DNA from: Ulvibacterium marinum
Lineage (GTDB): Bacteria > Bacteroidota > Bacteroidia > Flavobacteriales > Flavobacteriaceae
Assembly (NCBI RefSeq): GCF_003626755.1
Contig: NZ_RBCJ01000004.1
Span: forward strand, 434,001-498,000
Reading direction: 5' to 3'
DNA length: 64,000 nucleotides
The first letter of the stretch is position 1; every line of letters starts with the position of its first letter. Both the position numbers and the translations under genes were made by a program. The notes under the pieces are model-generated. The model ran no database searches, had not been told where the DNA came from, and saw only the letters and a program-made list of their open reading frames with translations. This document shows positions 1 through 64,000 of the stretch, in pieces.

Positions 1-620
1 ACGGCACCAATACCAGCAGTACTGGCTTCTCCGCCGGAAGGCAATGGATATCCATCCAAGACAATCAAGGGTTCGTTATTCCCACTTATGGAGTTTGATC
101 CACGTATTCTAATGGTAGAACCACCTCCGGGTTCACTCGATGTATTAACTACACTTACCCCGGCAGCTCTTCCTTGAAGAGCCACATCAAATGTTGGTAC
201 TGGGGTAACTGCAATGTCATTCCCCTTTACTGAGGCTACAGATCCAGTTAAATCGGAACGTCTTTGCGTACCGTATCCAGTAACTACTACCTCATCAAGG
301 GCTTGGGCATCTTCAATCAGTACCACACTAATAACAGATTGCCCGGCAACTGGAACTTCCTTTGAACTATAACCTACATAAGAGAAAACCAATGTTTGTG
401 ATCCGCTCCTTAATGTAATTTCATAATTTCCGTCAAAATCGGCAACCACGCCATTGTTAGTTCCCCTTTGTACGATATTTACCCCGGGTAGAGGCTCTCC
501 ATCTTCTGCGGTTACCGTACCGGTAACAACATTGTCTTGCGCATAAGTTCCAAAAGTGAACAATACGCAGAAGAAAAATAATGTCTTTTTCAGGACATTT
601 CCATAATTTCTGTGTTTCAT
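1..620 (-). CDS. SusC/RagA-type TonB-dependent receptor, N-terminal part (runs off the left edge)
   Basis: This is the beginning of an outer-membrane TonB-dependent transporter that imports oligosaccharides together with a SusD lipoprotein. Reading leftward from an ATG at 620, I see a Sec signal peptide ending in TYAQ, then a CarboxypepD_reg-like domain (VTGTVTAEDGEPLPGVNIV). It is followed by the SusC-type TonB box and start of the plug (LDEVVVTGYGTQRRSDLTGS) and plug motifs (LQGRAAGV, IRIRGSNSI, LIVLDGYPLP). About 206 codons are present of a family that usually has about 1000. The gene is the first of a leftward unit and has its own copy of the locus operator at 710-733. A susD partner would lie to the left, outside the window. 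Confidence 0.93.
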   Translation of the reverse strand, partial: MKHRNYGNVLKKTLFFFCVLFTFGTYAQDNVVTGTVTAEDGEPLPGVNIVQRGTNNGVVADFDGNYEITLRSGSQTLVFSYVGYSSKEVPVAGQSVISVVLIEDAQALDEVVVTGYGTQRRSDLTGSVASVKGNDIAVTPVPTFDVALQGRAAGVSVVNTSSEPGGGSTIRIRGSNSISGNNEPLIVLDGYPLPSGGEASTAGIGA

Positions 621-918
621 AATTGATTTTGTTAGGTAGTTTATTACGTCTGATTTTAACAAAAAGTTTTGCTTTTCTTGGCTCAATATTAAAAGGACTA
701 TATTGAAAAGGCATCCTGTACTGTACTGTTCAAATGGGAGATTGATAATTTTTTTGTTAAAAAAATAGGGATTCTGCATCAAGGGATTTGATGGATATTT
801 TTAATCCAAAAAGATATTTAGAAATGGTTTTTCGCCACGGGAACAAGGTGACTTAAACTTACCCCAATACCCCAATAAATGATATATTGCAGCTTATGGA
901 AGGGATTAAGAGTATGAA
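621..918. promoter_or_regulatory. intergenic region upstream of susC
   Basis: This gap separates the end of the rhamnose catabolic operon from the start of susC. It is AT-rich and contains the operator copy at 710-733. I see no convincing gene in it; an 85-codon open frame across 457-714 is antisense to the susC start and is not credible. Confidence 0.5.
710..733 (-). promoter_or_regulatory. locus operator site a (upstream of susC)
   Basis: Read on the minus strand, the core is CAGTACAGTACAGGATG, preceded by TTGAA. It matches the motif CAGnnnWGTRCAGGATR shared by five sites in this locus. It lies about 90 bases upstream of the susC start, in the same orientation relative to its gene as the other four copies. 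Confidence 0.7.
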
Positions 919-2343
919 CTATTTTGAGTAATCGAAAATCTTATTTCTATTTAGGATTCCCTTTGGGTCCAGAGCGTATTTTATGGTTCCCATCAAACAT
1001 AATTCTTCCGAAGATCTACACAAGTTCAGATACGGTTTTTTGTCAATTCCGATACCATGTTCGGCGGATACAGATCCTGCAAGATTCTCTATTGGACCGT
1101 ATATAATCGTGTTGACCCTATGACTTAATTCCCGGCTTGATTTGTTTTTACCCACAAGAAAATGGATATTGCCATCGGCTACATGGCCATGGGCAAAATA
1201 ATTTTCAACTTCAGGCATTTGTTCCAGCTCTTTAAAGACATGGTCTACATAGTTGCCTATCTCCCCCAAGGGAAGGCTAACATCATAATTTTGCACGTTG
1301 TTGCATTGGGATACCAAAACATCCACATCTTCTCTTATTTTCCAGAAAAGCTCCAAATGTTGCCCAGATTGTGCAATGGTCGCATCCAAGACCATACCTT
1401 CTGTCAAGGCTTCTTCCAGTAATTCCTCCAACCTGTTATGATCTTTTTCATAATCGCTCCCCAAAGTTTCCAAAAGCACATAGTATTTGTAGCCATCGGG
1501 TAGAGGTTTGGGAATGTCCGTATTCGGTGAGGTCATCGCTATAAAATTTTGTTCCCAGAGCAACTCATAGCCACTGAGCGTACCGGCAAGACCGGCATCC
1601 ATAAATTTTAGGAATGCCACGACCCTATCAAAATCGTTTAAGGCCACAAAGGCACTGTTTCTGCTTTTTGGTTTTTGCTGTAATCTTAAAACGGCCTTGG
1701 TGATAACACCTAAGGTTCCCTCCGAACCGATGAATAATTGTTTTAGGTCATACCCTGAATTATCCTTGATGATTTTCTTCATGGATGAAATGACGGTACC
1801 ATCTGCCAAGACAGCCTCAAGGCCAAGAATCAAGTTTCTTGTCATTCCGTATCTAAAAACACGGAGCCCGCCAGCGTTTGTGGCTATCACACCTCCAATT
1901 TGCGCAGAGCCCTTCGCACCGAAAGTCATGGGAAAGAGTAAATCCTCTTCTTCTACCGCTTGATGTATACTTTCCAAAATGACCCCGGCCTGAACGGTAA
2001 TGGTGCGACTAGATGCATCCAATTCTTCAATGGCATTCATTTTTTCCATGCAAATGACCACTTCCTCCGGATTGGTTTCGGTGCTTCCTACCAAATTGGT
2101 CAGTCCTCCATGCACAACAACAGGTTGGTGGTGCTTATTGCAAATGGCCAAAATATCGGATACCTCTTGGGTCGTTTTTGGAAAAAAGACAGCTTTCGCC
2201 AACAATGGCTTGTCCATTTCCCAAATATGGCAATATCTTTCCTTGACCTTTTCCCCGACCAGTACTTGGTCCGTTTTAAGAATTTGTTCGATTTCTTTAA
2301 TAAGTTTTTCCTTCATAATTGTAAGGTTGACCCTTTTAATCAT
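919..2343 (-). CDS. FAD-linked oxidase, GlcD / D-lactate dehydrogenase-like
   Basis: Flavin enzyme of the vanillyl-alcohol-oxidase/GlcD family, which oxidises 2-hydroxy acids such as glycolate, D-lactate or D-2-hydroxyglutarate. The FAD-binding loop is seen at about residues 76-86 (VVVHGGLTNL) and a second FAD region at about 150-182 (GGVIATNAGGL). Family C-terminal metal-site motifs follow: HGHVADGNIHF near 390 and SAEHGIGIDKK near 425. Length (474 aa) is usual. The start at 2343 overlaps the preceding stop by four bases (ATGA); an internal ATG at 2316 (MKEKLIKE) is an alternative start. It is the last gene of the rhamnose operon, so I infer it oxidises a hydroxy acid produced during L-rhamnose breakdown, such as lactate. 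The actual substrate is not evident. Confidence 0.85.
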   Translation of the reverse strand: MIKRVNLTIMKEKLIKEIEQILKTDQVLVGEKVKERYCHIWEMDKPLLAKAVFFPKTTQEVSDILAICNKHHQPVVVHGGLTNLVGSTETNPEEVVICMEKMNAIEELDASSRTITVQAGVILESIHQAVEEEDLLFPMTFGAKGSAQIGGVIATNAGGLRVFRYGMTRNLILGLEAVLADGTVISSMKKIIKDNSGYDLKQLFIGSEGTLGVITKAVLRLQQKPKSRNSAFVALNDFDRVVAFLKFMDAGLAGTLSGYELLWEQNFIAMTSPNTDIPKPLPDGYKYYVLLETLGSDYEKDHNRLEELLEEALTEGMVLDATIAQSGQHLELFWKIREDVDVLVSQCNNVQNYDVSLPLGEIGNYVDHVFKELEQMPEVENYFAHGHVADGNIHFLVGKNKSSRELSHRVNTIIYGPIENLAGSVSAEHGIGIDKKPYLNLCRSSEELCLMGTIKYALDPKGILNRNKIFDYSK

Positions 2344-3185
2344 TGTGATCCTGCATTGACCGTATTTTCGCCCAAGCCTTCCGGACCCATTGCAAGGTAT
2401 CCGCCATCAACGGCCAAATTGGTACCAGTTATAAAAGATGCATCATCACTCAACAGGAAGAGTACTGGTCTGGCGACCTCAATTGCATGACCCATCCGCC
2501 TCAACATATGGAAACGGCCCCAAATCGAATCCCATTTTTCGCGACCTCCACCATCGAGATTAGCGGCCTTATCCGTTTCTTGGGTCCATATCCATCCCGG
2601 ATCGATACTGTTCACCCTTATATGGTCCGGTGCCAGGTCCAAAGCCTGACATTTGGTCAATTGGTGTACCGCCCCTTTTGAGGCATTATAGGTCCATCGG
2701 TCTTTTTGTGCAATATGCGCGGAAATACTTGAAATATTGACAACGGCACCACCGCCTGCCTTCTTCATATAGGGCCATGCCTCCTGAACCATTCGGGCAT
2801 ATCCCAAGGGACCTACGGTAAAACTTCGCATCCAATCCCCCGTTTGGGCATGGATTCCTGCAGCGGTAAAAGAAAAAGCATTGTTGACTAGAAAATCAAT
2901 TCTTCCATAGCGGTCCATCGTCTTGGCTATACAAGTCTTACAAAAATCCCCATCTCCCATATCGCCTCTTAAAAAAACCGTATCATAACCTTTCTCAACA
3001 TCGCTTTCCTGAATAGCGTTTCCGGTATCGCATAAATCGCTAAATAAAACCTTACCCCCTTCTTTACAGAATTCTTCGGTAATCGCACGGCCCAGTCCCG
3101 AGGCACCGCCCGTAATGATAGCCACCTTTCCCTTAAACCGATTCGGGACTGACTTATGATCGATGTTGTGAAATGTGTTGTTCAT
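2340..3185 (-). CDS. short-chain dehydrogenase/reductase, probable L-rhamnose-pathway dehydrogenase
   Basis: Classical SDR of 281 aa. The nucleotide-binding motif TGGASGLG lies at residues 25-32, the NNA motif at about 101-103, and the catalytic Ser/Tyr/Lys set at S152 or S153, Y166 and K170 (YNASK). The C-terminal region PVLFLLSDDASFITG is also typical. It lies between a sugar-lactonase-type amidohydrolase (12-base gap) and an FAD oxidase (4-base overlap), downstream of a rhamnose transporter. In the non-phosphorylating rhamnose and fucose pathways, SDRs act either as sugar 1-dehydrogenase or as 2-keto-3-deoxy-acid dehydrogenase. Either role fits, and sequence alone does not decide between them. 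Confidence 0.85.
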   Translation of the reverse strand: MNNTFHNIDHKSVPNRFKGKVAIITGGASGLGRAITEEFCKEGGKVLFSDLCDTGNAIQESDVEKGYDTVFLRGDMGDGDFCKTCIAKTMDRYGRIDFLVNNAFSFTAAGIHAQTGDWMRSFTVGPLGYARMVQEAWPYMKKAGGGAVVNISSISAHIAQKDRWTYNASKGAVHQLTKCQALDLAPDHIRVNSIDPGWIWTQETDKAANLDGGGREKWDSIWGRFHMLRRMGHAIEVARPVLFLLSDDASFITGTNLAVDGGYLAMGPEGLGENTVNAGSQ

Positions 3186-3197
3186 ATTGATAATGAA

Positions 3198-4049
3198 TTA
3201 TAAGTTATAAAAATGAATCGCATTCATTTTGAAAATATCGTTACGTTGCTGTTCGCTCAGCCCTCCCGTAAGGGACACGGCAGTCTCGAACCATCTGGAC
3301 CAAGAGGATGCGCGCAGTGCATGGGGCCAATCACTACCCCATATCAATCTTCCAGGGCCAAAAGTTTCAATAATGACCTCCGAATATGGTTTTAGATCCT
3401 CAATTTGCCAACGGTCCAAATCAGCATTGCAAACAAGATTGGAAAATTTACAGTAATGTGGACCTGAATCCGCAAAGGCTTTTAAATATGTCTTCCAGGG
3501 TTGTAATTCCCTTGCGGCAATTTTGGGATTTCCAACATGATCCAGGATAAATCGTGTATCGGGACATTGCTCCACAAGTTTTAAAACAGCTGGAAAATGT
3601 TTGGGGGCTATGGTCAGTTCAAAATGCAGATTATTTTGGCCCAAAAGTCGGATGCCTTCTACAAAATCCGGCCGCAGGCAAAATTTGATGTCCTCTTCGA
3701 GTTGAATAAGTTGTCGAACGCCTTTTATTTTAGGATTCCTTGTAAATACTTCCAGTATTTCGCTAACTGCGCTCCCTTTGTGTATTGGTGCCCAAGGTAC
3801 GATGCCCGCAAGTCTTGAATCCTTGTCGGCAATGGCCGATACCCACTTTACCTCTTCCAGAAATTGTGATGGCCTGCATTCCGCTTGAACGAAAACCATT
3901 TTTTCGACTGGTTGCCCCGCACTGGCATCATCATAATCCGTCATAGAAAAACTGCGGTTTATTTTTGGAAAACGATTCAGCCATGGATAGTCCAACTGCA
4001 CTAAATCCCAGAGATGGATATGGGCGTCAACGATAGAAAAGTTCTTCAT
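3198..4049 (-). CDS. amidohydrolase of the sugar-lactonase type (L-rhamnono-/L-fucono-lactonase-like)
   Basis: Metal-dependent TIM-barrel hydrolase of the COG3618 type, 283 aa. Metal-binding HIH is at residues 10-12 (VDAHIHLWD), LDHVGNP at 169-175, and the late metal Asp in WGSDWPH at 237-243. Members next to sugar dehydrogenases open 1,4- or 1,5-lactones of L-fuconate or L-rhamnonate. Here it follows rhaT by 16 bases and precedes an SDR, so the likely step is hydrolysis of the lactone made from L-rhamnose. The dehydratase needed next is not in this window. Confidence 0.82.
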   Translation of the reverse strand: MKNFSIVDAHIHLWDLVQLDYPWLNRFPKINRSFSMTDYDDASAGQPVEKMVFVQAECRPSQFLEEVKWVSAIADKDSRLAGIVPWAPIHKGSAVSEILEVFTRNPKIKGVRQLIQLEEDIKFCLRPDFVEGIRLLGQNNLHFELTIAPKHFPAVLKLVEQCPDTRFILDHVGNPKIAARELQPWKTYLKAFADSGPHYCKFSNLVCNADLDRWQIEDLKPYSEVIIETFGPGRLIWGSDWPHALRASSWSRWFETAVSLTGGLSEQQRNDIFKMNAIHFYNL

Positions 4050-4065
4050 ATATTTAAACTATCTT

Positions 4066-5103
4066 TTACTTGTTCATCATGTAAGTGGAGTACCCCAACA
4101 GGGAAAATGCAAGGCATAATACCAAAACTCCGACCAACATGGTGCTTTGAGGCCTTGAACCTGAATTCCTCCATTCCCCGCCTAATGCCCCCGCCAAGTT
4201 TCCCGCCAATATCGATGCCAATATCATCATAGGAAAACCGGCGTAAGCACCATAAGGCCCCATGGCATTTGCCCCAATACCATAGACGATGATACCTCCA
4301 GGCCATGCCAAGCCCATAAAAAGTGCGCCCAGCCACTCTCGCGAGAAACGGCCTTTTCCCAAGTTTTTCAATGTTCCTTTTTTTAACATCATATAGAAAC
4401 CATAAATGGTATTAATGGAGAAATTTGCGGTAAAGACCAAGCTCCAAACAGCAAAACTTGTCGCATAATCGGGCACTTCCATATGTGATGCCTGAGTGGT
4501 TATAGGGCTGCCAAAAATAAAAGCAAAGTTGACAGCGGCCGAAAGAATACCAGAAATAAGGCAAAAAAGAATCCCAGCCTTAAAAGACTTTTTGAACCTA
4601 TGTGTTGTTGCCTTATTATCTTCAATTTGTAAAGCTTGTTCCCTTTTTTGGCCGGCACGCGATATAATGATTACACCAAAAATCATAATTGCAATGGCAA
4701 GTATTAAGATGTAACCGCCCAGGGTGAAGAGTTTGGCAGGTTCAAAAACTGTCAAAGGCACAATAGAACCGAAAACATTGATAAGCCCCATTAGTATGGA
4801 GACACCAAGGGCCATACCCAATGCCGCTATTGCCCTGCCCCAATAAATACCGCCGATTCCCCACGCTATACCGCTTACGATAACCCCAATAAAAACGGGA
4901 TTCGGAATCGGAGCATACAATTGGGCCAAATCACCTACATAATAAGATGCCAAGGGCCAGGGCAACAATAACAGCGCAAGAAGTGAGCCCACGCCCCAAA
5001 TATTTTCAAATTCCCAAGATTTTACTTTCGTCACAGGAATGGAAAAGAGTCCCTCCAATACGCCTCCAAAAGCCACTAAAACTACTCCGATAAAAAATGA
5101 CAT
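4066..5103 (-). CDS. rhaT: L-rhamnose/proton symporter RhaT
   Basis: Inner-membrane sugar transporter of the RhaT family (drug/metabolite transporter superfamily), 345 aa with about ten hydrophobic segments. Recognisable family features are the N-terminal GVVLVAFGGVLEGLFSIP, the SGIAWGIGGIYWGRAI segment and FGSIVPL. It is the first gene of a four-gene leftward operon and has operator copy d about 105 bases upstream. It should bring rhamnose released in the periplasm into the cytoplasm for the downstream dehydrogenase and lactonase. Confidence 0.9.
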   Translation of the reverse strand: MSFFIGVVLVAFGGVLEGLFSIPVTKVKSWEFENIWGVGSLLALLLLPWPLASYYVGDLAQLYAPIPNPVFIGVIVSGIAWGIGGIYWGRAIAALGMALGVSILMGLINVFGSIVPLTVFEPAKLFTLGGYILILAIAIMIFGVIIISRAGQKREQALQIEDNKATTHRFKKSFKAGILFCLISGILSAAVNFAFIFGSPITTQASHMEVPDYATSFAVWSLVFTANFSINTIYGFYMMLKKGTLKNLGKGRFSREWLGALFMGLAWPGGIIVYGIGANAMGPYGAYAGFPMMILASILAGNLAGALGGEWRNSGSRPQSTMLVGVLVLCLAFSLLGYSTYMMNK

Positions 5104-5206
5104 ATTCTTTTAAGCTTATATTGAAAGTTTCAAGATCCATTTTCAAGGGACAACTTGTTGAATTCTGGTATATCTTTATCGGCAAGTTACTGACTTTGTG
5201 ATGTCT

Positions 5207-5230
5207 ACTATCCTGTACTTTCCTGCTACT
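5207..5230 (-). promoter_or_regulatory. locus operator site d (upstream of rhaT operon)
   Basis: Minus-strand core CAGGAAAGTACAGGATA, matching CAGnnnWGTRCAGGATR, about 106 bases upstream of the rhaT start and oriented toward it. It lies in the 223-base gap between rhaT and the end of the GH78 gene, which otherwise shows no gene. Confidence 0.65.
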
Positions 5231-5326
5231 GAATCCTATTTATAAAATGGGAAAGAATCTTACTATTACTAAATTGAAAATAAAGGGTCTTTGATTTTAT
5301 GAATTTTACCATTAGCGGTACTAAGA

Positions 5327-8179
5327 TCAAATCCGCGATTGGAACCGATAGCTTCCCGACCCAACTTCATATATTTTATATGCCCCTTTTTGCTTTACAA
5401 ATTGTATCAATTCGGAATTAATGGTCCCGCCACCTTCCAATACGGTATTATCTTCTAAAGATGGTACATAAACCTTGGCCCGTGTATTTACCGGAATTTC
5501 GACGTCCAAGGTAAAGGTTGATTCCTTGACGGACCAAGTAGAAACGATTTTGCCGTTGATGGAGCCATATTCCCCATGAACATTCGATAACGAACGATCG
5601 CCCAATTCGGGTCTTATGATGATATGCTTGAAACCTGCATCTTCAGTATTGATCCCCGCCATATCGCTGAACAGAAATTGCGAAAAGGCACCAAAGGCAT
5701 AGTGGTTGAAAGAGTTCATTTTAGCGTTCATTTCGCCGTTAAAACCATTTTCGGGGGTATAGCTGTTCCAGCGTTCCCAAATCGTTGTTGCACCATGCTT
5801 AACTTGAAACCCCCAACTGGGATAGTCTTTTTTCAATACTATTTGATAGGCCAGATCCGAACGGCCTATAGCGGACAATGCCGGTAATAGTTGCCTAATT
5901 CCCAAAATACCCGATGAAGGTAGATTATTGTTCTCCTCCAGAAGTTTTACCAAATGTTTCCCGGCTTTTTCTTTTAGGTCATCTGGAAGAATATCAAAAT
6001 AAATAGCAGTGGCATAAGCAGATTGTGTATGGCCTGTAAAGCCTTTTTCACCCTCAAAATAACCCGCTCCATCGCCATAGGCAGTTTCATCGATTATGAA
6101 TTTCCCATTCCCGTCCAGATAATGGTCGATAAATGCGGCAACAGAAGTGTTATAAGTAGTTAGATAATAATCGGCCTTCTCTTTTTTTCCGATAGTTGCA
6201 CTCATTTCGGCCATACTCTTTAGGGCATATTGATAGTACATGGATGCCATAATATCATGTGCGAGATTTTTATCGGTCATGGACAACCAATCGCCAAAAC
6301 CACCCTTTGGGTTTACCTCTGTCCAGGAGTTTTCGGGATAGAACTTGTGCTCCTTACTCTTTTCGATATGATAATCCATAAACTGGGTCATGGAATCATA
6401 GTGATCTTTAACGATTTTTGTGTCCTTATAGAATTTATAAGTGTTGTACGGTACCATTATGCCGGCCTCCATCCAGCCTGGGGAGTACCACACCAATTCT
6501 GGATAAGGTCTCGGCGCAAATGTGGAATACGGGCCAAAATCGTATTGCGCATCGCGTACATCGGCAAACCATTTGGCATTGAATGCTCCAAGGGTGGCAT
6601 TGTAAAGGGCGGATTTGGAAAATATCTGGACATCACCGAGCCATCCCAAACGTTCATCCCGTTGAGGGCTATCAGTAGGTACCTCCATAAAATTGGAGCG
6701 CTGTGTCCAAATCACATTCTCAAACATGCGGTTCAGGGTCTCATCCGAAGAAGTAAAGGAACTGACCATGGGAATAGAAGACCCGAAAGCAATTCCGGTG
6801 ATCGTGTTTTTGTCCGGTTTGTTTTTAAGTCCCGTGACCTCAACATATTGAAAACCGTGATACGTAAATTTAGGTTCCCATTCTTCCATTCCCTCGCCCT
6901 TGAGAATGTAGGTATCAGTTGCCCTTGCAAATCGCAAGTTCTCCGTCATCAAGGAGCCATCTGGATGGAGTCTTTCCCCATAACGCAAAACGATCGTGTC
7001 ATTTTTGTCCCCACGAACCTTAAGTCTGGCATGTCCTGCAAAATTCTGTCCCAGATTAAAAACGTAAATGCCTTTTTTGGGCTGATTAATTTCCACAGGC
7101 TCCAATTCATCATAGGGTTGAATACTGTTTCCTGGATAAGCCTGTAGCATGCCTTCGGTGCCTTCATGCAAATATACATTGGCCCAATTCTGGTCATCAT
7201 AATCAGAAGTATTCCATCCCGTTAGCTCCAGGTTGGCATTGTAACCGGCTCCCATAAGCAAATCGGCATAGACCAATGGGCCTTTGCTGGCCTTCCAACT
7301 TTCATCTGAGACAATGGTCTCTTTTTTTCCATCTTCATATTCTATTTCCAACTGGCAGAGTAAGGCCGGATGCAACCCGTACAATTCCCGATTTCTGGGA
7401 TTAGATAATTCCTTCGGGCCTACATAACCGGCATACCAACCATCACCCAAAATACCGCCAAGTGCATTTTTGCCTTGGTCGAGGTGGTCGCTTACATCAT
7501 AGGTTTTATAGTAGATGCGTTTATTGTAGTCGGACCATCCTGGGGCCAACAAGTCATCTCCGATTCTTTTTCCGTTCAAAGACATTTCAAAAACGCCCAG
7601 GGAGGTCACATATAAGCTAGCTCTTTTGATTTTTCCCTGTACTGAAAATGGTTTTCTCAAATAAGGTGCCGCAGGCAGGTGCAATGGATCTTTGGGGTCA
7701 TTGTCCTCTGTTTTAAAACCTATCCATTTGGCTTTCCAATCTTGTTCGTTCAGCAGTCCCATCGTCCAGAAACCTGTTTCGCTCCAGTCCGATTCCACAT
7801 CGTTTTCGTCCCAAATCTTGATTTTAAAATAGCAGCTTTGTCCGGATTTCAACAGAGTACCGGCATATCGAATCTGTGAGTTTTGATCGGAAATTAATTT
7901 CCCGGAATCCCACAATAGACCGCTTTCTTTTTCCAGAGCTTCCTCCGAAGTGGCCACCTTTATTCTATAGGCAGACTGTTTCTTGTTTTTTCCTTTCGAA
8001 GACATGACCCAACTTATTCTTGGGGTAGGATTATCAATACCCAATGGGTTATCCAAATATTCCACGGTAACAGTATCGATTATTATGCCCTTGGTAAGGT
8101 CTGTATCTGTACAAGAAATTAATAGTAGAAAGATAAAACTCGGTAAGAGGGTTTTTAAAGAGGTGGTCTGAATTTGCAT
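5327..8179 (-). CDS. GH78 alpha-L-rhamnosidase, lipoprotein
   Basis: Full-length (950 aa) inverting alpha-L-rhamnosidase that removes terminal L-rhamnose from oligo- or polysaccharides. A lipoprotein signal ends at C23 (LLISC), so it is anchored in the membrane, facing the periplasm or surface. The order is a fibronectin-like N-terminal domain, Bac_rhamnosid_N (about 160-340), the concanavalin-like domain (about 350-460), the (alpha/alpha)6 catalytic domain, and a C-terminal beta domain. Catalytic-site motifs are DSPQRDERLGWLGD (503-516) and, later, the ATTIWERWNSY segment carrying the second acidic residue. It is a single leftward gene with operator site b about 54 bases upstream, divergent from the sulfatase-GH106 unit. 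Confidence 0.95.
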   Translation of the reverse strand: MQIQTTSLKTLLPSFIFLLLISCTDTDLTKGIIIDTVTVEYLDNPLGIDNPTPRISWVMSSKGKNKKQSAYRIKVATSEEALEKESGLLWDSGKLISDQNSQIRYAGTLLKSGQSCYFKIKIWDENDVESDWSETGFWTMGLLNEQDWKAKWIGFKTEDNDPKDPLHLPAAPYLRKPFSVQGKIKRASLYVTSLGVFEMSLNGKRIGDDLLAPGWSDYNKRIYYKTYDVSDHLDQGKNALGGILGDGWYAGYVGPKELSNPRNRELYGLHPALLCQLEIEYEDGKKETIVSDESWKASKGPLVYADLLMGAGYNANLELTGWNTSDYDDQNWANVYLHEGTEGMLQAYPGNSIQPYDELEPVEINQPKKGIYVFNLGQNFAGHARLKVRGDKNDTIVLRYGERLHPDGSLMTENLRFARATDTYILKGEGMEEWEPKFTYHGFQYVEVTGLKNKPDKNTITGIAFGSSIPMVSSFTSSDETLNRMFENVIWTQRSNFMEVPTDSPQRDERLGWLGDVQIFSKSALYNATLGAFNAKWFADVRDAQYDFGPYSTFAPRPYPELVWYSPGWMEAGIMVPYNTYKFYKDTKIVKDHYDSMTQFMDYHIEKSKEHKFYPENSWTEVNPKGGFGDWLSMTDKNLAHDIMASMYYQYALKSMAEMSATIGKKEKADYYLTTYNTSVAAFIDHYLDGNGKFIIDETAYGDGAGYFEGEKGFTGHTQSAYATAIYFDILPDDLKEKAGKHLVKLLEENNNLPSSGILGIRQLLPALSAIGRSDLAYQIVLKKDYPSWGFQVKHGATTIWERWNSYTPENGFNGEMNAKMNSFNHYAFGAFSQFLFSDMAGINTEDAGFKHIIIRPELGDRSLSNVHGEYGSINGKIVSTWSVKESTFTLDVEIPVNTRAKVYVPSLEDNTVLEGGGTINSELIQFVKQKGAYKIYEVGSGSYRFQSRI

Positions 8180-8231
8180 AACAAAGGTTTAAAATAGGAC
8201 TGCAACAAAAAAAGGGTTTCGGACAAGAAAA

Positions 8232-8255
8232 TGCATCCTGTACTACCCTGCCAGA
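8232..8255 (-). promoter_or_regulatory. locus operator site b (upstream of GH78)
   Basis: Minus-strand core CAGGGTAGTACAGGATG, matching CAGnnnWGTRCAGGATR, about 54 bases upstream of the GH78 start. Together with site c it forms a divergent control region in which each copy points toward its own gene. Confidence 0.65.
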
Positions 8256-8280
8256 CTGGTATGTCCTGAAAATATCTAAA

Positions 8281-8304
8281 ACAACCAGTACAGTGCAGGA
8301 TGAA
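8281..8304 (+). promoter_or_regulatory. locus operator site c (upstream of sulfatase-GH106 unit)
   Basis: Plus-strand core CAGTACAGTGCAGGATG, about 80 bases upstream of the sulfatase start at 8383. It differs from site a at only one position within this 17-base core. Confidence 0.7.
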
Positions 8305-8382
8305 CACATCCATTGTTTTGACTTTTTTTACATTGAATAGATTAAAACAAAGCCTGAAATCAAAAAAATAGAACGAAGCCCA

Positions 8383-9984
8383 ATGAATAAAAAAGCACTA
8401 CTGTTATTTTTATTTTGTTGTGCCTTTTGTTTACCAATCTTACAGGCGCAGCAAAAAGATAGGCCCAACATTATTTTGATCGTTGCGGACGATTTGGGAT
8501 ATAGTGACCTCGGTTGTTACGGTGGCGAAATCAAAACCCCCAATTTGGACAAGATGGCAAACAAGGGGCTACGGCTCCCCAATATGTACAACGCGGGTAT
8601 GTGCGTAATTTCACGTAGTTCACTTTTAACGGGAAGATGGTGGCCCAAAACGGGGTATGGTATTGAAAAAGACCCGAATATTGCCCAAAAGCTAAAGGCT
8701 TTAGGTTATCGAACCGGTCTTGTCGGCAAATGGCACCTCAACGGGGAGCCCAATGATAAGGGGTTTGACTACTTTTTTGGATTTTTAGGGGGCTATTCAA
8801 GCTATTTTGAAGGAAGCAAGGACTATCGGTTGAACAAGGAGCCCTTTAGCGGTTTCGGTAAAGATTTTTATAGTACAGACGCATTTTCTGATCATGCTAT
8901 CGAATTTGTTAAAAACAAGGGCAATACCAATGACCAACCCTTTTTCCTCTACCTGAGTTATCAAGCTCCACATAATCCGCTACAGGCCTCCAAAGAGGAA
9001 ATCATGACCTACAGAGGGACCTATTTAAAAGGGTGGCAGGCCATTAGGGACGCCCGTATCAAAAACCAGATTAAATTCGGAATTATCGACGCTGCTACGC
9101 CTTTGCCCGAATTTCCAAAAAACCTACCGGATTGGGACACATTGACTCCGGAACAAAAGGACTTGGAAGACCTGCGCATGTCTGTCTATGCTGCAATGGT
9201 GGAGCGTATGGATAAAGGCATCGGGAAACTTATGCAAGCCTTGGAAATAAACGACCAAGCCGAAAACACCTTGATCTTGTTCATGAGCGACAATGGTACC
9301 GATTCCTTTTCGGTCATGGACGATGTGATGCTGGAAAGGGGGCTTTTACCTGGGGATGTTGGTTCCAACTACCAACCCGGCACCGGCTGGGCCTATGCCA
9401 GTGTGGCCCCTAACAGGCTTTATAAAATCAGCCAACATAATGGTGGTGTAAAAACCGGGGCTATCGCGTATTGGCCAAAAAGCATCAAAAAACCGGGAGG
9501 TCTCCACAAGGAACAACTCCATATGGTGGACGTAATGCCCACAATTTTGGATTTAGCAGGTATTGTACAAAAAGAATCTCGGTCTTCGGAAAGATTGGCC
9601 GGAAAATCATTTGTTCCTTTATTAAAGGGAAAGGTGTTCAAAAGAAAGTCGCCTTTGTATTTTCAGTTTATGGACAATCGTGCCATCCGAACAAAAAAAT
9701 GGAGTTTGGCAGAAGTTGATGGAGCCGGTTGGGAGCTGTACAATATCAAAAAAGATCCGCTTGAAACAAACGATCTTTCCAAAATCCTTCCAAAAACGGT
9801 GGATAAGCTTAACACGGATTGGCTCCATTGGTGGATTACGGAAAGTGGTGAAACAACGTATACACCAAAAAGTACATCAACAAGTATACATTATACAACT
9901 CAAGGAGATAGAGGGACAGGCGATAAGTATACACCTTCGGCAATGCCCGGAAACCTTAAAGCAAAATATCAAAAGAAACCCTAA
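8383..9984 (+). CDS. sulfatase (S1 family) with an unusual formylglycine motif
   Basis: Exported sulfatase of 533 aa with a Sec signal peptide ending in LQAQ. Most of the S1 active site is present: DDLGYSD near the N-terminus, GKWHLNGE, YQAPHNP, FMSDNG and HNGGVKTG. The formylglycine site reads C-V-I-S-R from C74, where the usual pattern is C-x-P/A-x-R, so the +2 residue is Ile. It should remove sulfate esters from the target glycan if the cysteine is still converted. It is first in a two-gene unit with the GH106 gene (41-base gap) and is controlled by operator site c. Confidence 0.92.
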   Translation: MNKKALLLFLFCCAFCLPILQAQQKDRPNIILIVADDLGYSDLGCYGGEIKTPNLDKMANKGLRLPNMYNAGMCVISRSSLLTGRWWPKTGYGIEKDPNIAQKLKALGYRTGLVGKWHLNGEPNDKGFDYFFGFLGGYSSYFEGSKDYRLNKEPFSGFGKDFYSTDAFSDHAIEFVKNKGNTNDQPFFLYLSYQAPHNPLQASKEEIMTYRGTYLKGWQAIRDARIKNQIKFGIIDAATPLPEFPKNLPDWDTLTPEQKDLEDLRMSVYAAMVERMDKGIGKLMQALEINDQAENTLILFMSDNGTDSFSVMDDVMLERGLLPGDVGSNYQPGTGWAYASVAPNRLYKISQHNGGVKTGAIAYWPKSIKKPGGLHKEQLHMVDVMPTILDLAGIVQKESRSSERLAGKSFVPLLKGKVFKRKSPLYFQFMDNRAIRTKKWSLAEVDGAGWELYNIKKDPLETNDLSKILPKTVDKLNTDWLHWWITESGETTYTPKSTSTSIHYTTQGDRGTGDKYTPSAMPGNLKAKYQKKP

Positions 9985-10025
9985 GACTTTCCTGAAGTCG
10001 GCAGAATCAAAACAACACTGTTTCT

Positions 10026-13000
10026 ATGAAAAAATCGAACATCGTAAAAGCCTTACCTTCAATAATTATCGCCTGGAGTATTTTGATACAATGCGATTCA
10101 TCCGAAAAAAAGCAACAACCCGACTTTGCGAAAATTAAAACGGATTTTGTAACCCCTTCAGACGATAATACCTTATGGTGCTATTGGTATTGGATCGGAG
10201 ATGACATCTCAAAAGAAGGTATCACCAAGGATTTGGAGGCCATGAAGGAAGCAGGTATCGGTGGGGCGCTGATCGGCAACATAAATCCTGAGGAAAAAGA
10301 TGGAAAAGTCCCCATGCTAAGTGAAGCATGGTGGGACCATATGGTACATGCGGTAAATGAGGGCAAACGCATCGGTGTGGACATCGGCGCTTTTAATTGC
10401 CCGGGGTGGAGCCAGTCTGGCGGGCCATGGGTAAAACCCAATATGGCCATGCGGTATATGACCTACTCCGAAGCTAAGGTAAAAGGAGGCCAAAAGGTGA
10501 TAGTAAAACTGACCAAGCCTACTCAGGAGTTTCAAGACACCTATGTTTTGGCCTTTCCATCGATTGCGTCCGAAGAAAAAACACTCTCCTTACGTAATGC
10601 AAGAATCGATATTACACCGGGTATTAAAAATGCCAACCAATTAATTGATAGGGATACCGCAACGGTGGCCGGTTTTTCAAAATCGGTCGAAAACTATCAA
10701 ATCGACTTTATTTCGGACGAGCCCCTTAAAGCAAGAAGTTTACGAATCGTCCCTGCAAAAGATGAAATTAAGGTAGCGTGCGAGGTTTTTGCAAAAACGG
10801 ATGGAACCTACAAATCGATAAAATCATTTACTATAGACCGAAGCAAGTTAAGTCCCAATGTAGGACCTGATAAATATGCGCCCATATTGGTTGCATTACC
10901 AGAAACTGAATCCAAAAATTTTAGATTAAAGTTTAAAGCTCTGGGTGGGGTATTTCAGTCCAACACCTTTCCAAATGCTAAATTGGATGTGTGGAACTTA
11001 TCTGAAATAGTGCTGTCAGAAGCAGTTGGTTTGGAGGACTATTCCGAGAAGGCCCTGGGTAAAATGCACCCAACACCATTTCCTGCATGGGATAGTTATC
11101 TCTGGGAGCAACAGGTAGCGATTAAAGACAATTCCCTTACGGTAAATAAAGCCGATGTTGTGGATATCAGTGATAAAATGGATTCCGATGGAAGGCTTTC
11201 ATGGAACGCGCCTGCTGGGGAATGGACAATTCAACGCTTTGGTATGACCCCCACCGGAACTAAAAACGCTCCTTCTGCACCACAAGGAAAAGGGTACGAA
11301 ATCGATAAGATGAGCGAAGAACTTATCCGCTTTCATTTTGAACAGTTTATTGGAAAATTCATTGATAGGATTCCAGAGGAAAATAGGAGTGCTTTCAAAT
11401 ATGTAATAGCTGATAGTTACGAAATGGGCTCTCAAAACTGGACCGATACTTTTCAACAAGAGTTTAAAGAAACCTATGGGTACGATCCAAAACCATTTTT
11501 GCCTACCTATACCGGTAGGGTGGTTCAGAGCGTTGAGGCATCAGACCGTTTCTTATGGGATGTTAGAAGATTGGTGGCCGATAAAGTTGCCTATGAATAT
11601 GTAGGGGGCCTCCGTGAAGTAAGCAATGAGCATAATTTGCAACTTTGGTTGGAAAATTATGGCCATTGGGGTTTCCCATCGGAATTCTTGATGTACGGCG
11701 GGCAGTCCAACCTGGTTTCGGGTGAATTTTGGAACGAAGGATCTCTTGGAGACATTGAATGTAAATCGGCCTCATCTGCGGCCCATATTTATGGGAAATC
11801 CAGGGTATCTGCAGAAGCTTTTACAGCTGCCAAAAGAAGTTATGTAAGACATCCTGCATTGTTGAAGAAACGCGGAGATTGGTCATTTACAGAGGGTATC
11901 AACCATTTTGTACTCCATTTATATATACACCAACCTGACGATAACAGAGTTCCTGGGGTCAATGCCTGGTTCAGCACGGAATTCAATCGCCATAATACGT
12001 GGTTCAAGAAATCCAAGACTTATTTTGACTACCTAAGACGGTCCCAGCATTTATTGCAACAGGGAACGTATGCTGCTGACATCTGCTACTTTATTGGTGA
12101 AAACGCACCTATAATGACGGGTGCCCGTAATCCGGAGATTCCTGATGGCTATTCCTACGACTACATCAATGCCGAGGTAATATTGGAACGCTTATCGGTA
12201 AAAGATGGCAAGTTTGTATTGCCTGATGGTATGTCGTATAGCCTAATGGTGCTCCCACCATTTGAGACCATACGGCCCGAACTATTGGAAAAGATCGAAT
12301 CCTTGGTGGCCCAAGGAGGAAAAATATATGGTAAGGCTCCGCAAAAATCTCCTAGCCTTGAAGGTTATCCTAAAGGTGATGCCCGTGTAAAGGAAATGGC
12401 AGATAAAATGTGGGGGCAGAATACGGATGAGATAAAAAATTATGGTAAAGGCTTTATTGTTGAAGGGTTAGGCCTTCAAGAGGCCTTGGACAAACTAGGA
12501 ATTGCAAAGGATGTTGATTTAGGTAAAGATGCCCCCGTGCTATGGACACATCGTAAATTGCCCGGTATGGATATTTATTTTCTGACCAATCAAAGCGAAG
12601 ATAAAATTAACATTTCCCCTTCTTTTAGGGTAAAAGGATCAAAACCGCAATTATGGAATGCAGCTACAGGAGAAATCAGGATGCTAAACGAATTCACTGA
12701 AGACAATGAGCGTACCACAGTTCCCATCAACATGGAGCCACTTCAAAGTTGGTTCTTGGTTTTTACCAATTTTGAACCTAAAGGGATAGACATAGGTTAT
12801 GGAGCGAACTTTCCTAATCACAAACTCATATCCACTCTTGAAAATCCTTGGAAGGTCGATTTCCAGAATAAAGACATCGGTCCTGCCGAAATCTTGGAGT
12901 TTGATACTCTAATAGACTGGTCGTCCCAGGAGAATGATAGCATCAAATACTACTCCGGCACTGCAACATACACCTCAACCTTCAACTATGAAAAAGATTC

Positions 13001-13307
13001 TGAAACCAAGGATGTATTCATAGATCTTGGCAATGTAGGTGTTATTGCCTCGGTTAAAGTCAATGGCAAAGATATAGGTACAACATGGATCGCTCCCTAT
13101 AGACTAAAAGCCACAAATACCATTCAAGAAGGGGAGAACACCATTGAAGTTGAGGTGGTCAACGTTTGGCGTAATCGAATCACGGGCGACAAAACTATTT
13201 CAGAAGCAGCGCGAACTACTTGGCTGAATGTTGATGATATCTCTCCCGATGAAGAGCTTATTCCTTCGGGTTTGCTCGGGCCAGTAACTATTCAAATCAT
13301 TGAATGA
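10026..13307 (+). CDS. GH106 alpha-L-rhamnosidase, lipoprotein
   Basis: Large (1093 aa) alpha-L-rhamnosidase of family GH106, which acts on rhamnose-containing side chains or oligosaccharides. A lipobox ends at C23 (LIQC). The family N-terminal signature is visible (CYWYWIGDDISKEGITKDLEAMKEAGIGGALIG), split here only for description. The TIM-barrel segment includes VIADSYEMGSQNW near 459, a glutamine-amidotransferase-like region starts near 685, and a C-terminal beta-sandwich (FIDLGNVGVIASVKVNG) follows. It is paired with the preceding sulfatase, suggesting sequential desulfation and rhamnose release. Confidence 0.9.
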   Translation: MKKSNIVKALPSIIIAWSILIQCDSSEKKQQPDFAKIKTDFVTPSDDNTLWCYWYWIGDDISKEGITKDLEAMKEAGIGGALIGNINPEEKDGKVPMLSEAWWDHMVHAVNEGKRIGVDIGAFNCPGWSQSGGPWVKPNMAMRYMTYSEAKVKGGQKVIVKLTKPTQEFQDTYVLAFPSIASEEKTLSLRNARIDITPGIKNANQLIDRDTATVAGFSKSVENYQIDFISDEPLKARSLRIVPAKDEIKVACEVFAKTDGTYKSIKSFTIDRSKLSPNVGPDKYAPILVALPETESKNFRLKFKALGGVFQSNTFPNAKLDVWNLSEIVLSEAVGLEDYSEKALGKMHPTPFPAWDSYLWEQQVAIKDNSLTVNKADVVDISDKMDSDGRLSWNAPAGEWTIQRFGMTPTGTKNAPSAPQGKGYEIDKMSEELIRFHFEQFIGKFIDRIPEENRSAFKYVIADSYEMGSQNWTDTFQQEFKETYGYDPKPFLPTYTGRVVQSVEASDRFLWDVRRLVADKVAYEYVGGLREVSNEHNLQLWLENYGHWGFPSEFLMYGGQSNLVSGEFWNEGSLGDIECKSASSAAHIYGKSRVSAEAFTAAKRSYVRHPALLKKRGDWSFTEGINHFVLHLYIHQPDDNRVPGVNAWFSTEFNRHNTWFKKSKTYFDYLRRSQHLLQQGTYAADICYFIGENAPIMTGARNPEIPDGYSYDYINAEVILERLSVKDGKFVLPDGMSYSLMVLPPFETIRPELLEKIESLVAQGGKIYGKAPQKSPSLEGYPKGDARVKEMADKMWGQNTDEIKNYGKGFIVEGLGLQEALDKLGIAKDVDLGKDAPVLWTHRKLPGMDIYFLTNQSEDKINISPSFRVKGSKPQLWNAATGEIRMLNEFTEDNERTTVPINMEPLQSWFLVFTNFEPKGIDIGYGANFPNHKLISTLENPWKVDFQNKDIGPAEILEFDTLIDWSSQENDSIKYYSGTATYTSTFNYEKDSETKDVFIDLGNVGVIASVKVNGKDIGTTWIAPYRLKATNTIQEGENTIEVEVVNVWRNRITGDKTISEAARTTWLNVDDISPDEELIPSGLLGPVTIQIIE

Positions 13308-13355
13308 AAATTAAATAAAGGTCATTTAAGAAAAATGATACTTCTGAATAACATC

Positions 13356-13379
13356 TTGAACAGTATTGTGCAGGATAGA
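13356..13379 (+). promoter_or_regulatory. locus operator site e (upstream of the nine-gene operon)
   Basis: Plus-strand core CAGTATTGTGCAGGATA, preceded by TTGAA as in site a. It lies about 66 bases upstream of the ATG at 13445 and points toward it. Confidence 0.7.
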
Positions 13380-13444
13380 TAAATCTATTCCAAATCCTAT
13401 TTTTATAAAAATTGCCTTATAGGCTAGTTATACAACCGTTAAAC

Positions 13445-15199
13445 ATGAAGCATATTATTTGGATTGCATTGGTATTTTTTGTCTCCCAATCCATCAATGC
13501 CCAGCTGCCTCCTGTCTTTGGAGAGGAATATGAAGGCAAAGCAACAACGTCGGATATGGTAAAGACCTATCTAAAGCCGCAACGTATTGTTTGGCAGTCC
13601 GATAATTCTGGAAAATCTATCAAAAATGTTGAGACACTCATAAAAAAAGGGAATGGTCAAGTTGCCGTAAATGACCAAAATCTATTTCGGTTTATCAGCA
13701 CGGAAGCTGAAAGGCCAGGAATCTTGTTAGATTATGGAAAAGAAATCAACGGGGGTGTAAAAATTTCCATGGGTATTAGGAAAAGTAAAACACCCTTAAA
13801 ATTAAGGCTTCGTTTTGGGGAATCGGTCGGCGAGGCGATGTCCGATATTGGTGGAAAACAAAACGCTACCAACGAACATTCGTTGCGCGATTTTATAATA
13901 GAAGTCCCTTGGCTGGGAAGTATCGAAGTTGGAGAAACCGGCTTTCGCTTCCTGCGTATTGATGTCGTCGAAGCCAACGAAAATGCCCCAATAAAATCTA
14001 TTGATGCAGCTTTTGTATACCGCGACATTCCCTATCTCGGTTCATTTGAAAGCAACGATGAAAGACTGAATCAAATTTGGATGACGGGTGCCTATACGGT
14101 ACACCTCAACATGCAAAATTATCTCTGGGACGGTATCAAACGAGATCGCCTGGTATGGGTCGGGGATATGCATCCCGAGGTCATGACCATCAATACTGTT
14201 TTTGGCAACCATGAAATCGTTCACAAGAGTTTGGATCTTGCCAGGGATCAACATCCCTTGCCCCAATGGATGAATGGCATTAGTTCGTATTCCATGTGGT
14301 GGTTACTCATTCATAAAAATGCATATGACTACCACGGCGACCTGGGTTATTTGAAGGAGCAGGAAAACTATATGATCGGACTTTTAGATCAACTGAGCAT
14401 GTTCATCGATAAGAGTAATAAAGAAATATTGGACGGTGGGCGATTCATGGATTGGCCTACAAGCGAGATTCCGGAGGCGGTTCATGCCGGCCTACAAGCG
14501 ATGATGGTCATGACCTTTGAGGCCGGAAGTGAAATCATGGGCATTTACCAAAAGAGTGAACTTCAGAAGAAATATCTAAAAGTAGCGGAAAGGCTCCGTA
14601 AGCATAAGCCTAAGGGCAACACAACTAAACAGGCCGCCGCATTGATGGCTATGGCGAACTTGGAAGATGCAAAAAAAATCAATGAACAAATCTTGACCAA
14701 AGATGGTGTACAACGTATGTCTACTTTTTACGGCTACTACATTTTAGAGGCTATGGCCAAGGCCAATGATTATAAGGGTGCGTTAAAAGTAATCCGTGAT
14801 TATTGGGGTGGCATGCTCGACTTGGGCGCCACTACCTTTTGGGAAGATTTTGACATTCTCGATACCAAAAATACAGGAAGGATCGATGAACTACCCCTTC
14901 CGAACAAGTTTGATATCCACGGCGATTTCGGGGAATACTGCTACGTAGGTTATAGACATAGTTTTTGCCATGGTTGGGCAAGTGGTCCTACTTCATGGTT
15001 AAGTCAGCATGTGCTGGGCATACATGTTATGGATGCCGGGGAAACCGTTCAAATCACTCCCCATTTGGGCGATTTACGATGGGCCAAAGGAAGTTTTCCC
15101 ACCAAATATGGCCCGCTGAAAGTTAGCCATACCAAGAATGCGGATGGTACCGTAAAAACGGAAATAGACGCACCTGACGGACTAACCATAATCCAGTAA
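13445..15199 (+). CDS. GH78-like alpha-L-rhamnosidase, short form
   Basis: Exported 584-aa protein whose C-terminal half is the GH78-type (alpha/alpha)6 catalytic domain. Visible motifs are YLWDGIKRDRLVWVGDMHPE (equivalent to the acidic loop of GH78), GATTFWEDFD, and the late SFCHGWASGPTSWLSQHVLG. The separate N-terminal beta domains of full-length GH78 enzymes are reduced to a single beta-rich region. I chose the ATG at 13445 because it starts a clear signal peptide (MKHIIWIALVFFVSQSINAQ); an upstream TTG at 13412 adds only a charged leader. It is first in a compact nine-gene operon running to 27943. Confidence 0.85.
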   Translation: MKHIIWIALVFFVSQSINAQLPPVFGEEYEGKATTSDMVKTYLKPQRIVWQSDNSGKSIKNVETLIKKGNGQVAVNDQNLFRFISTEAERPGILLDYGKEINGGVKISMGIRKSKTPLKLRLRFGESVGEAMSDIGGKQNATNEHSLRDFIIEVPWLGSIEVGETGFRFLRIDVVEANENAPIKSIDAAFVYRDIPYLGSFESNDERLNQIWMTGAYTVHLNMQNYLWDGIKRDRLVWVGDMHPEVMTINTVFGNHEIVHKSLDLARDQHPLPQWMNGISSYSMWWLLIHKNAYDYHGDLGYLKEQENYMIGLLDQLSMFIDKSNKEILDGGRFMDWPTSEIPEAVHAGLQAMMVMTFEAGSEIMGIYQKSELQKKYLKVAERLRKHKPKGNTTKQAAALMAMANLEDAKKINEQILTKDGVQRMSTFYGYYILEAMAKANDYKGALKVIRDYWGGMLDLGATTFWEDFDILDTKNTGRIDELPLPNKFDIHGDFGEYCYVGYRHSFCHGWASGPTSWLSQHVLGIHVMDAGETVQITPHLGDLRWAKGSFPTKYGPLKVSHTKNADGTVKTEIDAPDGLTIIQ

Positions 15200-15202
15200 A
15201 AA

Positions 15203-16735
15203 ATGAAAACCTTTTTCAAGAGCAACCTATTTCTTCTGCTTGTTTCACTAACCTTTCTAAATCAGGCATGCAAGGAAAATCACGGAAACAAGGAAGTCAC
15301 CAATGAATTCAAAAAACCCAACATTATTCTCTTTATGGTCGATGACATGGGATGGATGGATTCCGAAGTCTACGGTAGTGAATATTATGACACTCCTAAC
15401 ATAACCCGATTGGCGAAAATGGGAAAACGGTTTACCCGAGCCTATGCCGCCAATGCCCTATGTTCCCCAACTCGTGCAAGTATCCTATCAGGAAAAGATC
15501 CTGCGCGCTTTTCGTTGACCACACCTGCAGGGCATTTACCCCCAAACCCAGATGTTTCATTGGCAGCAAAAAAAGGTGCACCTTGGATGAAAATGGCATG
15601 TCCTCGTTCCCGAACATTTATGCCCTTGGAGGAATTTACAATAGCGGAGGCATTAAAAACAAATGGCTATACGACCGCCCATATTGGAAAATGGCATTTG
15701 GGCCACGAAACGTACTGGCCCAAAAAACAAGGTTTTGATATCAATATCGGTGGTGGGCACCACCCAGGGCCGCCTAATTTCTTTTCCCCATACAATATCA
15801 GCACATTACCCGATAAAAAAGACAAAGAGTACATTACTGATAGAATAACTGATGAGGCCTTGGTATTCCTGGAAAACCACAAAGAGGAACCCTTCTTTTT
15901 GAATTTTTGGCAGTTCGCGGTTCATGCGCCGTATCAAGCACCAGTTGATTTAATCGAAAAATACAAAAACAAAACCGATCCACGTGGCAAGCAGGCCAAT
16001 CCGATTATGGGTGGTATGATGGAAAAAATGGACGAAAGTTTGGGTAGGATGTTGGATAAATTGGAAGAGCTTCAACTCATGGACAATACGATTATTGTTT
16101 TCTTTTCTGATAATGGTGGAAACATGTACGATGTGGTCAATGGGGAATTCCCTACCAATAATTATCCTCTGAGCTACGGAAAGGGAAATATTCACGAAGG
16201 TGGAATTCGAGTACCCTGCATCGTGGTTTGGAACGAAAAGATCAAACCCAACACGGTCTCGGATCAGATGATTCAAAGTGTGGATTTCTATCCTACCTTT
16301 TTAGAGGTTACGAAAACCAAAGCGAACCCTGACCAACTACTGGACGGGGTCAGCCTTGTCGAAGTCTTAAAAAATGACACCCCTCTGGAACGCGATGCAA
16401 TCTATAGTCATTTTCCACACTATATGCCTGTGACCCATAATGTACCCTCTACGGCAATATGGTATAAAAACTATAAACTAATCAAGGAATATGGGGAAGG
16501 AGAAAATCGCTCCGATGCTCTCAAATTATACGATTTACAGACAGATATTGGTGAGACGACCGATATCGGTTCGGAACATCCGGAATTGGTAGCAAAACTC
16601 TTAAAAATGGTGGAAGACTATGTTACTGAAGTCGGCGGTTTGTTACCTGTCAAAAATCCGGCCTACAATCCAAAAGTGGAAACAAAATTGGGCAAGACCA
16701 ATGATTTCCCCATAGACAAATATCCGAGTTATTAA
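15203..16735 (+). CDS. sulfatase (S1 family), lipoprotein
   Basis: 510-aa S1 sulfatase with a lipoprotein signal (LNQAC). The formylglycine motif is canonical, C-S-P-T-R from C87 (ALCSPTRASILSG). Other active-site pieces are MVDDMGWMD, IGKWHLGHE, FAVHAPYQAP, FSDNGGN and HEGGIRVP. It starts three bases after the preceding gene, so the two are surely co-transcribed. The sequence does not fix which sulfate position it removes. Confidence 0.93.
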   Translation: MKTFFKSNLFLLLVSLTFLNQACKENHGNKEVTNEFKKPNIILFMVDDMGWMDSEVYGSEYYDTPNITRLAKMGKRFTRAYAANALCSPTRASILSGKDPARFSLTTPAGHLPPNPDVSLAAKKGAPWMKMACPRSRTFMPLEEFTIAEALKTNGYTTAHIGKWHLGHETYWPKKQGFDINIGGGHHPGPPNFFSPYNISTLPDKKDKEYITDRITDEALVFLENHKEEPFFLNFWQFAVHAPYQAPVDLIEKYKNKTDPRGKQANPIMGGMMEKMDESLGRMLDKLEELQLMDNTIIVFFSDNGGNMYDVVNGEFPTNNYPLSYGKGNIHEGGIRVPCIVVWNEKIKPNTVSDQMIQSVDFYPTFLEVTKTKANPDQLLDGVSLVEVLKNDTPLERDAIYSHFPHYMPVTHNVPSTAIWYKNYKLIKEYGEGENRSDALKLYDLQTDIGETTDIGSEHPELVAKLLKMVEDYVTEVGGLLPVKNPAYNPKVETKLGKTNDFPIDKYPSY

Positions 16736-16747
16736 AAGTAAAAACCT

Positions 16748-19648
16748 ATGAAAATCGGAGAACACCACTATTTGAAAGCATTTTTATCTTTTTTAATGCT
16801 GATACTTTGCAGCCTAAATGTCACGGGGCAAACTATTATCCTGACAAGCGACCAACAATTAACCGACCTGACGGATCCCGATAAAAAAATCGACATGTCG
16901 ACCGGTTTTACAAAACGCCAGGCTAGTTTACGTGATGTTTGCGAGGATGCAAAACAAAAGGGCCGCCATACACTGACCATAGCCTTCGACGAGTTTTTTA
17001 GGCAATACCGCAATCAAGAAGCCACCGAAAGAAAACTCACTCCAGATATGGACGAGTATGTTGACAAAATTAAAATCATAGCTGATTTTGCAGCTGGGTA
17101 TGGCTTGGGTATGGGGCTTAGCTTATTGAGTCCTTTGGAATTGGGCCCGGCATTTAGGAATAAAACAGGCCAAAATGGTACTTGGCTACACTATAAAGTA
17201 GGGCTTCGCGACCCCATAACCGGCAAATTCAATGTACCACTGTGGCAACAAACAGTTTGGTCTAACAACAAAGGTAATTTTGAAATTCGGCTCAAGGGCC
17301 ATAAGGCGTATGCGTTTAAAGAAAGACAGATTCCCAATAGCCCATACATAGCTGTTAATCGTGATGATGTTATTCCGTTGAAAAATGCTAAGCTTGATGT
17401 ATGGGAACAACGTGTTGATGACAACAACGATAAGGAAATGGATACAGATCTATGGAGCAACCCTTCTACTCCCAACCCTGATCGTGCCAAAAGGGTAAGT
17501 ATCTATTCGGACGGAAGCGAAGAATTAAAGGGTTATGACAGAGTTATGGTACTGCTGGAATACGAAGTGCCAGAGATGGAATATTTCAGTCCAGGGGCGT
17601 TGCCCTTTTTGAAAGATCTACTGGAAAAATACGATGATAGGGGAATCAAAATCCAACATTTCTATTCTGACGAGATGCATATCCAGCAAGATTGGAAATA
17701 CTTTTCCCATCATGACAACGGCCAATTCGCCGTTAGGTACTACTCCCCTTCCATGGGTTCCGTATATCAAAAAAAGTATGGTACACCATTCGAGGAAAAA
17801 GACACCTTGTTCTTTTCCTACGGACCTAATATAGGCAGTAATAATGCCACTGCCCCTTTAAATGTTCAGTATGTATTTGGCGATTCGATAGAAGATATTC
17901 AGCGTACCTTTTTATTCCGAGACCGATATTACAAATTGCTGAATAACCATGTGGTAGATTTGTTCAAAGAAGCCAAGGAATATGCAAGCGGGCTTTTTGG
18001 TGTCAAAGATTTTGGCACCAGCGGGCATTCTTCTTGGGCCGAAAGCCCGACCGTGGACCTATGGAACACCGAAGATCTGGAACGTCATGCCTATAAATAC
18101 GAATATACATCAAACTTCATTTGGGGCAACACAGTACAACAAGCAGCGGCGGCTTGCTATGATTATTTTAAATGGGGCGAATATTTGGAACCGACCCGTA
18201 ACGATTTTGCTGAATTGGGTTGGAATGACCGTAATTATTATGGGGCAGCCATGTCTGCTTCCCTAGGTGTTTTAAACAGAATTCCAGCTGCCTATCCCGC
18301 TTTCTGGGGAATGCCGGAAGAGGTAAAGGAGAGAAAAGGAGCTATCAACGATGCCTATGGTGGGCGGACCAAATCGAAATCCATGGAGCTGATAACAGAG
18401 CGTGTTCATCGCGATGTTGATGTACTCATACTTTATCCTATGAACCTGGTAGCCACCGAAGAACGCTTCGGCAGTTGGATGGCGCAATATGGTTATGCCA
18501 ATTTCATTACTGCGGAAAAATTATTGGAACTGGGTAAAATCAATGCCAATGGAAAACTGCAAGTAAAAGAAAAGGAGTACACGACCCTTGTAACACTCTT
18601 TGAACCTCTGCCACAGGTTGGGGTTCTAGAATTGATGCATGACCTGAGGAATAAAGGCGGTAAAGTTTTCTGGTTCGGCCCCCCACCCATCTTAAACGGA
18701 GACGGAGAACGTGTTTTGGACAAATGGGAAACCCTATTTGGCGTAAAATACAATTCCTCTAAAGTGCAAGGGCAGTTAGCCGTAGGCAAACGCATTGACT
18801 TTAATAACGACTTGAAAGATGTGCCGGCCCAATATATTTTGACCGACTTTTTGGTTGATCGTATCTATCCTATTAAAGCAATGGAAGGAACTTCAAAACT
18901 GGCCTTTTGCGATAATAACTTGTTGATAGGTGCCGGAAAGGAAAATGCTTATTATTTCGGTTTCCGGCCACGTGATGACCAGTCCGCCAGTTTGGGGTAC
19001 GAAACCCGAACACTTTTTGAAATCTTGGACAAGTTGGGTGCCTATCCATCCACAGGTATTTTTCCAAACACCAATGATAATACCGAGCACCTATCACGGA
19101 CTACCGATTATCTGGCCACTCGTTTTCCGAATGGTACTAACGTTATTGTGCGCCATTATAAAAATCATAAAGAAAGTTGGCCTGGCGGATTTTCGAGAAA
19201 CGAAGAAGAGGATAAACGCCACTTGGAAAAAAATCCTCTACCACCGGACGATATTAATTTAAAGGATTTTAAAGTCAATGGCCATGAAGTAGATTACAAA
19301 GGTCGACTTACCATGGCTTTCAGGCTCAATAGAGATAATGAATTAATTGCTTTTGAAGGCCAACAAACTTCATCCATTAACATCGATGGAAAGGAATATC
19401 GATTTTCAGAAAACCCCCTGAAGAAAATTGCCTTTGTACCGTCTCAAAATCAAGGTTTGAACGAAACTTTGATATGGGTCGAAGGCACAGGTCAGGTTTC
19501 GATTCCATTAACCAAAGAAGTGGATATGGCTAAGCCCAAACTCACTGACGAAAAAGGGAAACGGATACGACATAAAGTAATCGATCAAACAATCCAGTTC
19601 AACGTGGATAAAAAAACAAATGGCAAATGGTTGACCTTGAAATGGTAA
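16748..19648 (+). CDS. large exported protein, putative glycoside hydrolase with GH106-like architecture
   Basis: 966 aa with a Sec signal (CSLNVTGQ). I do not recognise the family. Residues about 60-330 look like a TIM barrel: KIIADFAAGYGLGMGLSLLSP, then an acidic motif FYSDEMHIQQDW at 305-316 where an active-site strand would sit. From about 556 comes a flavodoxin/amidotransferase-like segment (VDVLILYPMNLVATEERFG, then LRNKGGKVFWFGPPP). The rest is beta-rich. The GH106 protein at 10026 has the same order: acidic barrel motif, then a region where values are listed and a KGGK/QGGK turn (VAQGGKIYG). I infer a distant GH106/clan-A-like hydrolase. The operon context supports action on the same glycan. 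Confidence 0.6.
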   Translation: MKIGEHHYLKAFLSFLMLILCSLNVTGQTIILTSDQQLTDLTDPDKKIDMSTGFTKRQASLRDVCEDAKQKGRHTLTIAFDEFFRQYRNQEATERKLTPDMDEYVDKIKIIADFAAGYGLGMGLSLLSPLELGPAFRNKTGQNGTWLHYKVGLRDPITGKFNVPLWQQTVWSNNKGNFEIRLKGHKAYAFKERQIPNSPYIAVNRDDVIPLKNAKLDVWEQRVDDNNDKEMDTDLWSNPSTPNPDRAKRVSIYSDGSEELKGYDRVMVLLEYEVPEMEYFSPGALPFLKDLLEKYDDRGIKIQHFYSDEMHIQQDWKYFSHHDNGQFAVRYYSPSMGSVYQKKYGTPFEEKDTLFFSYGPNIGSNNATAPLNVQYVFGDSIEDIQRTFLFRDRYYKLLNNHVVDLFKEAKEYASGLFGVKDFGTSGHSSWAESPTVDLWNTEDLERHAYKYEYTSNFIWGNTVQQAAAACYDYFKWGEYLEPTRNDFAELGWNDRNYYGAAMSASLGVLNRIPAAYPAFWGMPEEVKERKGAINDAYGGRTKSKSMELITERVHRDVDVLILYPMNLVATEERFGSWMAQYGYANFITAEKLLELGKINANGKLQVKEKEYTTLVTLFEPLPQVGVLELMHDLRNKGGKVFWFGPPPILNGDGERVLDKWETLFGVKYNSSKVQGQLAVGKRIDFNNDLKDVPAQYILTDFLVDRIYPIKAMEGTSKLAFCDNNLLIGAGKENAYYFGFRPRDDQSASLGYETRTLFEILDKLGAYPSTGIFPNTNDNTEHLSRTTDYLATRFPNGTNVIVRHYKNHKESWPGGFSRNEEEDKRHLEKNPLPPDDINLKDFKVNGHEVDYKGRLTMAFRLNRDNELIAFEGQQTSSINIDGKEYRFSENPLKKIAFVPSQNQGLNETLIWVEGTGQVSIPLTKEVDMAKPKLTDEKGKRIRHKVIDQTIQFNVDKKTNGKWLTLKW

Positions 19649-19677
19649 AAATCAATAACCGTGGAAATATACAATCG

Positions 19678-21771
19678 ATGAGCACAATTAGGAAAGCTCT
19701 TGTTGTATTGGTTTTGGTGTTCTCGCCAATCCTAAATCGTGCACAAAACGACCCAAGTTTTAAACGTACAAGTTATTCAGGAGAATCTGTAGCATTGGAG
19801 AACGACCATATACGCTTTAACTTCTATAAACGGGTTTTAGGCTGGGGATGGGGAGAAATTATGACACCCTCGGGCAAGATGATGGCAATCCTGGAGCATT
19901 TTGGGGAAGTAAAGTTACGGGACCAGGACATTCCTGTACGTTTTGTCGCCGAATCCTATTCGAGAAAAAAGACTGAAAAAGGAGAGGAGTTAATTTTTAA
20001 TGTTTCTTCGGTAGTAGTCAGGGAAGTTTTGGCAGGTACCTCTTTCGAAAATTGGATGGCCTATCCATTTACAGAACCTGTCATCAAAGGAACGGTAACT
20101 TTTGCCATTGAGAAGGATTCACGATTTGTAAAACTGCAATACCGATTAAAGTCCACCGGAAACTATAATGCCGAATATATACGAGGACCATGGTTGAAAC
20201 TCGGGGAAGCTTCCTTCAAAACGGAAAAAACAGATGCTTTGTTGCCTGGAGTCGATTGGGCCGTAAATGATGAATGGACGAGCGGTACGGATTTTTTTAA
20301 GGATCCTTGGGCACTTAGGATGGCACCACACCCAAATAAGGTATCGGTTCCCGTAATGGCCTTAAGTCATAAAGGTACCGGTATAGGCCTTTCTTGGAAT
20401 CCCAAACAAACAGCCTCGCGATGGTTTAACTATAGGGACCATAAACCACAACCTGTTTTCGCATCCCCGAATTTCGTGGATCGAAAAAACAATCATCTTA
20501 TGGGCCTGATGGTTCCCGATGCCACCATAGAAGGGCATGAAAACGAGACAGTGTCAAAAATACCTTTGGAACTAAAAATTGATCAGACCATAAACTTTGA
20601 TGCTCAATTATGGTTGAGCAAAGGCAACAGCATTGATGTCTTGACCGATTGGATAAAACAAAAAGGTTTACCGAAGCCTTCCAAACCCCGATGGTCCTAC
20701 GAAGAAACACTCGATCGAATTGCGAATGCGTACAACACTGATTTTTGGCATAAAGGCAAAGGCTTTGGATTGCTTCAACGACCGGAGAAATCCATTAAAC
20801 CCAATGTGCCCAATTTCTTGTTGCGGTACGTAAAAGAAAACAAAAGGGGCAAAACAGCCAAAGAACTGAAAGAAAAGATAAATTGGAGCCTTCAACAATT
20901 AGGCGATGAATCAAAAAGTAAAAATGAACTCATCAATGAAGGGGAAAAGTTATTAACCGAACAGAAGCCAGATGGCTCCTTTGTATTCAATCCAGATGTC
21001 ATTGGAAAGGATGATTTTAAGGTAGCCACTACCTTTATAGAACCGATGGGACTTAGGGGTGAAACGGCTTTGGATGTTACCATAAGACCGGCCATGCGTT
21101 TATTGCAAATTGGAAAGGAGACCAAAGATCAACGCTTTTTAAACGCTGCCAAAAATGCCTTTGATTTTTGTATGCCCTACCACAGGCCCGAAGCAGGGGA
21201 TTTTTGGGAGACCCCTCTACATGCCGCAAACTTGTTGGCAGCAGGCCATGCAGCAGTAGGAAATTATCTTGCCTATTTAGGATTCAAAGAGGAAAAATAC
21301 AAGGACAAGGCAATCTACTGGATGCGCACCCTTCTCGCCTTTACCCACTTGTGGGAACCTGACAATCTGCCTATGTTGTACAATACCAAACCTGTACTTA
21401 GTTCTAGCGACTGGTACTTTGCCAATTGGGTACGCGATCATGTACAGTGGGAAGTGCTTGCCGTCTTTGCCGACGTGGCACGCTACCAATTGAAATGGGA
21501 TGAAATTGACCCAGAAATCGATTGGCTCCGCTTTCAAGAAGGCATCACCAATGCGGCGATTCGGTGGATGGGCGCCCAGACCATCGATAAAAATTGGCTG
21601 CCACACAACTTACCGGATACCTACGATCGCTATCTAAAGGGAGAATATGAATATGCGTTTCCAGATACGCATAACAGTGTCAGCGGCAACTATGGGGGTA
21701 TGATGATCATGCCAGCTCCCATTGCAGAAAACATATACTACCTACTGGATAGAAAAGCAGAAAAGAAATGA
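19678..21771 (+). CDS. exported protein of unknown family: N-terminal beta domain plus helical toroid
   Basis: 697 aa from the ATG at 19678, chosen because it begins a signal peptide (MSTIRKALVVLVLVFSPILN) after an implausible 17-residue leader. Residues about 20-330 are beta-rich and resemble a large carbohydrate-enzyme sandwich (FNFYKRVLGWGWGEIMTPSG, LPGVDWAVNDEW). Residues about 350-697 are helical, with repeated aromatic and acidic motifs (EPMGLRGETALDVTIRPAM, MPYHRPEAGDFWETPLHAAN, NWVRDHVQWEVLAVFADVA), as in alpha/alpha toroid hydrolases or lyases. No catalytic signature I know is present. Its place in the operon argues for glycan cleavage. Confidence 0.6.
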   Translation: MSTIRKALVVLVLVFSPILNRAQNDPSFKRTSYSGESVALENDHIRFNFYKRVLGWGWGEIMTPSGKMMAILEHFGEVKLRDQDIPVRFVAESYSRKKTEKGEELIFNVSSVVVREVLAGTSFENWMAYPFTEPVIKGTVTFAIEKDSRFVKLQYRLKSTGNYNAEYIRGPWLKLGEASFKTEKTDALLPGVDWAVNDEWTSGTDFFKDPWALRMAPHPNKVSVPVMALSHKGTGIGLSWNPKQTASRWFNYRDHKPQPVFASPNFVDRKNNHLMGLMVPDATIEGHENETVSKIPLELKIDQTINFDAQLWLSKGNSIDVLTDWIKQKGLPKPSKPRWSYEETLDRIANAYNTDFWHKGKGFGLLQRPEKSIKPNVPNFLLRYVKENKRGKTAKELKEKINWSLQQLGDESKSKNELINEGEKLLTEQKPDGSFVFNPDVIGKDDFKVATTFIEPMGLRGETALDVTIRPAMRLLQIGKETKDQRFLNAAKNAFDFCMPYHRPEAGDFWETPLHAANLLAAGHAAVGNYLAYLGFKEEKYKDKAIYWMRTLLAFTHLWEPDNLPMLYNTKPVLSSSDWYFANWVRDHVQWEVLAVFADVARYQLKWDEIDPEIDWLRFQEGITNAAIRWMGAQTIDKNWLPHNLPDTYDRYLKGEYEYAFPDTHNSVSGNYGGMMIMPAPIAENIYYLLDRKAEKK

Positions 21772-22868
21772 CCTTAATTCATCAAAAATCACGGTTAAAA
21801 AAACCGTTTTTAATCGTACTGATTGTCTTCTTGTCAATATTTGTTGTTTCTTTTTCAATTCCTGAAAAGGAATATCGCATTTATCAATTTCCAAAAAACA
21901 AGATTCCCCGAATCGATGGCGAATTTTCCGATTGGGCACAGGTTCCAGAATCGTATACCATAGGTCTTGACCAACTCATGGACACACGTTTTGGCAATGG
22001 CACCAATCTCAATCCAAAGGATTTTGATATTTCCGTAAAGGTCGGTTGGGTAAAAGATTTGAACAGGCTATACTTCTTTTTGGAAATGAAAGATGACTAT
22101 TGGGATTTCGACAATCCAGCACTTGGTCAGGATATTTTTGAACTCGTCGTTGACGGAAATCTATCCGGTGGTCCTTTTATTAAACAGCATAATGGCAACA
22201 AAGACATAATTTCCTTGGAAGAGCTCCACTTTAAGGGTCATGGGGCGCATGCCCAGAACTACCATATTTTCACACCGGTACAAAATAAAGAGGAGGTCAT
22301 GATTTGGGGCAATACCCCATGGATAAAAGAATTTCCTCACTACAATGCCGCATACGACTATAATTTCAAACATTCGGAAAGTGGCAAATTAAAAATGGAG
22401 TTTTGGATTACCCCTTTTGATCATGCCGCGGTCGAAGGTTTTCAAGTATCAACGATAACCAAATTGAAAGAAAATGACGTCATAGGGCTTTCTTGGTGTT
22501 TCCTTGATTTTGATGGGGAAAAATGTGAATCGTTCATGAATTTGGCACATGACACAAAAATGATTTACGATGCCTCTTACCTCAACATTTTTCGATTGAT
22601 GCCCTTGGAAAAGCAATTTGTAAAAGCTATTGACGCCGATTGGTCTTTTGTTGAGATGGACCGTAATCAACGGTGGTTTCAGTTTAAAGATGAATCAATA
22701 GGTAATATTACAAAATGGCATTGGGATTTTGGGGATGGAAATTCTTCGAATGATCAACATCCATCCCACAAATATGATAAGGCCGGGGAATGGACCGTAA
22801 TACTTACCATCGAGGGACCTGAAGGAAAGTCAGTGCGTTCCAAAGTGTGGGATGTCGTGACGAAATAA
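21768..22868 (+). CDS. CBM9-like carbohydrate-binding protein with PKD domain
   Basis: 366 aa, with an N-terminal membrane or signal segment (FLIVLIVFLSIFVVSFS). A CBM9-like/DOMON-type domain follows (IPRIDGEFSDWAQVP, then LYFFLEMKDDYWDF and DIFELVVDGN). The C-terminus is a PKD domain with the signature WHWDFGDGNSSNDQHPSHKY. No catalytic domain is seen, so it probably binds the glycan or supports a surface complex. Its start overlaps the preceding stop by four bases (ATGA). The IDGxFSDW module recurs in the C-terminal part of the next gene. Confidence 0.75.
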   Translation: MTLIHQKSRLKKPFLIVLIVFLSIFVVSFSIPEKEYRIYQFPKNKIPRIDGEFSDWAQVPESYTIGLDQLMDTRFGNGTNLNPKDFDISVKVGWVKDLNRLYFFLEMKDDYWDFDNPALGQDIFELVVDGNLSGGPFIKQHNGNKDIISLEELHFKGHGAHAQNYHIFTPVQNKEEVMIWGNTPWIKEFPHYNAAYDYNFKHSESGKLKMEFWITPFDHAAVEGFQVSTITKLKENDVIGLSWCFLDFDGEKCESFMNLAHDTKMIYDASYLNIFRLMPLEKQFVKAIDADWSFVEMDRNQRWFQFKDESIGNITKWHWDFGDGNSSNDQHPSHKYDKAGEWTVILTIEGPEGKSVRSKVWDVVTK

Positions 22869-22876
22869 CAGCACTT

Positions 22877-24700
22877 ATGAAAACAAGTACAATCTATACA
22901 AAATATCTTCAGGTCGCTATCTTTTTAGTTTTAGGCGGTCTTACGGTAAATGCGCAAAAGTCATCACCCCAATTAGTATCCAAACAACTGGCCGATACTT
23001 GGAGCGCCACCGATGATCTTGGGCGAAGCTTACCGTTATACAACGAAACCGGCGACCTAAAAAAAAACAAGTTTGTAGGCATTTTTTATTTCACTTGGCT
23101 TGGCGCCCATGGCCATGATAGACACACAAAACCTTTGCCGGATGAAGGAGTCCAACCTAAAACGGTTTCTGATACGCTTAGCCCCTATGATATCACCAAA
23201 ATTTTGGAAGAGAACCCAAAAAATCCTGAATTTGGGCCAATATTGGCTTTTCATCATTGGGGCGAGCCTTATTTTGGTCACTATTTGACCGATGACGAAT
23301 GGGTCATCATGAAACACGCACAATTGCTTTCCGATGCCGGTATCGATGTCATCATTTTTGATGTGACCAATGCTTTGGCCTATCTGCCACAGGTCAAGAA
23401 AATATGTAAGGTCTTCTCAGGGCTTAAGAGAAAGGGATGGGCCGTTCCCAAAATCGCATTCCTGACCAATACCAAACATGTCGAGACCACCGAGAAAATA
23501 TATAACGGGTTCTATAAGAAAGGACATTATAAAGAGCTTTGGTTTCATTGGAAGGGCAAACCACTTTTGATGGGCAACAAAGAAGGATTGAATGCGGAGC
23601 TGACCGATTTCTTCAACTTTAGAAGGTCATGGGCCTGGACCGAAGGTCAGGAATGGTTTGGCGATGGGAAGGACAAATGGCCTTGGCTCGATCATTATCC
23701 ACAGAACTATGGCTGGCACGATTCTCCAGACAAACCAGAACAGATTGCGGTATCAACGGCACAACATCCTATTTCCAATATTGGGCGCAGTTTCCATAAG
23801 GGCGGACAACCACACTCGGACAGTATACAATCCGGTATAGGGCTGTTTTTTGATGAGCAATGGAAACGGGCTTTGGCCGTGGATCCTGAATTTGTATTCA
23901 TTACAGGCTGGAACGAATGGATCGCTATGCGATTCAACGAAGGAAAGGCCAAAAATATGATGGGCGAACCTATTGAGGATGGAGACACCTACTTCGTTGA
24001 CCAGTACAATGCAGAATTCAGCAGGGATATTGAACCTATGAAGGGCGGTTTTAAAGATAATTACTACTATCAAATGGTTGCGTACATCCGGAAATTTAAA
24101 GGTACAAGGCCACTTTCTTCGGATAAGGCCTTTCAAAAAATACACATCGACGGAAAGTTTTCAGATTGGGAAAAGGTTTCAAATAGTTATTATGACCATC
24201 AAGGTGATGTTCTTCATCGATCACATCCCGGATGGGGCTGCATTGAAGAATACCAAAATACTTCGGGAAGAAACGACTTTATAAAGGCGAAAATTACCGA
24301 GGACTCCAAAAACTTTTATTTCTATATAAGGGTTTTGAAGGATTTTGCAAAAGGGAAATGGCCCAATCAATTGACACTGTTTATTAAAGACAACATGTCC
24401 AAAAAACCATCGTGGGAAGGGTTTGGCCATGCTATAAAAATTGAAGAAAATACCTTGGCCTTACATGAATCCGTGGGAGGATGGGGTTGGGAAGAAAAAA
24501 CTTCCGTAGACTCAAAACTCTCAGGGAACGAAATTGAACTGGTAGTTCCAAAATCATATTTGAATATTCAAGGGAAGTATCTCGAATTTAAATGGGCCGA
24601 CAATGTTTTCCCTGAAGGAGATATCATGAAATTCTACGACCAGGGAGATGTGGCGCCCAATGCGCGATTCACGTATCGTTATGAAATTATAAAACCCTAA
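22877..24700 (+). CDS. GH71/GH99-like glycosidase with C-terminal CBM9-like domain
   Basis: 607 aa from the ATG at 22877; the open frame extends to a GTG at 22847, but the signal peptide ([20 protein letters not shown]) begins here. The first 400 residues form a TIM-barrel with features of GH71/GH99-like (WbsX-type) enzymes: [42 protein letters not shown] and [17 protein letters not shown]9-like domain follows ([13 protein letters not shown]). GH99 relatives act on alpha-mannosides, but members of this broad group are largely uncharacterised. In this operon an endo-acting role on a rhamnose-rich glycan is an inference. Confidence 0.72.
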
Positions 24701-24707
24701 TACAGTA

Positions 24708-25025
24708 ATGGTAATCAGAAAAGCGTTTAAAATGAAGGTATATCCTGATAAAATCGAAGAATATGCCAAAAGACACAATCCCATATGGCCTGAACTTGAG
24801 GAAAAACTTAAGGAGCATGGTGTTGAAAACTACAGTATTTTTTTAGATGCCGAAACAAATTCACTGTTTGGATATGCCGAAGTTGAATCTGAGGAAAAAT
24901 GGAATGCTTTGGCCGAAACAGCGGTATGTAAAAAATGGTGGGCCCATATGACCGATTTAATGGAAACCAATAACGACAACAGTCCAGTGTCAAAAGACTT
25001 GGAATCTTTATTTTATATGCCATAA
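24708..25025 (+). CDS. rhaM: L-rhamnose mutarotase
   Basis: 105-aa cytoplasmic enzyme that interconverts the alpha and beta anomers of L-rhamnose. It closely resembles E. coli RhaM along its whole length: [61 protein letters not shown]-like [15 protein letters not shown]. The active-site His is H23 in the RHNPIWPEL segment. It sits inside the extracellular degradation operon, 7 bases after the GH99-like gene and 3 before a sulfatase, and so ties that operon to rhamnose. Confidence 0.95.
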
Positions 25026-25028
25026 AGT

Positions 25029-26501
25029 ATGAAAACAAACCTCTATTTCGCCCTATTGTCGATTCTTGTATTAATAGTGTCATGCAAGGAAAAATCGCTA
25101 AAGGAATCTGAAATCAAAAAGCCGCTTAATGTGGTATTGATCCTGACCGATGACCAAGGCGCCCATTTGTCGGCCCTTGGAACCAAAGGAATCGTAACCC
25201 CAAATGTAGATATGTTGGCGAAAAACGGTATGCTGTTTACAAACTCCTTTGCCGTCGTGCCTTCTTGTTCGCCTAGCAGAAGTTCCATCATGACAGGAAT
25301 GTATCCTCATGCGAACGGACATTGGCGCAATACGATTACCCCAAAATTATCGGATGTGGACAAAGAATTTACCAAGGCCTCTTCCACAATCGATGAAGTG
25401 GGCATCCATGAATATATCCAAACACTTCCAGAGTTACTTCAAGAAAATGGATACTTTACAGCGATTACACAGAAGTTTCATATGAGTCCGCCATGGAAGT
25501 TTCCATACAGCGCGCGAAACGCAGTTCAGAATAGTCCCGAAGAATTCAAAAAGGTAATTTCCAGTTTTATTCGGGATGCTGGAGACCGACCATTCTTTTT
25601 TCAGGCCAACATCGCCCCGCCACATCGTAATTTAGATAGACATATGAAAGATTTTCCTAACTTCCTTCCCGACAAAGACAGTATTGAAGTTCCAAAATAT
25701 CTGGCAGACACCCCGGCCATGCGTGAAGACCTGGCAAAATATTATGGATCTGTTCAATTGGCTGACGCCTGTGCGGGAAGTATTATAAATGTTCTAAAAG
25801 AAAGTGGAATGTTGGAAAATACCCTGATCATTTTCACTGGTGACCAAGGCGAGCCGTATCATAGGGCAAAGGCATCACCGTATTATGCAGGCTTGCATGT
25901 GCCTTTTGTAGCAAGTGGCCCAAAAATCGAAAAAGGTAAGATTTCGAAAGCTTTGATATCACATATCGACATTATGCCAACGATTCTGGACTATCTGGAA
26001 ATGGATATTCCCGGAACCGTACAAGGAAAATCACTAAAACCAATTTTCTCAGGGAGCGCGGATAGCATTCCGAACAGAAAATATGTTTACGGGGAACACA
26101 ACTCACATGGCCCTCCTCGCTCGGAACACTATCCCAGTAGGGCAATCTTTGATGGTCGATTTTACTACATCCAAAATTTGTTGTACCAAAAGACCTATGA
26201 ACTACCAGCAGATCTAGTGGTTGAAAAAGGCTGGGGCAATCGTAGCTACCAAGCTACCTTGGATGCAAAGGAAACGCATCCCATCCAATACAGACTACTA
26301 AAAGAATTGGAGTCTGGTCGTCCATCCGAAGAACTATACGACATGCAAAACGATCCAGGACAATTGGTGAACCTAACCGGAAAAAAGGAATATATTGAAA
26401 AACAGGAAGAACTCAAAAACGCGCTATCAAAATGGAGAACTAAAACCGGCGATTTAGTCGATGACCCTCTGCATATTAAGACCAGACAGTTAGAAAACTA
26501 A
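25029..26501 (+). CDS. sulfatase (S1 family), lipoprotein
   Basis: 490-aa S1 sulfatase with a lipobox ending LIVSC. The formylglycine motif is canonical, C-S-P-S-R from C80 (PSCSPSRSSIMTGMYP). The opening LILTDDQGAHLSALG, the truncated early fold and FTGDQGEPYHRAKASPYYAG resemble the heparan-N-sulfatase-like subgroup. Residues FHMSPPW and ANIAPPHRN occupy the usual substrate-loop positions. The glycan specificity is unknown, though a different subgroup from the other three sulfatases suggests a different sulfate position. Confidence 0.92.
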   Translation: MKTNLYFALLSILVLIVSCKEKSLKESEIKKPLNVVLILTDDQGAHLSALGTKGIVTPNVDMLAKNGMLFTNSFAVVPSCSPSRSSIMTGMYPHANGHWRNTITPKLSDVDKEFTKASSTIDEVGIHEYIQTLPELLQENGYFTAITQKFHMSPPWKFPYSARNAVQNSPEEFKKVISSFIRDAGDRPFFFQANIAPPHRNLDRHMKDFPNFLPDKDSIEVPKYLADTPAMREDLAKYYGSVQLADACAGSIINVLKESGMLENTLIIFTGDQGEPYHRAKASPYYAGLHVPFVASGPKIEKGKISKALISHIDIMPTILDYLEMDIPGTVQGKSLKPIFSGSADSIPNRKYVYGEHNSHGPPRSEHYPSRAIFDGRFYYIQNLLYQKTYELPADLVVEKGWGNRSYQATLDAKETHPIQYRLLKELESGRPSEELYDMQNDPGQLVNLTGKKEYIEKQEELKNALSKWRTKTGDLVDDPLHIKTRQLEN

Positions 26502-26506
26502 ACATC

Positions 26507-27943
26507 ATGAAATATATTACGTTCTATATCCTTTTAGGAATTGTTCTTTATGCTTGCAAACCGAACCACACACCATCAGAAGAACCTGCTTCAAAAAATA
26601 GGCCCAATGTCTTGATTTTGCTTACAGATCAATGGCGGGCACAGGCCACAGGCTATGCCGGAGACCCCAACGTACAAACCCCCTATCTGGACAGTCTGGC
26701 CTCGAGAAGCGTTAACTTCAAAAATGCGGTCTCAGGTATGCCGGTCTGTTCGCCTTTTAGAGCTTCTCTATTAACGGGGCAAAGACCCCTAACCCATGGG
26801 GTATTCATGAACGATGTGCAGTTGGATACCAATGCCGTAACCATGGGAAAGATTTTTTCAAAGGCTGGGTATGATACAGGATACATTGGTAAATGGCATT
26901 TGGATGGCCATGGCCGTTTACAGTTTATTCCACCCGGAGCAAGAAGACAGGGTTTTGACTTTTGGAAGGGCAACGAATGTACGCACAACTATAACGAATC
27001 GGTATATTATGAGAATGATGACCCCAACAGAAAAATCTGGGAAGATTATGACACTTTTAAGCAGACCGATGCAGCGATTCGGTATATGCACGACCAAAAA
27101 GAATCTGACAGTCCTTTTTTGATGGTCGTTTCCTATGGTACACCACATGCCCCCTATCACACGGCACCCGAGGAATACAGAAATCGTTTTGACCCCGATA
27201 AAATCATCCTCCACGAAAATGTACCTGATAGCTTAAAAATGAGGGCCAAAAAAGATTTGGCTGGCTACTACGCCCATATTTCCGCATTGGACGATATGGT
27301 GGGAAAAGTAATAGAGAATTTAAAGGAATCCGGCCAGTTGGAAAATACGATACTAGTGTTTACTTCAGATCATGGGGATCTTTTGGGGTCCCACGGGGCT
27401 TATAAAAAACAACAACCCTACGAGGAATCTGCTCGGGTGCCTATGCTATTTTATATTCCGGAGAAACTAAAAATAGCTGTAGAAGAGAAAGATGCTTTGA
27501 TGAACTCGGAAGATATATTGCCTACTATTTTAGGTTTGTGCAATATCCCAATTCCCAACTCTGTGGAAGGCATCAACTATAGACCCTATTTGGAAGGTAA
27601 AGAGCAATTAGGCGAGGCTGCTTTACTGACCTGTGTACAGCCATTTGGTCAATGGAACAAAGTTGAACACGGTGGAAGGGAATATAGGGCCATCAAGACC
27701 AAACGGTACACCTATGCTCGAGATTTGAAAGGTGCTTGGTTGTTATTTGATAATAAAAAAGATCCCTATCAAATGAACAATCTAGTTGATCAAGCTCAGT
27801 ATGCTTCCTTGCAAAACGATTTGGATAAACAACTTTCAGAACGATTGAGGGAAACAGGGGATGAATTTCTTCCCGGGATGGACTATATTGAAAAATGGGG
27901 GTATCCCGTTGATGAAACAGGTACTGTACCTTACACGCATTGA
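26507..27943 (+). CDS. sulfatase (S1 family), lipoprotein
   Basis: 478-aa S1 sulfatase, last of the operon, with a lipobox ending VLYAC. The formylglycine motif is C-S-P-F-R from C81 (MPVCSPFRASLLTGQRP). Other active-site pieces are LLTDQWRAQATGYAGD, YIGKWHLDGHGR, YGTPHAPYH, FTSDHGDLLGSHG and KKQQPYEESARVP. The last group (SDHGDxLGSHG and the KKxxPYEES loop) is the pattern of S1 subfamilies related to choline or N-sulfoglucosamine sulfatases. It ends just before the minus-strand terminator at 27976. Confidence 0.92.
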   Translation: MKYITFYILLGIVLYACKPNHTPSEEPASKNRPNVLILLTDQWRAQATGYAGDPNVQTPYLDSLASRSVNFKNAVSGMPVCSPFRASLLTGQRPLTHGVFMNDVQLDTNAVTMGKIFSKAGYDTGYIGKWHLDGHGRLQFIPPGARRQGFDFWKGNECTHNYNESVYYENDDPNRKIWEDYDTFKQTDAAIRYMHDQKESDSPFLMVVSYGTPHAPYHTAPEEYRNRFDPDKIILHENVPDSLKMRAKKDLAGYYAHISALDDMVGKVIENLKESGQLENTILVFTSDHGDLLGSHGAYKKQQPYEESARVPMLFYIPEKLKIAVEEKDALMNSEDILPTILGLCNIPIPNSVEGINYRPYLEGKEQLGEAALLTCVQPFGQWNKVEHGGREYRAIKTKRYTYARDLKGAWLLFDNKKDPYQMNNLVDQAQYASLQNDLDKQLSERLRETGDEFLPGMDYIEKWGYPVDETGTVPYTH

Positions 27944-27963
27944 ATAAGGATATCGCAATTTCT

Positions 27964-27995
27964 AAAAACAAAAAAGCCTCCGATTTCTCGGAGGC
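27964..27995 (-). terminator. rho-independent terminator of a former minus-strand tRNA gene
   Basis: Perfect 8-bp stem GCCTCCGA/TCGGAGGC with loop TTTC (27976-27995). On the minus strand the stem is followed by a T-rich run (complement of 27964-27975). It is placed directly behind the tRNA-Val 3' fragment, so it probably ended that transcription unit. It may also stop the sulfatase operon arriving from the left. Confidence 0.75.
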
Positions 27996-28008
27996 CTTGT
28001 GTTTACTG

Positions 28009-28056
28009 GGTGGGCCCTACTGGATTCGAACCAGTGACCCCCTGCTTGTAAGGCAG
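28009..28056 (-). other. 3' fragment of tRNA-Val(UAC), probable integration attachment site
   Basis: Minus-strand sequence contains the anticodon arm CTGC-CTTACAA-GCAG with anticodon UAC, the variable loop, a perfect T arm (ACTGG-TTCGAAT-CCAGT) and an acceptor 3' strand AGGGCCC. The 5' half of the tRNA (D arm and acceptor 5' strand) is absent; the DNA past 28056 is AT-rich and unrelated. A tyrosine recombinase gene starts 150 bases away. This is what an element leaves when it integrates into the 3' end of a tRNA gene and carries its own replacement copy. Confidence 0.75.
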
Positions 28057-28205
28057 ATTTTATTTGAATTTATATGAATTAAAAACCCAATAAATACGGG
28101 GGTTTTCAGCGATTAGTTGTATATTTAGGTACATTTAAGACCATAAAAAACCACATTCTGCGTGCAAACTGCGTGCACATGTGCACGCAGTTTTTAACAT
28201 TTATC

Positions 28206-29432
28206 ATGGCTACCTATATAAAACTCTCATTGGATACACGAAGGAAAGATAACAAAACCTTCCCTTTAATCTTTCGTTTGACCCATAACCGGAAATCTAC
28301 AAGTATTGGAACGGGGCATAAATTAGCGACTTCCGAATGGGACGAAAAAAGACAAAAAATCAGGCCTTCTTTCAAAGGCACTGAATCCCCTTCCCGTTTG
28401 AACAATCTACTACAAAAGAAAATGGCGCGTATGGTGGATATCCTTACGAAATTGGAAGATGGCGACAAATTGAAATATATGAGCGTGTCCGAAGTACGAA
28501 GCCATATTACCCGTACTACCAAAAAGGTTACTTTTTATCAGTTCGCCGAAAAGCAGATAGCCGACCTGATCAAAGCGAACCGTATCGGAAATGCCAGGGC
28601 ATACAAACATGCCTTAAAAGCGGTCAAAAATTTCAGAAACAACAAGGATTTTACATTCGATGAGCTGAACCTAGATTTCCTTAACCGATTTGAAAAGCAT
28701 CATTTGGCTAAGGGCAACAAATTGGGTGGCCTAAGTGTTTATTTGAGAACTGTAAGGGCGATCAACCGAAAAGCAATCAAAGCAGGGGTTGCCGACAAAG
28801 AAGGTTATGCTTTTGATGACTATGTCATTCGAAATGGAAAGCCCGAAAAACGGGCTCTTCCTATTGATGCCATCCGTAAAATAGCTGAACTTGATTTGGA
28901 AAAGGATACCGTTCTGTTCAGGGACAGAAACATTTTCATGATGAGCTTCCTGCTCAACGGCATGTCCTACGTGGACATGGCCCATCTCAAGCTGTCCAAT
29001 ATCGTTGATGGTCGCATCCGATATTCAAGAAAGAAGACCGATGAACCCTATAACATAAAAATCCATGACCAACTCAAACCTTTGCTGACCTATTTTACCA
29101 AAGGCAAGAAAAGAAGCGACTACTTGTTGGGTGTTGTCAAAAGTGATAATCCTATTGAAAGCTATAATCAAATCGTTTGGGCTAGAAAGCGGTATAACGA
29201 TAATTTGAAAAAACTGGCCGAGCTTGCCGGAATTCAAGAAAACATTACGAGCTACGCAGCACGCCATTCATTTGCTTCAGGAGCAAATGAAATGGGAATT
29301 CCTCTTACAGCAATTTCTCAAATGTTAGGCCATAAGCGAATTAGTACCACACAAGCATATTTAGCTAATTTGAGAAAAAGCAAAATGGACGAATACCAAG
29401 ACGAAATTTTCGGGCAACTATCGGAAAAGTAA
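28206..29432 (+). CDS. tyrosine recombinase/integrase, Bacteroidota conjugative-transposon type
   Basis: 408 aa from the ATG at 28206 (MATYIKLSLDTRRK); upstream start codons at 28173 and 28179 add no recognisable sequence. It has an arm-type N-terminal DNA-binding domain (about 1-90), a SAM-like core-binding domain (about 100-200) and a catalytic domain. Catalytic residues seen are R353 (in YAARHS), H354, H376 (MLGHKR) and nucleophile Y385 (TTQAYL). The position of the first catalytic Arg reads LLNGMSYVDMAHL, without an Arg, as in the IntDOT group. It likely catalyses integration and excision at the adjacent tRNA-Val site. Confidence 0.92.
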   Translation: MATYIKLSLDTRRKDNKTFPLIFRLTHNRKSTSIGTGHKLATSEWDEKRQKIRPSFKGTESPSRLNNLLQKKMARMVDILTKLEDGDKLKYMSVSEVRSHITRTTKKVTFYQFAEKQIADLIKANRIGNARAYKHALKAVKNFRNNKDFTFDELNLDFLNRFEKHHLAKGNKLGGLSVYLRTVRAINRKAIKAGVADKEGYAFDDYVIRNGKPEKRALPIDAIRKIAELDLEKDTVLFRDRNIFMMSFLLNGMSYVDMAHLKLSNIVDGRIRYSRKKTDEPYNIKIHDQLKPLLTYFTKGKKRSDYLLGVVKSDNPIESYNQIVWARKRYNDNLKKLAELAGIQENITSYAARHSFASGANEMGIPLTAISQMLGHKRISTTQAYLANLRKSKMDEYQDEIFGQLSEK

Positions 29433-29561
29433 GTTTATCAATGTTTCATAAATCGGATTAAAAACCCTCCTTCTTTCTTTTACTTCAAAAAAACGAAGAA
29501 TCTCAAACTCCATCATCATGTCTTTTGGAACAGTTTTCCGTCCTCCCCCAAATCTTGCCAT
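29418..29561 (-). CDS. possible small protein (47 aa)
   Basis: A minus-strand frame starting MARFGGGRKTVPKDMMMEFE and ending in LLFR. It overlaps the last 15 bases of the integrase on the opposite strand. The basic, glycine-rich start could be a small element protein, but I recognise no family and see no clear promoter. It is listed because this gap is otherwise empty and the frame is free of stops. Confidence 0.25.
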   Translation of the reverse strand: MARFGGGRKTVPKDMMMEFEILRFFEVKERRRVFNPIYETLINLLFR

Positions 29562-29738
29562 AACTAACCTGCGCGTGGATCCTGCGGAGTTTCTTTAGCG
29601 TTCCGGCAGATAAGCGTAAAGAAGAAACTTCGTAGGGCGCAAACCGACCCCTGCTTGGTATACCATACTTCTTCTCTCCCTAGCCACAAAAAAGCACCCG
29701 TAGGGTGCCAAATTCTTTGATAAATTCCTATGTTTGAT
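29433..29738. other. gap between integrase and relaxase
   Basis: Relatively GC-rich non-coding stretch at 29560-29690, followed by the terminator at 29694-29708. Apart from the 47-aa frame at 29418-29561 I see no gene. Such a stretch could hold an origin of transfer or a recombination directionality site, but no specific signature is recognisable. Confidence 0.35.
29688..29708 (-). terminator. terminator of the mobilization operon
   Basis: Stem GCACCC/GGGTGC with loop GTA (29694-29708). On the minus strand it is followed by a T run (complement of 29688-29693). It lies 30 bases beyond the relaxase stop at 29739. Confidence 0.7.
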
Positions 29739-32024
29739 TTACATCGATAAGCCCCTACCCTTATATTTCGAGTAATCGGTTAGTTCATCCTTAAAGCCGT
29801 TGAAAACTTCTTCCCCTCCAAGACTTTTGCTTCCCAACAGATTGCCCAGAGCATAAATGCCTTTTCGAAGGAGGCGAGCCTGTTTTATATCCATCTGTTT
29901 TTTGGAAACAGTATTTAGGGCTTCCTTAAACCCGTTTTCCATATGGTGTTCCAACAGCTGTAAAGGAAGATTGGGTCTGACACCGTCTAATACGAACAAA
30001 TAAGCAGCCTTAGTATATTGTCCTCGCTCGATCAAATATGCAGACCAAAGATTCTTCAAATTATCCCGCCCATGGGTTTTGATATCCTTCAAGGTTTTTG
30101 TTTGCCCATCCAAAACCTTATTTATATCACCCGATGATTCCAGATAGGTCTGTGTTTTTGGCGGGAGCGGAACTTGTATGGGATACTTGGAATATATCGA
30201 ACCGATGCACAGCCTTTCTTCCCTTCTTTTAAAATAAAACCCTTTGGCATTGAAAAACTTGATATAATCTCTTGGGGATTTCTCAAAGGATACCTGTATT
30301 CGCTCGGCATATTTATGATAGGCCTTCAGGCTCAAGCGTTCAAATTTCTCCCTGTAAGGTTCGGCAATGGCATCATAGAGGTTCGGGAACATCAACGGCA
30401 GGAATATCGCGGTCGGGTTTAGACCGATTTCTTTTTCGGTCTTCTCGTTCAAAAGTCCTTCCAATACTTTTTCGTTCTCTTTAACGAAGAACGGGGAAGC
30501 ATAAAAGTCGTTTCGGTTGGGCAAACTTACGTAGCCTAAATCCATTTTGACCGAATGTCGATTGGAATTCACGTAACTGATAACGCCCCTGCCGTATTTG
30601 ATTCCAAGGCCGGGCAAAAGCTCGAAAGGGATTATTCGTTGCCTTGTTGTATTGAACAGTTGTTTGTCGATTGACTTTTTTACTAGGTCGGCCTTTATCT
30701 TCAATTCCCGTTCTTCCCGCATCAGTTCGGTGCCATAAATCTCATGTTTTACAATGTCGAATTGCGCTCGTATCAATTTGCCCAGCTCTCGGTTGTCGGT
30801 GTGCAGGTATTTCTGTAGAAACCGGAACCGTTCAGATCGGGCCATTTCGGCTGCTATAGCTTTTATTGGAATCCTATGGATATGTTCCGAGGAAAGGAGC
30901 TTGCTTCTAGAACTTTGATAGGTGCTTCTGTAAGCTTCCTTGATGCAGCGTTTAAGTTCCAATTGTAGCTGTTCGCTTTCCGCGTACATCTGGGTAAATC
31001 CGCTTTCGAACAGTTCTGGGTTTTGAATGATTCCGATATCATTTGCTATCTCCCCGCTCTTGAGGACATAGCCCGATTTGTCATAAATTGTAAAATCCAA
31101 GGCTTTTCCTTTTTCATCATAGTCGACCTTGCAATCCAGTTTTTGATGGGATTTTAGGATATCCAGAAGATGTTCGGGGTTTATTCCCTTGAAAAGCTTG
31201 TACGTGGTACGCAACTGTTTTTCCAACCTTTTTTTGACCATCGGCAATAGTTTTGAACCTAGGTTATGTTCAAAGACTTTTTGCAGTTTTGGACCGCTCA
31301 ATTGGGGGTGGACGGTATAGCCGTTGATGAACCTTGACTTGTACCCATCTTTTACGGCGATACCATACGATACCCCTATCCTGCCATTACGTTCGGTCGT
31401 CTTTAGCTCAATGTGATTGTTCTTGAGATGTTCGGCTAGTTCTTTAAAGCTTCGCACCTTATACTTTTGAAGGGTGTTGTTCACGATGTCCTGTATATAG
31501 AACCTGACCCCGTTGCTATCCCGGTTTCGGAATTCGGGCATTTCATAAATCGGTAGGTCTTTTGTGTTCTTCGTTTCTGGCGATGGGGAAAGTCCGAACT
31601 CTTTTTCAAGATATTTCTGTGTTGCTATGCTCCTTCTTATATCATTGGAGAGGTTTATCTGCAAGCAGTCTTCTTTGATCGTGGTCGATACGATATGAAC
31701 GTGCTCGTGTTTGGTATCATGATGGCGTACCACAACAAAAGGCTGTTCGCCATAGCCCATGTGTTCCATGTACTTTTTAGCGAGTTCGAAAAAGTCCCTA
31801 TCATCCAAGTGATCTCCCCGGGGAAGGTTAAGGGAAGCGTGTAGATACCGCTTTTCTGAATCATGCCGATTGCCAAGATGATTCAATACCCTGCCGAAAA
31901 ACTCCATGTTGGTATCTGTATCGGAATAGGTATTCTGGAAGCCTAGAATGGTGCTTTCCGTTTTGCCCAATACATACTTCAGCACTCCCTGCACGCTTTT
32001 CCGGTAAAGCACCCTTACTATCAT
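29739..32024 (-). CDS. relaxase/mobilization nuclease (MobA/VirD2 type)
   Basis: 761-aa relaxase that nicks the element at its origin of transfer and pilots the strand to the recipient. The metal-binding three-histidine motif is clear: H101-x-D103-x-x-H106-x-H108-x-H110 (HHDTKHEHVHIV). Candidate catalytic tyrosines are near the N-terminus (Y7, Y17). The remaining 600 residues are charged and mostly helical without a recognised helicase domain. Its start overlaps the MobC-like stop by four bases (ATGA), so the two are translated together. Confidence 0.9.
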   Translation of the reverse strand: MIVRVLYRKSVQGVLKYVLGKTESTILGFQNTYSDTDTNMEFFGRVLNHLGNRHDSEKRYLHASLNLPRGDHLDDRDFFELAKKYMEHMGYGEQPFVVVRHHDTKHEHVHIVSTTIKEDCLQINLSNDIRRSIATQKYLEKEFGLSPSPETKNTKDLPIYEMPEFRNRDSNGVRFYIQDIVNNTLQKYKVRSFKELAEHLKNNHIELKTTERNGRIGVSYGIAVKDGYKSRFINGYTVHPQLSGPKLQKVFEHNLGSKLLPMVKKRLEKQLRTTYKLFKGINPEHLLDILKSHQKLDCKVDYDEKGKALDFTIYDKSGYVLKSGEIANDIGIIQNPELFESGFTQMYAESEQLQLELKRCIKEAYRSTYQSSRSKLLSSEHIHRIPIKAIAAEMARSERFRFLQKYLHTDNRELGKLIRAQFDIVKHEIYGTELMREERELKIKADLVKKSIDKQLFNTTRQRIIPFELLPGLGIKYGRGVISYVNSNRHSVKMDLGYVSLPNRNDFYASPFFVKENEKVLEGLLNEKTEKEIGLNPTAIFLPLMFPNLYDAIAEPYREKFERLSLKAYHKYAERIQVSFEKSPRDYIKFFNAKGFYFKRREERLCIGSIYSKYPIQVPLPPKTQTYLESSGDINKVLDGQTKTLKDIKTHGRDNLKNLWSAYLIERGQYTKAAYLFVLDGVRPNLPLQLLEHHMENGFKEALNTVSKKQMDIKQARLLRKGIYALGNLLGSKSLGGEEVFNGFKDELTDYSKYKGRGLSM

Positions 32025-32410
32025 TTTTGGTTTTTGGTGTTAATCGTTTCTATAAGTTCGAGCATCAGTTCGCTGGCTCTTCGTATCTCCCGTTCGAGGT
32101 TCGAATTCGGGCTTCGCATGTTCTTGTAGTTGGCCACTTTGACGAGTTGGTTAATGTTGGTGCCTATCTTGTTAATCTGGTAGCTGAGGTTGGAGATGCC
32201 ATCGGGAATACGTTTGTCTTTTACGGTTTCTTTGTTCAAAATAAGCTTTCTCAAGAAGGGACCGACCGTGCCCCTTTTTCTAAAATCGAGATTATAGGAT
32301 TGAAGGATGGTCTTTACTTTTTCCAGTTCCGTACCATTGAATCGGAGCGTTATCGCATGCTCCCGTTTCCTGTCCCCCAATCGTTTTCTCCCGCCTTTGT
32401 TACTAGCCAT
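32021..32410 (-). CDS. MobC-like relaxosome protein
   Basis: 129 aa from the ATG at 32410 (MASNKGGRKRLGDRKREH); the frame stays open upstream but without protein-like sequence. The basic N-terminus, a ribbon-helix-helix-like stretch (HAITLRFNGTELEKVKTIL) and the family motif NLSYQINKIGTNINQLVKVAN identify a MobC/bacterial mobilization protein. It should bind the origin of transfer and help the relaxase open the DNA. It is the first gene of the two-gene mob operon. Confidence 0.85.
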   Translation of the reverse strand: MASNKGGRKRLGDRKREHAITLRFNGTELEKVKTILQSYNLDFRKRGTVGPFLRKLILNKETVKDKRIPDGISNLSYQINKIGTNINQLVKVANYKNMRSPNSNLEREIRRASELMLELIETINTKNQK

Positions 32411-32980
32411 TTTTTGACTCGATTTTATCGTTTTTTCACTTCGCAGAAGTAGGCGTTTTACGGTGCGCAAAACATCACTTGCTATCCACCAACGTGGATA
32501 AATATAATATATCAAATCGAATTATAATAGTCTAATAATCAATATTTTAAGTCGTAAAACCATATAAGACCAATAGATACCATTTGAGACCAATCGACTA
32601 ATTTAAATGGTCTAATATGGTCTCGAAATAATTACGGAATTTGGGAAATCTTTAAAATTTTTGAGAGTAGGGAGAGGAAAAGACAAGCGGTTTTTTCGCC
32701 GCTTGGTTTTTTGCGGGGTGCCGAGGGTGTTCAGAAATATGGAACGGAAAGACCCCGAATGCGAACCAGCGAAGCGGTTCGCTTGGGAAGTCTTAAAGTG
32801 GAAAATTTTTGAACTTCCGCAGGGGCATCAGGGACATGGGTAATTACCGATTTATAGATCTTGAAGAAATTCAAACAAATCTGATATTTACACACTTTAG
32901 AATTTCAATCTTTAACTAAAAAAGAAATACTTTTTTACTAGATTTTTAATTCAAATAAGACCTAAAATTTGAAACCAGTA
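32411..32980. other. element-end intergenic region with AGACCA/TGGTCT cluster
   Basis: 570 bases without a convincing gene. The first part is AT-rich and must contain the mob promoter. Four copies of a six-base motif follow at 32567-32624. From 32640 to 32830 the DNA is more GC-rich and carries an open frame of 60 codons on the plus strand (32661-32843) that I do not trust. From 32840 to 32980 it is very AT-rich. Confidence 0.4.
32567..32624. repeat. clustered AGACCA direct and inverted repeats
   Basis: AGACCAAT occurs at 32567 and 32587 (20 bases apart), and the inverse TGGTCT at 32608 and 32618 (10 bases apart). The inner pair can form GAGACCA/TGGTCTC. Helical phasing near two and one turns suggests protein binding, such as by MobC at an origin of transfer or by a repressor. 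Confidence 0.5.
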
Positions 32981-33844
32981 TTATTGCTTCCCCCTAAACT
33001 TCATGAACAAATCTTTAAAAGCAATTCCGATTCGTAAACGATATGTGCTTTCATCAAATGTAATCAGCTCTTCTGAATAGCCCATGTAATATTGCAGGTA
33101 GATAAATTGGTTGCTTCTTTGTGAGATGCGATAGCTGGCACCTACTACCAAACTTCCCTTCCAATCAAAGCTTGGTGCCTTTCTTATTTCTGTATCGAAA
33201 ATGATATTTTTATTGAGTCGATATGCAAGGTCTAGTTGTTGGTAACCTCTGAACTCAGTGATATTTTTGTTTTCTACTGGTGGCTTTAGTGGAATCCATA
33301 TTTTCAGACTGCCGCTCAGATTATCTGAAATATATGTGTTGTAGGTTGCTGAAAAGAAATTCCAGCTACGCGAGTTAGCCCCATCCCTACCATTACTTTC
33401 ATGTTCGAATTGCACTTGAAGAAAACTATGGAATTTTGAGTCCTTAAAAAATGGTTTAAAAAGGGCTAGCGAAGGATTATAATTGGTTTCTCGAAATGGA
33501 TAAGATTCTTTGTATATATCCCAAAAAACTTTCTGACGATACGTAAAAAATAGGTAAGAGCCCCAAAGGAATTTCTTATTGGTCAAGCGTTGCTTGAAGC
33601 CAATTTGAAATTTCGCATCACTGTTGTCACTGGCAGGTGATTCTCCTAACGTAGAACCGGTAAGAAAATAATTATCACCATAAATTGTAAAAGATGGTAT
33701 CGTGCTCACCCTATCACTGAATGCTACACTGTCGATTACTGTAGTTATAAAAGTTAAGCTATCAGGAACAAAAGTCGCCTGTGCGCCAAGAAATAAAGGA
33801 AAACACAATAGGCTGACAAAGGCATTTGAAAATCTTGAATACAT
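32981..33844 (-). CDS. pldA: outer-membrane phospholipase A (OMPLA)
   Basis: 287 aa with a signal peptide (LFLGAQA) and a twelve-strand beta-barrel pattern. The catalytic triad matches E. coli PldA in identity and spacing: H148, S150 and N162 within HESNGRDGANSRSWN (His to Asn 14 residues). It hydrolyses phospholipids that reach the outer leaflet of the outer membrane after stress. It stands alone on the minus strand, about 110 bases inside the end of the mobile-element DNA. Confidence 0.92.
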   Translation of the reverse strand: MYSRFSNAFVSLLCFPLFLGAQATFVPDSLTFITTVIDSVAFSDRVSTIPSFTIYGDNYFLTGSTLGESPASDNSDAKFQIGFKQRLTNKKFLWGSYLFFTYRQKVFWDIYKESYPFRETNYNPSLALFKPFFKDSKFHSFLQVQFEHESNGRDGANSRSWNFFSATYNTYISDNLSGSLKIWIPLKPPVENKNITEFRGYQQLDLAYRLNKNIIFDTEIRKAPSFDWKGSLVVGASYRISQRSNQFIYLQYYMGYSEELITFDESTYRLRIGIAFKDLFMKFRGKQ

Positions 33845-34007
33845 AATTATAAATGTTTCTGCCCAGAAATACCTTTAAATTAAGTATCGATGGAATATTT
33901 TTAAATGTGTGAAGGTGCTTTAATCATTGGACTTACCCCTAGAGCATCCATTTTTACATATTAAAGGAAATATAGGCCTTAAAAACCTACTTAACTTCGA
34001 GAAGTAA

Positions 34008-34040
34008 AAAAGCCTACAAATTGATATTTTGTAAGCTTTT
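34008..34040 (-). terminator. terminator of the DJ-1/PfpI gene
   Basis: Imperfect stem AAAAGCCTACAAA/TTTGTAAGCTTTT, 20 bases past the stop at 34061, followed by T-rich sequence on the minus strand. Confidence 0.6.
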
Positions 34041-34060
34041 CAATACTATATTTTTTTTAT

Positions 34061-34738
34061 TTATTGAACCATCTCCATTAACTTTTCAGCAACCAATCCT
34101 GAAGATGCTGGGTTCTGACCTGTAATTAGATTTCCATCGGTGATGGCGTATGATTCCCAATCTCCTTTTTTGGAATAGATACCGCCATTTTCGACAAGCA
34201 TATCTTCTACCAAAAACGGAACGACGTTTGTCAATTGAACTGCTTCTTCTTCGGTATTTGTGAATCCTGTTACTTTTTTTCCTTTTACCAAGGCATCGCC
34301 ATCTGCATTTTTAACATTCTTTAAAGCAGCAGGTGCGTGACATACAAATGCTATGGGCTTTTGCTGTTTATTAAATGTTTCTATGAGTTTGATGGATGTT
34401 TTGTCATCTACCAAGTCCCATAACGGACCATGACCTCCTGGATAGAAAACAGCATCATAATCTTGAGCCCGAACATCGGTCAATTTATGGGTTTCCTTTA
34501 TTTTTTTCTGTGCCGTTTCATCTTTCTTGAAACGCTCGGTATCCGCTGTCTGGTTATCAGGGGTATCACTGCTAGGGTCAATTGGTGCTTCACCACCTTT
34601 TGGTGTTGCAAGCGTTATGGTTGCCCCTTTATCTAATAAAGTGTAATACGGGTTTGCGAATTCTTCAATCCAAAAACCAGTTTTCTTTCCTGTGTCTCCC
34701 AATGTATCATGAGAGGTCAAAACAAATAGTATTTTCAT
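34061..34738 (-). CDS. DJ-1/PfpI family protein (type 1 glutamine amidotransferase-like)
   Basis: 225 aa from the ATG at 34738 (MKILFVLTSHD); the upstream ATG at 34759 is less likely. It is a DJ-1/PfpI fold protein of the larger Hsp31/glyoxalase III-like group. The nucleophile elbow is AFVCHAPAAL, with the acidic residue in IEEFANPYY and the motif PGGHGPLWDL. Related proteins detoxify methylglyoxal or act as chaperones under stress. It is monocistronic between two hairpin terminators. Confidence 0.88.
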   Translation of the reverse strand: MKILFVLTSHDTLGDTGKKTGFWIEEFANPYYTLLDKGATITLATPKGGEAPIDPSSDTPDNQTADTERFKKDETAQKKIKETHKLTDVRAQDYDAVFYPGGHGPLWDLVDDKTSIKLIETFNKQQKPIAFVCHAPAALKNVKNADGDALVKGKKVTGFTNTEEEAVQLTNVVPFLVEDMLVENGGIYSKKGDWESYAITDGNLITGQNPASSGLVAEKLMEMVQ

Positions 34739-34780
34739 TATCATTTTTTTAATTATCAATACAACTATTTAAAACAAAAT

Positions 34781-34808
34781 AATGCTTTCTCATCGCTGAG
34801 AAAGCATT
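34781..34808 (-). terminator. terminator of the lmo0937-like gene
   Basis: Perfect 12-bp stem AATGCTTTCTCA/TGAGAAAGCATT with loop TCGC, about 80 bases beyond the stop at 34890. It is followed by T-rich DNA on the minus strand. Confidence 0.7.
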
Positions 34809-34889
34809 ATTTATAACTTTCTACTGTCCAATTGAATACAGCTAAATACAAATTCAAATGAAAGCAATTTTAGACTTTTATATAAGGGT

Positions 34890-35057
34890 CTACAAAGGTT
34901 TTCTACCTGTAATAACATTATATAGTATCGAGATAACTGCGATAACCAATAATAAATGTATTAAGCTACTTGAACCTATTCCGGCAATAATACCAAAAAA
35001 GCCCAAAGCCCAAATAACGATTGCGATAACAGCAACTAGCCAAAGAATACTTCTCAT
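34890..35057 (-). CDS. small lmo0937-family membrane protein
   Basis: 55-aa protein beginning MRSILWLVAVIAIVIWALG, with a second hydrophobic segment LIHLLLVIAVISILYNVI and a short basic tail (GRKPL). This two-helix hairpin is characteristic of the DUF5670/lmo0937 family of small stress-associated membrane proteins, whose function is unknown. The opposite-strand frame of 82 codons is its shadow. Confidence 0.8.
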   Translation of the reverse strand: MRSILWLVAVIAIVIWALGFFGIIAGIGSSSLIHLLLVIAVISILYNVITGRKPL

Positions 35058-35179
35058 AATTTATATTTTTAGGTTATTATTTATAATTCAAATTTCCACC
35101 AAATAGGTCAAGGATATTGACCCTATAGCATTATTTATTAGTTCAATCCTGAAATATGCATCTGCTTTTTCCGTGAAAA

Positions 35180-36280
35180 CTAAAGTCCTTTGGTAATTGC
35201 CCTAACCCATCGGTAATCGAACATGAACTCTTTTAGGACTACTTTAATGACCGTATAACCTGGCACTGCTATAATCATTCCCACAACTCCAAAAAGCAAG
35301 CCTGCCGCCACTATGACCAAAAATATCTCCAACGGATGTGATTTAACACTGTTCGAGAAAATCAAGGGTTGTGAAAAGAAATTATCGACTAACTGACCAA
35401 TAACAACACCTATGAAAACATAGCCCGCACTTGGTAGAATTACTTCCCTAAAATCCAGCTCTAAAAAACTGGTCATGGTTAAGAGAATCATGATAATTGT
35501 ACCAACCATGGGTCCCAAATAAGGAATTATATTGAAAAGTGCACAAAGTAGTGCAATAACGACAGCGTTCTCAACACCTACAAGTAAAAGCGTTACACTA
35601 TATATAATAAAGAGTATGAGAATCTGTAGCAGCAGACCAACGAAGTAGCGCGACAATAAAATCTTGATGGTCTCAATGGAGTGTTTTGTTTTCTCTTCAA
35701 GAGATTCCGGAAGCAGTTTTAACAGAATCCTTTCTATAAACTTACTATCCTTTAAAAAGAAAAATGAGATAAATAGTACTGAAAAGAGCCCGATTCCAAA
35801 ACTACTTAGAATATCTATGAAGTAATTCAAGAACTTAGGAACGAAACCCATATCAAGCTCTTCCATTAAGTTACTTTCTAGTTCAACTTCCTCCATAAAC
35901 TCATCAACTACATTAGGTGACGCACCAAAATATTGCACTATTTGGTCATATAGCTTATCAAGTGCCTTTTGCAAATCATCCATATTCAACAAGGAAAGGT
36001 TTTCCCCTTGGTCCGTTAACATAGGAATAAAGAGCGCGAAAATACCAGTTAAAATCCCCAAAATGAACATCATAGTAAGGACGACTGCTAGGGTATTTGG
36101 AAACTTCAATTTTCTTCTTAGAAAAATTACACTCGGACGCCCAATCAAGGCGACCACTCCCGCAATTACTAGATAAACAATGACCGATTGCAACTTATAA
36201 ACAAGAACGCAAAGCAGCATTATTGCAATAAGTATGGCTATTGCTTTTAAAATACCTTTGGCAATGGTTGTTGATTTCAT
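35180..36280 (-). CDS. AI-2E family transporter (PerM-like permease)
   Basis: 366-aa inner-membrane protein with eight predicted helices and a large soluble loop (about residues 80-150). The family fold is visible: an N-terminal pair of helices, then SFFFLKDSKFIERIL, ALFNIIPYLGPMVGTI and the C-terminal GLLFGVVGMIIAVPGYTVIK. Substrates of this family are varied and mostly unproven (autoinducer-2, Na+/H+), so the name should not be read as function. Confidence 0.85.
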   Translation of the reverse strand: MKSTTIAKGILKAIAILIAIMLLCVLVYKLQSVIVYLVIAGVVALIGRPSVIFLRRKLKFPNTLAVVLTMMFILGILTGIFALFIPMLTDQGENLSLLNMDDLQKALDKLYDQIVQYFGASPNVVDEFMEEVELESNLMEELDMGFVPKFLNYFIDILSSFGIGLFSVLFISFFFLKDSKFIERILLKLLPESLEEKTKHSIETIKILLSRYFVGLLLQILILFIIYSVTLLLVGVENAVVIALLCALFNIIPYLGPMVGTIIMILLTMTSFLELDFREVILPSAGYVFIGVVIGQLVDNFFSQPLIFSNSVKSHPLEIFLVIVAAGLLFGVVGMIIAVPGYTVIKVVLKEFMFDYRWVRAITKGL

Positions 36281-36547
36281 GATTGAAGATTGCTTTTTTA
36301 ATTTTTATTGGTTCAAACAAAACTAGAATTGGAGAATCAAAACCTTTAACTCAAAAGATTAAAAGAGTAACCTAGTAGCAGTTCAAATTAGAAATTATCC
36401 TAGATTGGAATACATCTAACAATCTCTCCGCTATAGTAAATGGATCAGTGTTTTGCGTGTTGACGATATTTTTAAAGGTCGATTGAATCTTACTAGTAAA
36501 GGAATAACCACAAGTACCGGATTAAGGCTGTTTGCATCCAGCAAGAG

Positions 36548-37435
36548 TCACTCAAGGTTCTGGGTGAGATATCGGTCAGAATACACTTTGGTGAACTGAG
36601 CCCCAAAGAATAAAATTAAACTGGAGTAAGATACCCACAACATGACAATAATGATAGAACCTGCCGCGCCATAGGTAGAGCCGGGTTCAGTTTGTCCAAA
36701 ATAGAAAGCCAGTACATACTTACCGATTATAAAAAGCAATGCTGTGAGTGCGGCACCAACCCGTACAGCTTTCCAGCGGATACTTTTACTGGGAAGGTAT
36801 TTGAACATGGAGGCGAACAATACATAAATGAAGACCAACGAGAGTGTGATATCGATGAAATAGGCCAGCCCAACAATTTCAGCAGAAAAAAGATTTGAAA
36901 TTCTTTTTGCAAAACTGGTTAGTAGTGACGTAAGTACAAAACTCACCAAAAGTAAAAATCCAAAGATGAGAATAAATCCGAAGCTCTTTAAACGACCGAA
37001 GAGGGTTGCTATAAGTTCATTACTGAATTTCTTTTGAATTCCCCAAATTTCGTCCATGACATTTTGTAGTTGATAGAAAACACCGGTAGCGCCATACAGC
37101 AGTACACCAATACCGAGAACGCTTGCGAATATTGATGTTGGCGCATCTCCTTTTTTAGTGACCATTTCTTGAATTGATGCCGCGGTATCAGGGCCTAATG
37201 CGCTAGATATTTCAGTAAAAAGTTCGCCTTGTACGATTTCCCTTCCCCAAATAGCGCCTATAATGTCGAGAATTAAAATCAGTAATGCGGGAAGCGAAAG
37301 AATTGCATAGTACGCAACCACTGCACCTAGCTTGAAAGGCTCTTTGGCTATCCAAGCATTAAAGGTCTTTTTTAGAAGGTTGGGTAAATACTTAGCTGTA
37401 AACCTTTCCCTATTCAATTCGTTCATAACTATCAC
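36548..37435 (-). CDS. YihY/BrkB family inner-membrane protein
   Basis: 295 aa with six membrane helices. Family landmarks include AVVAYYAILSLPALLILI near the N-terminus, YGATGVFYQLQNVMDEIWGI in the middle, and GSTYGAAGSIIIVMLWVSYSSLILFFGAQF near the end. The protein family has no settled function despite the older 'ribonuclease BN' label. It is upstream of the AI-2E-type gene on the same strand, 267 bases apart; an internal ATG at 37426 (MNELNRER) is an alternative start. Confidence 0.88.
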   Translation of the reverse strand: MIVMNELNRERFTAKYLPNLLKKTFNAWIAKEPFKLGAVVAYYAILSLPALLILILDIIGAIWGREIVQGELFTEISSALGPDTAASIQEMVTKKGDAPTSIFASVLGIGVLLYGATGVFYQLQNVMDEIWGIQKKFSNELIATLFGRLKSFGFILIFGFLLLVSFVLTSLLTSFAKRISNLFSAEIVGLAYFIDITLSLVFIYVLFASMFKYLPSKSIRWKAVRVGAALTALLFIIGKYVLAFYFGQTEPGSTYGAAGSIIIVMLWVSYSSLILFFGAQFTKVYSDRYLTQNLE

Positions 37436-37572
37436 TTTTTAGCTGTAAATTAACTAAAGCTATATTTTAGAAATTGACCTAATCAATTAAAGTGTTGCTC
37501 GTTTTACCAAATAGGATTCTAATTTTGTCTGTCTTATTACGGGTTATAATATCTTTCCTTATATAGCAAACT

Positions 37573-38208
37573 ATGCCAAATCCAAACGACATCAAAACCA
37601 TCATTACTCCAGAAGCGGTCATATATTTATCCGCTACTGATAAGCATATGAAGCGGATTCATGGACTCTATGGACTTCCCCCTGATTGGAAAAGGCCGGC
37701 AAACTTTGTATCCTTAGTTAAAATCATTTTGGGGCAGCAGATCAGTCTGGCATCCGCCGAAGCACATTTTCGAAAACTCAATGCATATCTGCACGAATTT
37801 TCACCCAAAAAGATTTTAAAGTTGAGCGATGATGAAATGCGTATGTGCCAAATCAGCAGACAAAAAGCTTCGTACTTAAGAGCTCTATCTCAAACTATAG
37901 TAGATGGTTTTCTTTCGATAGACAAACTAAGCGGTCTCGAAGAAACAGAAATTCGTGAAAAATTGACTTCTATAAAAGGCATCGGGCAATGGACGGCAGA
38001 TGTGTTTTTGCTGTTCTGTATGCAATCAGAGGACATTTTTCCCATTGGGGATGTCGCCGTTGTAAATACCGTCAAAAAATTATACAACGTAAAGACAAGA
38101 GAAGAAATCATAAGCCTTTCGGAAGTCTGGAAACCCTATCGCTCGCTAGCCACTTATTTTCTCTGGCATCATTATTTGAGTGAAAAGGGGCAAGTTTTCC
38201 TTCCCTAA
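37573..38208 (+). CDS. DNA-3-methyladenine glycosylase, HhH-GPD (AlkA-like)
   Basis: 211-aa base-excision repair enzyme that removes alkylated purines. The helix-hairpin-helix segment LTSIKGIGQWTAD lies at 131-143 and the catalytic Asp is D160 in FPIGDVAVVN. IILGQQISLASA (51-62) is the family's conserved helix. It is divergent from the YihY gene, with the shared promoter region at 37436-37572. Confidence 0.92.
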   Translation: MPNPNDIKTIITPEAVIYLSATDKHMKRIHGLYGLPPDWKRPANFVSLVKIILGQQISLASAEAHFRKLNAYLHEFSPKKILKLSDDEMRMCQISRQKASYLRALSQTIVDGFLSIDKLSGLEETEIREKLTSIKGIGQWTADVFLLFCMQSEDIFPIGDVAVVNTVKKLYNVKTREEIISLSEVWKPYRSLATYFLWHHYLSEKGQVFLP

Positions 38209-38413
38209 GGATTCAATCCTGAAAGGTTTTTCCATTTACAATTCCCAATAGCAAATTCCCGCAAGCCCTTACGGCGACTAAAATCGTTGTACTTCATCGA
38301 TATGACTAATCTTAAATTCATTCGCGTCAACAAAATAGATATGTTCTCTTTATTTTGAGTTCAGCTAATAGTTAGCAGTAAAATTTAATTCACACTAAAA
38401 ATCACATACAGAA

Positions 38414-38866
38414 ATGAACAAAGACATCGAAAAAATTGAAAATAGAATAAAGGATATTTTAGAAAAGAACGAAGACGCCATAAAAGGCTTCGATAAAGGA
38501 GCGGAAAACGCTAAAGAACTTGGAACCAAAGCTTATTTCGCGAGAAGGGCTGAAAATCGTAAAATGTTCTTAAAGCAATTGAGAAATTCCGTCACCGAAT
38601 TAAATGTTGGGAACAACGAAATAGAGGGAAGCACCGCAGGAGCAGTACACCGCACATGGATGGATGTAAAGGCCTTCTTCGCATCAGATAATGATGAATC
38701 AATGTTGGAGGAAGCTGTGCGTGGAGATAAATCAGCTATTAAGGAATATAATGAGGTATTGACGGAAACAATGATTCCGTACAGGGTAAAGGAAATTATT
38801 CGAGAACAGCGAGATTCCATCCAAAACGATTTGGAAACTTCAGAAATTTTGGAAGATTTTAGGTAG
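38414..38866 (+). CDS. PA2169-type four-helix-bundle protein (DUF2383)
   Basis: 150 aa, entirely helical. The pattern LEKNEDAIKGFDKGAENAK, the central GSTAGAVHRTWMDVKAFF and ALLEEAVRGDKSAIKEYNEVL-like EEAVRGDKSAIKEY match the PA2169 family, a ferritin-like bundle common in stress loci. Its biochemical role is unknown. A weak hairpin with a T run follows at 38893-38921. Confidence 0.85.
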   Translation: MNKDIEKIENRIKDILEKNEDAIKGFDKGAENAKELGTKAYFARRAENRKMFLKQLRNSVTELNVGNNEIEGSTAGAVHRTWMDVKAFFASDNDESMLEEAVRGDKSAIKEYNEVLTETMIPYRVKEIIREQRDSIQNDLETSEILEDFR

Positions 38867-38892
38867 CAATACACCTCATAAAAACCATAAAA

Positions 38893-38921
38893 AGGCCTCT
38901 TAGAAGGTCTTTTTTTGCTTT
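38893..38921 (+). terminator. probable terminator after the PA2169-type gene
   Basis: Short imperfect stem AAAAGGCCT/AGGTCTTTT with a run of T on the plus strand, about 27 bases past the stop. Confidence 0.5.
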
Positions 38922-39037
38922 ATAAAATAAAATTGTAGTTATCATCTCATAGGTATAGCGTCTGTTTTAATTTGTTTTGCGTCAAAGTGTTGGACTAATG
39001 ATTGGCACTTTTGCAACGAACATAAAACAGAATTGAA

Positions 39038-39190
39038 ATGTCATTAATTACCATTATTCTAAACATACTGCTGCCGCCGTTGGCAGTTTTTTTAAAGCAT
39101 GGGGTGAGCACCACGCTTTTAATTAGCATCGTATTGACTTTGTTGGCTTGGTTGCCTGGGGTTATTCATGCATTTATAGTAAACAAGTAA
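39038..39190 (+). CDS. YqaE/Pmp3 family small membrane protein
   Basis: 50 aa beginning MSLITIILNILLPPLAVFLKHG and continuing with LTLLAWLPGVIHAF. The LLPPLAVFLKHG segment and the two-helix layout are the Pmp3/YqaE signature; these proteins are linked to membrane potential and salt or cold stress. It precedes a lipoprotein gene by 24 bases, so the two may be co-transcribed. Confidence 0.88.
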   Translation: MSLITIILNILLPPLAVFLKHGVSTTLLISIVLTLLAWLPGVIHAFIVNK

Positions 39191-39214
39191 AAATTAATCT
39201 TAAAAATTTATCTT

Positions 39215-39787
39215 ATGAAAAAAGTAATTCTAACAACGTTAATACTTGCATTTGCCATCAGCTGTAATGTAAAAAAAGAGGAAAAAGGAGCATTGCCCGA
39301 TATAGATGTCGATGTATCCGCAGACATGGGTGAACTACCAGAGTATGAAGTAAATTGGGCTGATATAAATGTTGGTACCACTACTAAAATGGTAAAAATT
39401 CCAAAGGTAATCGTAGTTATGGAAGAGGAAGAGGTTGAAGTTCCTTTCATTGATGTTGATATGCCTGGTGAAGATAAAATGGAGCGTACCATTGTTATCG
39501 AAGCAGAGGTTTCAGGAAACGAGCACGACTTGAATATTCAGGAAATCCGTGCAACTGACCGAAGATTGTACGTTATTTCAAAATTGGATAAGCTTGATAC
39601 GGATTTGGGAGATAAAACCATGCGTGTGCAAGACCAGATTGAGCTGAATGCACCAGATTTAGATGTGGTTCATATCATTATAGGTGAAAGAGCGGACAAT
39701 GTATTGAACAAACAATACCGTTACATCAATTCTATGAATGACCTTAGTGAGAAGGTAAAAAAGGCTAAAATTATCTATTCAAAATAA
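39215..39787 (+). CDS. hypothetical lipoprotein
   Basis: 190 aa with a lipobox ending FAISC (C17), followed by an acidic low-complexity stretch (PDIDVDVSADMGELPEYEV). I recognise no domain. The C-terminal half is mixed alpha/beta (NIQEIRATDRRLYVISKLDKL, DVVHIIIGERADNV). It follows the Pmp3-like gene closely and ends at a strong terminator, so the two form a small unit, probably stress-related by context only. Confidence 0.75.
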   Translation: MKKVILTTLILAFAISCNVKKEEKGALPDIDVDVSADMGELPEYEVNWADINVGTTTKMVKIPKVIVVMEEEEVEVPFIDVDMPGEDKMERTIVIEAEVSGNEHDLNIQEIRATDRRLYVISKLDKLDTDLGDKTMRVQDQIELNAPDLDVVHIIIGERADNVLNKQYRYINSMNDLSEKVKKAKIIYSK

Positions 39788-39810
39788 GTTTATAGTCTTT
39801 AATAAAAGTA

Positions 39811-39841
39811 AAAAGTGTCGATGATATATCGACACTTTTTT
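39811..39841 (+). terminator. terminator of the Pmp3-lipoprotein unit
   Basis: Perfect 12-bp stem AAAAGTGTCGAT/ATCGACACTTTT with a five-base loop, followed by further Ts, 23 bases past the stop. Confidence 0.8.
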
Positions 39842-40077
39842 TATGCATGCTTACGCCTAATTATGCAAGTCATTTGGTCATTGGGAATGAATTTCCATCG
39901 TAGAAAAATATTTGTATTGGGGTTGCCGAAGATTGAGATTGGAACTTACTCGCAATGAATAACCTGAAATAACTTTCCTATTAGTTTCAATACTAGTTCG
40001 GACTAAAATCCTAATACCCTATTAAGACCATACACATTTTTTCTAAACCAAGTCTGAAGTCTTTTGTGCCTACTTAG
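39842..40077. other. gene-free stretch left of the insertion sequence
   Basis: AT-rich DNA without a gene. Its last bases (40070-40077) originally encoded the final codons and stop of the small gene now at 41419-41556, before the insertion sequence separated them. Confidence 0.4.
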
Positions 40078-40113
40078 ACCTATAAAGGACTATCCCATAA
40101 AGTGTGTAAATAG

Positions 40114-40145
40114 AAAATTAGCGGGGGCATGCCCCCGCTAATTTT
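40114..40145. terminator. perfect 32-bp palindrome inside the left end of the insertion sequence
   Basis: The arms AAAATTAGCGGGGGCA/TGCCCCCGCTAATTTT form a strong hairpin ending in a T run, just before the transposase start at 40173. Placed there, it would stop transcription entering from outside, limiting transposase expression. Confidence 0.7.
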
Positions 40146-40172
40146 TTGTCTAATTTTAAATATTTACACATT

Positions 40173-41369
40173 ATGAAGAAAGAAGAGTTGTTCAACGATG
40201 ATTTCCTGAAGCAGTTCAAGACCGGTGACGAACTCAACAGTTTTCTGAAGGAACTGCAAAAAAGAGGCATCGAGAAGATGCTCGAGGGTGAGCTCGACGG
40301 CCACCTCGATTATGAGAAACACCAAAGGTCGTCCAATGCCAATAAGCGCAACGGGCATTCGAGGAAGAAGGTGCGGACTTCCTTCGGGGAGTCCGAGATA
40401 GCCGTTCCCAGGGATAGGGATGCCAGTTTCAATCCCATGATAGTCCCCAAGCGGGGCAACATGGTCGACGGGCTTGAAAATATCATTGTATCGCTCTATG
40501 CCAAGGGCATGTCGGTCAGTGACATAGAGGAACCGATACACGAGGCCTATGGCTTCGAGGTCTCCACATCGACCATATCCCGTATCACCGAAAAGGTAGC
40601 CGCCGACGTTACGGCATGGCAGAACCGGCCCCTGGAACCGGTCTACCTGATCGTATGGATGGACGGTATCGTCTTCAAGGTCAGGGAATCCTCCAAGGTG
40701 ATCAACAAGACCATCTACGTGGCCGTAGGCTTGCGTAGGGATGGGAAAAAGGAAGTATTGGGCCTATGGCTGGGCAAGAACGAATCGGCCGCTTTCTGGA
40801 TGTCGGTTCTTACCGATATCAGGGCCCGGGGCACCGAGGATATCCTGATCACGGCTACCGACAACCTGAACGGCTTTACCGATACCATCAAGAACGTCTT
40901 CCCCGAATCCAAGACCCAGCTCTGTGTGGTGCACCAGATACGCAACGCCTGCCGTTACGTGGTCTGGAAGGACAAAAAGGCTTTTACCTCGGACATGAAG
41001 GGCATCTACAACGCTCCCAACCAGAAGGCTGCCAAGGCCGCCCTAGAGGACTTCGCCAAGAAATGGGAAGCCAAGTACTCCTACGCGATAAGGAGCTGGA
41101 GAGAGAATTGGGATGATCTCACAGTGTTCTACGAGTTCCCTGTGGAGATACGACGGATTATCTATACCACCAACCTTATAGAGAACCTGAACGGGAAGAT
41201 TAGGAAGTACACCAAGAACAAACTCTCCTTCCCGACCGATGATGCCGTAATGAAATCCGTATATTTGGCAACAAGGGAGGCTACAAAAAAATGGTCGATG
41301 CCCATCAGGAACTGGGGCATCATCCTGAACCAGTTCCTTACGATCTATGAAAAAAGGGTAAGACTTTAA
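40173..41369 (+). CDS. IS256-family transposase
   Basis: 398-aa DDE transposase of the mutator/IS256 type, from the ATG at 40173 ([15 protein letters not shown]). Family motifs are seen in order: [43 protein letters not shown] (first Asp), [10 protein letters not shown] (second Asp), [14 protein letters not shown] and [14 protein letters not shown] (Glu). It has normal length and no frameshift, so it is probably active. Confidence 0.96.
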
Positions 41370-41418
41370 AAAAGTCCAACCCCTGCTAATTTAAACTTAC
41401 ACACTTATCGGGATAGTG

Positions 41419-41556
41419 TCACCTATAATTCGATTTCTTCTTTCTATTTTTAAGATACTTGTAGCCCATATAACCAAATTGAGCACCTACCATTACAATT
41501 TTCATTTTTCTGCCTACAAAAAGGGAGGCTATACTCAATAGTGAAGTTTTCTTCAT
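41419..41556 (-). CDS. small basic protein, 3' end clipped by the insertion sequence
   Basis: 45 aa starting MKKTSLLSIASLFVGRKMK and ending YLKNRKKKSNYR. It lies 61 bases downstream of hpf on the same strand. Its stop codon TGA is made from the last two bases of the insertion sequence plus the first base of the target duplication. Joining across the insertion restores ...NYRSK then TAG at 40070-40072, so only two residues were lost. I do not recognise a family; one hydrophobic segment is possible. Confidence 0.55.
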   Translation of the reverse strand: MKKTSLLSIASLFVGRKMKIVMVGAQFGYMGYKYLKNRKKKSNYR

Positions 41557-41617
41557 ATTTTTTTTCTTGTAAAAACACTACCCAAGTAATAGAGAGTGCT
41601 TGAGATTTCATTTCAAA

Positions 41618-41920
41618 TTAGTACGACCGATTTTTCTCTTTACGTTTGCGTAATTGTCGTTCCAAGTCATTGACCGACTCTGAAATTGAGCTCGCAAATT
41701 CGGCATGACTGGCTTCTGCGAAAAGACGAGGACCAGGCAGGCTTAGTCTAATGTTGCAAATTTTTCCTGTTTCATCGGAGGTGGTGTTCTCTGTTTTGAA
41801 AAATACATCCGCTCTAATAACATCAGCATACTTTTCATGTAATTTTTCTAACCTTTCTTTAACCATTACTTCCAATCTTGAACTGGCTTCTACATCATGG
41901 TACTCGTAAACTATTTCCAT
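41618..41920 (-). CDS. hpf: ribosome hibernation-promoting factor (HPF/RaiA family)
   Basis: 100-aa short-form HPF that binds the ribosomal decoding region and inactivates or dimerises ribosomes in stationary phase or stress. Characteristic segments are YEYHDVEASSRLEVMVKERLEKL, AEASHAEFASSISESVNDLERQLRKRKEK. There is no C-terminal dimerisation extension, so it is the short type. It is divergent from an AraC-type regulator. Confidence 0.9.
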   Translation of the reverse strand: MEIVYEYHDVEASSRLEVMVKERLEKLHEKYADVIRADVFFKTENTTSDETGKICNIRLSLPGPRLFAEASHAEFASSISESVNDLERQLRKRKEKNRSY

Positions 41921-42239
41921 AAAATTCTAAATTATTTCATTGATTTATCGACAGCGTGAAAAATAGCTCTGATTTTCTAAACCTCACTATAAATACGCTA
42001 TCCTATACTGTATAAAATTATTAAAGCATATAAAATTGTATTGACCCATTATCAATTTTGTTTGCCCCTAATACGAATTCTCTAGAAACAAGATTTATGT
42101 AGATAATATAATTCATGCTTTGGGGTGGGTATTTTCAAAAACTAATATTCGCTTATTGCTCAGAAATATTTCCATATCTTGTGTCCTTAGTTCAAAAGAG
42201 TTCTTATTTCGATACTGCTCCGAAAACCATTGCCTATTT
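41921..42239. promoter_or_regulatory. divergent promoter region between hpf and an AraC-type regulator
   Basis: 319 bases without a supported gene. The frame of the downstream regulator is open from 42120, but the added sequence is not protein-like, so the DNA is treated as leader. It is AT-rich and must carry both promoters; no known operator is recognised. Confidence 0.4.
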
Positions 42240-42800
42240 ATGAAACTATACGTCAAATTCGATTTCAATACAACTTGCAAAAGAGTTTTGGAAGAACGTC
42301 TGAACGCGTTCGGTGTAGACTATAACATATTAGGTATTGGAGAGGTCATTTTGAAATCCTCGTTCAGTACCGAGCAACTAAATCAATTGCAAGTCTCACT
42401 TGACCCATACGGTATCAAGATTATCGACGATGAAAAGAGTGAACTGGTGCAGCGTATCAAAGATGCCGTTACCGAAATGATTTATCTTGACGAGAAAGCA
42501 AAACTTTACAAGTCATCTACCTACCTTGCCGATAAATTGAATTATTCTTATAACCATTTATCGAATGTTTTCTCGGAGACTACCTATAGCTCGATTGAAA
42601 ACTTCATTATTTTAAAAAAAATAGATTATGCTAAAACATTGATAGCGGAAGATAAGCTGACATTGACTGAAATCGCGTTTCGATTGAATTATAGTAGCGT
42701 GGCGCATTTATCAGGCCAGTTTAAGAAAACCACGGGACTTACCCCTTCAGTTTTTCAACGTATACTAAACAAACGAAAAGAACTTTCTCAACCCCAATAA
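42240..42800 (+). CDS. AraC-type transcriptional regulator, short
   Basis: 186 aa from the ATG at 42240 (MKLYVKFDFN). The N-terminal 75 residues form a small alpha/beta domain without a sugar-binding cupin. The C-terminal 100 residues are an AraC/XylS double helix-turn-helix (LADKLNYSYNHLSNVFSE, then LTEIAFRLNYSSVAHLSGQFKKTTGLTPSVF). It is followed after 15 bases by a response regulator and a histidine kinase, so it may be the output of that pathway. Confidence 0.85.
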   Translation: MKLYVKFDFNTTCKRVLEERLNAFGVDYNILGIGEVILKSSFSTEQLNQLQVSLDPYGIKIIDDEKSELVQRIKDAVTEMIYLDEKAKLYKSSTYLADKLNYSYNHLSNVFSETTYSSIENFIILKKIDYAKTLIAEDKLTLTEIAFRLNYSSVAHLSGQFKKTTGLTPSVFQRILNKRKELSQPQ

Positions 42801-42815
42801 CTCCGTAACACACCT

Positions 42816-43262
42816 ATGAATAAAAATGCAATGCATATTGTATTAGCCGATGATGACGAAGATGACCGTCTTCTATTTCAAGAAGCTATAGAAGAGACCA
42901 AGGTCAAGTTGCACCTCTCGCTCTTTCATGATGGCCAACAACTAATGGATTATCTCTTACAGGGGCCATCTGTTCTGCCGCAACTGATTTTCCTCGATTT
43001 AAACATGCCCATCAAAAACGGTATGCAATGTTTGAAAGAGATTAGAAGCACTGCACATTTAAAACATCTTTGTGTCGCCATTTATTCTACCTCTTCCTCT
43101 GATCATGACATCGAGGAAACCTTCATTAACGGAGCGAATATCTATATTAATAAACCCAACAGTTTTTCGAAGCTACGCGATGCCATTAAAAAGGTGTTAC
43201 AGATGAATTGGCAGTACCACACCTCGAGCCTAAACAAGGATAATTTTTTACTTCGCATTTAA
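42816..43262 (+). CDS. single-domain response regulator
   Basis: 148-aa CheY-like receiver with no output domain. The acidic pocket is at residues 12-16, the phospho-acceptor Asp is D61 (IFLDLNMP), and the conserved Lys is in YINKPNSF. This RcpA-like subtype usually works with PAS or phytochrome kinases. The cognate kinase is the next gene, 12 bases away. Confidence 0.92.
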   Translation: MNKNAMHIVLADDDEDDRLLFQEAIEETKVKLHLSLFHDGQQLMDYLLQGPSVLPQLIFLDLNMPIKNGMQCLKEIRSTAHLKHLCVAIYSTSSSDHDIEETFINGANIYINKPNSFSKLRDAIKKVLQMNWQYHTSSLNKDNFLLRI

Positions 43263-43274
43263 TGTGTAATCCAT

Positions 43275-45434
43275 ATGAAATTAACACGGATACGGTCTTC
43301 TTATAAATTATATGTTGTCATCCTTATTGTTGCAGTAGGTGTTTTACTTTTTACTGCTGCCCTGGTTTACAAGCAAACCAAAAGACTTCAAACTAGCTCT
43401 GAAATGGTAAGACATACGCTAGAAGTGCAAAAAGAAATCAACAATCTTTTTACTAGCTATACCTTACTGGTGGCCACCCAACTGGATTTCGACGCTAAGG
43501 ATGGTACTACACTTTCAGATACCGTCTCAAAATACCAGAAGGAAGGAAATGCCTCATTGACCCACCTAAAAGAATTAACGGCCGACAATACCAAACAACA
43601 AAATTTTCTAGCTGAAATGAGCAGTTTGCAAACCCGTTTATACAATCGGGTCGTTATTTCTGCGATGAATGTCCCTACAGATTCTACCGTGATTTCAAAG
43701 GCGTCAAAGGACCATGAAAAAATAATTGTGTTGTTTGAAGAAATACGTGAATTAAAGAACGAGATGATGTCAGAAGAGGAAAATCTTTTGGCCCTAAGAA
43801 AAGAAGATTATAATGAGCGTATTTCAGTAACACCGCTTGCTTTGATAGCTTCATTTTTGTTTTCGCTATTGATATTTGTATTCGCTTTTCAAAAACTGAA
43901 CAGCAACAGAAAACGGATTACCAGCACACAATTGTTTTTGGAGAAAATATTAAAGTCTACCGATAATGTTGTCGTTTTCTATGAACCCATAAGAGACAAA
44001 AACGAGAAGATAATCGATTTTAAAATATCCTATTCCAATGATGTGCTAACTGATGCTACCGGAGATAAAGTCGATGATATAATAGGCAAGAAAATGAGTG
44101 AAGTGTACCCAATGCTATTAGCAAATGGAGTTTCTGACATCATGATAAAAAGCTTAGAAACGAATACTCCGCAACATATCGAGAAAGAATACCACCAGTT
44201 TTTTGATAGGCCCCAAATTTTTCATAGTACCGCTACAAAATTAGATGACGGTGTCTTATTAATCTCATCTGAAAATACTGCAGAGGTACTAGCAGAGCGG
44301 AAATTAAAAGCTCTAAACGAGAGCTTGACCTTTCAAAATACAATACTTAACGATGCGGAAGTATTAGCCAAAATAGGTAGTTATAGATGGGATAAGAACA
44401 CTAAAGAAACTATTATTTCTGACAATTATTTTAGACTTTTAGGCTATGAACCGGGAGAGATTGAATTCAACCCGGATACTTATAGAGAATTTGTATATCC
44501 TGCAGACAGACCTATATATGATGAAATACTTAAAAATATCAGGGAGAAAAATGAACATGGGGAGTACTCCTATCGCATCATCACTAATAAAGGCAAAATA
44601 AGGCACGTTCGCAGCATAGGACATTTTGACAATAATCTGATGGTTGGCCTGGTGATGGACGTTACTCACGAACATAAAGCGCAACTAAAATTATATAACA
44701 AAAATCAAGACCTAAAGCGCTCTAATGAAGAACTAGAATCTTTTAACCGTGTTGCGAGCCATGATCTACAAGAGCCTTTACGCAAAATACAGATGTTCAT
44801 TTCTCGTCTTTCCGATTCAGAACTTGAAAACCTATCTGAAAAAGGAAGGGGCTATATCGAAAAGGTAAGCTCTTCCGCCAATCGAATGCAGACTTTGATC
44901 AAGTACCTTTTATCGTATTCTCGTATCAATAAGACCAAAGATGACTTTGTAAAAACAAACCTAGACGATATATTGGATAAAGTAAAGGAAGATTTAGATG
45001 CCCGTATCAAAGAAGCTAATGTACACATTGCTATAGACAACATGCCTACTTTAAAGGCGGTGCCTTTTCAAATGGAACAATTGTTCAATAACCTCATATC
45101 AAATTCCATTAAATACAGAAATCCTGATGTGGCATCGAAAATCGTAATCGATTGTAAGAAAGTGACCAGTAAACAAATCGGTAATGATTTTATAACAAAG
45201 GCTAAAAAATACAATCGCATTTCCATCATGGACAATGGTATCGGCTTTGACCAAAAAAATTCAGAAAAGATTTTTGAGTTATTTCAACGGCTACATCAAA
45301 AGCATGAATATTCTGGAACGGGTATTGGTTTGGCAATATGTAAAAAAATCGTAGAAAACCATAATGGACATATTGTGGCCGAAAGTTCGCCTAATGAAGG
45401 TGCTTCATTTTGCGTCTATCTTCCCATAATTTAG
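43275..45434 (+). CDS. membrane sensor histidine kinase with PAS domains
   Basis: 719 aa. A first transmembrane segment (VVILIVAVGVLLFTAALVY) and a second near residue 190 (PLALIASFLFSLLIFVFAF) enclose a CHASE3-like extracytoplasmic helical domain. Two PAS domains follow (about 215-350 and 365-475), then HisKA with the phosphorylated His at H496 (VASHDLQEPLRKIQ) and a HATPase domain (NNLISNSIKYRN, DNGIGFDQ, GTGIGLAICKKIV). It is likely to phosphorylate the adjacent receiver. The ligand is unknown. Confidence 0.93.
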   Translation: MKLTRIRSSYKLYVVILIVAVGVLLFTAALVYKQTKRLQTSSEMVRHTLEVQKEINNLFTSYTLLVATQLDFDAKDGTTLSDTVSKYQKEGNASLTHLKELTADNTKQQNFLAEMSSLQTRLYNRVVISAMNVPTDSTVISKASKDHEKIIVLFEEIRELKNEMMSEEENLLALRKEDYNERISVTPLALIASFLFSLLIFVFAFQKLNSNRKRITSTQLFLEKILKSTDNVVVFYEPIRDKNEKIIDFKISYSNDVLTDATGDKVDDIIGKKMSEVYPMLLANGVSDIMIKSLETNTPQHIEKEYHQFFDRPQIFHSTATKLDDGVLLISSENTAEVLAERKLKALNESLTFQNTILNDAEVLAKIGSYRWDKNTKETIISDNYFRLLGYEPGEIEFNPDTYREFVYPADRPIYDEILKNIREKNEHGEYSYRIITNKGKIRHVRSIGHFDNNLMVGLVMDVTHEHKAQLKLYNKNQDLKRSNEELESFNRVASHDLQEPLRKIQMFISRLSDSELENLSEKGRGYIEKVSSSANRMQTLIKYLLSYSRINKTKDDFVKTNLDDILDKVKEDLDARIKEANVHIAIDNMPTLKAVPFQMEQLFNNLISNSIKYRNPDVASKIVIDCKKVTSKQIGNDFITKAKKYNRISIMDNGIGFDQKNSEKIFELFQRLHQKHEYSGTGIGLAICKKIVENHNGHIVAESSPNEGASFCVYLPII

Positions 45435-45785
45435 CAGTACAGAGCCAACAATCTCGTGGCAAGCCTATGAGAAATTTCAAAGGGGCAAAATTTCAATTTT
45501 GAGACGCACCTTGTGGCATTACATTTTGATTATCGAGTAAATAATTAGCTCTTGTACGTGGAGTTTCTCTTTATTATTCTCAACAGATGTCATGTCTTCT
45601 TTACCAATATCCATCTCTAACTAGCCTCTCATCTATCTTTAAACGGGTTATTTCTTCAATAATATTAACCCTTTCGTAAAATTATGTAACGTAATACCAA
45701 AATTGTGTAACACGAAAGCTGACCGCTTAACGGAACTTTGTAGTGTAGCATTAAATAGATAAATCAACTACAAAATTACACCGAT
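45435..45785. promoter_or_regulatory. intergenic region with nested repeats upstream of two small genes
   Basis: 351 bases without a gene. The most structured part is 45671-45718, listed separately. The region separates the kinase from a run of two small open frames and an AraC-type regulator. Confidence 0.4.
45671..45718. repeat. nested inverted and direct repeats, candidate operator
   Basis: CTTTCGT (45671-45677) and ACGAAAG (45712-45718) form an inverted pair. Between and overlapping them, AAAATTATGTAAC (45678) and AAAATTGTGTAAC (45699) form a direct repeat spaced 21 bases, two helical turns. This looks like a site for a dimeric regulator such as the AraC-type protein encoded at 46169. 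Confidence 0.45.
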
Positions 45786-45932
45786 ATGAACACAGCAATC
45801 ATCTATCAGCATCAAAATGCCAGAGTGGGTAAGACTAGAAGTCAATTTGAATTTCAGTCAGAATATATCAAACACAAAGAGGTAAAAGTTGTAGTTCATA
45901 GTTCAGTGAATAAAAATACGACCGTTGGTTGA
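45786..45932 (+). CDS. small hypothetical protein (48 aa)
   Basis: Frame starting MNTAIIYQHQNARVGKTRSQF and ending VHSSVNKNTTVG. It is polar, without a membrane segment, and not recognised. It begins about 70 bases downstream of the nested repeat and precedes another small gene by 55 bases. A real gene is plausible but not proven. Confidence 0.45.
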   Translation: MNTAIIYQHQNARVGKTRSQFEFQSEYIKHKEVKVVVHSSVNKNTTVG

Positions 45933-45987
45933 GCTGATAAAATCATGAGAATCAGTTTCAATTTATTCCTTATTAAGCACAAATCAG

Positions 45988-46137
45988 ATGTCAAAAATTT
46001 TAAACAGCATTGCAGCCTTCAGCATGCTATCATGGATAGTTGGTTTCTTTTTTTACAACTACGGTCCTGAAGTTCATTTACTCTTAGCGGCAGCAGTAGG
46101 ATTACTCATAATAAAAGTCCTTTTAGAAAAACAATAA
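45988..46137 (+). CDS. small membrane protein (49 aa)
   Basis: Starts MSKILNSIAAFSMLSWIVGFF and ends AAVGLLIIKVLLEKQ; two hydrophobic segments with a short polar turn (YNYGPEVH). The layout is that of the lmo0937/DUF5670-like stress membrane proteins seen at 34890, though sequence similarity is weak. It lies 31 bases upstream of the AraC-type regulator gene. Confidence 0.65.
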   Translation: MSKILNSIAAFSMLSWIVGFFFYNYGPEVHLLLAAAVGLLIIKVLLEKQ

Positions 46138-46168
46138 AATTATAAGAACAACTATAAAATCAACAACG

Positions 46169-47185
46169 ATGAAAAATATAAGAATCACTTCAACCTTACT
46201 CGAATCACTTTTCAAACAATTACAATTACAATTAGGAGGTCAAGTTCAAACGTTAGCTAAAGAATATACTTTGGAAATCAACAACGATGTGGCCAAAGGT
46301 TTTATTTCAGGAATCGTTTCGGAAGAAGCTAAATCATATATAGAATATGATATTACTTTTAAAGAAGATGTTGCCTTAGCTCATATATCAACTGAAGAAA
46401 ACCCCATCTTTTTCAGTTACTGCTCAAAAGGGCGCTTGATGCAAAATTTCGGGGAATATGGGAAAAAAAACAGATTAGGACAATTTCAAACAGGAATTTT
46501 CTCAAGTACATATGACCAGAGCATTTACTTGAACTTTAGAAAAGATGAGGCGGTAAAAATCTCCATGATTCTAGTAAACCAAGATGCTGTAAAAGAGGAA
46601 GAATTAAAATTCCAATTACGGAATGCTTTTGCTCCAAACACGGATACGGATACCTATGCGTACATTGGTTCTTTCAATTTAAAAATCGCTGAACGCATTC
46701 AACAATTGGCTGCTATATCTCAAAAAGGACTGGTACGAAATTTATTAATCAATGGTATGGTTCAGATGATTCTTGCTTTGGAAATACAACAGCACAGCGA
46801 AGATATGATTAGCGTAGTAAGAAACATGGGCTCGCTAACGAGAAGCGAAATGGAGGATATTAAGGAGATTTCAGAATTCATTAGAAACTACCCTGAAATA
46901 CAATACAGCTTGAAGTACTTGAGTAGAAAATCAGGTCTATCTCCCTTCAAATTACAAGAAGGTTTTAAAGTTCTATATGACCGGACAGTTACCGATTTCA
47001 TCAGAAATGAACGTGTCGAAGCTGCGGAAAAATTGATAAGAACCTCAGAGCTGAACATTTCTGAAATCGTTTATACTGTTGGTTTGACGAGTAGAAGTTA
47101 CTTTTCTAAAATCTTTAAAGAGAAATACAACTGTAGCCCTAAACATTATCAAAATCATCAGAATACGATAGCTGTTACAGCATAA
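46169..47185 (+). CDS. AraC-family transcriptional regulator
   Basis: 338 aa. The N-terminal 220 residues are a sensor domain I do not recognise (ISTEENPIFFSYCSKGRLMQ, FGEYGKKNRLGQFQ). The C-terminal 100 residues are a double helix-turn-helix (QYSLKYLSRKSGLSPFKLQEGFKVLYDRTV, ISEIVYTVGLTSRSYFSKIFKEKYNCSPKHY). It shares an upstream region with two small genes and ends at a strong terminator. Confidence 0.88.
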   Translation: MKNIRITSTLLESLFKQLQLQLGGQVQTLAKEYTLEINNDVAKGFISGIVSEEAKSYIEYDITFKEDVALAHISTEENPIFFSYCSKGRLMQNFGEYGKKNRLGQFQTGIFSSTYDQSIYLNFRKDEAVKISMILVNQDAVKEEELKFQLRNAFAPNTDTDTYAYIGSFNLKIAERIQQLAAISQKGLVRNLLINGMVQMILALEIQQHSEDMISVVRNMGSLTRSEMEDIKEISEFIRNYPEIQYSLKYLSRKSGLSPFKLQEGFKVLYDRTVTDFIRNERVEAAEKLIRTSELNISEIVYTVGLTSRSYFSKIFKEKYNCSPKHYQNHQNTIAVTA

Positions 47186-47202
47186 TATACACTTAAACGT
47201 AG

Positions 47203-47235
47203 AAAAACCGTCCACTGAGTTTGGACGGTTTTTTG
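47203..47235 (+). terminator. terminator of the AraC-family gene
   Basis: Perfect 12-bp stem AAAAACCGTCCA/TGGACGGTTTTT with a seven-base loop, followed by Ts, 17 bases past the stop. Confidence 0.85.
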
Positions 47236-47330
47236 TTTACATGCGTTATTGATTTAAAAAAGAACCAACTAAAAAATGCAGTAAATAGATCCTGTCGTTT
47301 TCATACATAAACAAAAAATTCTAGAACATT

Positions 47331-47819
47331 CTAGAATGTCTTCAAAGTCGCTCGCATCATCCAAGCCATTTGTTCGTGCTTTTGCATCAATGCGATTATA
47401 AAATCAGCCGTTCCGTCATCATTACGCTCTTCAGCATTCTCGCTAATGTTCTTTCTGATGAATTTGATAATCGTGTCATGGTCTTCTAGAAGTATACTAA
47501 AAAAGCCTTTGGTATTATTTTGCTCAGGTCCCTCTTCATTTAGTTGAGAGGTTTCTAAAAATTGTTTCATTGTGCCAGGAGCATAAAATCCTAACATCCG
47601 AATACGCTCGGCTACCTCATCGATGACCGTTTCTAACTTGTTGTATTGTTCCTCTAGAAAAACATGTTTCGAATGAAAATCGATTCCCTCGATATTCCAA
47701 TGCGCATTTCTTGTTTTGATATATAATACATGCTCATCTGCCAAAATTTGCTTTAGCATTTCCACTACCGCTTTTCTGTTTTCCTTCTTAATTCCTATTT
47801 CTGTTTTTGTTGTTTCCAT
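47331..47819 (-). CDS. dps: Dps-family ferritin-like DNA-protection protein
   Basis: 162 aa from the ATG at 47819 (METTKTEIGIKKENR); upstream codons in the open frame are not protein-like. Dps forms dodecamers that oxidise and store iron and shield DNA. The ferroxidase-site pattern is visible: NAHWNIEGIDFHSKHVFLEEQYNKL, split by description, with His, Asp and Glu in the usual places and EVAERIRMLG after it. It is probably induced by oxidative stress. Confidence 0.93.
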   Translation of the reverse strand: METTKTEIGIKKENRKAVVEMLKQILADEHVLYIKTRNAHWNIEGIDFHSKHVFLEEQYNKLETVIDEVAERIRMLGFYAPGTMKQFLETSQLNEEGPEQNNTKGFFSILLEDHDTIIKFIRKNISENAEERNDDGTADFIIALMQKHEQMAWMMRATLKTF

Positions 47820-47920
47820 TGCGATTAATTTTAAGTTATACTGTAAGTTAAAGGGATGTTGCTTTTTGTCTTGATGGCAATGACAAAAGGAGTGACGCAA
47901 AACATTTTAGACAGCCATTA

Positions 47921-48565
47921 TTATCCCATGTTTTCTTCGGAAATGGCATCCATTGCCTTTCCAATTAAGGTTTCGCCTTTAATGATTTCAAAGGTTTGAT
48001 TGAAAGGCGCACTATCATGCAAGGCCCTTACCAAAGTTTGAGCTACATCAGCTCTACTAATTTCGCCTTGCTTATTTAATTTGTGACTTAAAGCTATTTT
48101 ACCTGTGCCTATTTCATTGTTCAAAGTTCCGGGTCTTACAATGGCATAGGTAAGATTGCTTTTCTTTAAATATTCATCAGCGTTGTGTTTCGCCTTCAAA
48201 TAGTCTTGTAGTTCGGAAGCTTCTTCGGGAGCATCTGCGCCCATGGAACTAAGCATAACAAATTTCTTTACAGCCATATTTTTTGAGGCGTCAATAAGTT
48301 TTTTTGCTCCCTCTTGGTCTACCTCAACGACTTTCTTGCCACCCGAACCAGCAGCAAAAATCACTTTGTCAATATCCTTAACGGTGTGATTTATATTTTT
48401 CTCTAAATCACCCATGACTGTAGTAATTCCTTTATCCGAAAATTGAGAGATATCTTCTTCTTTGCGAACCATCGCAATAGGGTTGAAATATTGTGATGCT
48501 TCTAAAAGGGCTATTATTTTCTTACCTGTTGTTCCGTTCGCACCTGCTACTAATATATTTTCCAT
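47921..48565 (-). CDS. NAD(P)-binding SDR-like oxidoreductase
   Basis: 214 aa from the ATG at 48565 (MENILVAGANGTTGKKII). It is an atypical SDR with the glycine motif GANGTTG at 8-14, lacking a clear YxxxK pair. Other segments are VIFAAGSGGK and LTYAIVRPGTL. Proteins of this type bind NADPH and are often called YwnB- or NmrA-like; the substrate is unknown. It lies 101 bases upstream of dps on the same strand. Confidence 0.82.
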   Translation of the reverse strand: MENILVAGANGTTGKKIIALLEASQYFNPIAMVRKEEDISQFSDKGITTVMGDLEKNINHTVKDIDKVIFAAGSGGKKVVEVDQEGAKKLIDASKNMAVKKFVMLSSMGADAPEEASELQDYLKAKHNADEYLKKSNLTYAIVRPGTLNNEIGTGKIALSHKLNKQGEISRADVAQTLVRALHDSAPFNQTFEIIKGETLIGKAMDAISEENMG

Positions 48566-48897
48566 TGTATTCTTTTTAAATTTCATATAAAGTTGCCACT
48601 AATCGAACAGATAGTTTGATGCAGATTGATTTAAAATTGATGCAAAAGGAGAGGAGAAAAGTGGACGGGAAAAACCTTCTTAAAGCTAGCAAGCATTAGA
48701 GGCTGTTTTGAAAAAGGTCTAAGTTCAGAGGAGCGTAGTTTTGTACTGGTGCTACATGACTTATATCAGGCCATGGTTTTTTGGATGACTTCCACTCCAT
48801 CATCGATATTCCTTATTTGTTAGATTTGATACAGCCGGAACAATATTTATACTATTAGAGTAAGGTTATTTTGGTGAATATGATTTGCTTTAAGAAT
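48566..48897. other. gene-free stretch of 332 bases
   Basis: Sequence between the NAD(P)-binding gene and the FAD-binding gene. I see no protein-like frame, RNA gene or clear hairpin in it. Confidence 0.4.
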
Positions 48898-50649
48898 CTA
48901 TTTCAATTCCAATCGCTCCACAAGACCCTCAGCCCATAACTCTGAGCGTTCTCCAAAGCATTCTAAAATAGCGTCAACACCTATAATCGTTCCTTTGGCG
49001 AGTCGGCCTAGAACAGCTAACGGTAGGATATTATTCTCTGCCCCCAGTTCTACCAAGGCATTTTCGGCGGTGTTGATACCTAACGCGCTGTGAACCGGCT
49101 CTACTAGCGAATCGCTTAGAAGACTTTTAACTAAGGGGGAGTTCACTTCTAGCAACTTTGGAGAATCCAAAACCGAGTCGACCATGCTATTAGCTATTAC
49201 GCGCTTGTCATCCCGTTCCAATTTCCAACCCTCGGCGGTTTGGGTGATTTCAGGGTTATTTACGAAATCAAAGGTCATTGCACCCGCATCTACCAGCGCC
49301 AATAGTTGCTGAAGACTATCTACAGGAGGGCCATACGAATAGCGTTTTAAGCGTTCATCCAATTGAATGATTTCGGCGATGAGCTCATCATCTAAGTTTG
49401 TAAAAGAAAGTTCTTTGTACATGCTTGGTTGGCAATGCCGCCATACCTGCCCGATACAATAATCTAAACTGATTTTGGAATGCCCGGTTGCCATTTCGAC
49501 GAAAGCTGTCATACTTTGGTAGGCTGGCAGCGATTTTGAGATGATTAGGGAATCTTCTGTACTTCCATCTTCCAACCAGTTCGCTACTAGCTTCTCCAGT
49601 TCGCCTTCGGTCAGGGTATGGGCGTAAACACTATCCCCCAAGGAACAATACTTTTTAACAATCAAAGGTGTAATAGCGTCTATTAAAAACCTTGTATCGG
49701 AAACTTTTCCTCCCTTTCGAACCGAATTTCTAAGCCGCTCGGCAAACGCTTCTAGTTCTGCTTCCGAAGGTATATAGGGTTTATCTAAATTGAGATGTAA
49801 AGGTTTCGGGGTCATAGGAAGTCCGTCCAAAGAGAAAGGAACCAACTGCACCCCATTTTTCTCCGAAGGGCGATAACTCATCTTTCGCGTGTCTTTATCC
49901 AATAGCTCAAAAGAACCACCCAAACCTTCGGTAAGTGCACGCGCCACATCAATCATGGCGAGACCAAAACCACGAAGGGCAATGACATCATCCTCTTTAA
50001 CATCCTTACTGATATCCTCCACAGGATAGGGAGCGGTAAAAAGTTGAAGGGCCGTATCCGCTTCCAATTTTTCTTTCCATTTTGTCAGCTGTCTATCTAC
50101 TTTGGTGGGTTGATGCCCTATGGTCAAAACGACCTCATCGGCAGAATAGGTTTCCTTTACATTTGTAGTAATTTTAAACTTTCCGTCAGAATAGTCCAAG
50201 CTCGTGACCTTCGCTAGCACCACTTCAAGTTTACCTAGCATCAGCAAATCCTTTGTTATGGCAGCATAGCGTTCGCCTAAATAGGTGCCAAGTTCAGAAC
50301 GTAAAGGAAATTTGTCGGGTATCGTTCCCACGTCCTTCCTTTCGTCAAAACCGCTCCAAGTCTGATAGGATGGAAAACTCGGTATAGCGAAACCGCTACC
50401 ATTAATTGATTCTCTTTTGGGGATGGTCAAACCTCTTTCAGAGACATTTAACCAATTCGTATCGGGCTGCCCCAAATGATATACTGGTCCATTGCCCAAT
50501 TGGTCAGTTTCTTCAAAAAGTAAGGTCTTAACTTTTCCTTTAAAATCTTTATTAGCTAGTGCTTTGTGTAAACTTTCCAGAGCGGAAAGTCCCCTTGGGC
50601 CGCCACCAATGATGGCAACAACTTGTTCATTCTCGTGGTTCTTTGACAT
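48898..50649 (-). CDS. FAD/NAD(P)-binding protein
   Basis: 583 aa with an N-terminal dinucleotide-binding motif IIGGGPRGLSALESL (13-27), an NAD_binding_9-type domain. A second region reads DEVVLTIGHQPTK, and IALRGFGLAMIDVARALTEG. Homologues are annotated only by domain; the reaction is not known. It follows the MOSC gene by 16 bases and is the last gene of a probable leftward operon from 56540. Confidence 0.8.
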   Translation of the reverse strand: MSKNHENEQVVAIIGGGPRGLSALESLHKALANKDFKGKVKTLLFEETDQLGNGPVYHLGQPDTNWLNVSERGLTIPKRESINGSGFAIPSFPSYQTWSGFDERKDVGTIPDKFPLRSELGTYLGERYAAITKDLLMLGKLEVVLAKVTSLDYSDGKFKITTNVKETYSADEVVLTIGHQPTKVDRQLTKWKEKLEADTALQLFTAPYPVEDISKDVKEDDVIALRGFGLAMIDVARALTEGLGGSFELLDKDTRKMSYRPSEKNGVQLVPFSLDGLPMTPKPLHLNLDKPYIPSEAELEAFAERLRNSVRKGGKVSDTRFLIDAITPLIVKKYCSLGDSVYAHTLTEGELEKLVANWLEDGSTEDSLIISKSLPAYQSMTAFVEMATGHSKISLDYCIGQVWRHCQPSMYKELSFTNLDDELIAEIIQLDERLKRYSYGPPVDSLQQLLALVDAGAMTFDFVNNPEITQTAEGWKLERDDKRVIANSMVDSVLDSPKLLEVNSPLVKSLLSDSLVEPVHSALGINTAENALVELGAENNILPLAVLGRLAKGTIIGVDAILECFGERSELWAEGLVERLELK

Positions 50650-50665
50650 AGATTGTTCCGAAGGT

Positions 50666-51487
50666 TTATTTCTCCAATTTCTTTATCACTTTCACAATAT
50701 CCCCCTGCGCTATAAATCCTTCTGTAATCGGCACCAGATTGATTCCGAAAGCGGGACCTAAACCTCTTGCTAACCCGGTTTTTGCAATTGTTGCCAAAGG
50801 TTCTAATTGTTCATTTTTGTCTAAAGTGTCGGGGTCGATGGTCGTAAACACGCAGCGTTGCGTCTTTTCCTGTACCCTGAACATACATTCGTTAATTTGA
50901 ATCATATCCCAAGTATTCTCCTCAAAAGCTTGGTAACCATCGATTACGATATTCGGTCTAAAATTTCGAACGGAGACTTTATCCGATAACTCTGAATTGA
51001 GATGTTTCAATGTCTCTAGATTAAGTAGATGAACCGGAGCGGAATCCGCATAGGCCATATGTTCTCCTTCCCTACCGCCATGTTTGGGTGATATAGGCCT
51101 GAAATTCTTTCCCATATAAATCATGCGAAAATTTCCGTCTAAGAACTTCGATACCAAGGAGGAAGTCTCACTATTGAGAAGTATTCCTGAAACGGTATTC
51201 CTGAAAAGTTTGATTTCTACCATCTCATCCTGTTCATTTGGTAGTGAAAAAGAATAGGTGTCCGAAGCGATGGATACTTTTAATTGAAGGTTATCAATTC
51301 TAGATTCAATACTCAAAAGCCTGGGATACTCTCTGCCGGTAACGATCTTATTATCCGCATCGATAACGGCCACAGTCCGGTCTTTGTCCAACCCGTATGC
51401 TGTTACAAACGCCTTTTCCAAGGAGTTACCCCTCATTGATTTCACAGGATATTCAAAAATCTCAACTACACACTTTTTATGGGACAT
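50666..51487 (-). CDS. MOSC domain protein (YcbX-like)
   Basis: 273 aa with an N-terminal MOSC beta-barrel (EIFEYPVKSMRGNSLEKA, YGLDKDRTVAVID) and a MOSC domain. The Cys that would bind molybdenum cofactor is in TQRCVFTTIDP; NFRPNIVIDG is also typical. YcbX/mARC relatives reduce N-hydroxylated compounds using a redox partner. The neighbouring FAD-binding protein could be that partner, but this is only context. Confidence 0.85.
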   Translation of the reverse strand: MSHKKCVVEIFEYPVKSMRGNSLEKAFVTAYGLDKDRTVAVIDADNKIVTGREYPRLLSIESRIDNLQLKVSIASDTYSFSLPNEQDEMVEIKLFRNTVSGILLNSETSSLVSKFLDGNFRMIYMGKNFRPISPKHGGREGEHMAYADSAPVHLLNLETLKHLNSELSDKVSVRNFRPNIVIDGYQAFEENTWDMIQINECMFRVQEKTQRCVFTTIDPDTLDKNEQLEPLATIAKTGLARGLGPAFGINLVPITEGFIAQGDIVKVIKKLEK

Positions 51488-51547
51488 CTAATAGTAATTA
51501 ACACTGCATTTAAACTATACGAAATGATTCATGCCAAAAAACTTCCA

Positions 51548-52768
51548 CTATTTGACAAGCTCGGGAATAACTAACAAACGCTCTGGCCCGAAATACTTAA
51601 AGGCGACGAAAAATACGATTACCGAAATAATCATCCCAGTCATAAACAGGGTATAAGTCCATCGCAAAAGTTTATATTTTCTTGATAGCACTACCCCAAG
51701 AAAATAGAGGTCTTTCGTTAAGCTGCTGTAAATATAATCCTTATCGTTCAGCATGCCCTCTATAGCATTTTCGTAATCTTTCAAAGCCATCTTGTGAAAA
51801 TTTCCAAAGAATAATATATTGACTTTTTTAGCCTTGACATCTTCTATATTGAACTCGCCACTTGTCACATTGGGCTTTGTAGCAGAAACCGATAAAATCA
51901 TAGAGGCAATACTAAATATGATAAATATTAAAGTTGGATAAATCAAATAATCATTTGACGGATTATCTAATTTCGGAATCAAATTTGAAAGCGCCATCGA
52001 GATGATTATCGCATTTACAGATAATAATATATTTGCTTTAGTGTCAGCGATATCACTCAATTTCAGGTGGTTACGCAATGTGACGCGATACAAAGTCTGA
52101 ATGCCCCTATCAGGACTATTGTTCTTCAAGGAGGCCTTTAATTTCTCCTTCCGGACCAATTTTTTCTCGGATTTCTTGGCCTTCATCAGACGGCGCAGGT
52201 TTTTATCCTTTCGCTCTTGCCAATTTTTTTGAGCATAGTCGGTATAAAAACGATGCTCGCTCCTGAAAAGATTGATGTTCTCATTTCGCCAGTCCGTAGC
52301 GGCTATTTTTCGGTCTGTCGTACTGTTGATTTCCTCTTTTAGCAGCTCTGCAAGCGCCATATATTTTTTCTTCCCGAGATGGGACCAATCGGCATCCTTA
52401 ATTATTTTTTCACTATCCGTCTTAGGGACATGGTTTCTTTCGGTCGCTCTGATTAAATCACAAACCATATCTATTTTAGGTTGACTATAATCCAATTTAC
52501 CTAAAAACTCTTTTGCCATAGTGCAACTGCGCTCTTCATGGCCTTCTATGGCATGTACATAACCAACATCATGAAACCAAGCAGCTATAAGGATTACTTC
52601 CGTAGTTTGGTCATCCAAAGACACGTCTTCCATAATTTCTTTTGCACTAGCCACTACGAATTTGGTGTGTTTCAAATTATGGTAGACGTACGAACCATCA
52701 AGTTCGGTAGTTAAGATATTGGTGATATGCTCCGTTATCTTTTTCAAAATATCATTGTTCTGAACCAT
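51548..52768 (-). CDS. HD-domain protein fused to a Pycsar-type membrane effector (PycTM)
   Basis: 406 aa in two parts. Residues 1-170 form an HD phosphohydrolase domain with H30, H34, the H66-D67 pair (AWFHDVGY) and D126. A strongly basic linker (185-216) leads to a PycTM/DUF5706 domain: RVTLRNHLKLSDIADTKAN (228-246) and three membrane helices at about 246-264, 275-297 and 370-392. PycTM proteins are the membrane-disrupting effectors of cyclic-pyrimidine (Pycsar) anti-phage systems. No cyclase gene lies beside it. It sits 49 bases downstream of the barrel gene and may be co-transcribed. Confidence 0.85.
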   Translation of the reverse strand: MVQNNDILKKITEHITNILTTELDGSYVYHNLKHTKFVVASAKEIMEDVSLDDQTTEVILIAAWFHDVGYVHAIEGHEERSCTMAKEFLGKLDYSQPKIDMVCDLIRATERNHVPKTDSEKIIKDADWSHLGKKKYMALAELLKEEINSTTDRKIAATDWRNENINLFRSEHRFYTDYAQKNWQERKDKNLRRLMKAKKSEKKLVRKEKLKASLKNNSPDRGIQTLYRVTLRNHLKLSDIADTKANILLSVNAIIISMALSNLIPKLDNPSNDYLIYPTLIFIIFSIASMILSVSATKPNVTSGEFNIEDVKAKKVNILFFGNFHKMALKDYENAIEGMLNDKDYIYSSLTKDLYFLGVVLSRKYKLLRWTYTLFMTGMIISVIVFFVAFKYFGPERLLVIPELVK

Positions 52769-52817
52769 AAGCTTAGTATTTGTTATTTATTGCTATTGCT
52801 TTTGCGAAAGTTCCCTT

Positions 52818-55800
52818 TTATAGTGATAAGCCAAATCCGAATTGCACCAAGTTGTTCTCCTTTGAATTAAAATAACCCAGATTGAGTGTCAAGGCTTTGA
52901 GGCTGCTAATCCAAAAACCAACTCCTTGAGAGGTGTGCCAAATGTTTGAATTTTCGTTGCGCTCCCAAACACGACCATAATCGAATCCGCCATACAGACC
53001 TATCGTTACAGGAGACACGGCCGTGATGTACCTTTTCAGTTTTACTTTCAAATCGGTGGAATGATACAAGTACGAACGACCTGTAAAACGTTGGTCACGG
53101 AAGCCTCGGAGTCCATTGTCGCCACCCAATGATGGAGCATGGTAAAAGAAGGTATTTCCTCCACCGACCAAACTTTTATATTCTGCTCGAGTAGCTAATA
53201 CCAGATTTCCCGAAGGAATCAATTTATGGTCAACACCTACATTTAGCGAAGCGTAGCCAAAATTATTGTTATTGAGATTCACGTTGGCTTTATATCCGAT
53301 GGAAAAACCAAACTGTAGTGCCTTCGTCGGAAAATCACCCGCATTACCATTCTTATACTTTCCCATGACTTCGGCACCTAGGTACCTTTGCTGTTCAAAA
53401 ACAATGGGGTCAAAAGTTGTTGGATTAAAGAACCGTCCAGTAGCTTCATTCACCCTTAGCGATTCAAAAAGCGCCTTTATTCGAAGACTATAAAAAGCCA
53501 AGCCGACACTGGCACGGTATTGTTGAAGACGCGCACGATAGAAATCCCTATCCAAAGCATCTTCTTGGTTGACCGTCTCGTTACCACGTCCAAAAAAGTT
53601 ATTGGTGAACTTGTCGCCTGTATAATAACCATTGACCTCCAAGTTCCATTTGGGAAAAATGTTACCAAAAACACCTTGATAATCTAATTCGGCGGATTCA
53701 AAACCAAAGTAATAGCTACCTGCAAAACTATGTTTCTGACGAAAGGAGTTTCCGTTCAAACCCCGTTTCACATAGGTATCTTTAAATCCGAGAAAAAAAC
53801 CATCATCCGTTCTAAAACCTACTTTTGGAGCTAGAATATTGGTATTGTTCTTGAAATAGGTAAAGTGGTAGTTATTGGTTTTATAGAGGTCACTAAGTTG
53901 TACTTTGGGCTTTTCTTTTCCAAAATTCGTTTTCTCATGTTCCCACTCATACACCTTCAAGCGCTTCTTATTTTCAACGATAAAAGTATCGTCTCCGTAA
54001 CCACCGATGATACGAACCATAATCTCTTTATCGGCTTCCCCAGTAACCATGAAAACATCATCATCGCCTAGGCCGTAAATCAAAAGTTCTTTGGTCTCGT
54101 CACGACGAAAAGTGCGTTCATATATTTTTTCGTTTTTTTCATCTGACAATAATCGCTTGATAACCACTTTGGTCTGCCCCTCGGGCATACGCGTTATTTC
54201 GATAACATCATCTTTTTCCGTGGCTGTTATCGCCACACTACGGTTTAGGAATTCGCCATATTTCTTAGCGTTCCCGGGAAGCGTTTTCAATCGCTCCATC
54301 AAATCTTTTTTAATCTTAACGACGATATCATCCGCATTTACCTCTGGAGGTAATTTTGAAAAAGCATTTTCAATGACATCTGATGTTATCTGTTCCTGTA
54401 TGATTTTTGCCTCTTGCTCCCAAGCTTCCGCACCCAATTTTGTCAAAAGGGAACGGTCAAGCGGATAACCGCTATTATTAATCCATTTCAGATTATCGAT
54501 ATCCGCATCGAAAGTTTGCCATGAGCGACTCAAAGGCACAAAAAGTTTGATTACCTTCATGGCAAACCCATCAAATTTCGGGAAGGCATTGTCCCTATCC
54601 CGTGGTACGGGCATGAACTCCTTATGACCTGCGTTATTCTCAAATTGCAGCCATCGCCATTGGTCTTGGTGCCTATCCCAATCGCCAATGAGCATGTCAA
54701 AAACACGTGCTCGAATATAACTATGTTGGTCTACCGTGTATGATTCGTCGCTCTTGATTTTCTCAAGCATATCGGTGGAGCTCTCCACATCCGTGACTTT
54801 TCCTGTTTCGTCAATGGTGCGTTTGTAGCCTTTATAATTGGTCTGTTCTTCGGATGGTCTTCTTTCCACGAAATAAAGCTCGTCCCCAAAACTTTTATTA
54901 TATTCTTCTAAAGAAGCCTGCTTTGGCACATAGAATAAATCGGAATCAGAATGGTTGACCCCAGCTGCTTTCGCTAATGGATTGACCGCCAATTGTAAAT
55001 ACGGATGTGCCGTCGTAAAGAAGTCTGAGATCACATCTTCGGCGAAGGTATCTTTATAGTCTTCTTCATTATACGCAAGCCCGGGTAGTTTGAATTTCAA
55101 GAACTTCAGCGCATTTTTCTTTAGCGAACGCATGGCATATTCCTTGCCCTTTTTATCTTCCAATCGTAATGAAAAAGATTGGTGCCCTCCGCCCTCTTTG
55201 GTTACTTTCAATCCACCATAAAGCGTGTCTAATTTTACGACTGGCGCAGTAACTTCTTTGGCATAAAATTTTCTGTAACGGTCTCCCCAAAGAAATTTAT
55301 GAAGTCCGCTTTTATCATAGTCTTTTGGATCCGTTAAGACAGCTTGTTTTTTTGTTGTTTCCTCGGAAATTTCAAAGTTATCAAACTTCTTTTTTTTCTT
55401 GAACTTCGGTAATACTTGATAAGCATCCTCTTTATCCAATGTATCATCGGTTATCATGGTCACTTTAGAACTTCCATCAGCGAAATATTCCAATTTGGAA
55501 AAGCCTCTTTTTCCTGCAGTATAGACACCTTCGTACAATAAAGAGCCCCCAATGGCAGTAATGCGGTCTTTTCCTCTATTAGTGGCGGACGCCTTGCCCA
55601 AAGAACCGCTCACGATTTGATGTAAGTCACCGCCCGATAGATATTGTAGACTTTCTTCATGACCTGAAACTATAGTAATTCGGTCTGAAGCCTGCGCCAA
55701 CGAGCTTACCATAATCCGCATGTAATTGTAGTATCTGGAATTCAAATTATCCGGGTTGAATGCCCCTAAATCGTTTACGGTCTGGCGAAGCGTTCCTAAA

Positions 55801-56540
55801 AAAGGCAAGGGTAACAGATGTTGTTTGGCCGTGATGTGACCTGCATATTCTCCATTACTTAAAACAGGGTGGTGCATGGCAATAACAATATTTTTACCTT
55901 GCCCATCATTTATATAGCCTTCCAACTCTTGTATGAAACGCCTCCGCGTATTTACGTTGGTACACTTTTTATTAATATTTTCAATACGTGACCAATTTGA
56001 GATAAACCATTTCGAATCGACCAGTATCAAATCTAAATCTTCATTGATAACCCTTCGTTCGAGCGGACATGCATTTTCAGGGAAGAAATTTATTCGGTCT
56101 TTGTCCAGATCCTTGATAAAGTCTTCGGTTCGTTCCAGTTTTTCTGATTTGTAACTCTTCCATTCATTGTTTCCAGGGATGAAAATGGTCTTACCACTAA
56201 AATTTTTGACCAAATCAAGCTGTTTTCGCAAAAGAATTTTATCTCCTTTCCAATTCTTGGTTTCCATGGAAACATTATCCCCCGTGAAAATAAGGGTGGA
56301 GTTAACATTAGATGCCTCTAATTGCGTTCTCAAGGTACTCAGAATTCTCTCGGATGCATCTTTATCAAGATTGCCCAAACCGCCCGCTAAATAAAAAGTG
56401 TGGGTAGGTTTTTGTTCTCCGTCAAATAGAATCGCCGATTCTGCATGCTGGGTTTTAAAGGTTGCGCAAGATTGAAAGAGGAACAGCCCTAGAAGGGCTT
56501 TTGAAAACTGTTTTAAAATTAGGTTTCGTGAAATTAGCAT
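52818..56540 (-). CDS. phosphoesterase-like domain fused to an outer-membrane beta-barrel, lipoprotein signal
   Basis: 1240 aa with a lipobox ending LFQSC (C25). Residues about 45-330 have a calcineurin-like phosphoesterase fold, but metal-site positions are altered: LAGGLGN where GDxGN is expected, GNNEW for GNHDW, and GHEES for GHEH; GDN and HHP are kept. A long central domain (about 400-880) includes RDRDNAF and GGYGDDTF. The C-terminal 350 residues are a beta-barrel of the Omp85/surface-antigen type (YYFGFESAELDYQG, GGDNGLRGFRDQRF, QFGFGLSL). It is probably an outer-membrane protein with a bound periplasmic or surface domain. It is first in its operon. Confidence 0.8.
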   Translation of the reverse strand: MLISRNLILKQFSKALLGLFLFQSCATFKTQHAESAILFDGEQKPTHTFYLAGGLGNLDKDASERILSTLRTQLEASNVNSTLIFTGDNVSMETKNWKGDKILLRKQLDLVKNFSGKTIFIPGNNEWKSYKSEKLERTEDFIKDLDKDRINFFPENACPLERRVINEDLDLILVDSKWFISNWSRIENINKKCTNVNTRRRFIQELEGYINDGQGKNIVIAMHHPVLSNGEYAGHITAKQHLLPLPFLGTLRQTVNDLGAFNPDNLNSRYYNYMRIMVSSLAQASDRITIVSGHEESLQYLSGGDLHQIVSGSLGKASATNRGKDRITAIGGSLLYEGVYTAGKRGFSKLEYFADGSSKVTMITDDTLDKEDAYQVLPKFKKKKKFDNFEISEETTKKQAVLTDPKDYDKSGLHKFLWGDRYRKFYAKEVTAPVVKLDTLYGGLKVTKEGGGHQSFSLRLEDKKGKEYAMRSLKKNALKFLKFKLPGLAYNEEDYKDTFAEDVISDFFTTAHPYLQLAVNPLAKAAGVNHSDSDLFYVPKQASLEEYNKSFGDELYFVERRPSEEQTNYKGYKRTIDETGKVTDVESSTDMLEKIKSDESYTVDQHSYIRARVFDMLIGDWDRHQDQWRWLQFENNAGHKEFMPVPRDRDNAFPKFDGFAMKVIKLFVPLSRSWQTFDADIDNLKWINNSGYPLDRSLLTKLGAEAWEQEAKIIQEQITSDVIENAFSKLPPEVNADDIVVKIKKDLMERLKTLPGNAKKYGEFLNRSVAITATEKDDVIEITRMPEGQTKVVIKRLLSDEKNEKIYERTFRRDETKELLIYGLGDDDVFMVTGEADKEIMVRIIGGYGDDTFIVENKKRLKVYEWEHEKTNFGKEKPKVQLSDLYKTNNYHFTYFKNNTNILAPKVGFRTDDGFFLGFKDTYVKRGLNGNSFRQKHSFAGSYYFGFESAELDYQGVFGNIFPKWNLEVNGYYTGDKFTNNFFGRGNETVNQEDALDRDFYRARLQQYRASVGLAFYSLRIKALFESLRVNEATGRFFNPTTFDPIVFEQQRYLGAEVMGKYKNGNAGDFPTKALQFGFSIGYKANVNLNNNNFGYASLNVGVDHKLIPSGNLVLATRAEYKSLVGGGNTFFYHAPSLGGDNGLRGFRDQRFTGRSYLYHSTDLKVKLKRYITAVSPVTIGLYGGFDYGRVWERNENSNIWHTSQGVGFWISSLKALTLNLGYFNSKENNLVQFGFGLSL

Positions 56541-56573
56541 AGGCGTCGGTCTTGTTACTAGCCGTTATATTTC

Positions 56574-56607
56574 AAAAAAGGGACTAAAAGCATAGCTTCT
56601 AGTCCCT
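56574..56607 (-). terminator. terminator of the GIN-domain gene
   Basis: 13-bp stem with one mismatch (AGGGACTAAAAGC/GCTTCTAGTCCCT) and a T run on the minus strand (complement of 56574-56579), 20 bases beyond the stop at 56627. Confidence 0.75.
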
Positions 56608-56626
56608 GTGAAGTATTTGTTCCTTT

Positions 56627-57304
56627 TTATTTTCTTACGATAATGGAACCGCCAAAAGTTTTATCTTCTAAAATCTTCTCGGGATTTCCAAAAATCTCTA
56701 CTGTGCCACCTGCAGTTACGCTTGCATCAACGTAGTCAGAAGCAGAAATAAAAGCCGTACCGCCTGCGAGAATGGTAACGTCAGTAGTTTCAGTTTTGAG
56801 TCCTTTACCTGCGAAATGTCCTCCGGTACGTACTGTAATCTCTTGATTCGTTGCAGAGCCATCAACCATTATCTTTCCACCCGTAACCGCTTTTGAATCT
56901 AAATTTCTTGAATCCAGTTTTAGGGTGATTTCTCCACCTTCTTGCGCTCTGACCGTTAGATACTTGGTGTTAATAATATCTTCTGAGGTAATTTTTGAAT
57001 TCTCGTTAGCATCTATCAAACTAAGATTGTCGGTATAATAAAGTGTGATATCGGTTGTTTTTCCATCTAGGGCATTATCTACCTCCATACGTACTTTCAA
57101 CAAGCCGTCATTGTTCACTATCGCGACCTCATCTTGGTCGTCTCCTGATATAACTGCCTGATTTTTATCAGACTTGACGAGTTTGACACTTAACTGGTCA
57201 TATACTTTGAGTTCGTCAAAATTTGCTAAATCAATTGTTGTATTCTGGGCAAAACCAAAGGCGCTGCTTAAAATAAGCGCTGGTAAAATCATTTTTATTT
57301 TCAT
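56627..57304 (-). CDS. GIN-domain (DUF2807) exported protein
   Basis: 225 aa with a Sec signal (SSAFGFAQ). The rest is a right-handed beta-helix-like GIN domain: IDLANFDELKVYDQLSVKLVKSD, NSKITSEDIINTKYLTVRAQEGGEI, followed by short glycine-rich repeats (GGKIMVDGSA, GGHFAGKG, GGTAFIS, GGTVEIFGNP). Such proteins are common in Bacteroidota and are poorly understood, sometimes called putative auto-transporter adhesin heads. It is divergent from topoisomerase IB. Confidence 0.85.
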   Translation of the reverse strand: MKIKMILPALILSSAFGFAQNTTIDLANFDELKVYDQLSVKLVKSDKNQAVISGDDQDEVAIVNNDGLLKVRMEVDNALDGKTTDITLYYTDNLSLIDANENSKITSEDIINTKYLTVRAQEGGEITLKLDSRNLDSKAVTGGKIMVDGSATNQEITVRTGGHFAGKGLKTETTDVTILAGGTAFISASDYVDASVTAGGTVEIFGNPEKILEDKTFGGSIIVRK

Positions 57305-57536
57305 CTTGTCTCTTTCTTTAATTTATTAATAATAAAACAAAGCTATGGGGTTCTCACAGGGCAGTTTGTCGCTAACCCCATTATAATTGACGCAAATGCA
57401 ATAGCTTGGATTTGGATGTGTGATAAAGAGCAATCCAGTTAACGAAATCTCCAATAGAGCACATTTTGAAAAACGAAACAATCTAGCTTCGTTGTAAAAA
57501 TTTGAGATTCTTACCTCCCTTGAAAACTTTACCACA

Positions 57537-58619
57537 ATGCGAAATTTAAAACATGAGACGATTGCTCAACTATTGCAACAGCCAGAAACGGCAATCGAGT
57601 TGTTAGATTTAATCTACGTATCGGATGAGCATTTATCGATTAATCGGTTGTTGAACGAATCTAAATTCGAATATTTAACCGAAGATGGAGTCTATCTAGA
57701 GCAGGAAGATCAACTGGAACGTATCAAATCTTTAGTCATCCCTCCGGCATGGCAAGACGTAAAAATTACGCATTTGCCTAACGGACATTTACAGGCTGTT
57801 GGAAAAGATGCCAAGTCCCGGAAGCAATACCGCTACCACCCCATGTGGACTAAAATCAGGAATCAGACCAAGTTCTACAAAATGGCCGCCTTCGGCAAAG
57901 TGCTGCCAAAAATCAGAAAGAAAGTAGAGCGTGACCTAAACCAAGACGGATGGCCAAAAAGTAAGGTGCTCGCTTTGATAGTCAAACTGATGGAGGAAAC
58001 CCACATTCGTATCGGTAGTGAGCAATATGCCAGAAGAAATAAGACATATGGACTCTCAACCCTGCGCACAAGGCACGTAAATATTCACAAAGACCGCTTA
58101 AAATTCGAGTTTGTTGGTAAAAAAGGGAAGAAGCATAAGATTAGTATCCGCAATAAAAAGCTACTACACTTAGTAAGCAAGTGCGAAGAAATTCCAGGTT
58201 GGGAATTGTTTCAATACTACGACAAAGATGGAGAGAAGCATTCGGTGGACAGTGGCATGGTCAACTCCTATATTCACAATATCAGCGGCGAATTATTCTC
58301 AGCCAAAGACTTTCGCACTTGGGCCGCTTCGGTCGTCTTTTTCGACACCTTGTTAGACCTTGATCCAACCGAAGACGAAAAGCAAATTCATAAGAATACC
58401 CTAATCGGCTTTGACGCTGCAGCTGAGGCTTTGGGCAATACTAGAAATGTATGTCGTAAATCGTATGTACACCCGCTGGTAGTCAAAAAATACGAAGAAG
58501 GTTCACTTTCAGAACAGTTCATGCAAGTAGAACGTATAGAAAAGGAAAAACCATTTATGTCTCCTTCGGAGGAGGTTTTACTCCAATTGTATGGCACCTA
58601 CAAGCCCTTAGAAATTTAA
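57537..58619 (+). CDS. DNA topoisomerase IB (poxvirus/eukaryote-like)
   Basis: 360 aa type IB topoisomerase that relaxes supercoils by a 3'-phosphotyrosyl intermediate. The N-terminal domain carries YLTEDGVYLEQEDQ and VIPPAWQDVKI; the catalytic domain has RIGSEQYARRNKTYGLSTLRTRHV (Arg/Lys set), split by description, and FRTWAASVVFFDTL. The nucleophile is Y310 in CRKSYVHP. It lies 64 bases before a ligase-associated exonuclease, suggesting a DNA-repair unit. Confidence 0.94.
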   Translation: MRNLKHETIAQLLQQPETAIELLDLIYVSDEHLSINRLLNESKFEYLTEDGVYLEQEDQLERIKSLVIPPAWQDVKITHLPNGHLQAVGKDAKSRKQYRYHPMWTKIRNQTKFYKMAAFGKVLPKIRKKVERDLNQDGWPKSKVLALIVKLMEETHIRIGSEQYARRNKTYGLSTLRTRHVNIHKDRLKFEFVGKKGKKHKISIRNKKLLHLVSKCEEIPGWELFQYYDKDGEKHSVDSGMVNSYIHNISGELFSAKDFRTWAASVVFFDTLLDLDPTEDEKQIHKNTLIGFDAAAEALGNTRNVCRKSYVHPLVVKKYEEGSLSEQFMQVERIEKEKPFMSPSEEVLLQLYGTYKPLEI

Positions 58620-58683
58620 GAGTTGAATTTCTTGACTGAAAACAATATCGTACTCTAACTCCCATAGAAGAAAGAAAAATAAA

Positions 58684-59715
58684 ATGCAAACAAAAGTCCC
58701 TTTACTCGCCTTTAATGAAAATGGAATTTACTGTGAGGCCGCGCAAGTGTATTTAGACCCTTGGAAGCCTGTAGATAAAGCCATTATTACACATGGGCAC
58801 GCAGACCATAGTCGCTGGGGGCATAAAAGTTATATTACACACCACACCAATGTACCCATAATCAAACACCGCCTGGGCGATATCAATGTCAGCGGTAGAG
58901 ATTTCAATGAAACATTCGTTATCAATAACGTGAAATTCTCCCTACACCCAGCAGGACATATCATCGGCAGTTCTCAGGTACGTGTGGAACACAAGGGGGA
59001 GGTTTGGGTCTTTACAGGGGATTATAAAACCGAGGAGGACGGAATTTCTATTCCCTTCGAGCCTATACAATGTGATACGTTCATTACAGAATGTACTTTC
59101 GGATTACCTGCGTTTAAATGGATTCCTCAACAGCAGGTTTTTGATGACATTAATGCTTGGTGGCATGAAAACCAAGCCGAAGGAAAAACATCCATTTTAT
59201 TCGGATATTCTTTAGGTAAGGCACAACGCTTACTAAAATACCTCGATACATCCATCGGAAAAATTTATACGCACGGCGCCATTGAAAATATGACGGAAGT
59301 CCTGCGCCCACTAGTAGAATTTCCACCAACGACTTTGATAACCAAGGAGACGAAAAAAGAAGAACTACTGGGCAATATTGTATTGGCACCGCCCAGCGCC
59401 CACGGCAGCACATGGATTCGCAAGATGGTGCCTTATGTAACAGCCTCAGCCAGCGGATGGATGACCTTTAGAGGTGCGCGACGCCGTAGAGCCATAGATA
59501 AAGGTTTCGTACTCTCCGACCATTGCGATTGGGAAGGCCTACTCTCAGCTATTGAAGCTACAGGAGCCGAAAAAATCATCAGCACACATGGGTATACCGA
59601 TATTTTCTCAAAATATTTAAGGGAAAAAGGCTATGATGCCCGAACAGAACAGACCCAATACGAAGGAGAACTAAATGAAATGGCAACTGGAAAAGAGGAG
59701 GCGACTATAGCATGA
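58684..59715 (+). CDS. ligase-associated DNA exonuclease (metallo-beta-lactamase fold)
   Basis: 343 aa with the MBL metal motif HGHADH at 37-42 (THGHADHSRWGH), a second His in HPAGHIIGSSQV, and late ligands in LSDHCDWEG and STHGYTD. This is the 'ligase-associated exonuclease' family, related to SNM1/CPSF nucleases, which processes DNA ends with an ATP-dependent ligase. The ligase gene overlaps it by four bases (ATGA), confirming coupling. Confidence 0.93.
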   Translation: MQTKVPLLAFNENGIYCEAAQVYLDPWKPVDKAIITHGHADHSRWGHKSYITHHTNVPIIKHRLGDINVSGRDFNETFVINNVKFSLHPAGHIIGSSQVRVEHKGEVWVFTGDYKTEEDGISIPFEPIQCDTFITECTFGLPAFKWIPQQQVFDDINAWWHENQAEGKTSILFGYSLGKAQRLLKYLDTSIGKIYTHGAIENMTEVLRPLVEFPPTTLITKETKKEELLGNIVLAPPSAHGSTWIRKMVPYVTASASGWMTFRGARRRRAIDKGFVLSDHCDWEGLLSAIEATGAEKIISTHGYTDIFSKYLREKGYDARTEQTQYEGELNEMATGKEEATIA

Positions 59716-61307
59716 AGTATTTCGCAGATTTAATCCGAAAACTGGATAGCACCAATAAAACCAATATAAAGGTTGCAGCTTTGGCAGATTACTTTTTACA
59801 AGCTTCAGAAACGGACAAGGTTTGGACTATTGCGATACTATCACACCGCAGACCACCTCGGCCTGTGAACACAACCCTGTTGCGCAATTGGGCTTCAGAA
59901 CTTTCCGGAATACCCTTATGGCTTTTTGAAGAGTCGTATCATATTGTGGGCGATTTGGCAGAGACGATAGCCTTGGTTATTCCTACTTCGGAAGAGCGTA
60001 CTGAAAAGAGCCTGACGGAGTTTTTGGAAGAAATGATTCAGCTTAAAAAAGAGGATGATGATACGAAAAAAGCATATCTTTTTGACAATTGGAAGGTCTT
60101 GAACTACTACGAGCGTTTCGTGTTTACCAAACTAATCACGGGTGGTTTTCGTATTGGGGTTAGTCAAAAATTGATGACCCGCGCACTTTCGCAAGCGACG
60201 GGTATTGATGAAGATATTTTGGCGTATAAATTAATGGGGAATTGGAAACCCAGCGAAATTTCATTTCACGACCTTATTTTAGAGGAAAAAGCATCGGATT
60301 ATCTTTCAAAACCTTACCCCTTCTATTTGGCCTATGCCGTAGAAAATGAGGTTTCTGATTTAGGAGATGCTAAAGAATGGAGTGTCGAACACAAATGGGA
60401 TGGTATTCGCTCACAGGTTATCATTCGCGAAAACGAGCTCTTTGTTTGGAGTCGTGGTGAAGAATTGGTCACCGACAAATATCCCGAGTTCAATACATTT
60501 ATAGGGGAGTTGCCCAACGGTACGGTGCTGGATGGGGAATTGCTTCCTTTTATCGATGGAAACATTGGTACCTTCAACGACCTTCAGACGCGCATCGGGC
60601 GTAAGACGGTATCCAAGGCATTGTTGGCAAAGACACCTGTTGTAATGAAGGTCTACGATTTGCTGGAGTGGGAAGGGAAAGATATTAGAGCGCTCCCCTT
60701 TCTTGAAAGGCGAAAATTATTGGAGAAGTTGGTAACTCAGGCATCAGATGAATTACCGCTTCAACTTTCACTAATGATGCATTTCAATACATGGGAGGAA
60801 GTGACTCAAGAACGTTCACGAGCACGAGAAATGCGTAGCGAAGGGCTAATGCTTAAACAAAAAGACTCCGCATATAAAGTAGGAAGAAAAAAAGGCGAAT
60901 GGTGGAAATGGAAAGTAGACCCACTAACTATAGATGCCGTTCTGACCTACGCAATGCGAGGTCATGGTAGGCGTTCCAATCTTTTTACCGATTATACGTT
61001 TGCCCTTTGGAATACAGAAACGGAAACACAAGAACTGGTCACTTTCGCAAAAGCCTATTCAGGTCTGACAGATGCGGAATTTAGAAAAGTAGATGCATGG
61101 ATTAAAAGAAATACCTTGGAACGTTTTGGACCTGTGCGCAGCGTAACACCTGAATTGGTGTTCGAGATTGCTTTTGAAGGTATCGCACTTTCAAAACGTC
61201 ATAAAAGCGGAATAGCGACACGCTTTCCTAGAATTTTAAGGTGGCGTCAGGATAAGAAAATCGACGAAGCAAATACCCTTGATGATTTGAAAGCGATGAT
61301 ACCTTGA
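59712..61307 (+). CDS. ATP-dependent DNA ligase
   Basis: 531 aa. An N-terminal helical domain (1-200) precedes the adenylation domain with nucleophile K228 in EHKWDGIRSQ, then DGELLPF, YDLLEWEGKDIR, SEGLMLKQKDSAYKVG and WWKWK. A C-terminal OB-fold ends with RFPRILRWRQDK. The arrangement matches the ligases that pair with the MBL exonuclease. In many genomes a helicase and a phosphoesterase gene follow, but none does here. Confidence 0.95.
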   Translation: MKYFADLIRKLDSTNKTNIKVAALADYFLQASETDKVWTIAILSHRRPPRPVNTTLLRNWASELSGIPLWLFEESYHIVGDLAETIALVIPTSEERTEKSLTEFLEEMIQLKKEDDDTKKAYLFDNWKVLNYYERFVFTKLITGGFRIGVSQKLMTRALSQATGIDEDILAYKLMGNWKPSEISFHDLILEEKASDYLSKPYPFYLAYAVENEVSDLGDAKEWSVEHKWDGIRSQVIIRENELFVWSRGEELVTDKYPEFNTFIGELPNGTVLDGELLPFIDGNIGTFNDLQTRIGRKTVSKALLAKTPVVMKVYDLLEWEGKDIRALPFLERRKLLEKLVTQASDELPLQLSLMMHFNTWEEVTQERSRAREMRSEGLMLKQKDSAYKVGRKKGEWWKWKVDPLTIDAVLTYAMRGHGRRSNLFTDYTFALWNTETETQELVTFAKAYSGLTDAEFRKVDAWIKRNTLERFGPVRSVTPELVFEIAFEGIALSKRHKSGIATRFPRILRWRQDKKIDEANTLDDLKAMIP

Positions 61308-61688
61308 ATTTGATTTAGTAATCGCGCGATCTTAGATTGCGAACGTATTGGTGATACATTACATTTAGTTTTCCAAACGCTCAAATTACCTCTCAGGCGC
61401 TTGTCTATTTTTCCTTTCTTCACAGTCAGACGTTTCATAGCATCCATAATACTAGAGTCTTTTCCCTGTTTGAATAGCTCATTGAGCTCTGGAACTAACG
61501 CCTTAGCTTCCCTTGAAGCATTGACCTTATCGTTAGTGGTCATTCCAGGCAATTTCCTTTTTTCGAATTCTTCAGCTCTTTCTTTTAACTCTTCTACTAT
61601 AATGAATCGCCTGATAGGGAAGCATACATTTAATCCCTTTCCAGCCCTTTTTCAATGCTAGATGGAGATTTCCACATTACTCTCCGTT
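61308..61688. other. gap after the ligase, with a doubtful minus-strand frame
   Basis: A minus-strand frame runs from about 61603 down to 61247 (MTTNDKVNASREAKALVPEL, then MKRLTVKKGKIDKRLRGNL). It has protein-like charge balance and a helical pattern, but no good start codon at its upstream end and a 60-base convergent overlap with the ligase. It could be a decayed gene. I see nothing else here. Confidence 0.3.
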
Positions 61689-61853
61689 TTAGATCACCGT
61701 ACCACTTAATACAATAGCAGCAACGATGATGATTAATACGATGACAATAAATATGGCGCCAAAAAAGGTCTTTTTGTTTTTTTGAAAGATAAATTGTCTC
61801 GTGGAATCCTCTGGTTCTTTTACAAATTGGGTTTCTTCTTCACCTTGTTTCAT
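61689..61853 (-). CDS. small single-span membrane protein
   Basis: 54 aa beginning MKQGEEETQFVKEPEDSTR, with one membrane helix (FFGAIFIVIVLIIIVAAIVL) at the C-terminal side and a polar N-terminus. The family is not recognised. A clear start and stop, the charge-then-helix layout and its position divergent from the YtxH gene support a real gene. Confidence 0.7.
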   Translation of the reverse strand: MKQGEEETQFVKEPEDSTRQFIFQKNKKTFFGAIFIVIVLIIIVAAIVLSGTVI

Positions 61854-62085
61854 AGTTGCTTTTAATTTTTAGTTTGATTTTTAATCTTTCATTCCAAAAA
61901 TACAGGAAGACAAGAAGGCCGCTTACCGTTATTGACCAAAAAACTAACGCAATTGCTTTATCATCATCTCAGTCAATGATTTGACTTTTAGCGTCAATAA
62001 AATCCCATGATTCTATAGAACTTTGTAAAACAGTAAAAACCGATTCTAATATTGGTTCAAGGATAACTCTTAAAAACAAAAACAT

Positions 62086-62415
62086 ATGAGCAACGAAGGA
62101 AACACAGTATTAGGCATATTGGCCGGAACAGCAATTGGAGCAGCATTAGGCATTCTTTTCGCCCCTGATAAAGGCACCAACACAAGAAGAAAAATTGCAG
62201 ACCAGGCTGCTGCCACCCAAGAGTCGCTTAGGGAAAGTGCCTTGGATATGAAAGATAAGGTAAGTCACTCTTTGGCCAATGGTAAAGAATCTTTAGAAAC
62301 CCGTGTTGAATCACTCGTTTCAGATGCCAGTTACAAGACAGAAGATGTTATCTCTTCTTTAGAGAATCAATTGAAGGTCTTAAAAGCTAAAAACAGACAG
62401 CTACAGAAATCATAA
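62086..62415 (+). CDS. YtxH domain protein
   Basis: 109 aa beginning with a glycine-rich hydrophobic segment (VLGILAGTAIGAALGILFAPDKGTNTRRKI), split by description, the YtxH signature. A long helical tail follows (ALDMKDKVSHSLANGKESLETRVESL). YtxH proteins are general-stress proteins of unknown mechanism. It is first of three tightly linked small genes, with a one-base overlap with the next (TAATG). Confidence 0.88.
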   Translation: MSNEGNTVLGILAGTAIGAALGILFAPDKGTNTRRKIADQAAATQESLRESALDMKDKVSHSLANGKESLETRVESLVSDASYKTEDVISSLENQLKVLKAKNRQLQKS

Positions 62416-62762
62416 TGGGCGTTATCGATTCTTTAAAACAAACCTCATCCAAAGCAATGGATACTGGGGAGACCTATTTGAAAAAGACACAGGAGTATTA
62501 TACCCTGAAAGCTTTTCAACAATTGGCTTTCTCGGCCAGTCTCTTAAGTAAGTTGCTCCTGGTGTGTAGTTTGGTTTTTTTAGGATTTATATTCCTAGTA
62601 GTAGGAGGTGTTATCGCCCTAGGAGAACATTTAAATAGCCTACCGCTAGCATGCCTAGTTATCGGTTTTGTTTTAATCGTTATAGCAGTGATAGTTTTCT
62701 TTTTCAGAAAACATATCGACACAGCCGTTATACGAAAACTCTCTAAAGAATTTTTTAATTGA
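62415..62762 (+). CDS. phage-holin-like/DUF1469-type small membrane protein
   Basis: 115 aa with two adjacent membrane helices (LLSKLLLVCSLVFLGFIFLVVGGVIAL and LACLVIGFVLIVIAVIVFFF, both shortened here) between a helical N-terminus and a basic tail. This matches the Phage_holin_3_6/DUF1469 superfamily; chromosomal members are not phage genes and have no known function. It is co-transcribed with the YtxH gene. Confidence 0.8.
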   Translation: MGVIDSLKQTSSKAMDTGETYLKKTQEYYTLKAFQQLAFSASLLSKLLLVCSLVFLGFIFLVVGGVIALGEHLNSLPLACLVIGFVLIVIAVIVFFFRKHIDTAVIRKLSKEFFN

Positions 62763-62767
62763 ACCAG

Positions 62768-62968
62768 ATGAACAGATACCAATCTTTTGAAGATATTAAA
62801 TATAACCTAAAACGACTAAGTCTTGAAAGGCAAATAGCCTTAGAGCAAATGAAAGGGCTGAAGCATGAGGTGGAAGAGGACCTTGGCCCCTATCAATGGC
62901 TACAAACCGCCGTAGGTGCCATAAAGAAATTTGGAGCATTGTATTTTATAAAAAAACTTGTGAAGTAG
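62768..62968 (+). CDS. small hypothetical protein of the YtxH cluster
   Basis: 66 aa from the ATG at 62768 (MNRYQSFEDIKYNLKRL); a TTG at 62759 is an alternative. It is helical and charged (LERQIALEQMKGLKHEVEEDL), ending with a hydrophobic stretch (VGAIKKFGALYFIKKLVK). It is the last of three genes that commonly travel together. No function is known to me. Confidence 0.75.
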   Translation: MNRYQSFEDIKYNLKRLSLERQIALEQMKGLKHEVEEDLGPYQWLQTAVGAIKKFGALYFIKKLVK

Positions 62969-63005
62969 TTCACGACGTTTTAGTTGGTTAATTGGTTGGT
63001 TGTTT

Positions 63006-63039
63006 AAAAGCGTGCCCGTTTGATTTGGGTGCGCTTTTA
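63006..63039 (+). terminator. probable terminator of the YtxH cluster
   Basis: Imperfect hairpin AAAAGCGTGCCCG / TGGGTGCGCTTTT with following Ts, about 40 bases past the last stop. Confidence 0.6.
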
Positions 63040-63215
63040 TTGATTTAGAAATCAAAAACACATCACTATTTCCTAAACGATAAAAAAGATTCTCGGTTAC
63101 TGTCTTGGCAAAATTCTTTAAAACAAATTACAGGGACTGAAATAATATATGGCCGATAGCCTAAGATGGAGTACAACATTGTACCTTATGGCGAATACAT
63201 TGACTTTAAATAAAA

Positions 63216-64000
63216 ATGAAGATACTTTTAACAGGAGCTACAGGCTACATTGGCAAAAGATTACTGCCCATTTTGTTGGAAAACGGTCATCATGTTGTTT
63301 GTTGTGTAAGGGATAAAGAAAGGTTCAACCCTCCTAAGTCATTAGCACAACATATTTCGATCATAGAAATTGATCTTCTAGAAAGTTCTACCTTGAAAAA
63401 TATTCCGAACGACATTGATATTGCGTACTATTTGGTGCACTCAATGTCTTCGACGAATGACTATCGAGTATTAGAACAGAAATCTGCAATCAACTTTCGG
63501 CAGGCCTTAAGATCGACTTCGGTCAAGCAAGTTATCTATCTAAGTGGTATTGTCAATGAAAAAGAGCTTTCAGAGCACTTATTATCTAGAAGAAATGTCG
63601 AAAAAGAGCTTGAAAAAGGCCAATACCACTTTACATGCCTCAGGGCAGGAATAATCATAGGATCAGGTAGTGCATCTTTTGAAATTATTAGAGATTTGGT
63701 CGAAAAACTTCCTTTCATGATCACTCCCAAATGGTTGCAAACAAGGTGTCAACCCATTGGAATAAGTGATGTTATCCTCTTTCTTACTAAATGCATGCTG
63801 GAAGAAAGAACGTTTAATCGAAACTTCGATATCGGTTGCGACGATATACTCACGTATAGAGAGATGCTCTTGGGTTTCGCCAAGGTCAGAAACTTAAAAC
63901 GTATTATTTGGACCGTGCCTGTGATGACCCCAAAGCTATCCTCGTATTGGTTGTATTTTGTGACTTCTACTTCTTATAATCTAGCTACATCATTAGTGGA
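63216..64000 (+). CDS. NAD(P)-binding epimerase-like protein (runs off the right edge)
   Basis: Frame from the ATG at 63216 (MKILLTGATGYIGKRLLP) to the end of the window, 261 codons. The dinucleotide motif TGATGYIG at 6-13 marks an extended SDR/NmrA-like fold, with YLVHSMSSTNDY and QVIYLSGIVNE further on and a Tyr-poor active site. The region TRCQPIGISDVI and the following IGCDDILTYREML resemble proteins with a C-terminal DUF2867 domain, which would lie outside the window. The function is unknown. Confidence 0.85.
   Translation, partial: MKILLTGATGYIGKRLLPILLENGHHVVCCVRDKERFNPPKSLAQHISIIEIDLLESSTLKNIPNDIDIAYYLVHSMSSTNDYRVLEQKSAINFRQALRSTSVKQVIYLSGIVNEKELSEHLLSRRNVEKELEKGQYHFTCLRAGIIIGSGSASFEIIRDLVEKLPFMITPKWLQTRCQPIGISDVILFLTKCMLEERTFNRNFDIGCDDILTYREMLLGFAKVRNLKRIIWTVPVMTPKLSSYWLYFVTSTSYNLATSLV

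Follow-up and report, generated by a model that had tools for sequence, protein, structure and literature searches.

Introduction

Regulators of L-rhamnose use have been described from several families. As far as its main text goes, where the word 'GntR' is absent, one survey assigns its RhaR regulators to the AraC, DeoR or LacI family, and the motifs of the DeoR-type members are direct repeats with a 10-11 bp period (PMC3870299). The RhaR of Bacteroides thetaiotaomicron is AraC-type, and the same source describes FucR (BT1272) of Bacteroides, a GntR-family regulator of a deoxyhexose pathway, which resembles the regulator proposed here by family and pathway and comes from the same phylum (PMC3878776). 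The RhaR regulons of Bacteroides, Bacillales, Rhizobiales and others share with the one described below the control of L-rhamnose catabolism and the presence of RhaEW.

The typical site of a GntR-family regulator is a palindrome, according to PMC4494728, which also names MocR/GabR, NanR, NagQ and FarR as GntR regulators with direct-repeat sites. These differ from the present case in their sensors, which are aminotransferase-like (MocR) or of HutC or FadR type, and in the sequence of their repeats. A nearer relative in architecture is AraR of Bacillus subtilis, which has in common with our candidate a GntR-type helix-turn-helix (HTH) and, by fold, a LacI-type sensor, both proteins controlling genes for sugars or polysaccharides. 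The literature searched, mostly without subscription full texts, yielded neither a GntR-type rhamnose regulator nor a motif of the kind analysed here.

Results

In a 64-kb window of the Ulvibacterium marinum genome, the pattern CAGNNNWGTRCAGGATR has exact matches at 712-728(-), 5209-5225(-), 8234-8250(-), 8286-8302(+) and 13361-13377(+), compared with a mean of 0.00 matches over 100 shuffles of the window. The first-pass annotation had placed five sites here, all in one orientation toward the gene that follows and with no further copy in the window; the places and the orientation (5/5) stand, and so does the absence of a sixth copy for exact matches. Taking susC to start at 620 and the rightmost row of genes at the ATG at 13445, the distances from motif to start codon are, in site order, 91, 105, 54, 80 and 67 bp.

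The leftmost operator (CAGTACA-gta-CAGGATG) serves susC-susD-GH78 genes that continue past the window's left edge, of which the window holds the N-terminal part of a SusC-like TonB-dependent receptor (3-620, minus strand; Pfam Plug and CarbopepD_reg_2). Twenty bp past this operator lies a -7 box, TAATATTG, at 684-691(-), with 5/6 conserved letters. The operator at 5209 (CAGGAAA-gta-CAGGATA) has a poor -7 box, 2/6 letters at +20, and precedes the L-rhamnose/proton symporter RhaT (4066-5103, minus; above the cut-off for Pfam PF06379, below it for the NCBIfam RhaT models), behind which lie an amidohydrolase (3198-4049), a short-chain dehydrogenase (2340-3185) and an FAD-linked oxidase (919-2343; PF01565/PF02913), all on the minus strand. 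A GH78 alpha-L-rhamnosidase gene (5327-8179, minus) follows CAGGGTA-gta-CAGGATG at 8234, with the box TTTTTTTG 20 bp past the operator at 8206-8213(-) matching 5/6 letters. On the plus strand, CAGTACA-gtg-CAGGATG at 8286 precedes a sulfatase (8383-9984) and a GH106 alpha-L-rhamnosidase (10026-13307), and its box TTTTTTTA, also 20 bp downstream (8323-8330, plus), is weak at 4/6 letters. The last operator (CAGTATT-gtg-CAGGATA), with TATTTTTA 20 bp past it at 13398-13405(+) and 5/6 letters, heads a row of nine same-strand ORFs (13445-27943, plus), an operon by spacing. The row includes a GH78-like gene, sulfatases at 15203, 25029 and 26507 and a PKD protein at 21768; the ORFs at 16748, 19627 and 22847 have no Pfam match, in a search that covered the row apart from ORF 24708.

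Within the 5.9-Mb genome, all eight exact copies fall in one 45-kb stretch of the same contig (C9:402948-447377), near rhamnose genes. To the left, the locus extends some 39 kb beyond the window, and because sites continue for about 31 kb in that direction, the five window promoters are not, as had been proposed, the only ones of the locus: with variants included, the motif stands at 12 gene promoters and at one site without a gene behind it (C9:420540). The genes preceded by a site include those of rhamnose catabolism and uptake; among them are rhaEW, RhaT, GH78, sulfatase-GH106 and susCD. Other contigs hold seven one-mismatch copies, six of which overlap an open frame of at least 120 aa by a mechanical test; window site 712, ahead of the susC start, likewise lies in a stretch without stop codons. 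Scattered regulon members were rejected: a search for the half-site plus -7 box gave 13 matches genome-wide, 5 of them in the C9 cluster, against 13 in a reversed control.

The motif had been thought to mark a regulon with no regulator gene in view, but a GntR-type gene (G000:C9:403079-404125) lies some 30 kb beyond the window's left end, divergent from rhaEW-rhaI-kinase and with a motif site in the gap between them. The protein, for which we use the name RhaR, has an N-terminal winged HTH of GntR type (PF00392, residues 17-80, 45 bits, cut-off 27) that matches the HTH of AraR (4egy, E 2.6e-6). Its C-terminal sensor has no Pfam domain by sequence. In a fold search with an AlphaFold2 model of an 88% identical homologue (pLDDT 85, pTM 0.65), the best PDB match was LacI (E 1.4e-13, TM 0.55). 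The regulator is a GntR-type HTH joined to what is by fold a LacI-like sensor, an AraR-type architecture.

Across 249 genomes of the family, the exact motif occurs in 50/58 genomes that carry a close homologue of this regulator and in 5/191 that do not (Fisher p ~5e-38), and in all five of the latter the copies lie inside open frames. The remaining 8 regulator-bearing genomes have a variant before rhaEW, as read by eye, one of them weak. Among the 68 genomes with rhaEW, the exact motif is present in 50/58 with the regulator and 1/10 without. We also compared orthologous loci, using the best 80 of 129. Leaving aside 17 in which the fetched stretch holds no rhaEW start, a site lies 48-83 bp upstream of rhaEW in 54/63, as scored by a matrix trained on those same sites, and in the other nine a rhaT-like gene bears the site instead. 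A wider count of 76/80 loci is partly due to chance because it tolerates a single mismatch across loci as long as 21 kb. The motif is thus conserved before orthologous operons and not scattered through the genome, in keeping with the first-pass view of it as the operator of a rhamnose/rhamnan regulon; neither of the two outcomes named at first pass as refuting that view turned up. On these sequence comparisons, it is very likely the regulatory site of such a regulon.

The site reads CRGnAYA-GTA-CAGGAYR, two direct repeats 10 bp apart. Across 93 sites, the mean identity between half-sites is 4.91/7 at an offset of 10, a value partly built in because the search pattern constrained both halves, and at most 2.53 at the other offsets from 6 to 15. 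The best inverted arrangement reaches 3.22/7, and the palindrome typical of the GntR family was rejected on this comparison. The half-sites had been described as direct repeats 11-12 bases apart; the direct repeat holds, and its period is 10 bp.

A feature missing from the earlier description, which had correctly seen an operator near each gene, is that the operator is embedded in the promoter with a constant spacing to the -7 box. The housekeeping box TAnnTTTG lies exactly 20 bp downstream of the operator in 67/91 sites, and at +19 or at +21 to +29 in none; these sites were chosen by their downstream half-site, and the box played no part in the choice. Weak boxes occur before the 363-aa gene (3/6) and sulfatase-GH78 (4/6), besides the rhaT and sulfatase-GH106 genes. 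A table of period by spacing for 20 of the 80 loci is weak by itself because 18 fit a spacing of 22 bp compared with 19 for period 10 with 20 bp. With the -7 box at +20, the operator covers about -49 to -33; taking the box as -12 to -5 puts the operator's centre at -41. The -33 promoter element is TTG, which occurs within about -39 to -28 in 1/80 promoters, a figure partly built in since the conserved motif itself fills most of that stretch. At eight susC promoters the decamer is repeated three to seven times in tandem, with the same end point in 8/8 of those listed.

In related regulators, the half-site varies with the recognition helix while the 10-bp period is constant. Helix EKAY pairs with CAGGATA; L/I-x-A[FY] pairs with CTRGTAG, found in 26/33 such loci and 0/80 RhaR loci; and VRAY pairs with CAGAACG in one clean case. 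Galactose-type paralogues keep the repeat, with a loose -7 spacing. At 60 paralogue loci, period 10 is favoured (13-30 matches versus 4-14 for periods 8, 9, 11 and 12) and no single -7 spacing is. Fragments of about 1.4-4 kb around additional VEKAY-type paralogues carry the motif in only 2/8 cases. No such site precedes the susC-like gene next to a 32% identical paralogue on contig C6, and a GntR fragment on C8 has no convincing decamer site.

Discussion

We consider it probable, at about three chances in four, that a rhamnose-responsive RhaR of GntR/LacI type uses the motif as its operator and acts as a class-II-type activator. In each operator two 7-bp half-sites follow one another head to tail at a step of 10 bp, close to a single turn of the helix; the operator typically ends 20 bp ahead of the -7 box of sigma-A and would take the place of the -33 element. 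Sequence comparison shows the motif, its geometry and conservation, its occurrence together with the regulator gene and its variation in step with the recognition helix. We infer that RhaR binds these repeats and that the sign of regulation is positive, the latter from the position of the operator, and that the inducer would be L-rhamnose or one of its near catabolites. A dimer of RhaR on the two repeats, centred at -41 beside RNA polymerase, could then activate transcription in class II style, and the extra decamers at some susC promoters would load more subunits upstream. RhaR alone might in this way switch on rhaEW, rhaI, the kinase, RhaT, SusCD, the rhamnosidases and the sulfatases. At class II activator promoters CRP binds at -41.5, to palindromic sites; the RhaR sites likewise centre at about -41 and would overlap and replace the upstream promoter element. 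Compared with the palindrome typical of its family, the RhaR site repeats directly every 10 bp and lies within the promoter, where it is predicted to serve activation.

The same protein on the same repeats could instead be a repressor that blocks polymerase at the -33 region until released by sugar, in the manner of B. subtilis AraR. That regulator, the closest named architecture, governs arabinose genes and has PDB entries titled repressor, and an operator lying across -49 to -33 would get in the way of polymerase too. A repressor, however, does not need a fixed spacing, yet the -7 box stands at +20 in most sites; TTG at the -33 region was seen in 1/80 promoters, much of that stretch being filled by the motif, and the promoters may be weak without help; and the tandem arrays grow upstream from a constant end point. 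We regard repression as unlikely, though it is the alternative we take most seriously.

It is quite improbable that the GntR protein is a bystander and that the repeats are read by an AraC-type protein, a response regulator or the LacI-family protein encoded at C9:386945, about 15 kb from the regulator gene. Direct repeats are indeed reported for the AraC-type hybrid regulators of Bacteroides, and elsewhere for RhaR proteins of AraC and DeoR type, but the reported AraC repeats have a period of about 21 bp (PMC3878776, PMC3870299). Neither an AraC HTH nor a repeat of that period is found here, the regulator being GntR-type and the repeat 10 bp. Across the 249 genomes the motif tracks the GntR homologue, and the half-sites follow the GntR helix; the LacI-type protein and other regulators were rejected as binders on this co-occurrence, counted for the GntR protein only, and co-variation. 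Most improbable of all is that the motif is a -35-like element of an alternative sigma factor. Its fixed distance to the -7 box would fit, but that box is the housekeeping one, the decamer is repeated in up to seven units, and the element co-varies with the GntR helix.

Beyond the activator reading for RhaR, we tentatively propose, at somewhat less than even odds, that a GntR/LacI-type lineage of Flavobacteriia consists of class-II activators that read head-to-tail decamers set at a constant spacing ahead of the -7 box. Which decamer is read would depend on the recognition helix: CAGGATA in the rhamnose case, CAGAACG for a sister clade and CTRGTAG beside galactose genes. The number of decamers, up to seven at one susC, would tune promoter strength. 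The regulon may also include a small RNA made from the 3' end of a sulfatase-GH78 transcript (site C9:420540), predicted to be roughly 65 nt long and to start near C9:420507 on the minus strand.

Taken together, these observations assign a candidate regulator and an exact promoter code to the use of rhamnose and of rhamnan/ulvan-type polysaccharides in a major group of seaweed degraders. The code, a 10-bp repeat, 20 bp and a -7 box, makes such regulons readable from sequence, and the pairs of helix and half-site open specificity to direct test. Should activation be confirmed, a direct-repeat, promoter-embedded activator would join a family whose sites are typically palindromic.

Results

The operator motif, CAGNNNWGTRCAGGATR, is present in five copies in the window (within 710-733, 5207-5230, 8232-8255, 8281-8304 and 13356-13379) and in none of 100 dinucleotide shuffles. 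Every copy is directed toward its gene, as the first-pass annotation stated; the start codon lies 54-105 bp downstream. When three mismatches are allowed, there are 29 window matches versus 16.5 expected, with a shuffle maximum of 26. A scan of the whole 5.9-Mb genome, which that annotation had called for, shows no scatter: all eight exact copies lie inside C9:402948-447377 (C9 is contig NZ_RBCJ01000004.1, the window being C9:434001-498000), three of them left of the window. Other contigs carry seven copies with one mismatch, six of them overlapping an open frame of at least 120 aa. Reading of the left flank adds site variants before a sulfatase gene (C9:406008, -), a DUF5722 gene (406039, +), a sulfatase-GH78 gene (424279, -), a sulfatase gene (424340, +) and a 363-aa gene (425982, +). 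The site is not limited to the five promoters that had been proposed; 12 gene promoters bear it, counting each once and including variants. A thirteenth site, at 420540(-), precedes no gene.

The first-pass annotation had no regulator gene in view, and here we find a candidate. The product of C9:403079-404125, 348 aa long with a GntR HTH (PF00392) and here called RhaR, matched no NCBIfam model at or above cut-off. The AlphaFold2 model of an Arenibacter homologue, 88% identical to it, has LacI as its best PDB match (E 1.4e-13; pLDDT 85, pTM 0.65). The gene is divergent from rhaEW, an NCBIfam bifunctional aldolase/dehydrogenase scoring above cut-off, and the gap between them holds a site 55 bp upstream of rhaEW. 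Following rhaEW are a rhamnose-isomerase-like gene and an FGGY kinase gene, both below the cut-off of the rhamnose models, then an FMN dehydrogenase and a permease. RhaR is the predicted regulator that reads the motif, with good indirect support. In five family genomes (G069, G089, G144, G158 and G166), two close homologues adjoin each other and might make mixed dimers.

Across 249 family genomes, an exact CRGNAYAGTRCAGGAYR match occurs in 55, a close regulator homologue (E <= 1e-100) in 58 and rhaEW in 68. The motif is found in 50 of the 58 regulator genomes versus 5 of the 191 others (Fisher p ~5e-38, a guide only, because related genomes are not independent), and all five matches in regulator-less genomes fall within open frames of 291-678 codons. 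In each of the eight regulator genomes that lack an exact match, a variant identified by eye precedes rhaEW, that of G159 being weak. Restricting the comparison to rhaEW genomes gives 50/58 with the regulator versus 1/10 without (p 4e-6), and this sole match lies in an open frame away from rhaEW. As a control, the reversed pattern matched two of the 249 genomes, once each.

The motif is also conserved upstream of orthologous operons. In the loci of the best 80 of 129 relatives from a genome_contigs scan (68-88% identity), the 108 sites listed precede rhaEW (51), susC (20, including ten more distant tandem-array copies), a rhaT-like gene (10), sulfatase-GH78 (6), a permease (3), other matched genes (2), ORFs without a match (12) or no ORF (4). 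Where the rhaEW start is readable, 54 of 63 loci have a site 48-83 bp upstream, and these 54 outscore all shuffles (20 per locus) under a matrix trained on the same sites. The remaining nine loci are Flavobacterium-type, with the site before the rhaT-like gene.

The gene-less site (C9:420540-420556, -; L022 6430-6640) lies 47 bp past the stop codon of the sulfatase-GH78 gene (420604-424134, -), whose 1176-aa product joins a sulfatase to a GH78 rhamnosidase. The site has a housekeeping -7 box, TAAACTTG, 20 bp after it and a strong hairpin with a run of Ts (z -4.7) downstream, a layout as for a putative ~65-nt RNA that would use the mRNA's terminator too. G002 (same genus, 91%) has an identical site and box and keeps the hairpin with two changes; in a search of the other 58 relatives, only two yielded matches, which were short and weak. 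Within the row of nine same-strand ORFs (window 13445-27943), three large proteins without a Pfam match (16748-19648, 19627-21771 and 22847-24700) may be new enzymes or binding proteins. At its right edge the locus adjoins a tyrosine integrase and a MobA/VirD2-type relaxase (28173-32024); a tRNA search of the whole window found none.

Discussion

The operator is a direct repeat that lies within the promoter. Its half-sites, CRGnAYA and CAGGAYR, bear out the direct repeat proposed at first, with a period of 10 bp rather than 11-12 bp. A -7 box, TAnnTTTG (at least five of six letters), lies exactly 20 bp downstream in 67 of 91 sites, versus 0-2 in ten shuffles; other offsets give 9 at 18, none at 19 or 21-29, and 7 each at 37 and 40. 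Tandem arrays of 3-7 decamers number eight among those listed, every one before susC and terminating 20 bp ahead of the box. The U. marinum susC1 promoter has four decamers, the lower pair (411872) adjoining the box. The longest array seen, seven head-to-tail CAGGAYA-type decamers before susC (locus L053, 2808-2874), ends 20 bp before TATATTTG.

In Flavobacterium psychrophilum, the TAnnTTTG box spans -12 to -5 (PMC9723704). By this measure the operator lies at about -49 to -33, centred on -41, which is the position of a class II activator. Of 80 promoters, 1 has TTG, the -33 promoter element, between about -39 and -28, although the motif itself occupies much of that stretch. From this position the regulator would activate transcription, and activation is the likelier sign of regulation. 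The main rival is that the same GntR-type protein acts as a repressor at the same repeats.

Recognition helices co-vary with half-sites. RhaR-type helices (SRDTVEKAY in the HTH alignment) pair with CAGGATA; in the few variant cases, SRDTIVRAY (G216) pairs with CAGAACGgtaCAGAACG, plus TAGATTTG 20 bp after it, and SRDTVVKAY (G121) with CAGAACA. Regulators with SRDT(V/I)(L/I)xA(F/Y) pair with CTRGTAGnnnCTRGTAG and, where inspected, adjoin aldose epimerase, galactokinase, galT or GH53 genes. When a single mismatch is tolerated, 26/33 of their loci contain the CTRGTAG pattern, versus 0/80 RhaR loci; for the CAGGATA pattern the counts are 1/33 and 76/80. Against co-variation, the CAGGATA pattern occurs in only two of eight further VEKAY-type fragments, and the distance of the galactose-type repeats to the -7 box is loose. 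The galactose-adjacent regulators (L114-L123 and part of L174-L197) share the CTRGTAG repeat, which in some loci stands before the regulator's own gene or one for a GH53 galactanase. Together they form another regulon built in the same way, and we found no name for it.

In the parts of the sources available, rhamnose regulators are described as AraC, DeoR or LacI (PMC3870299), Bacteroides thetaiotaomicron RhaR is AraC and FucR GntR (PMC3878776), AraR is a GntR/LacI chimera, and GntR sites are mostly palindromes with direct-repeat exceptions (PMC4494728). The reference list of PMC9296495 cites a GntR repressor of Zobellia alginate genes. The parts are thus of known kinds; within the literature searched for a GntR rhamnose regulator or such a motif, as far as those sources extend, their combination appears new.
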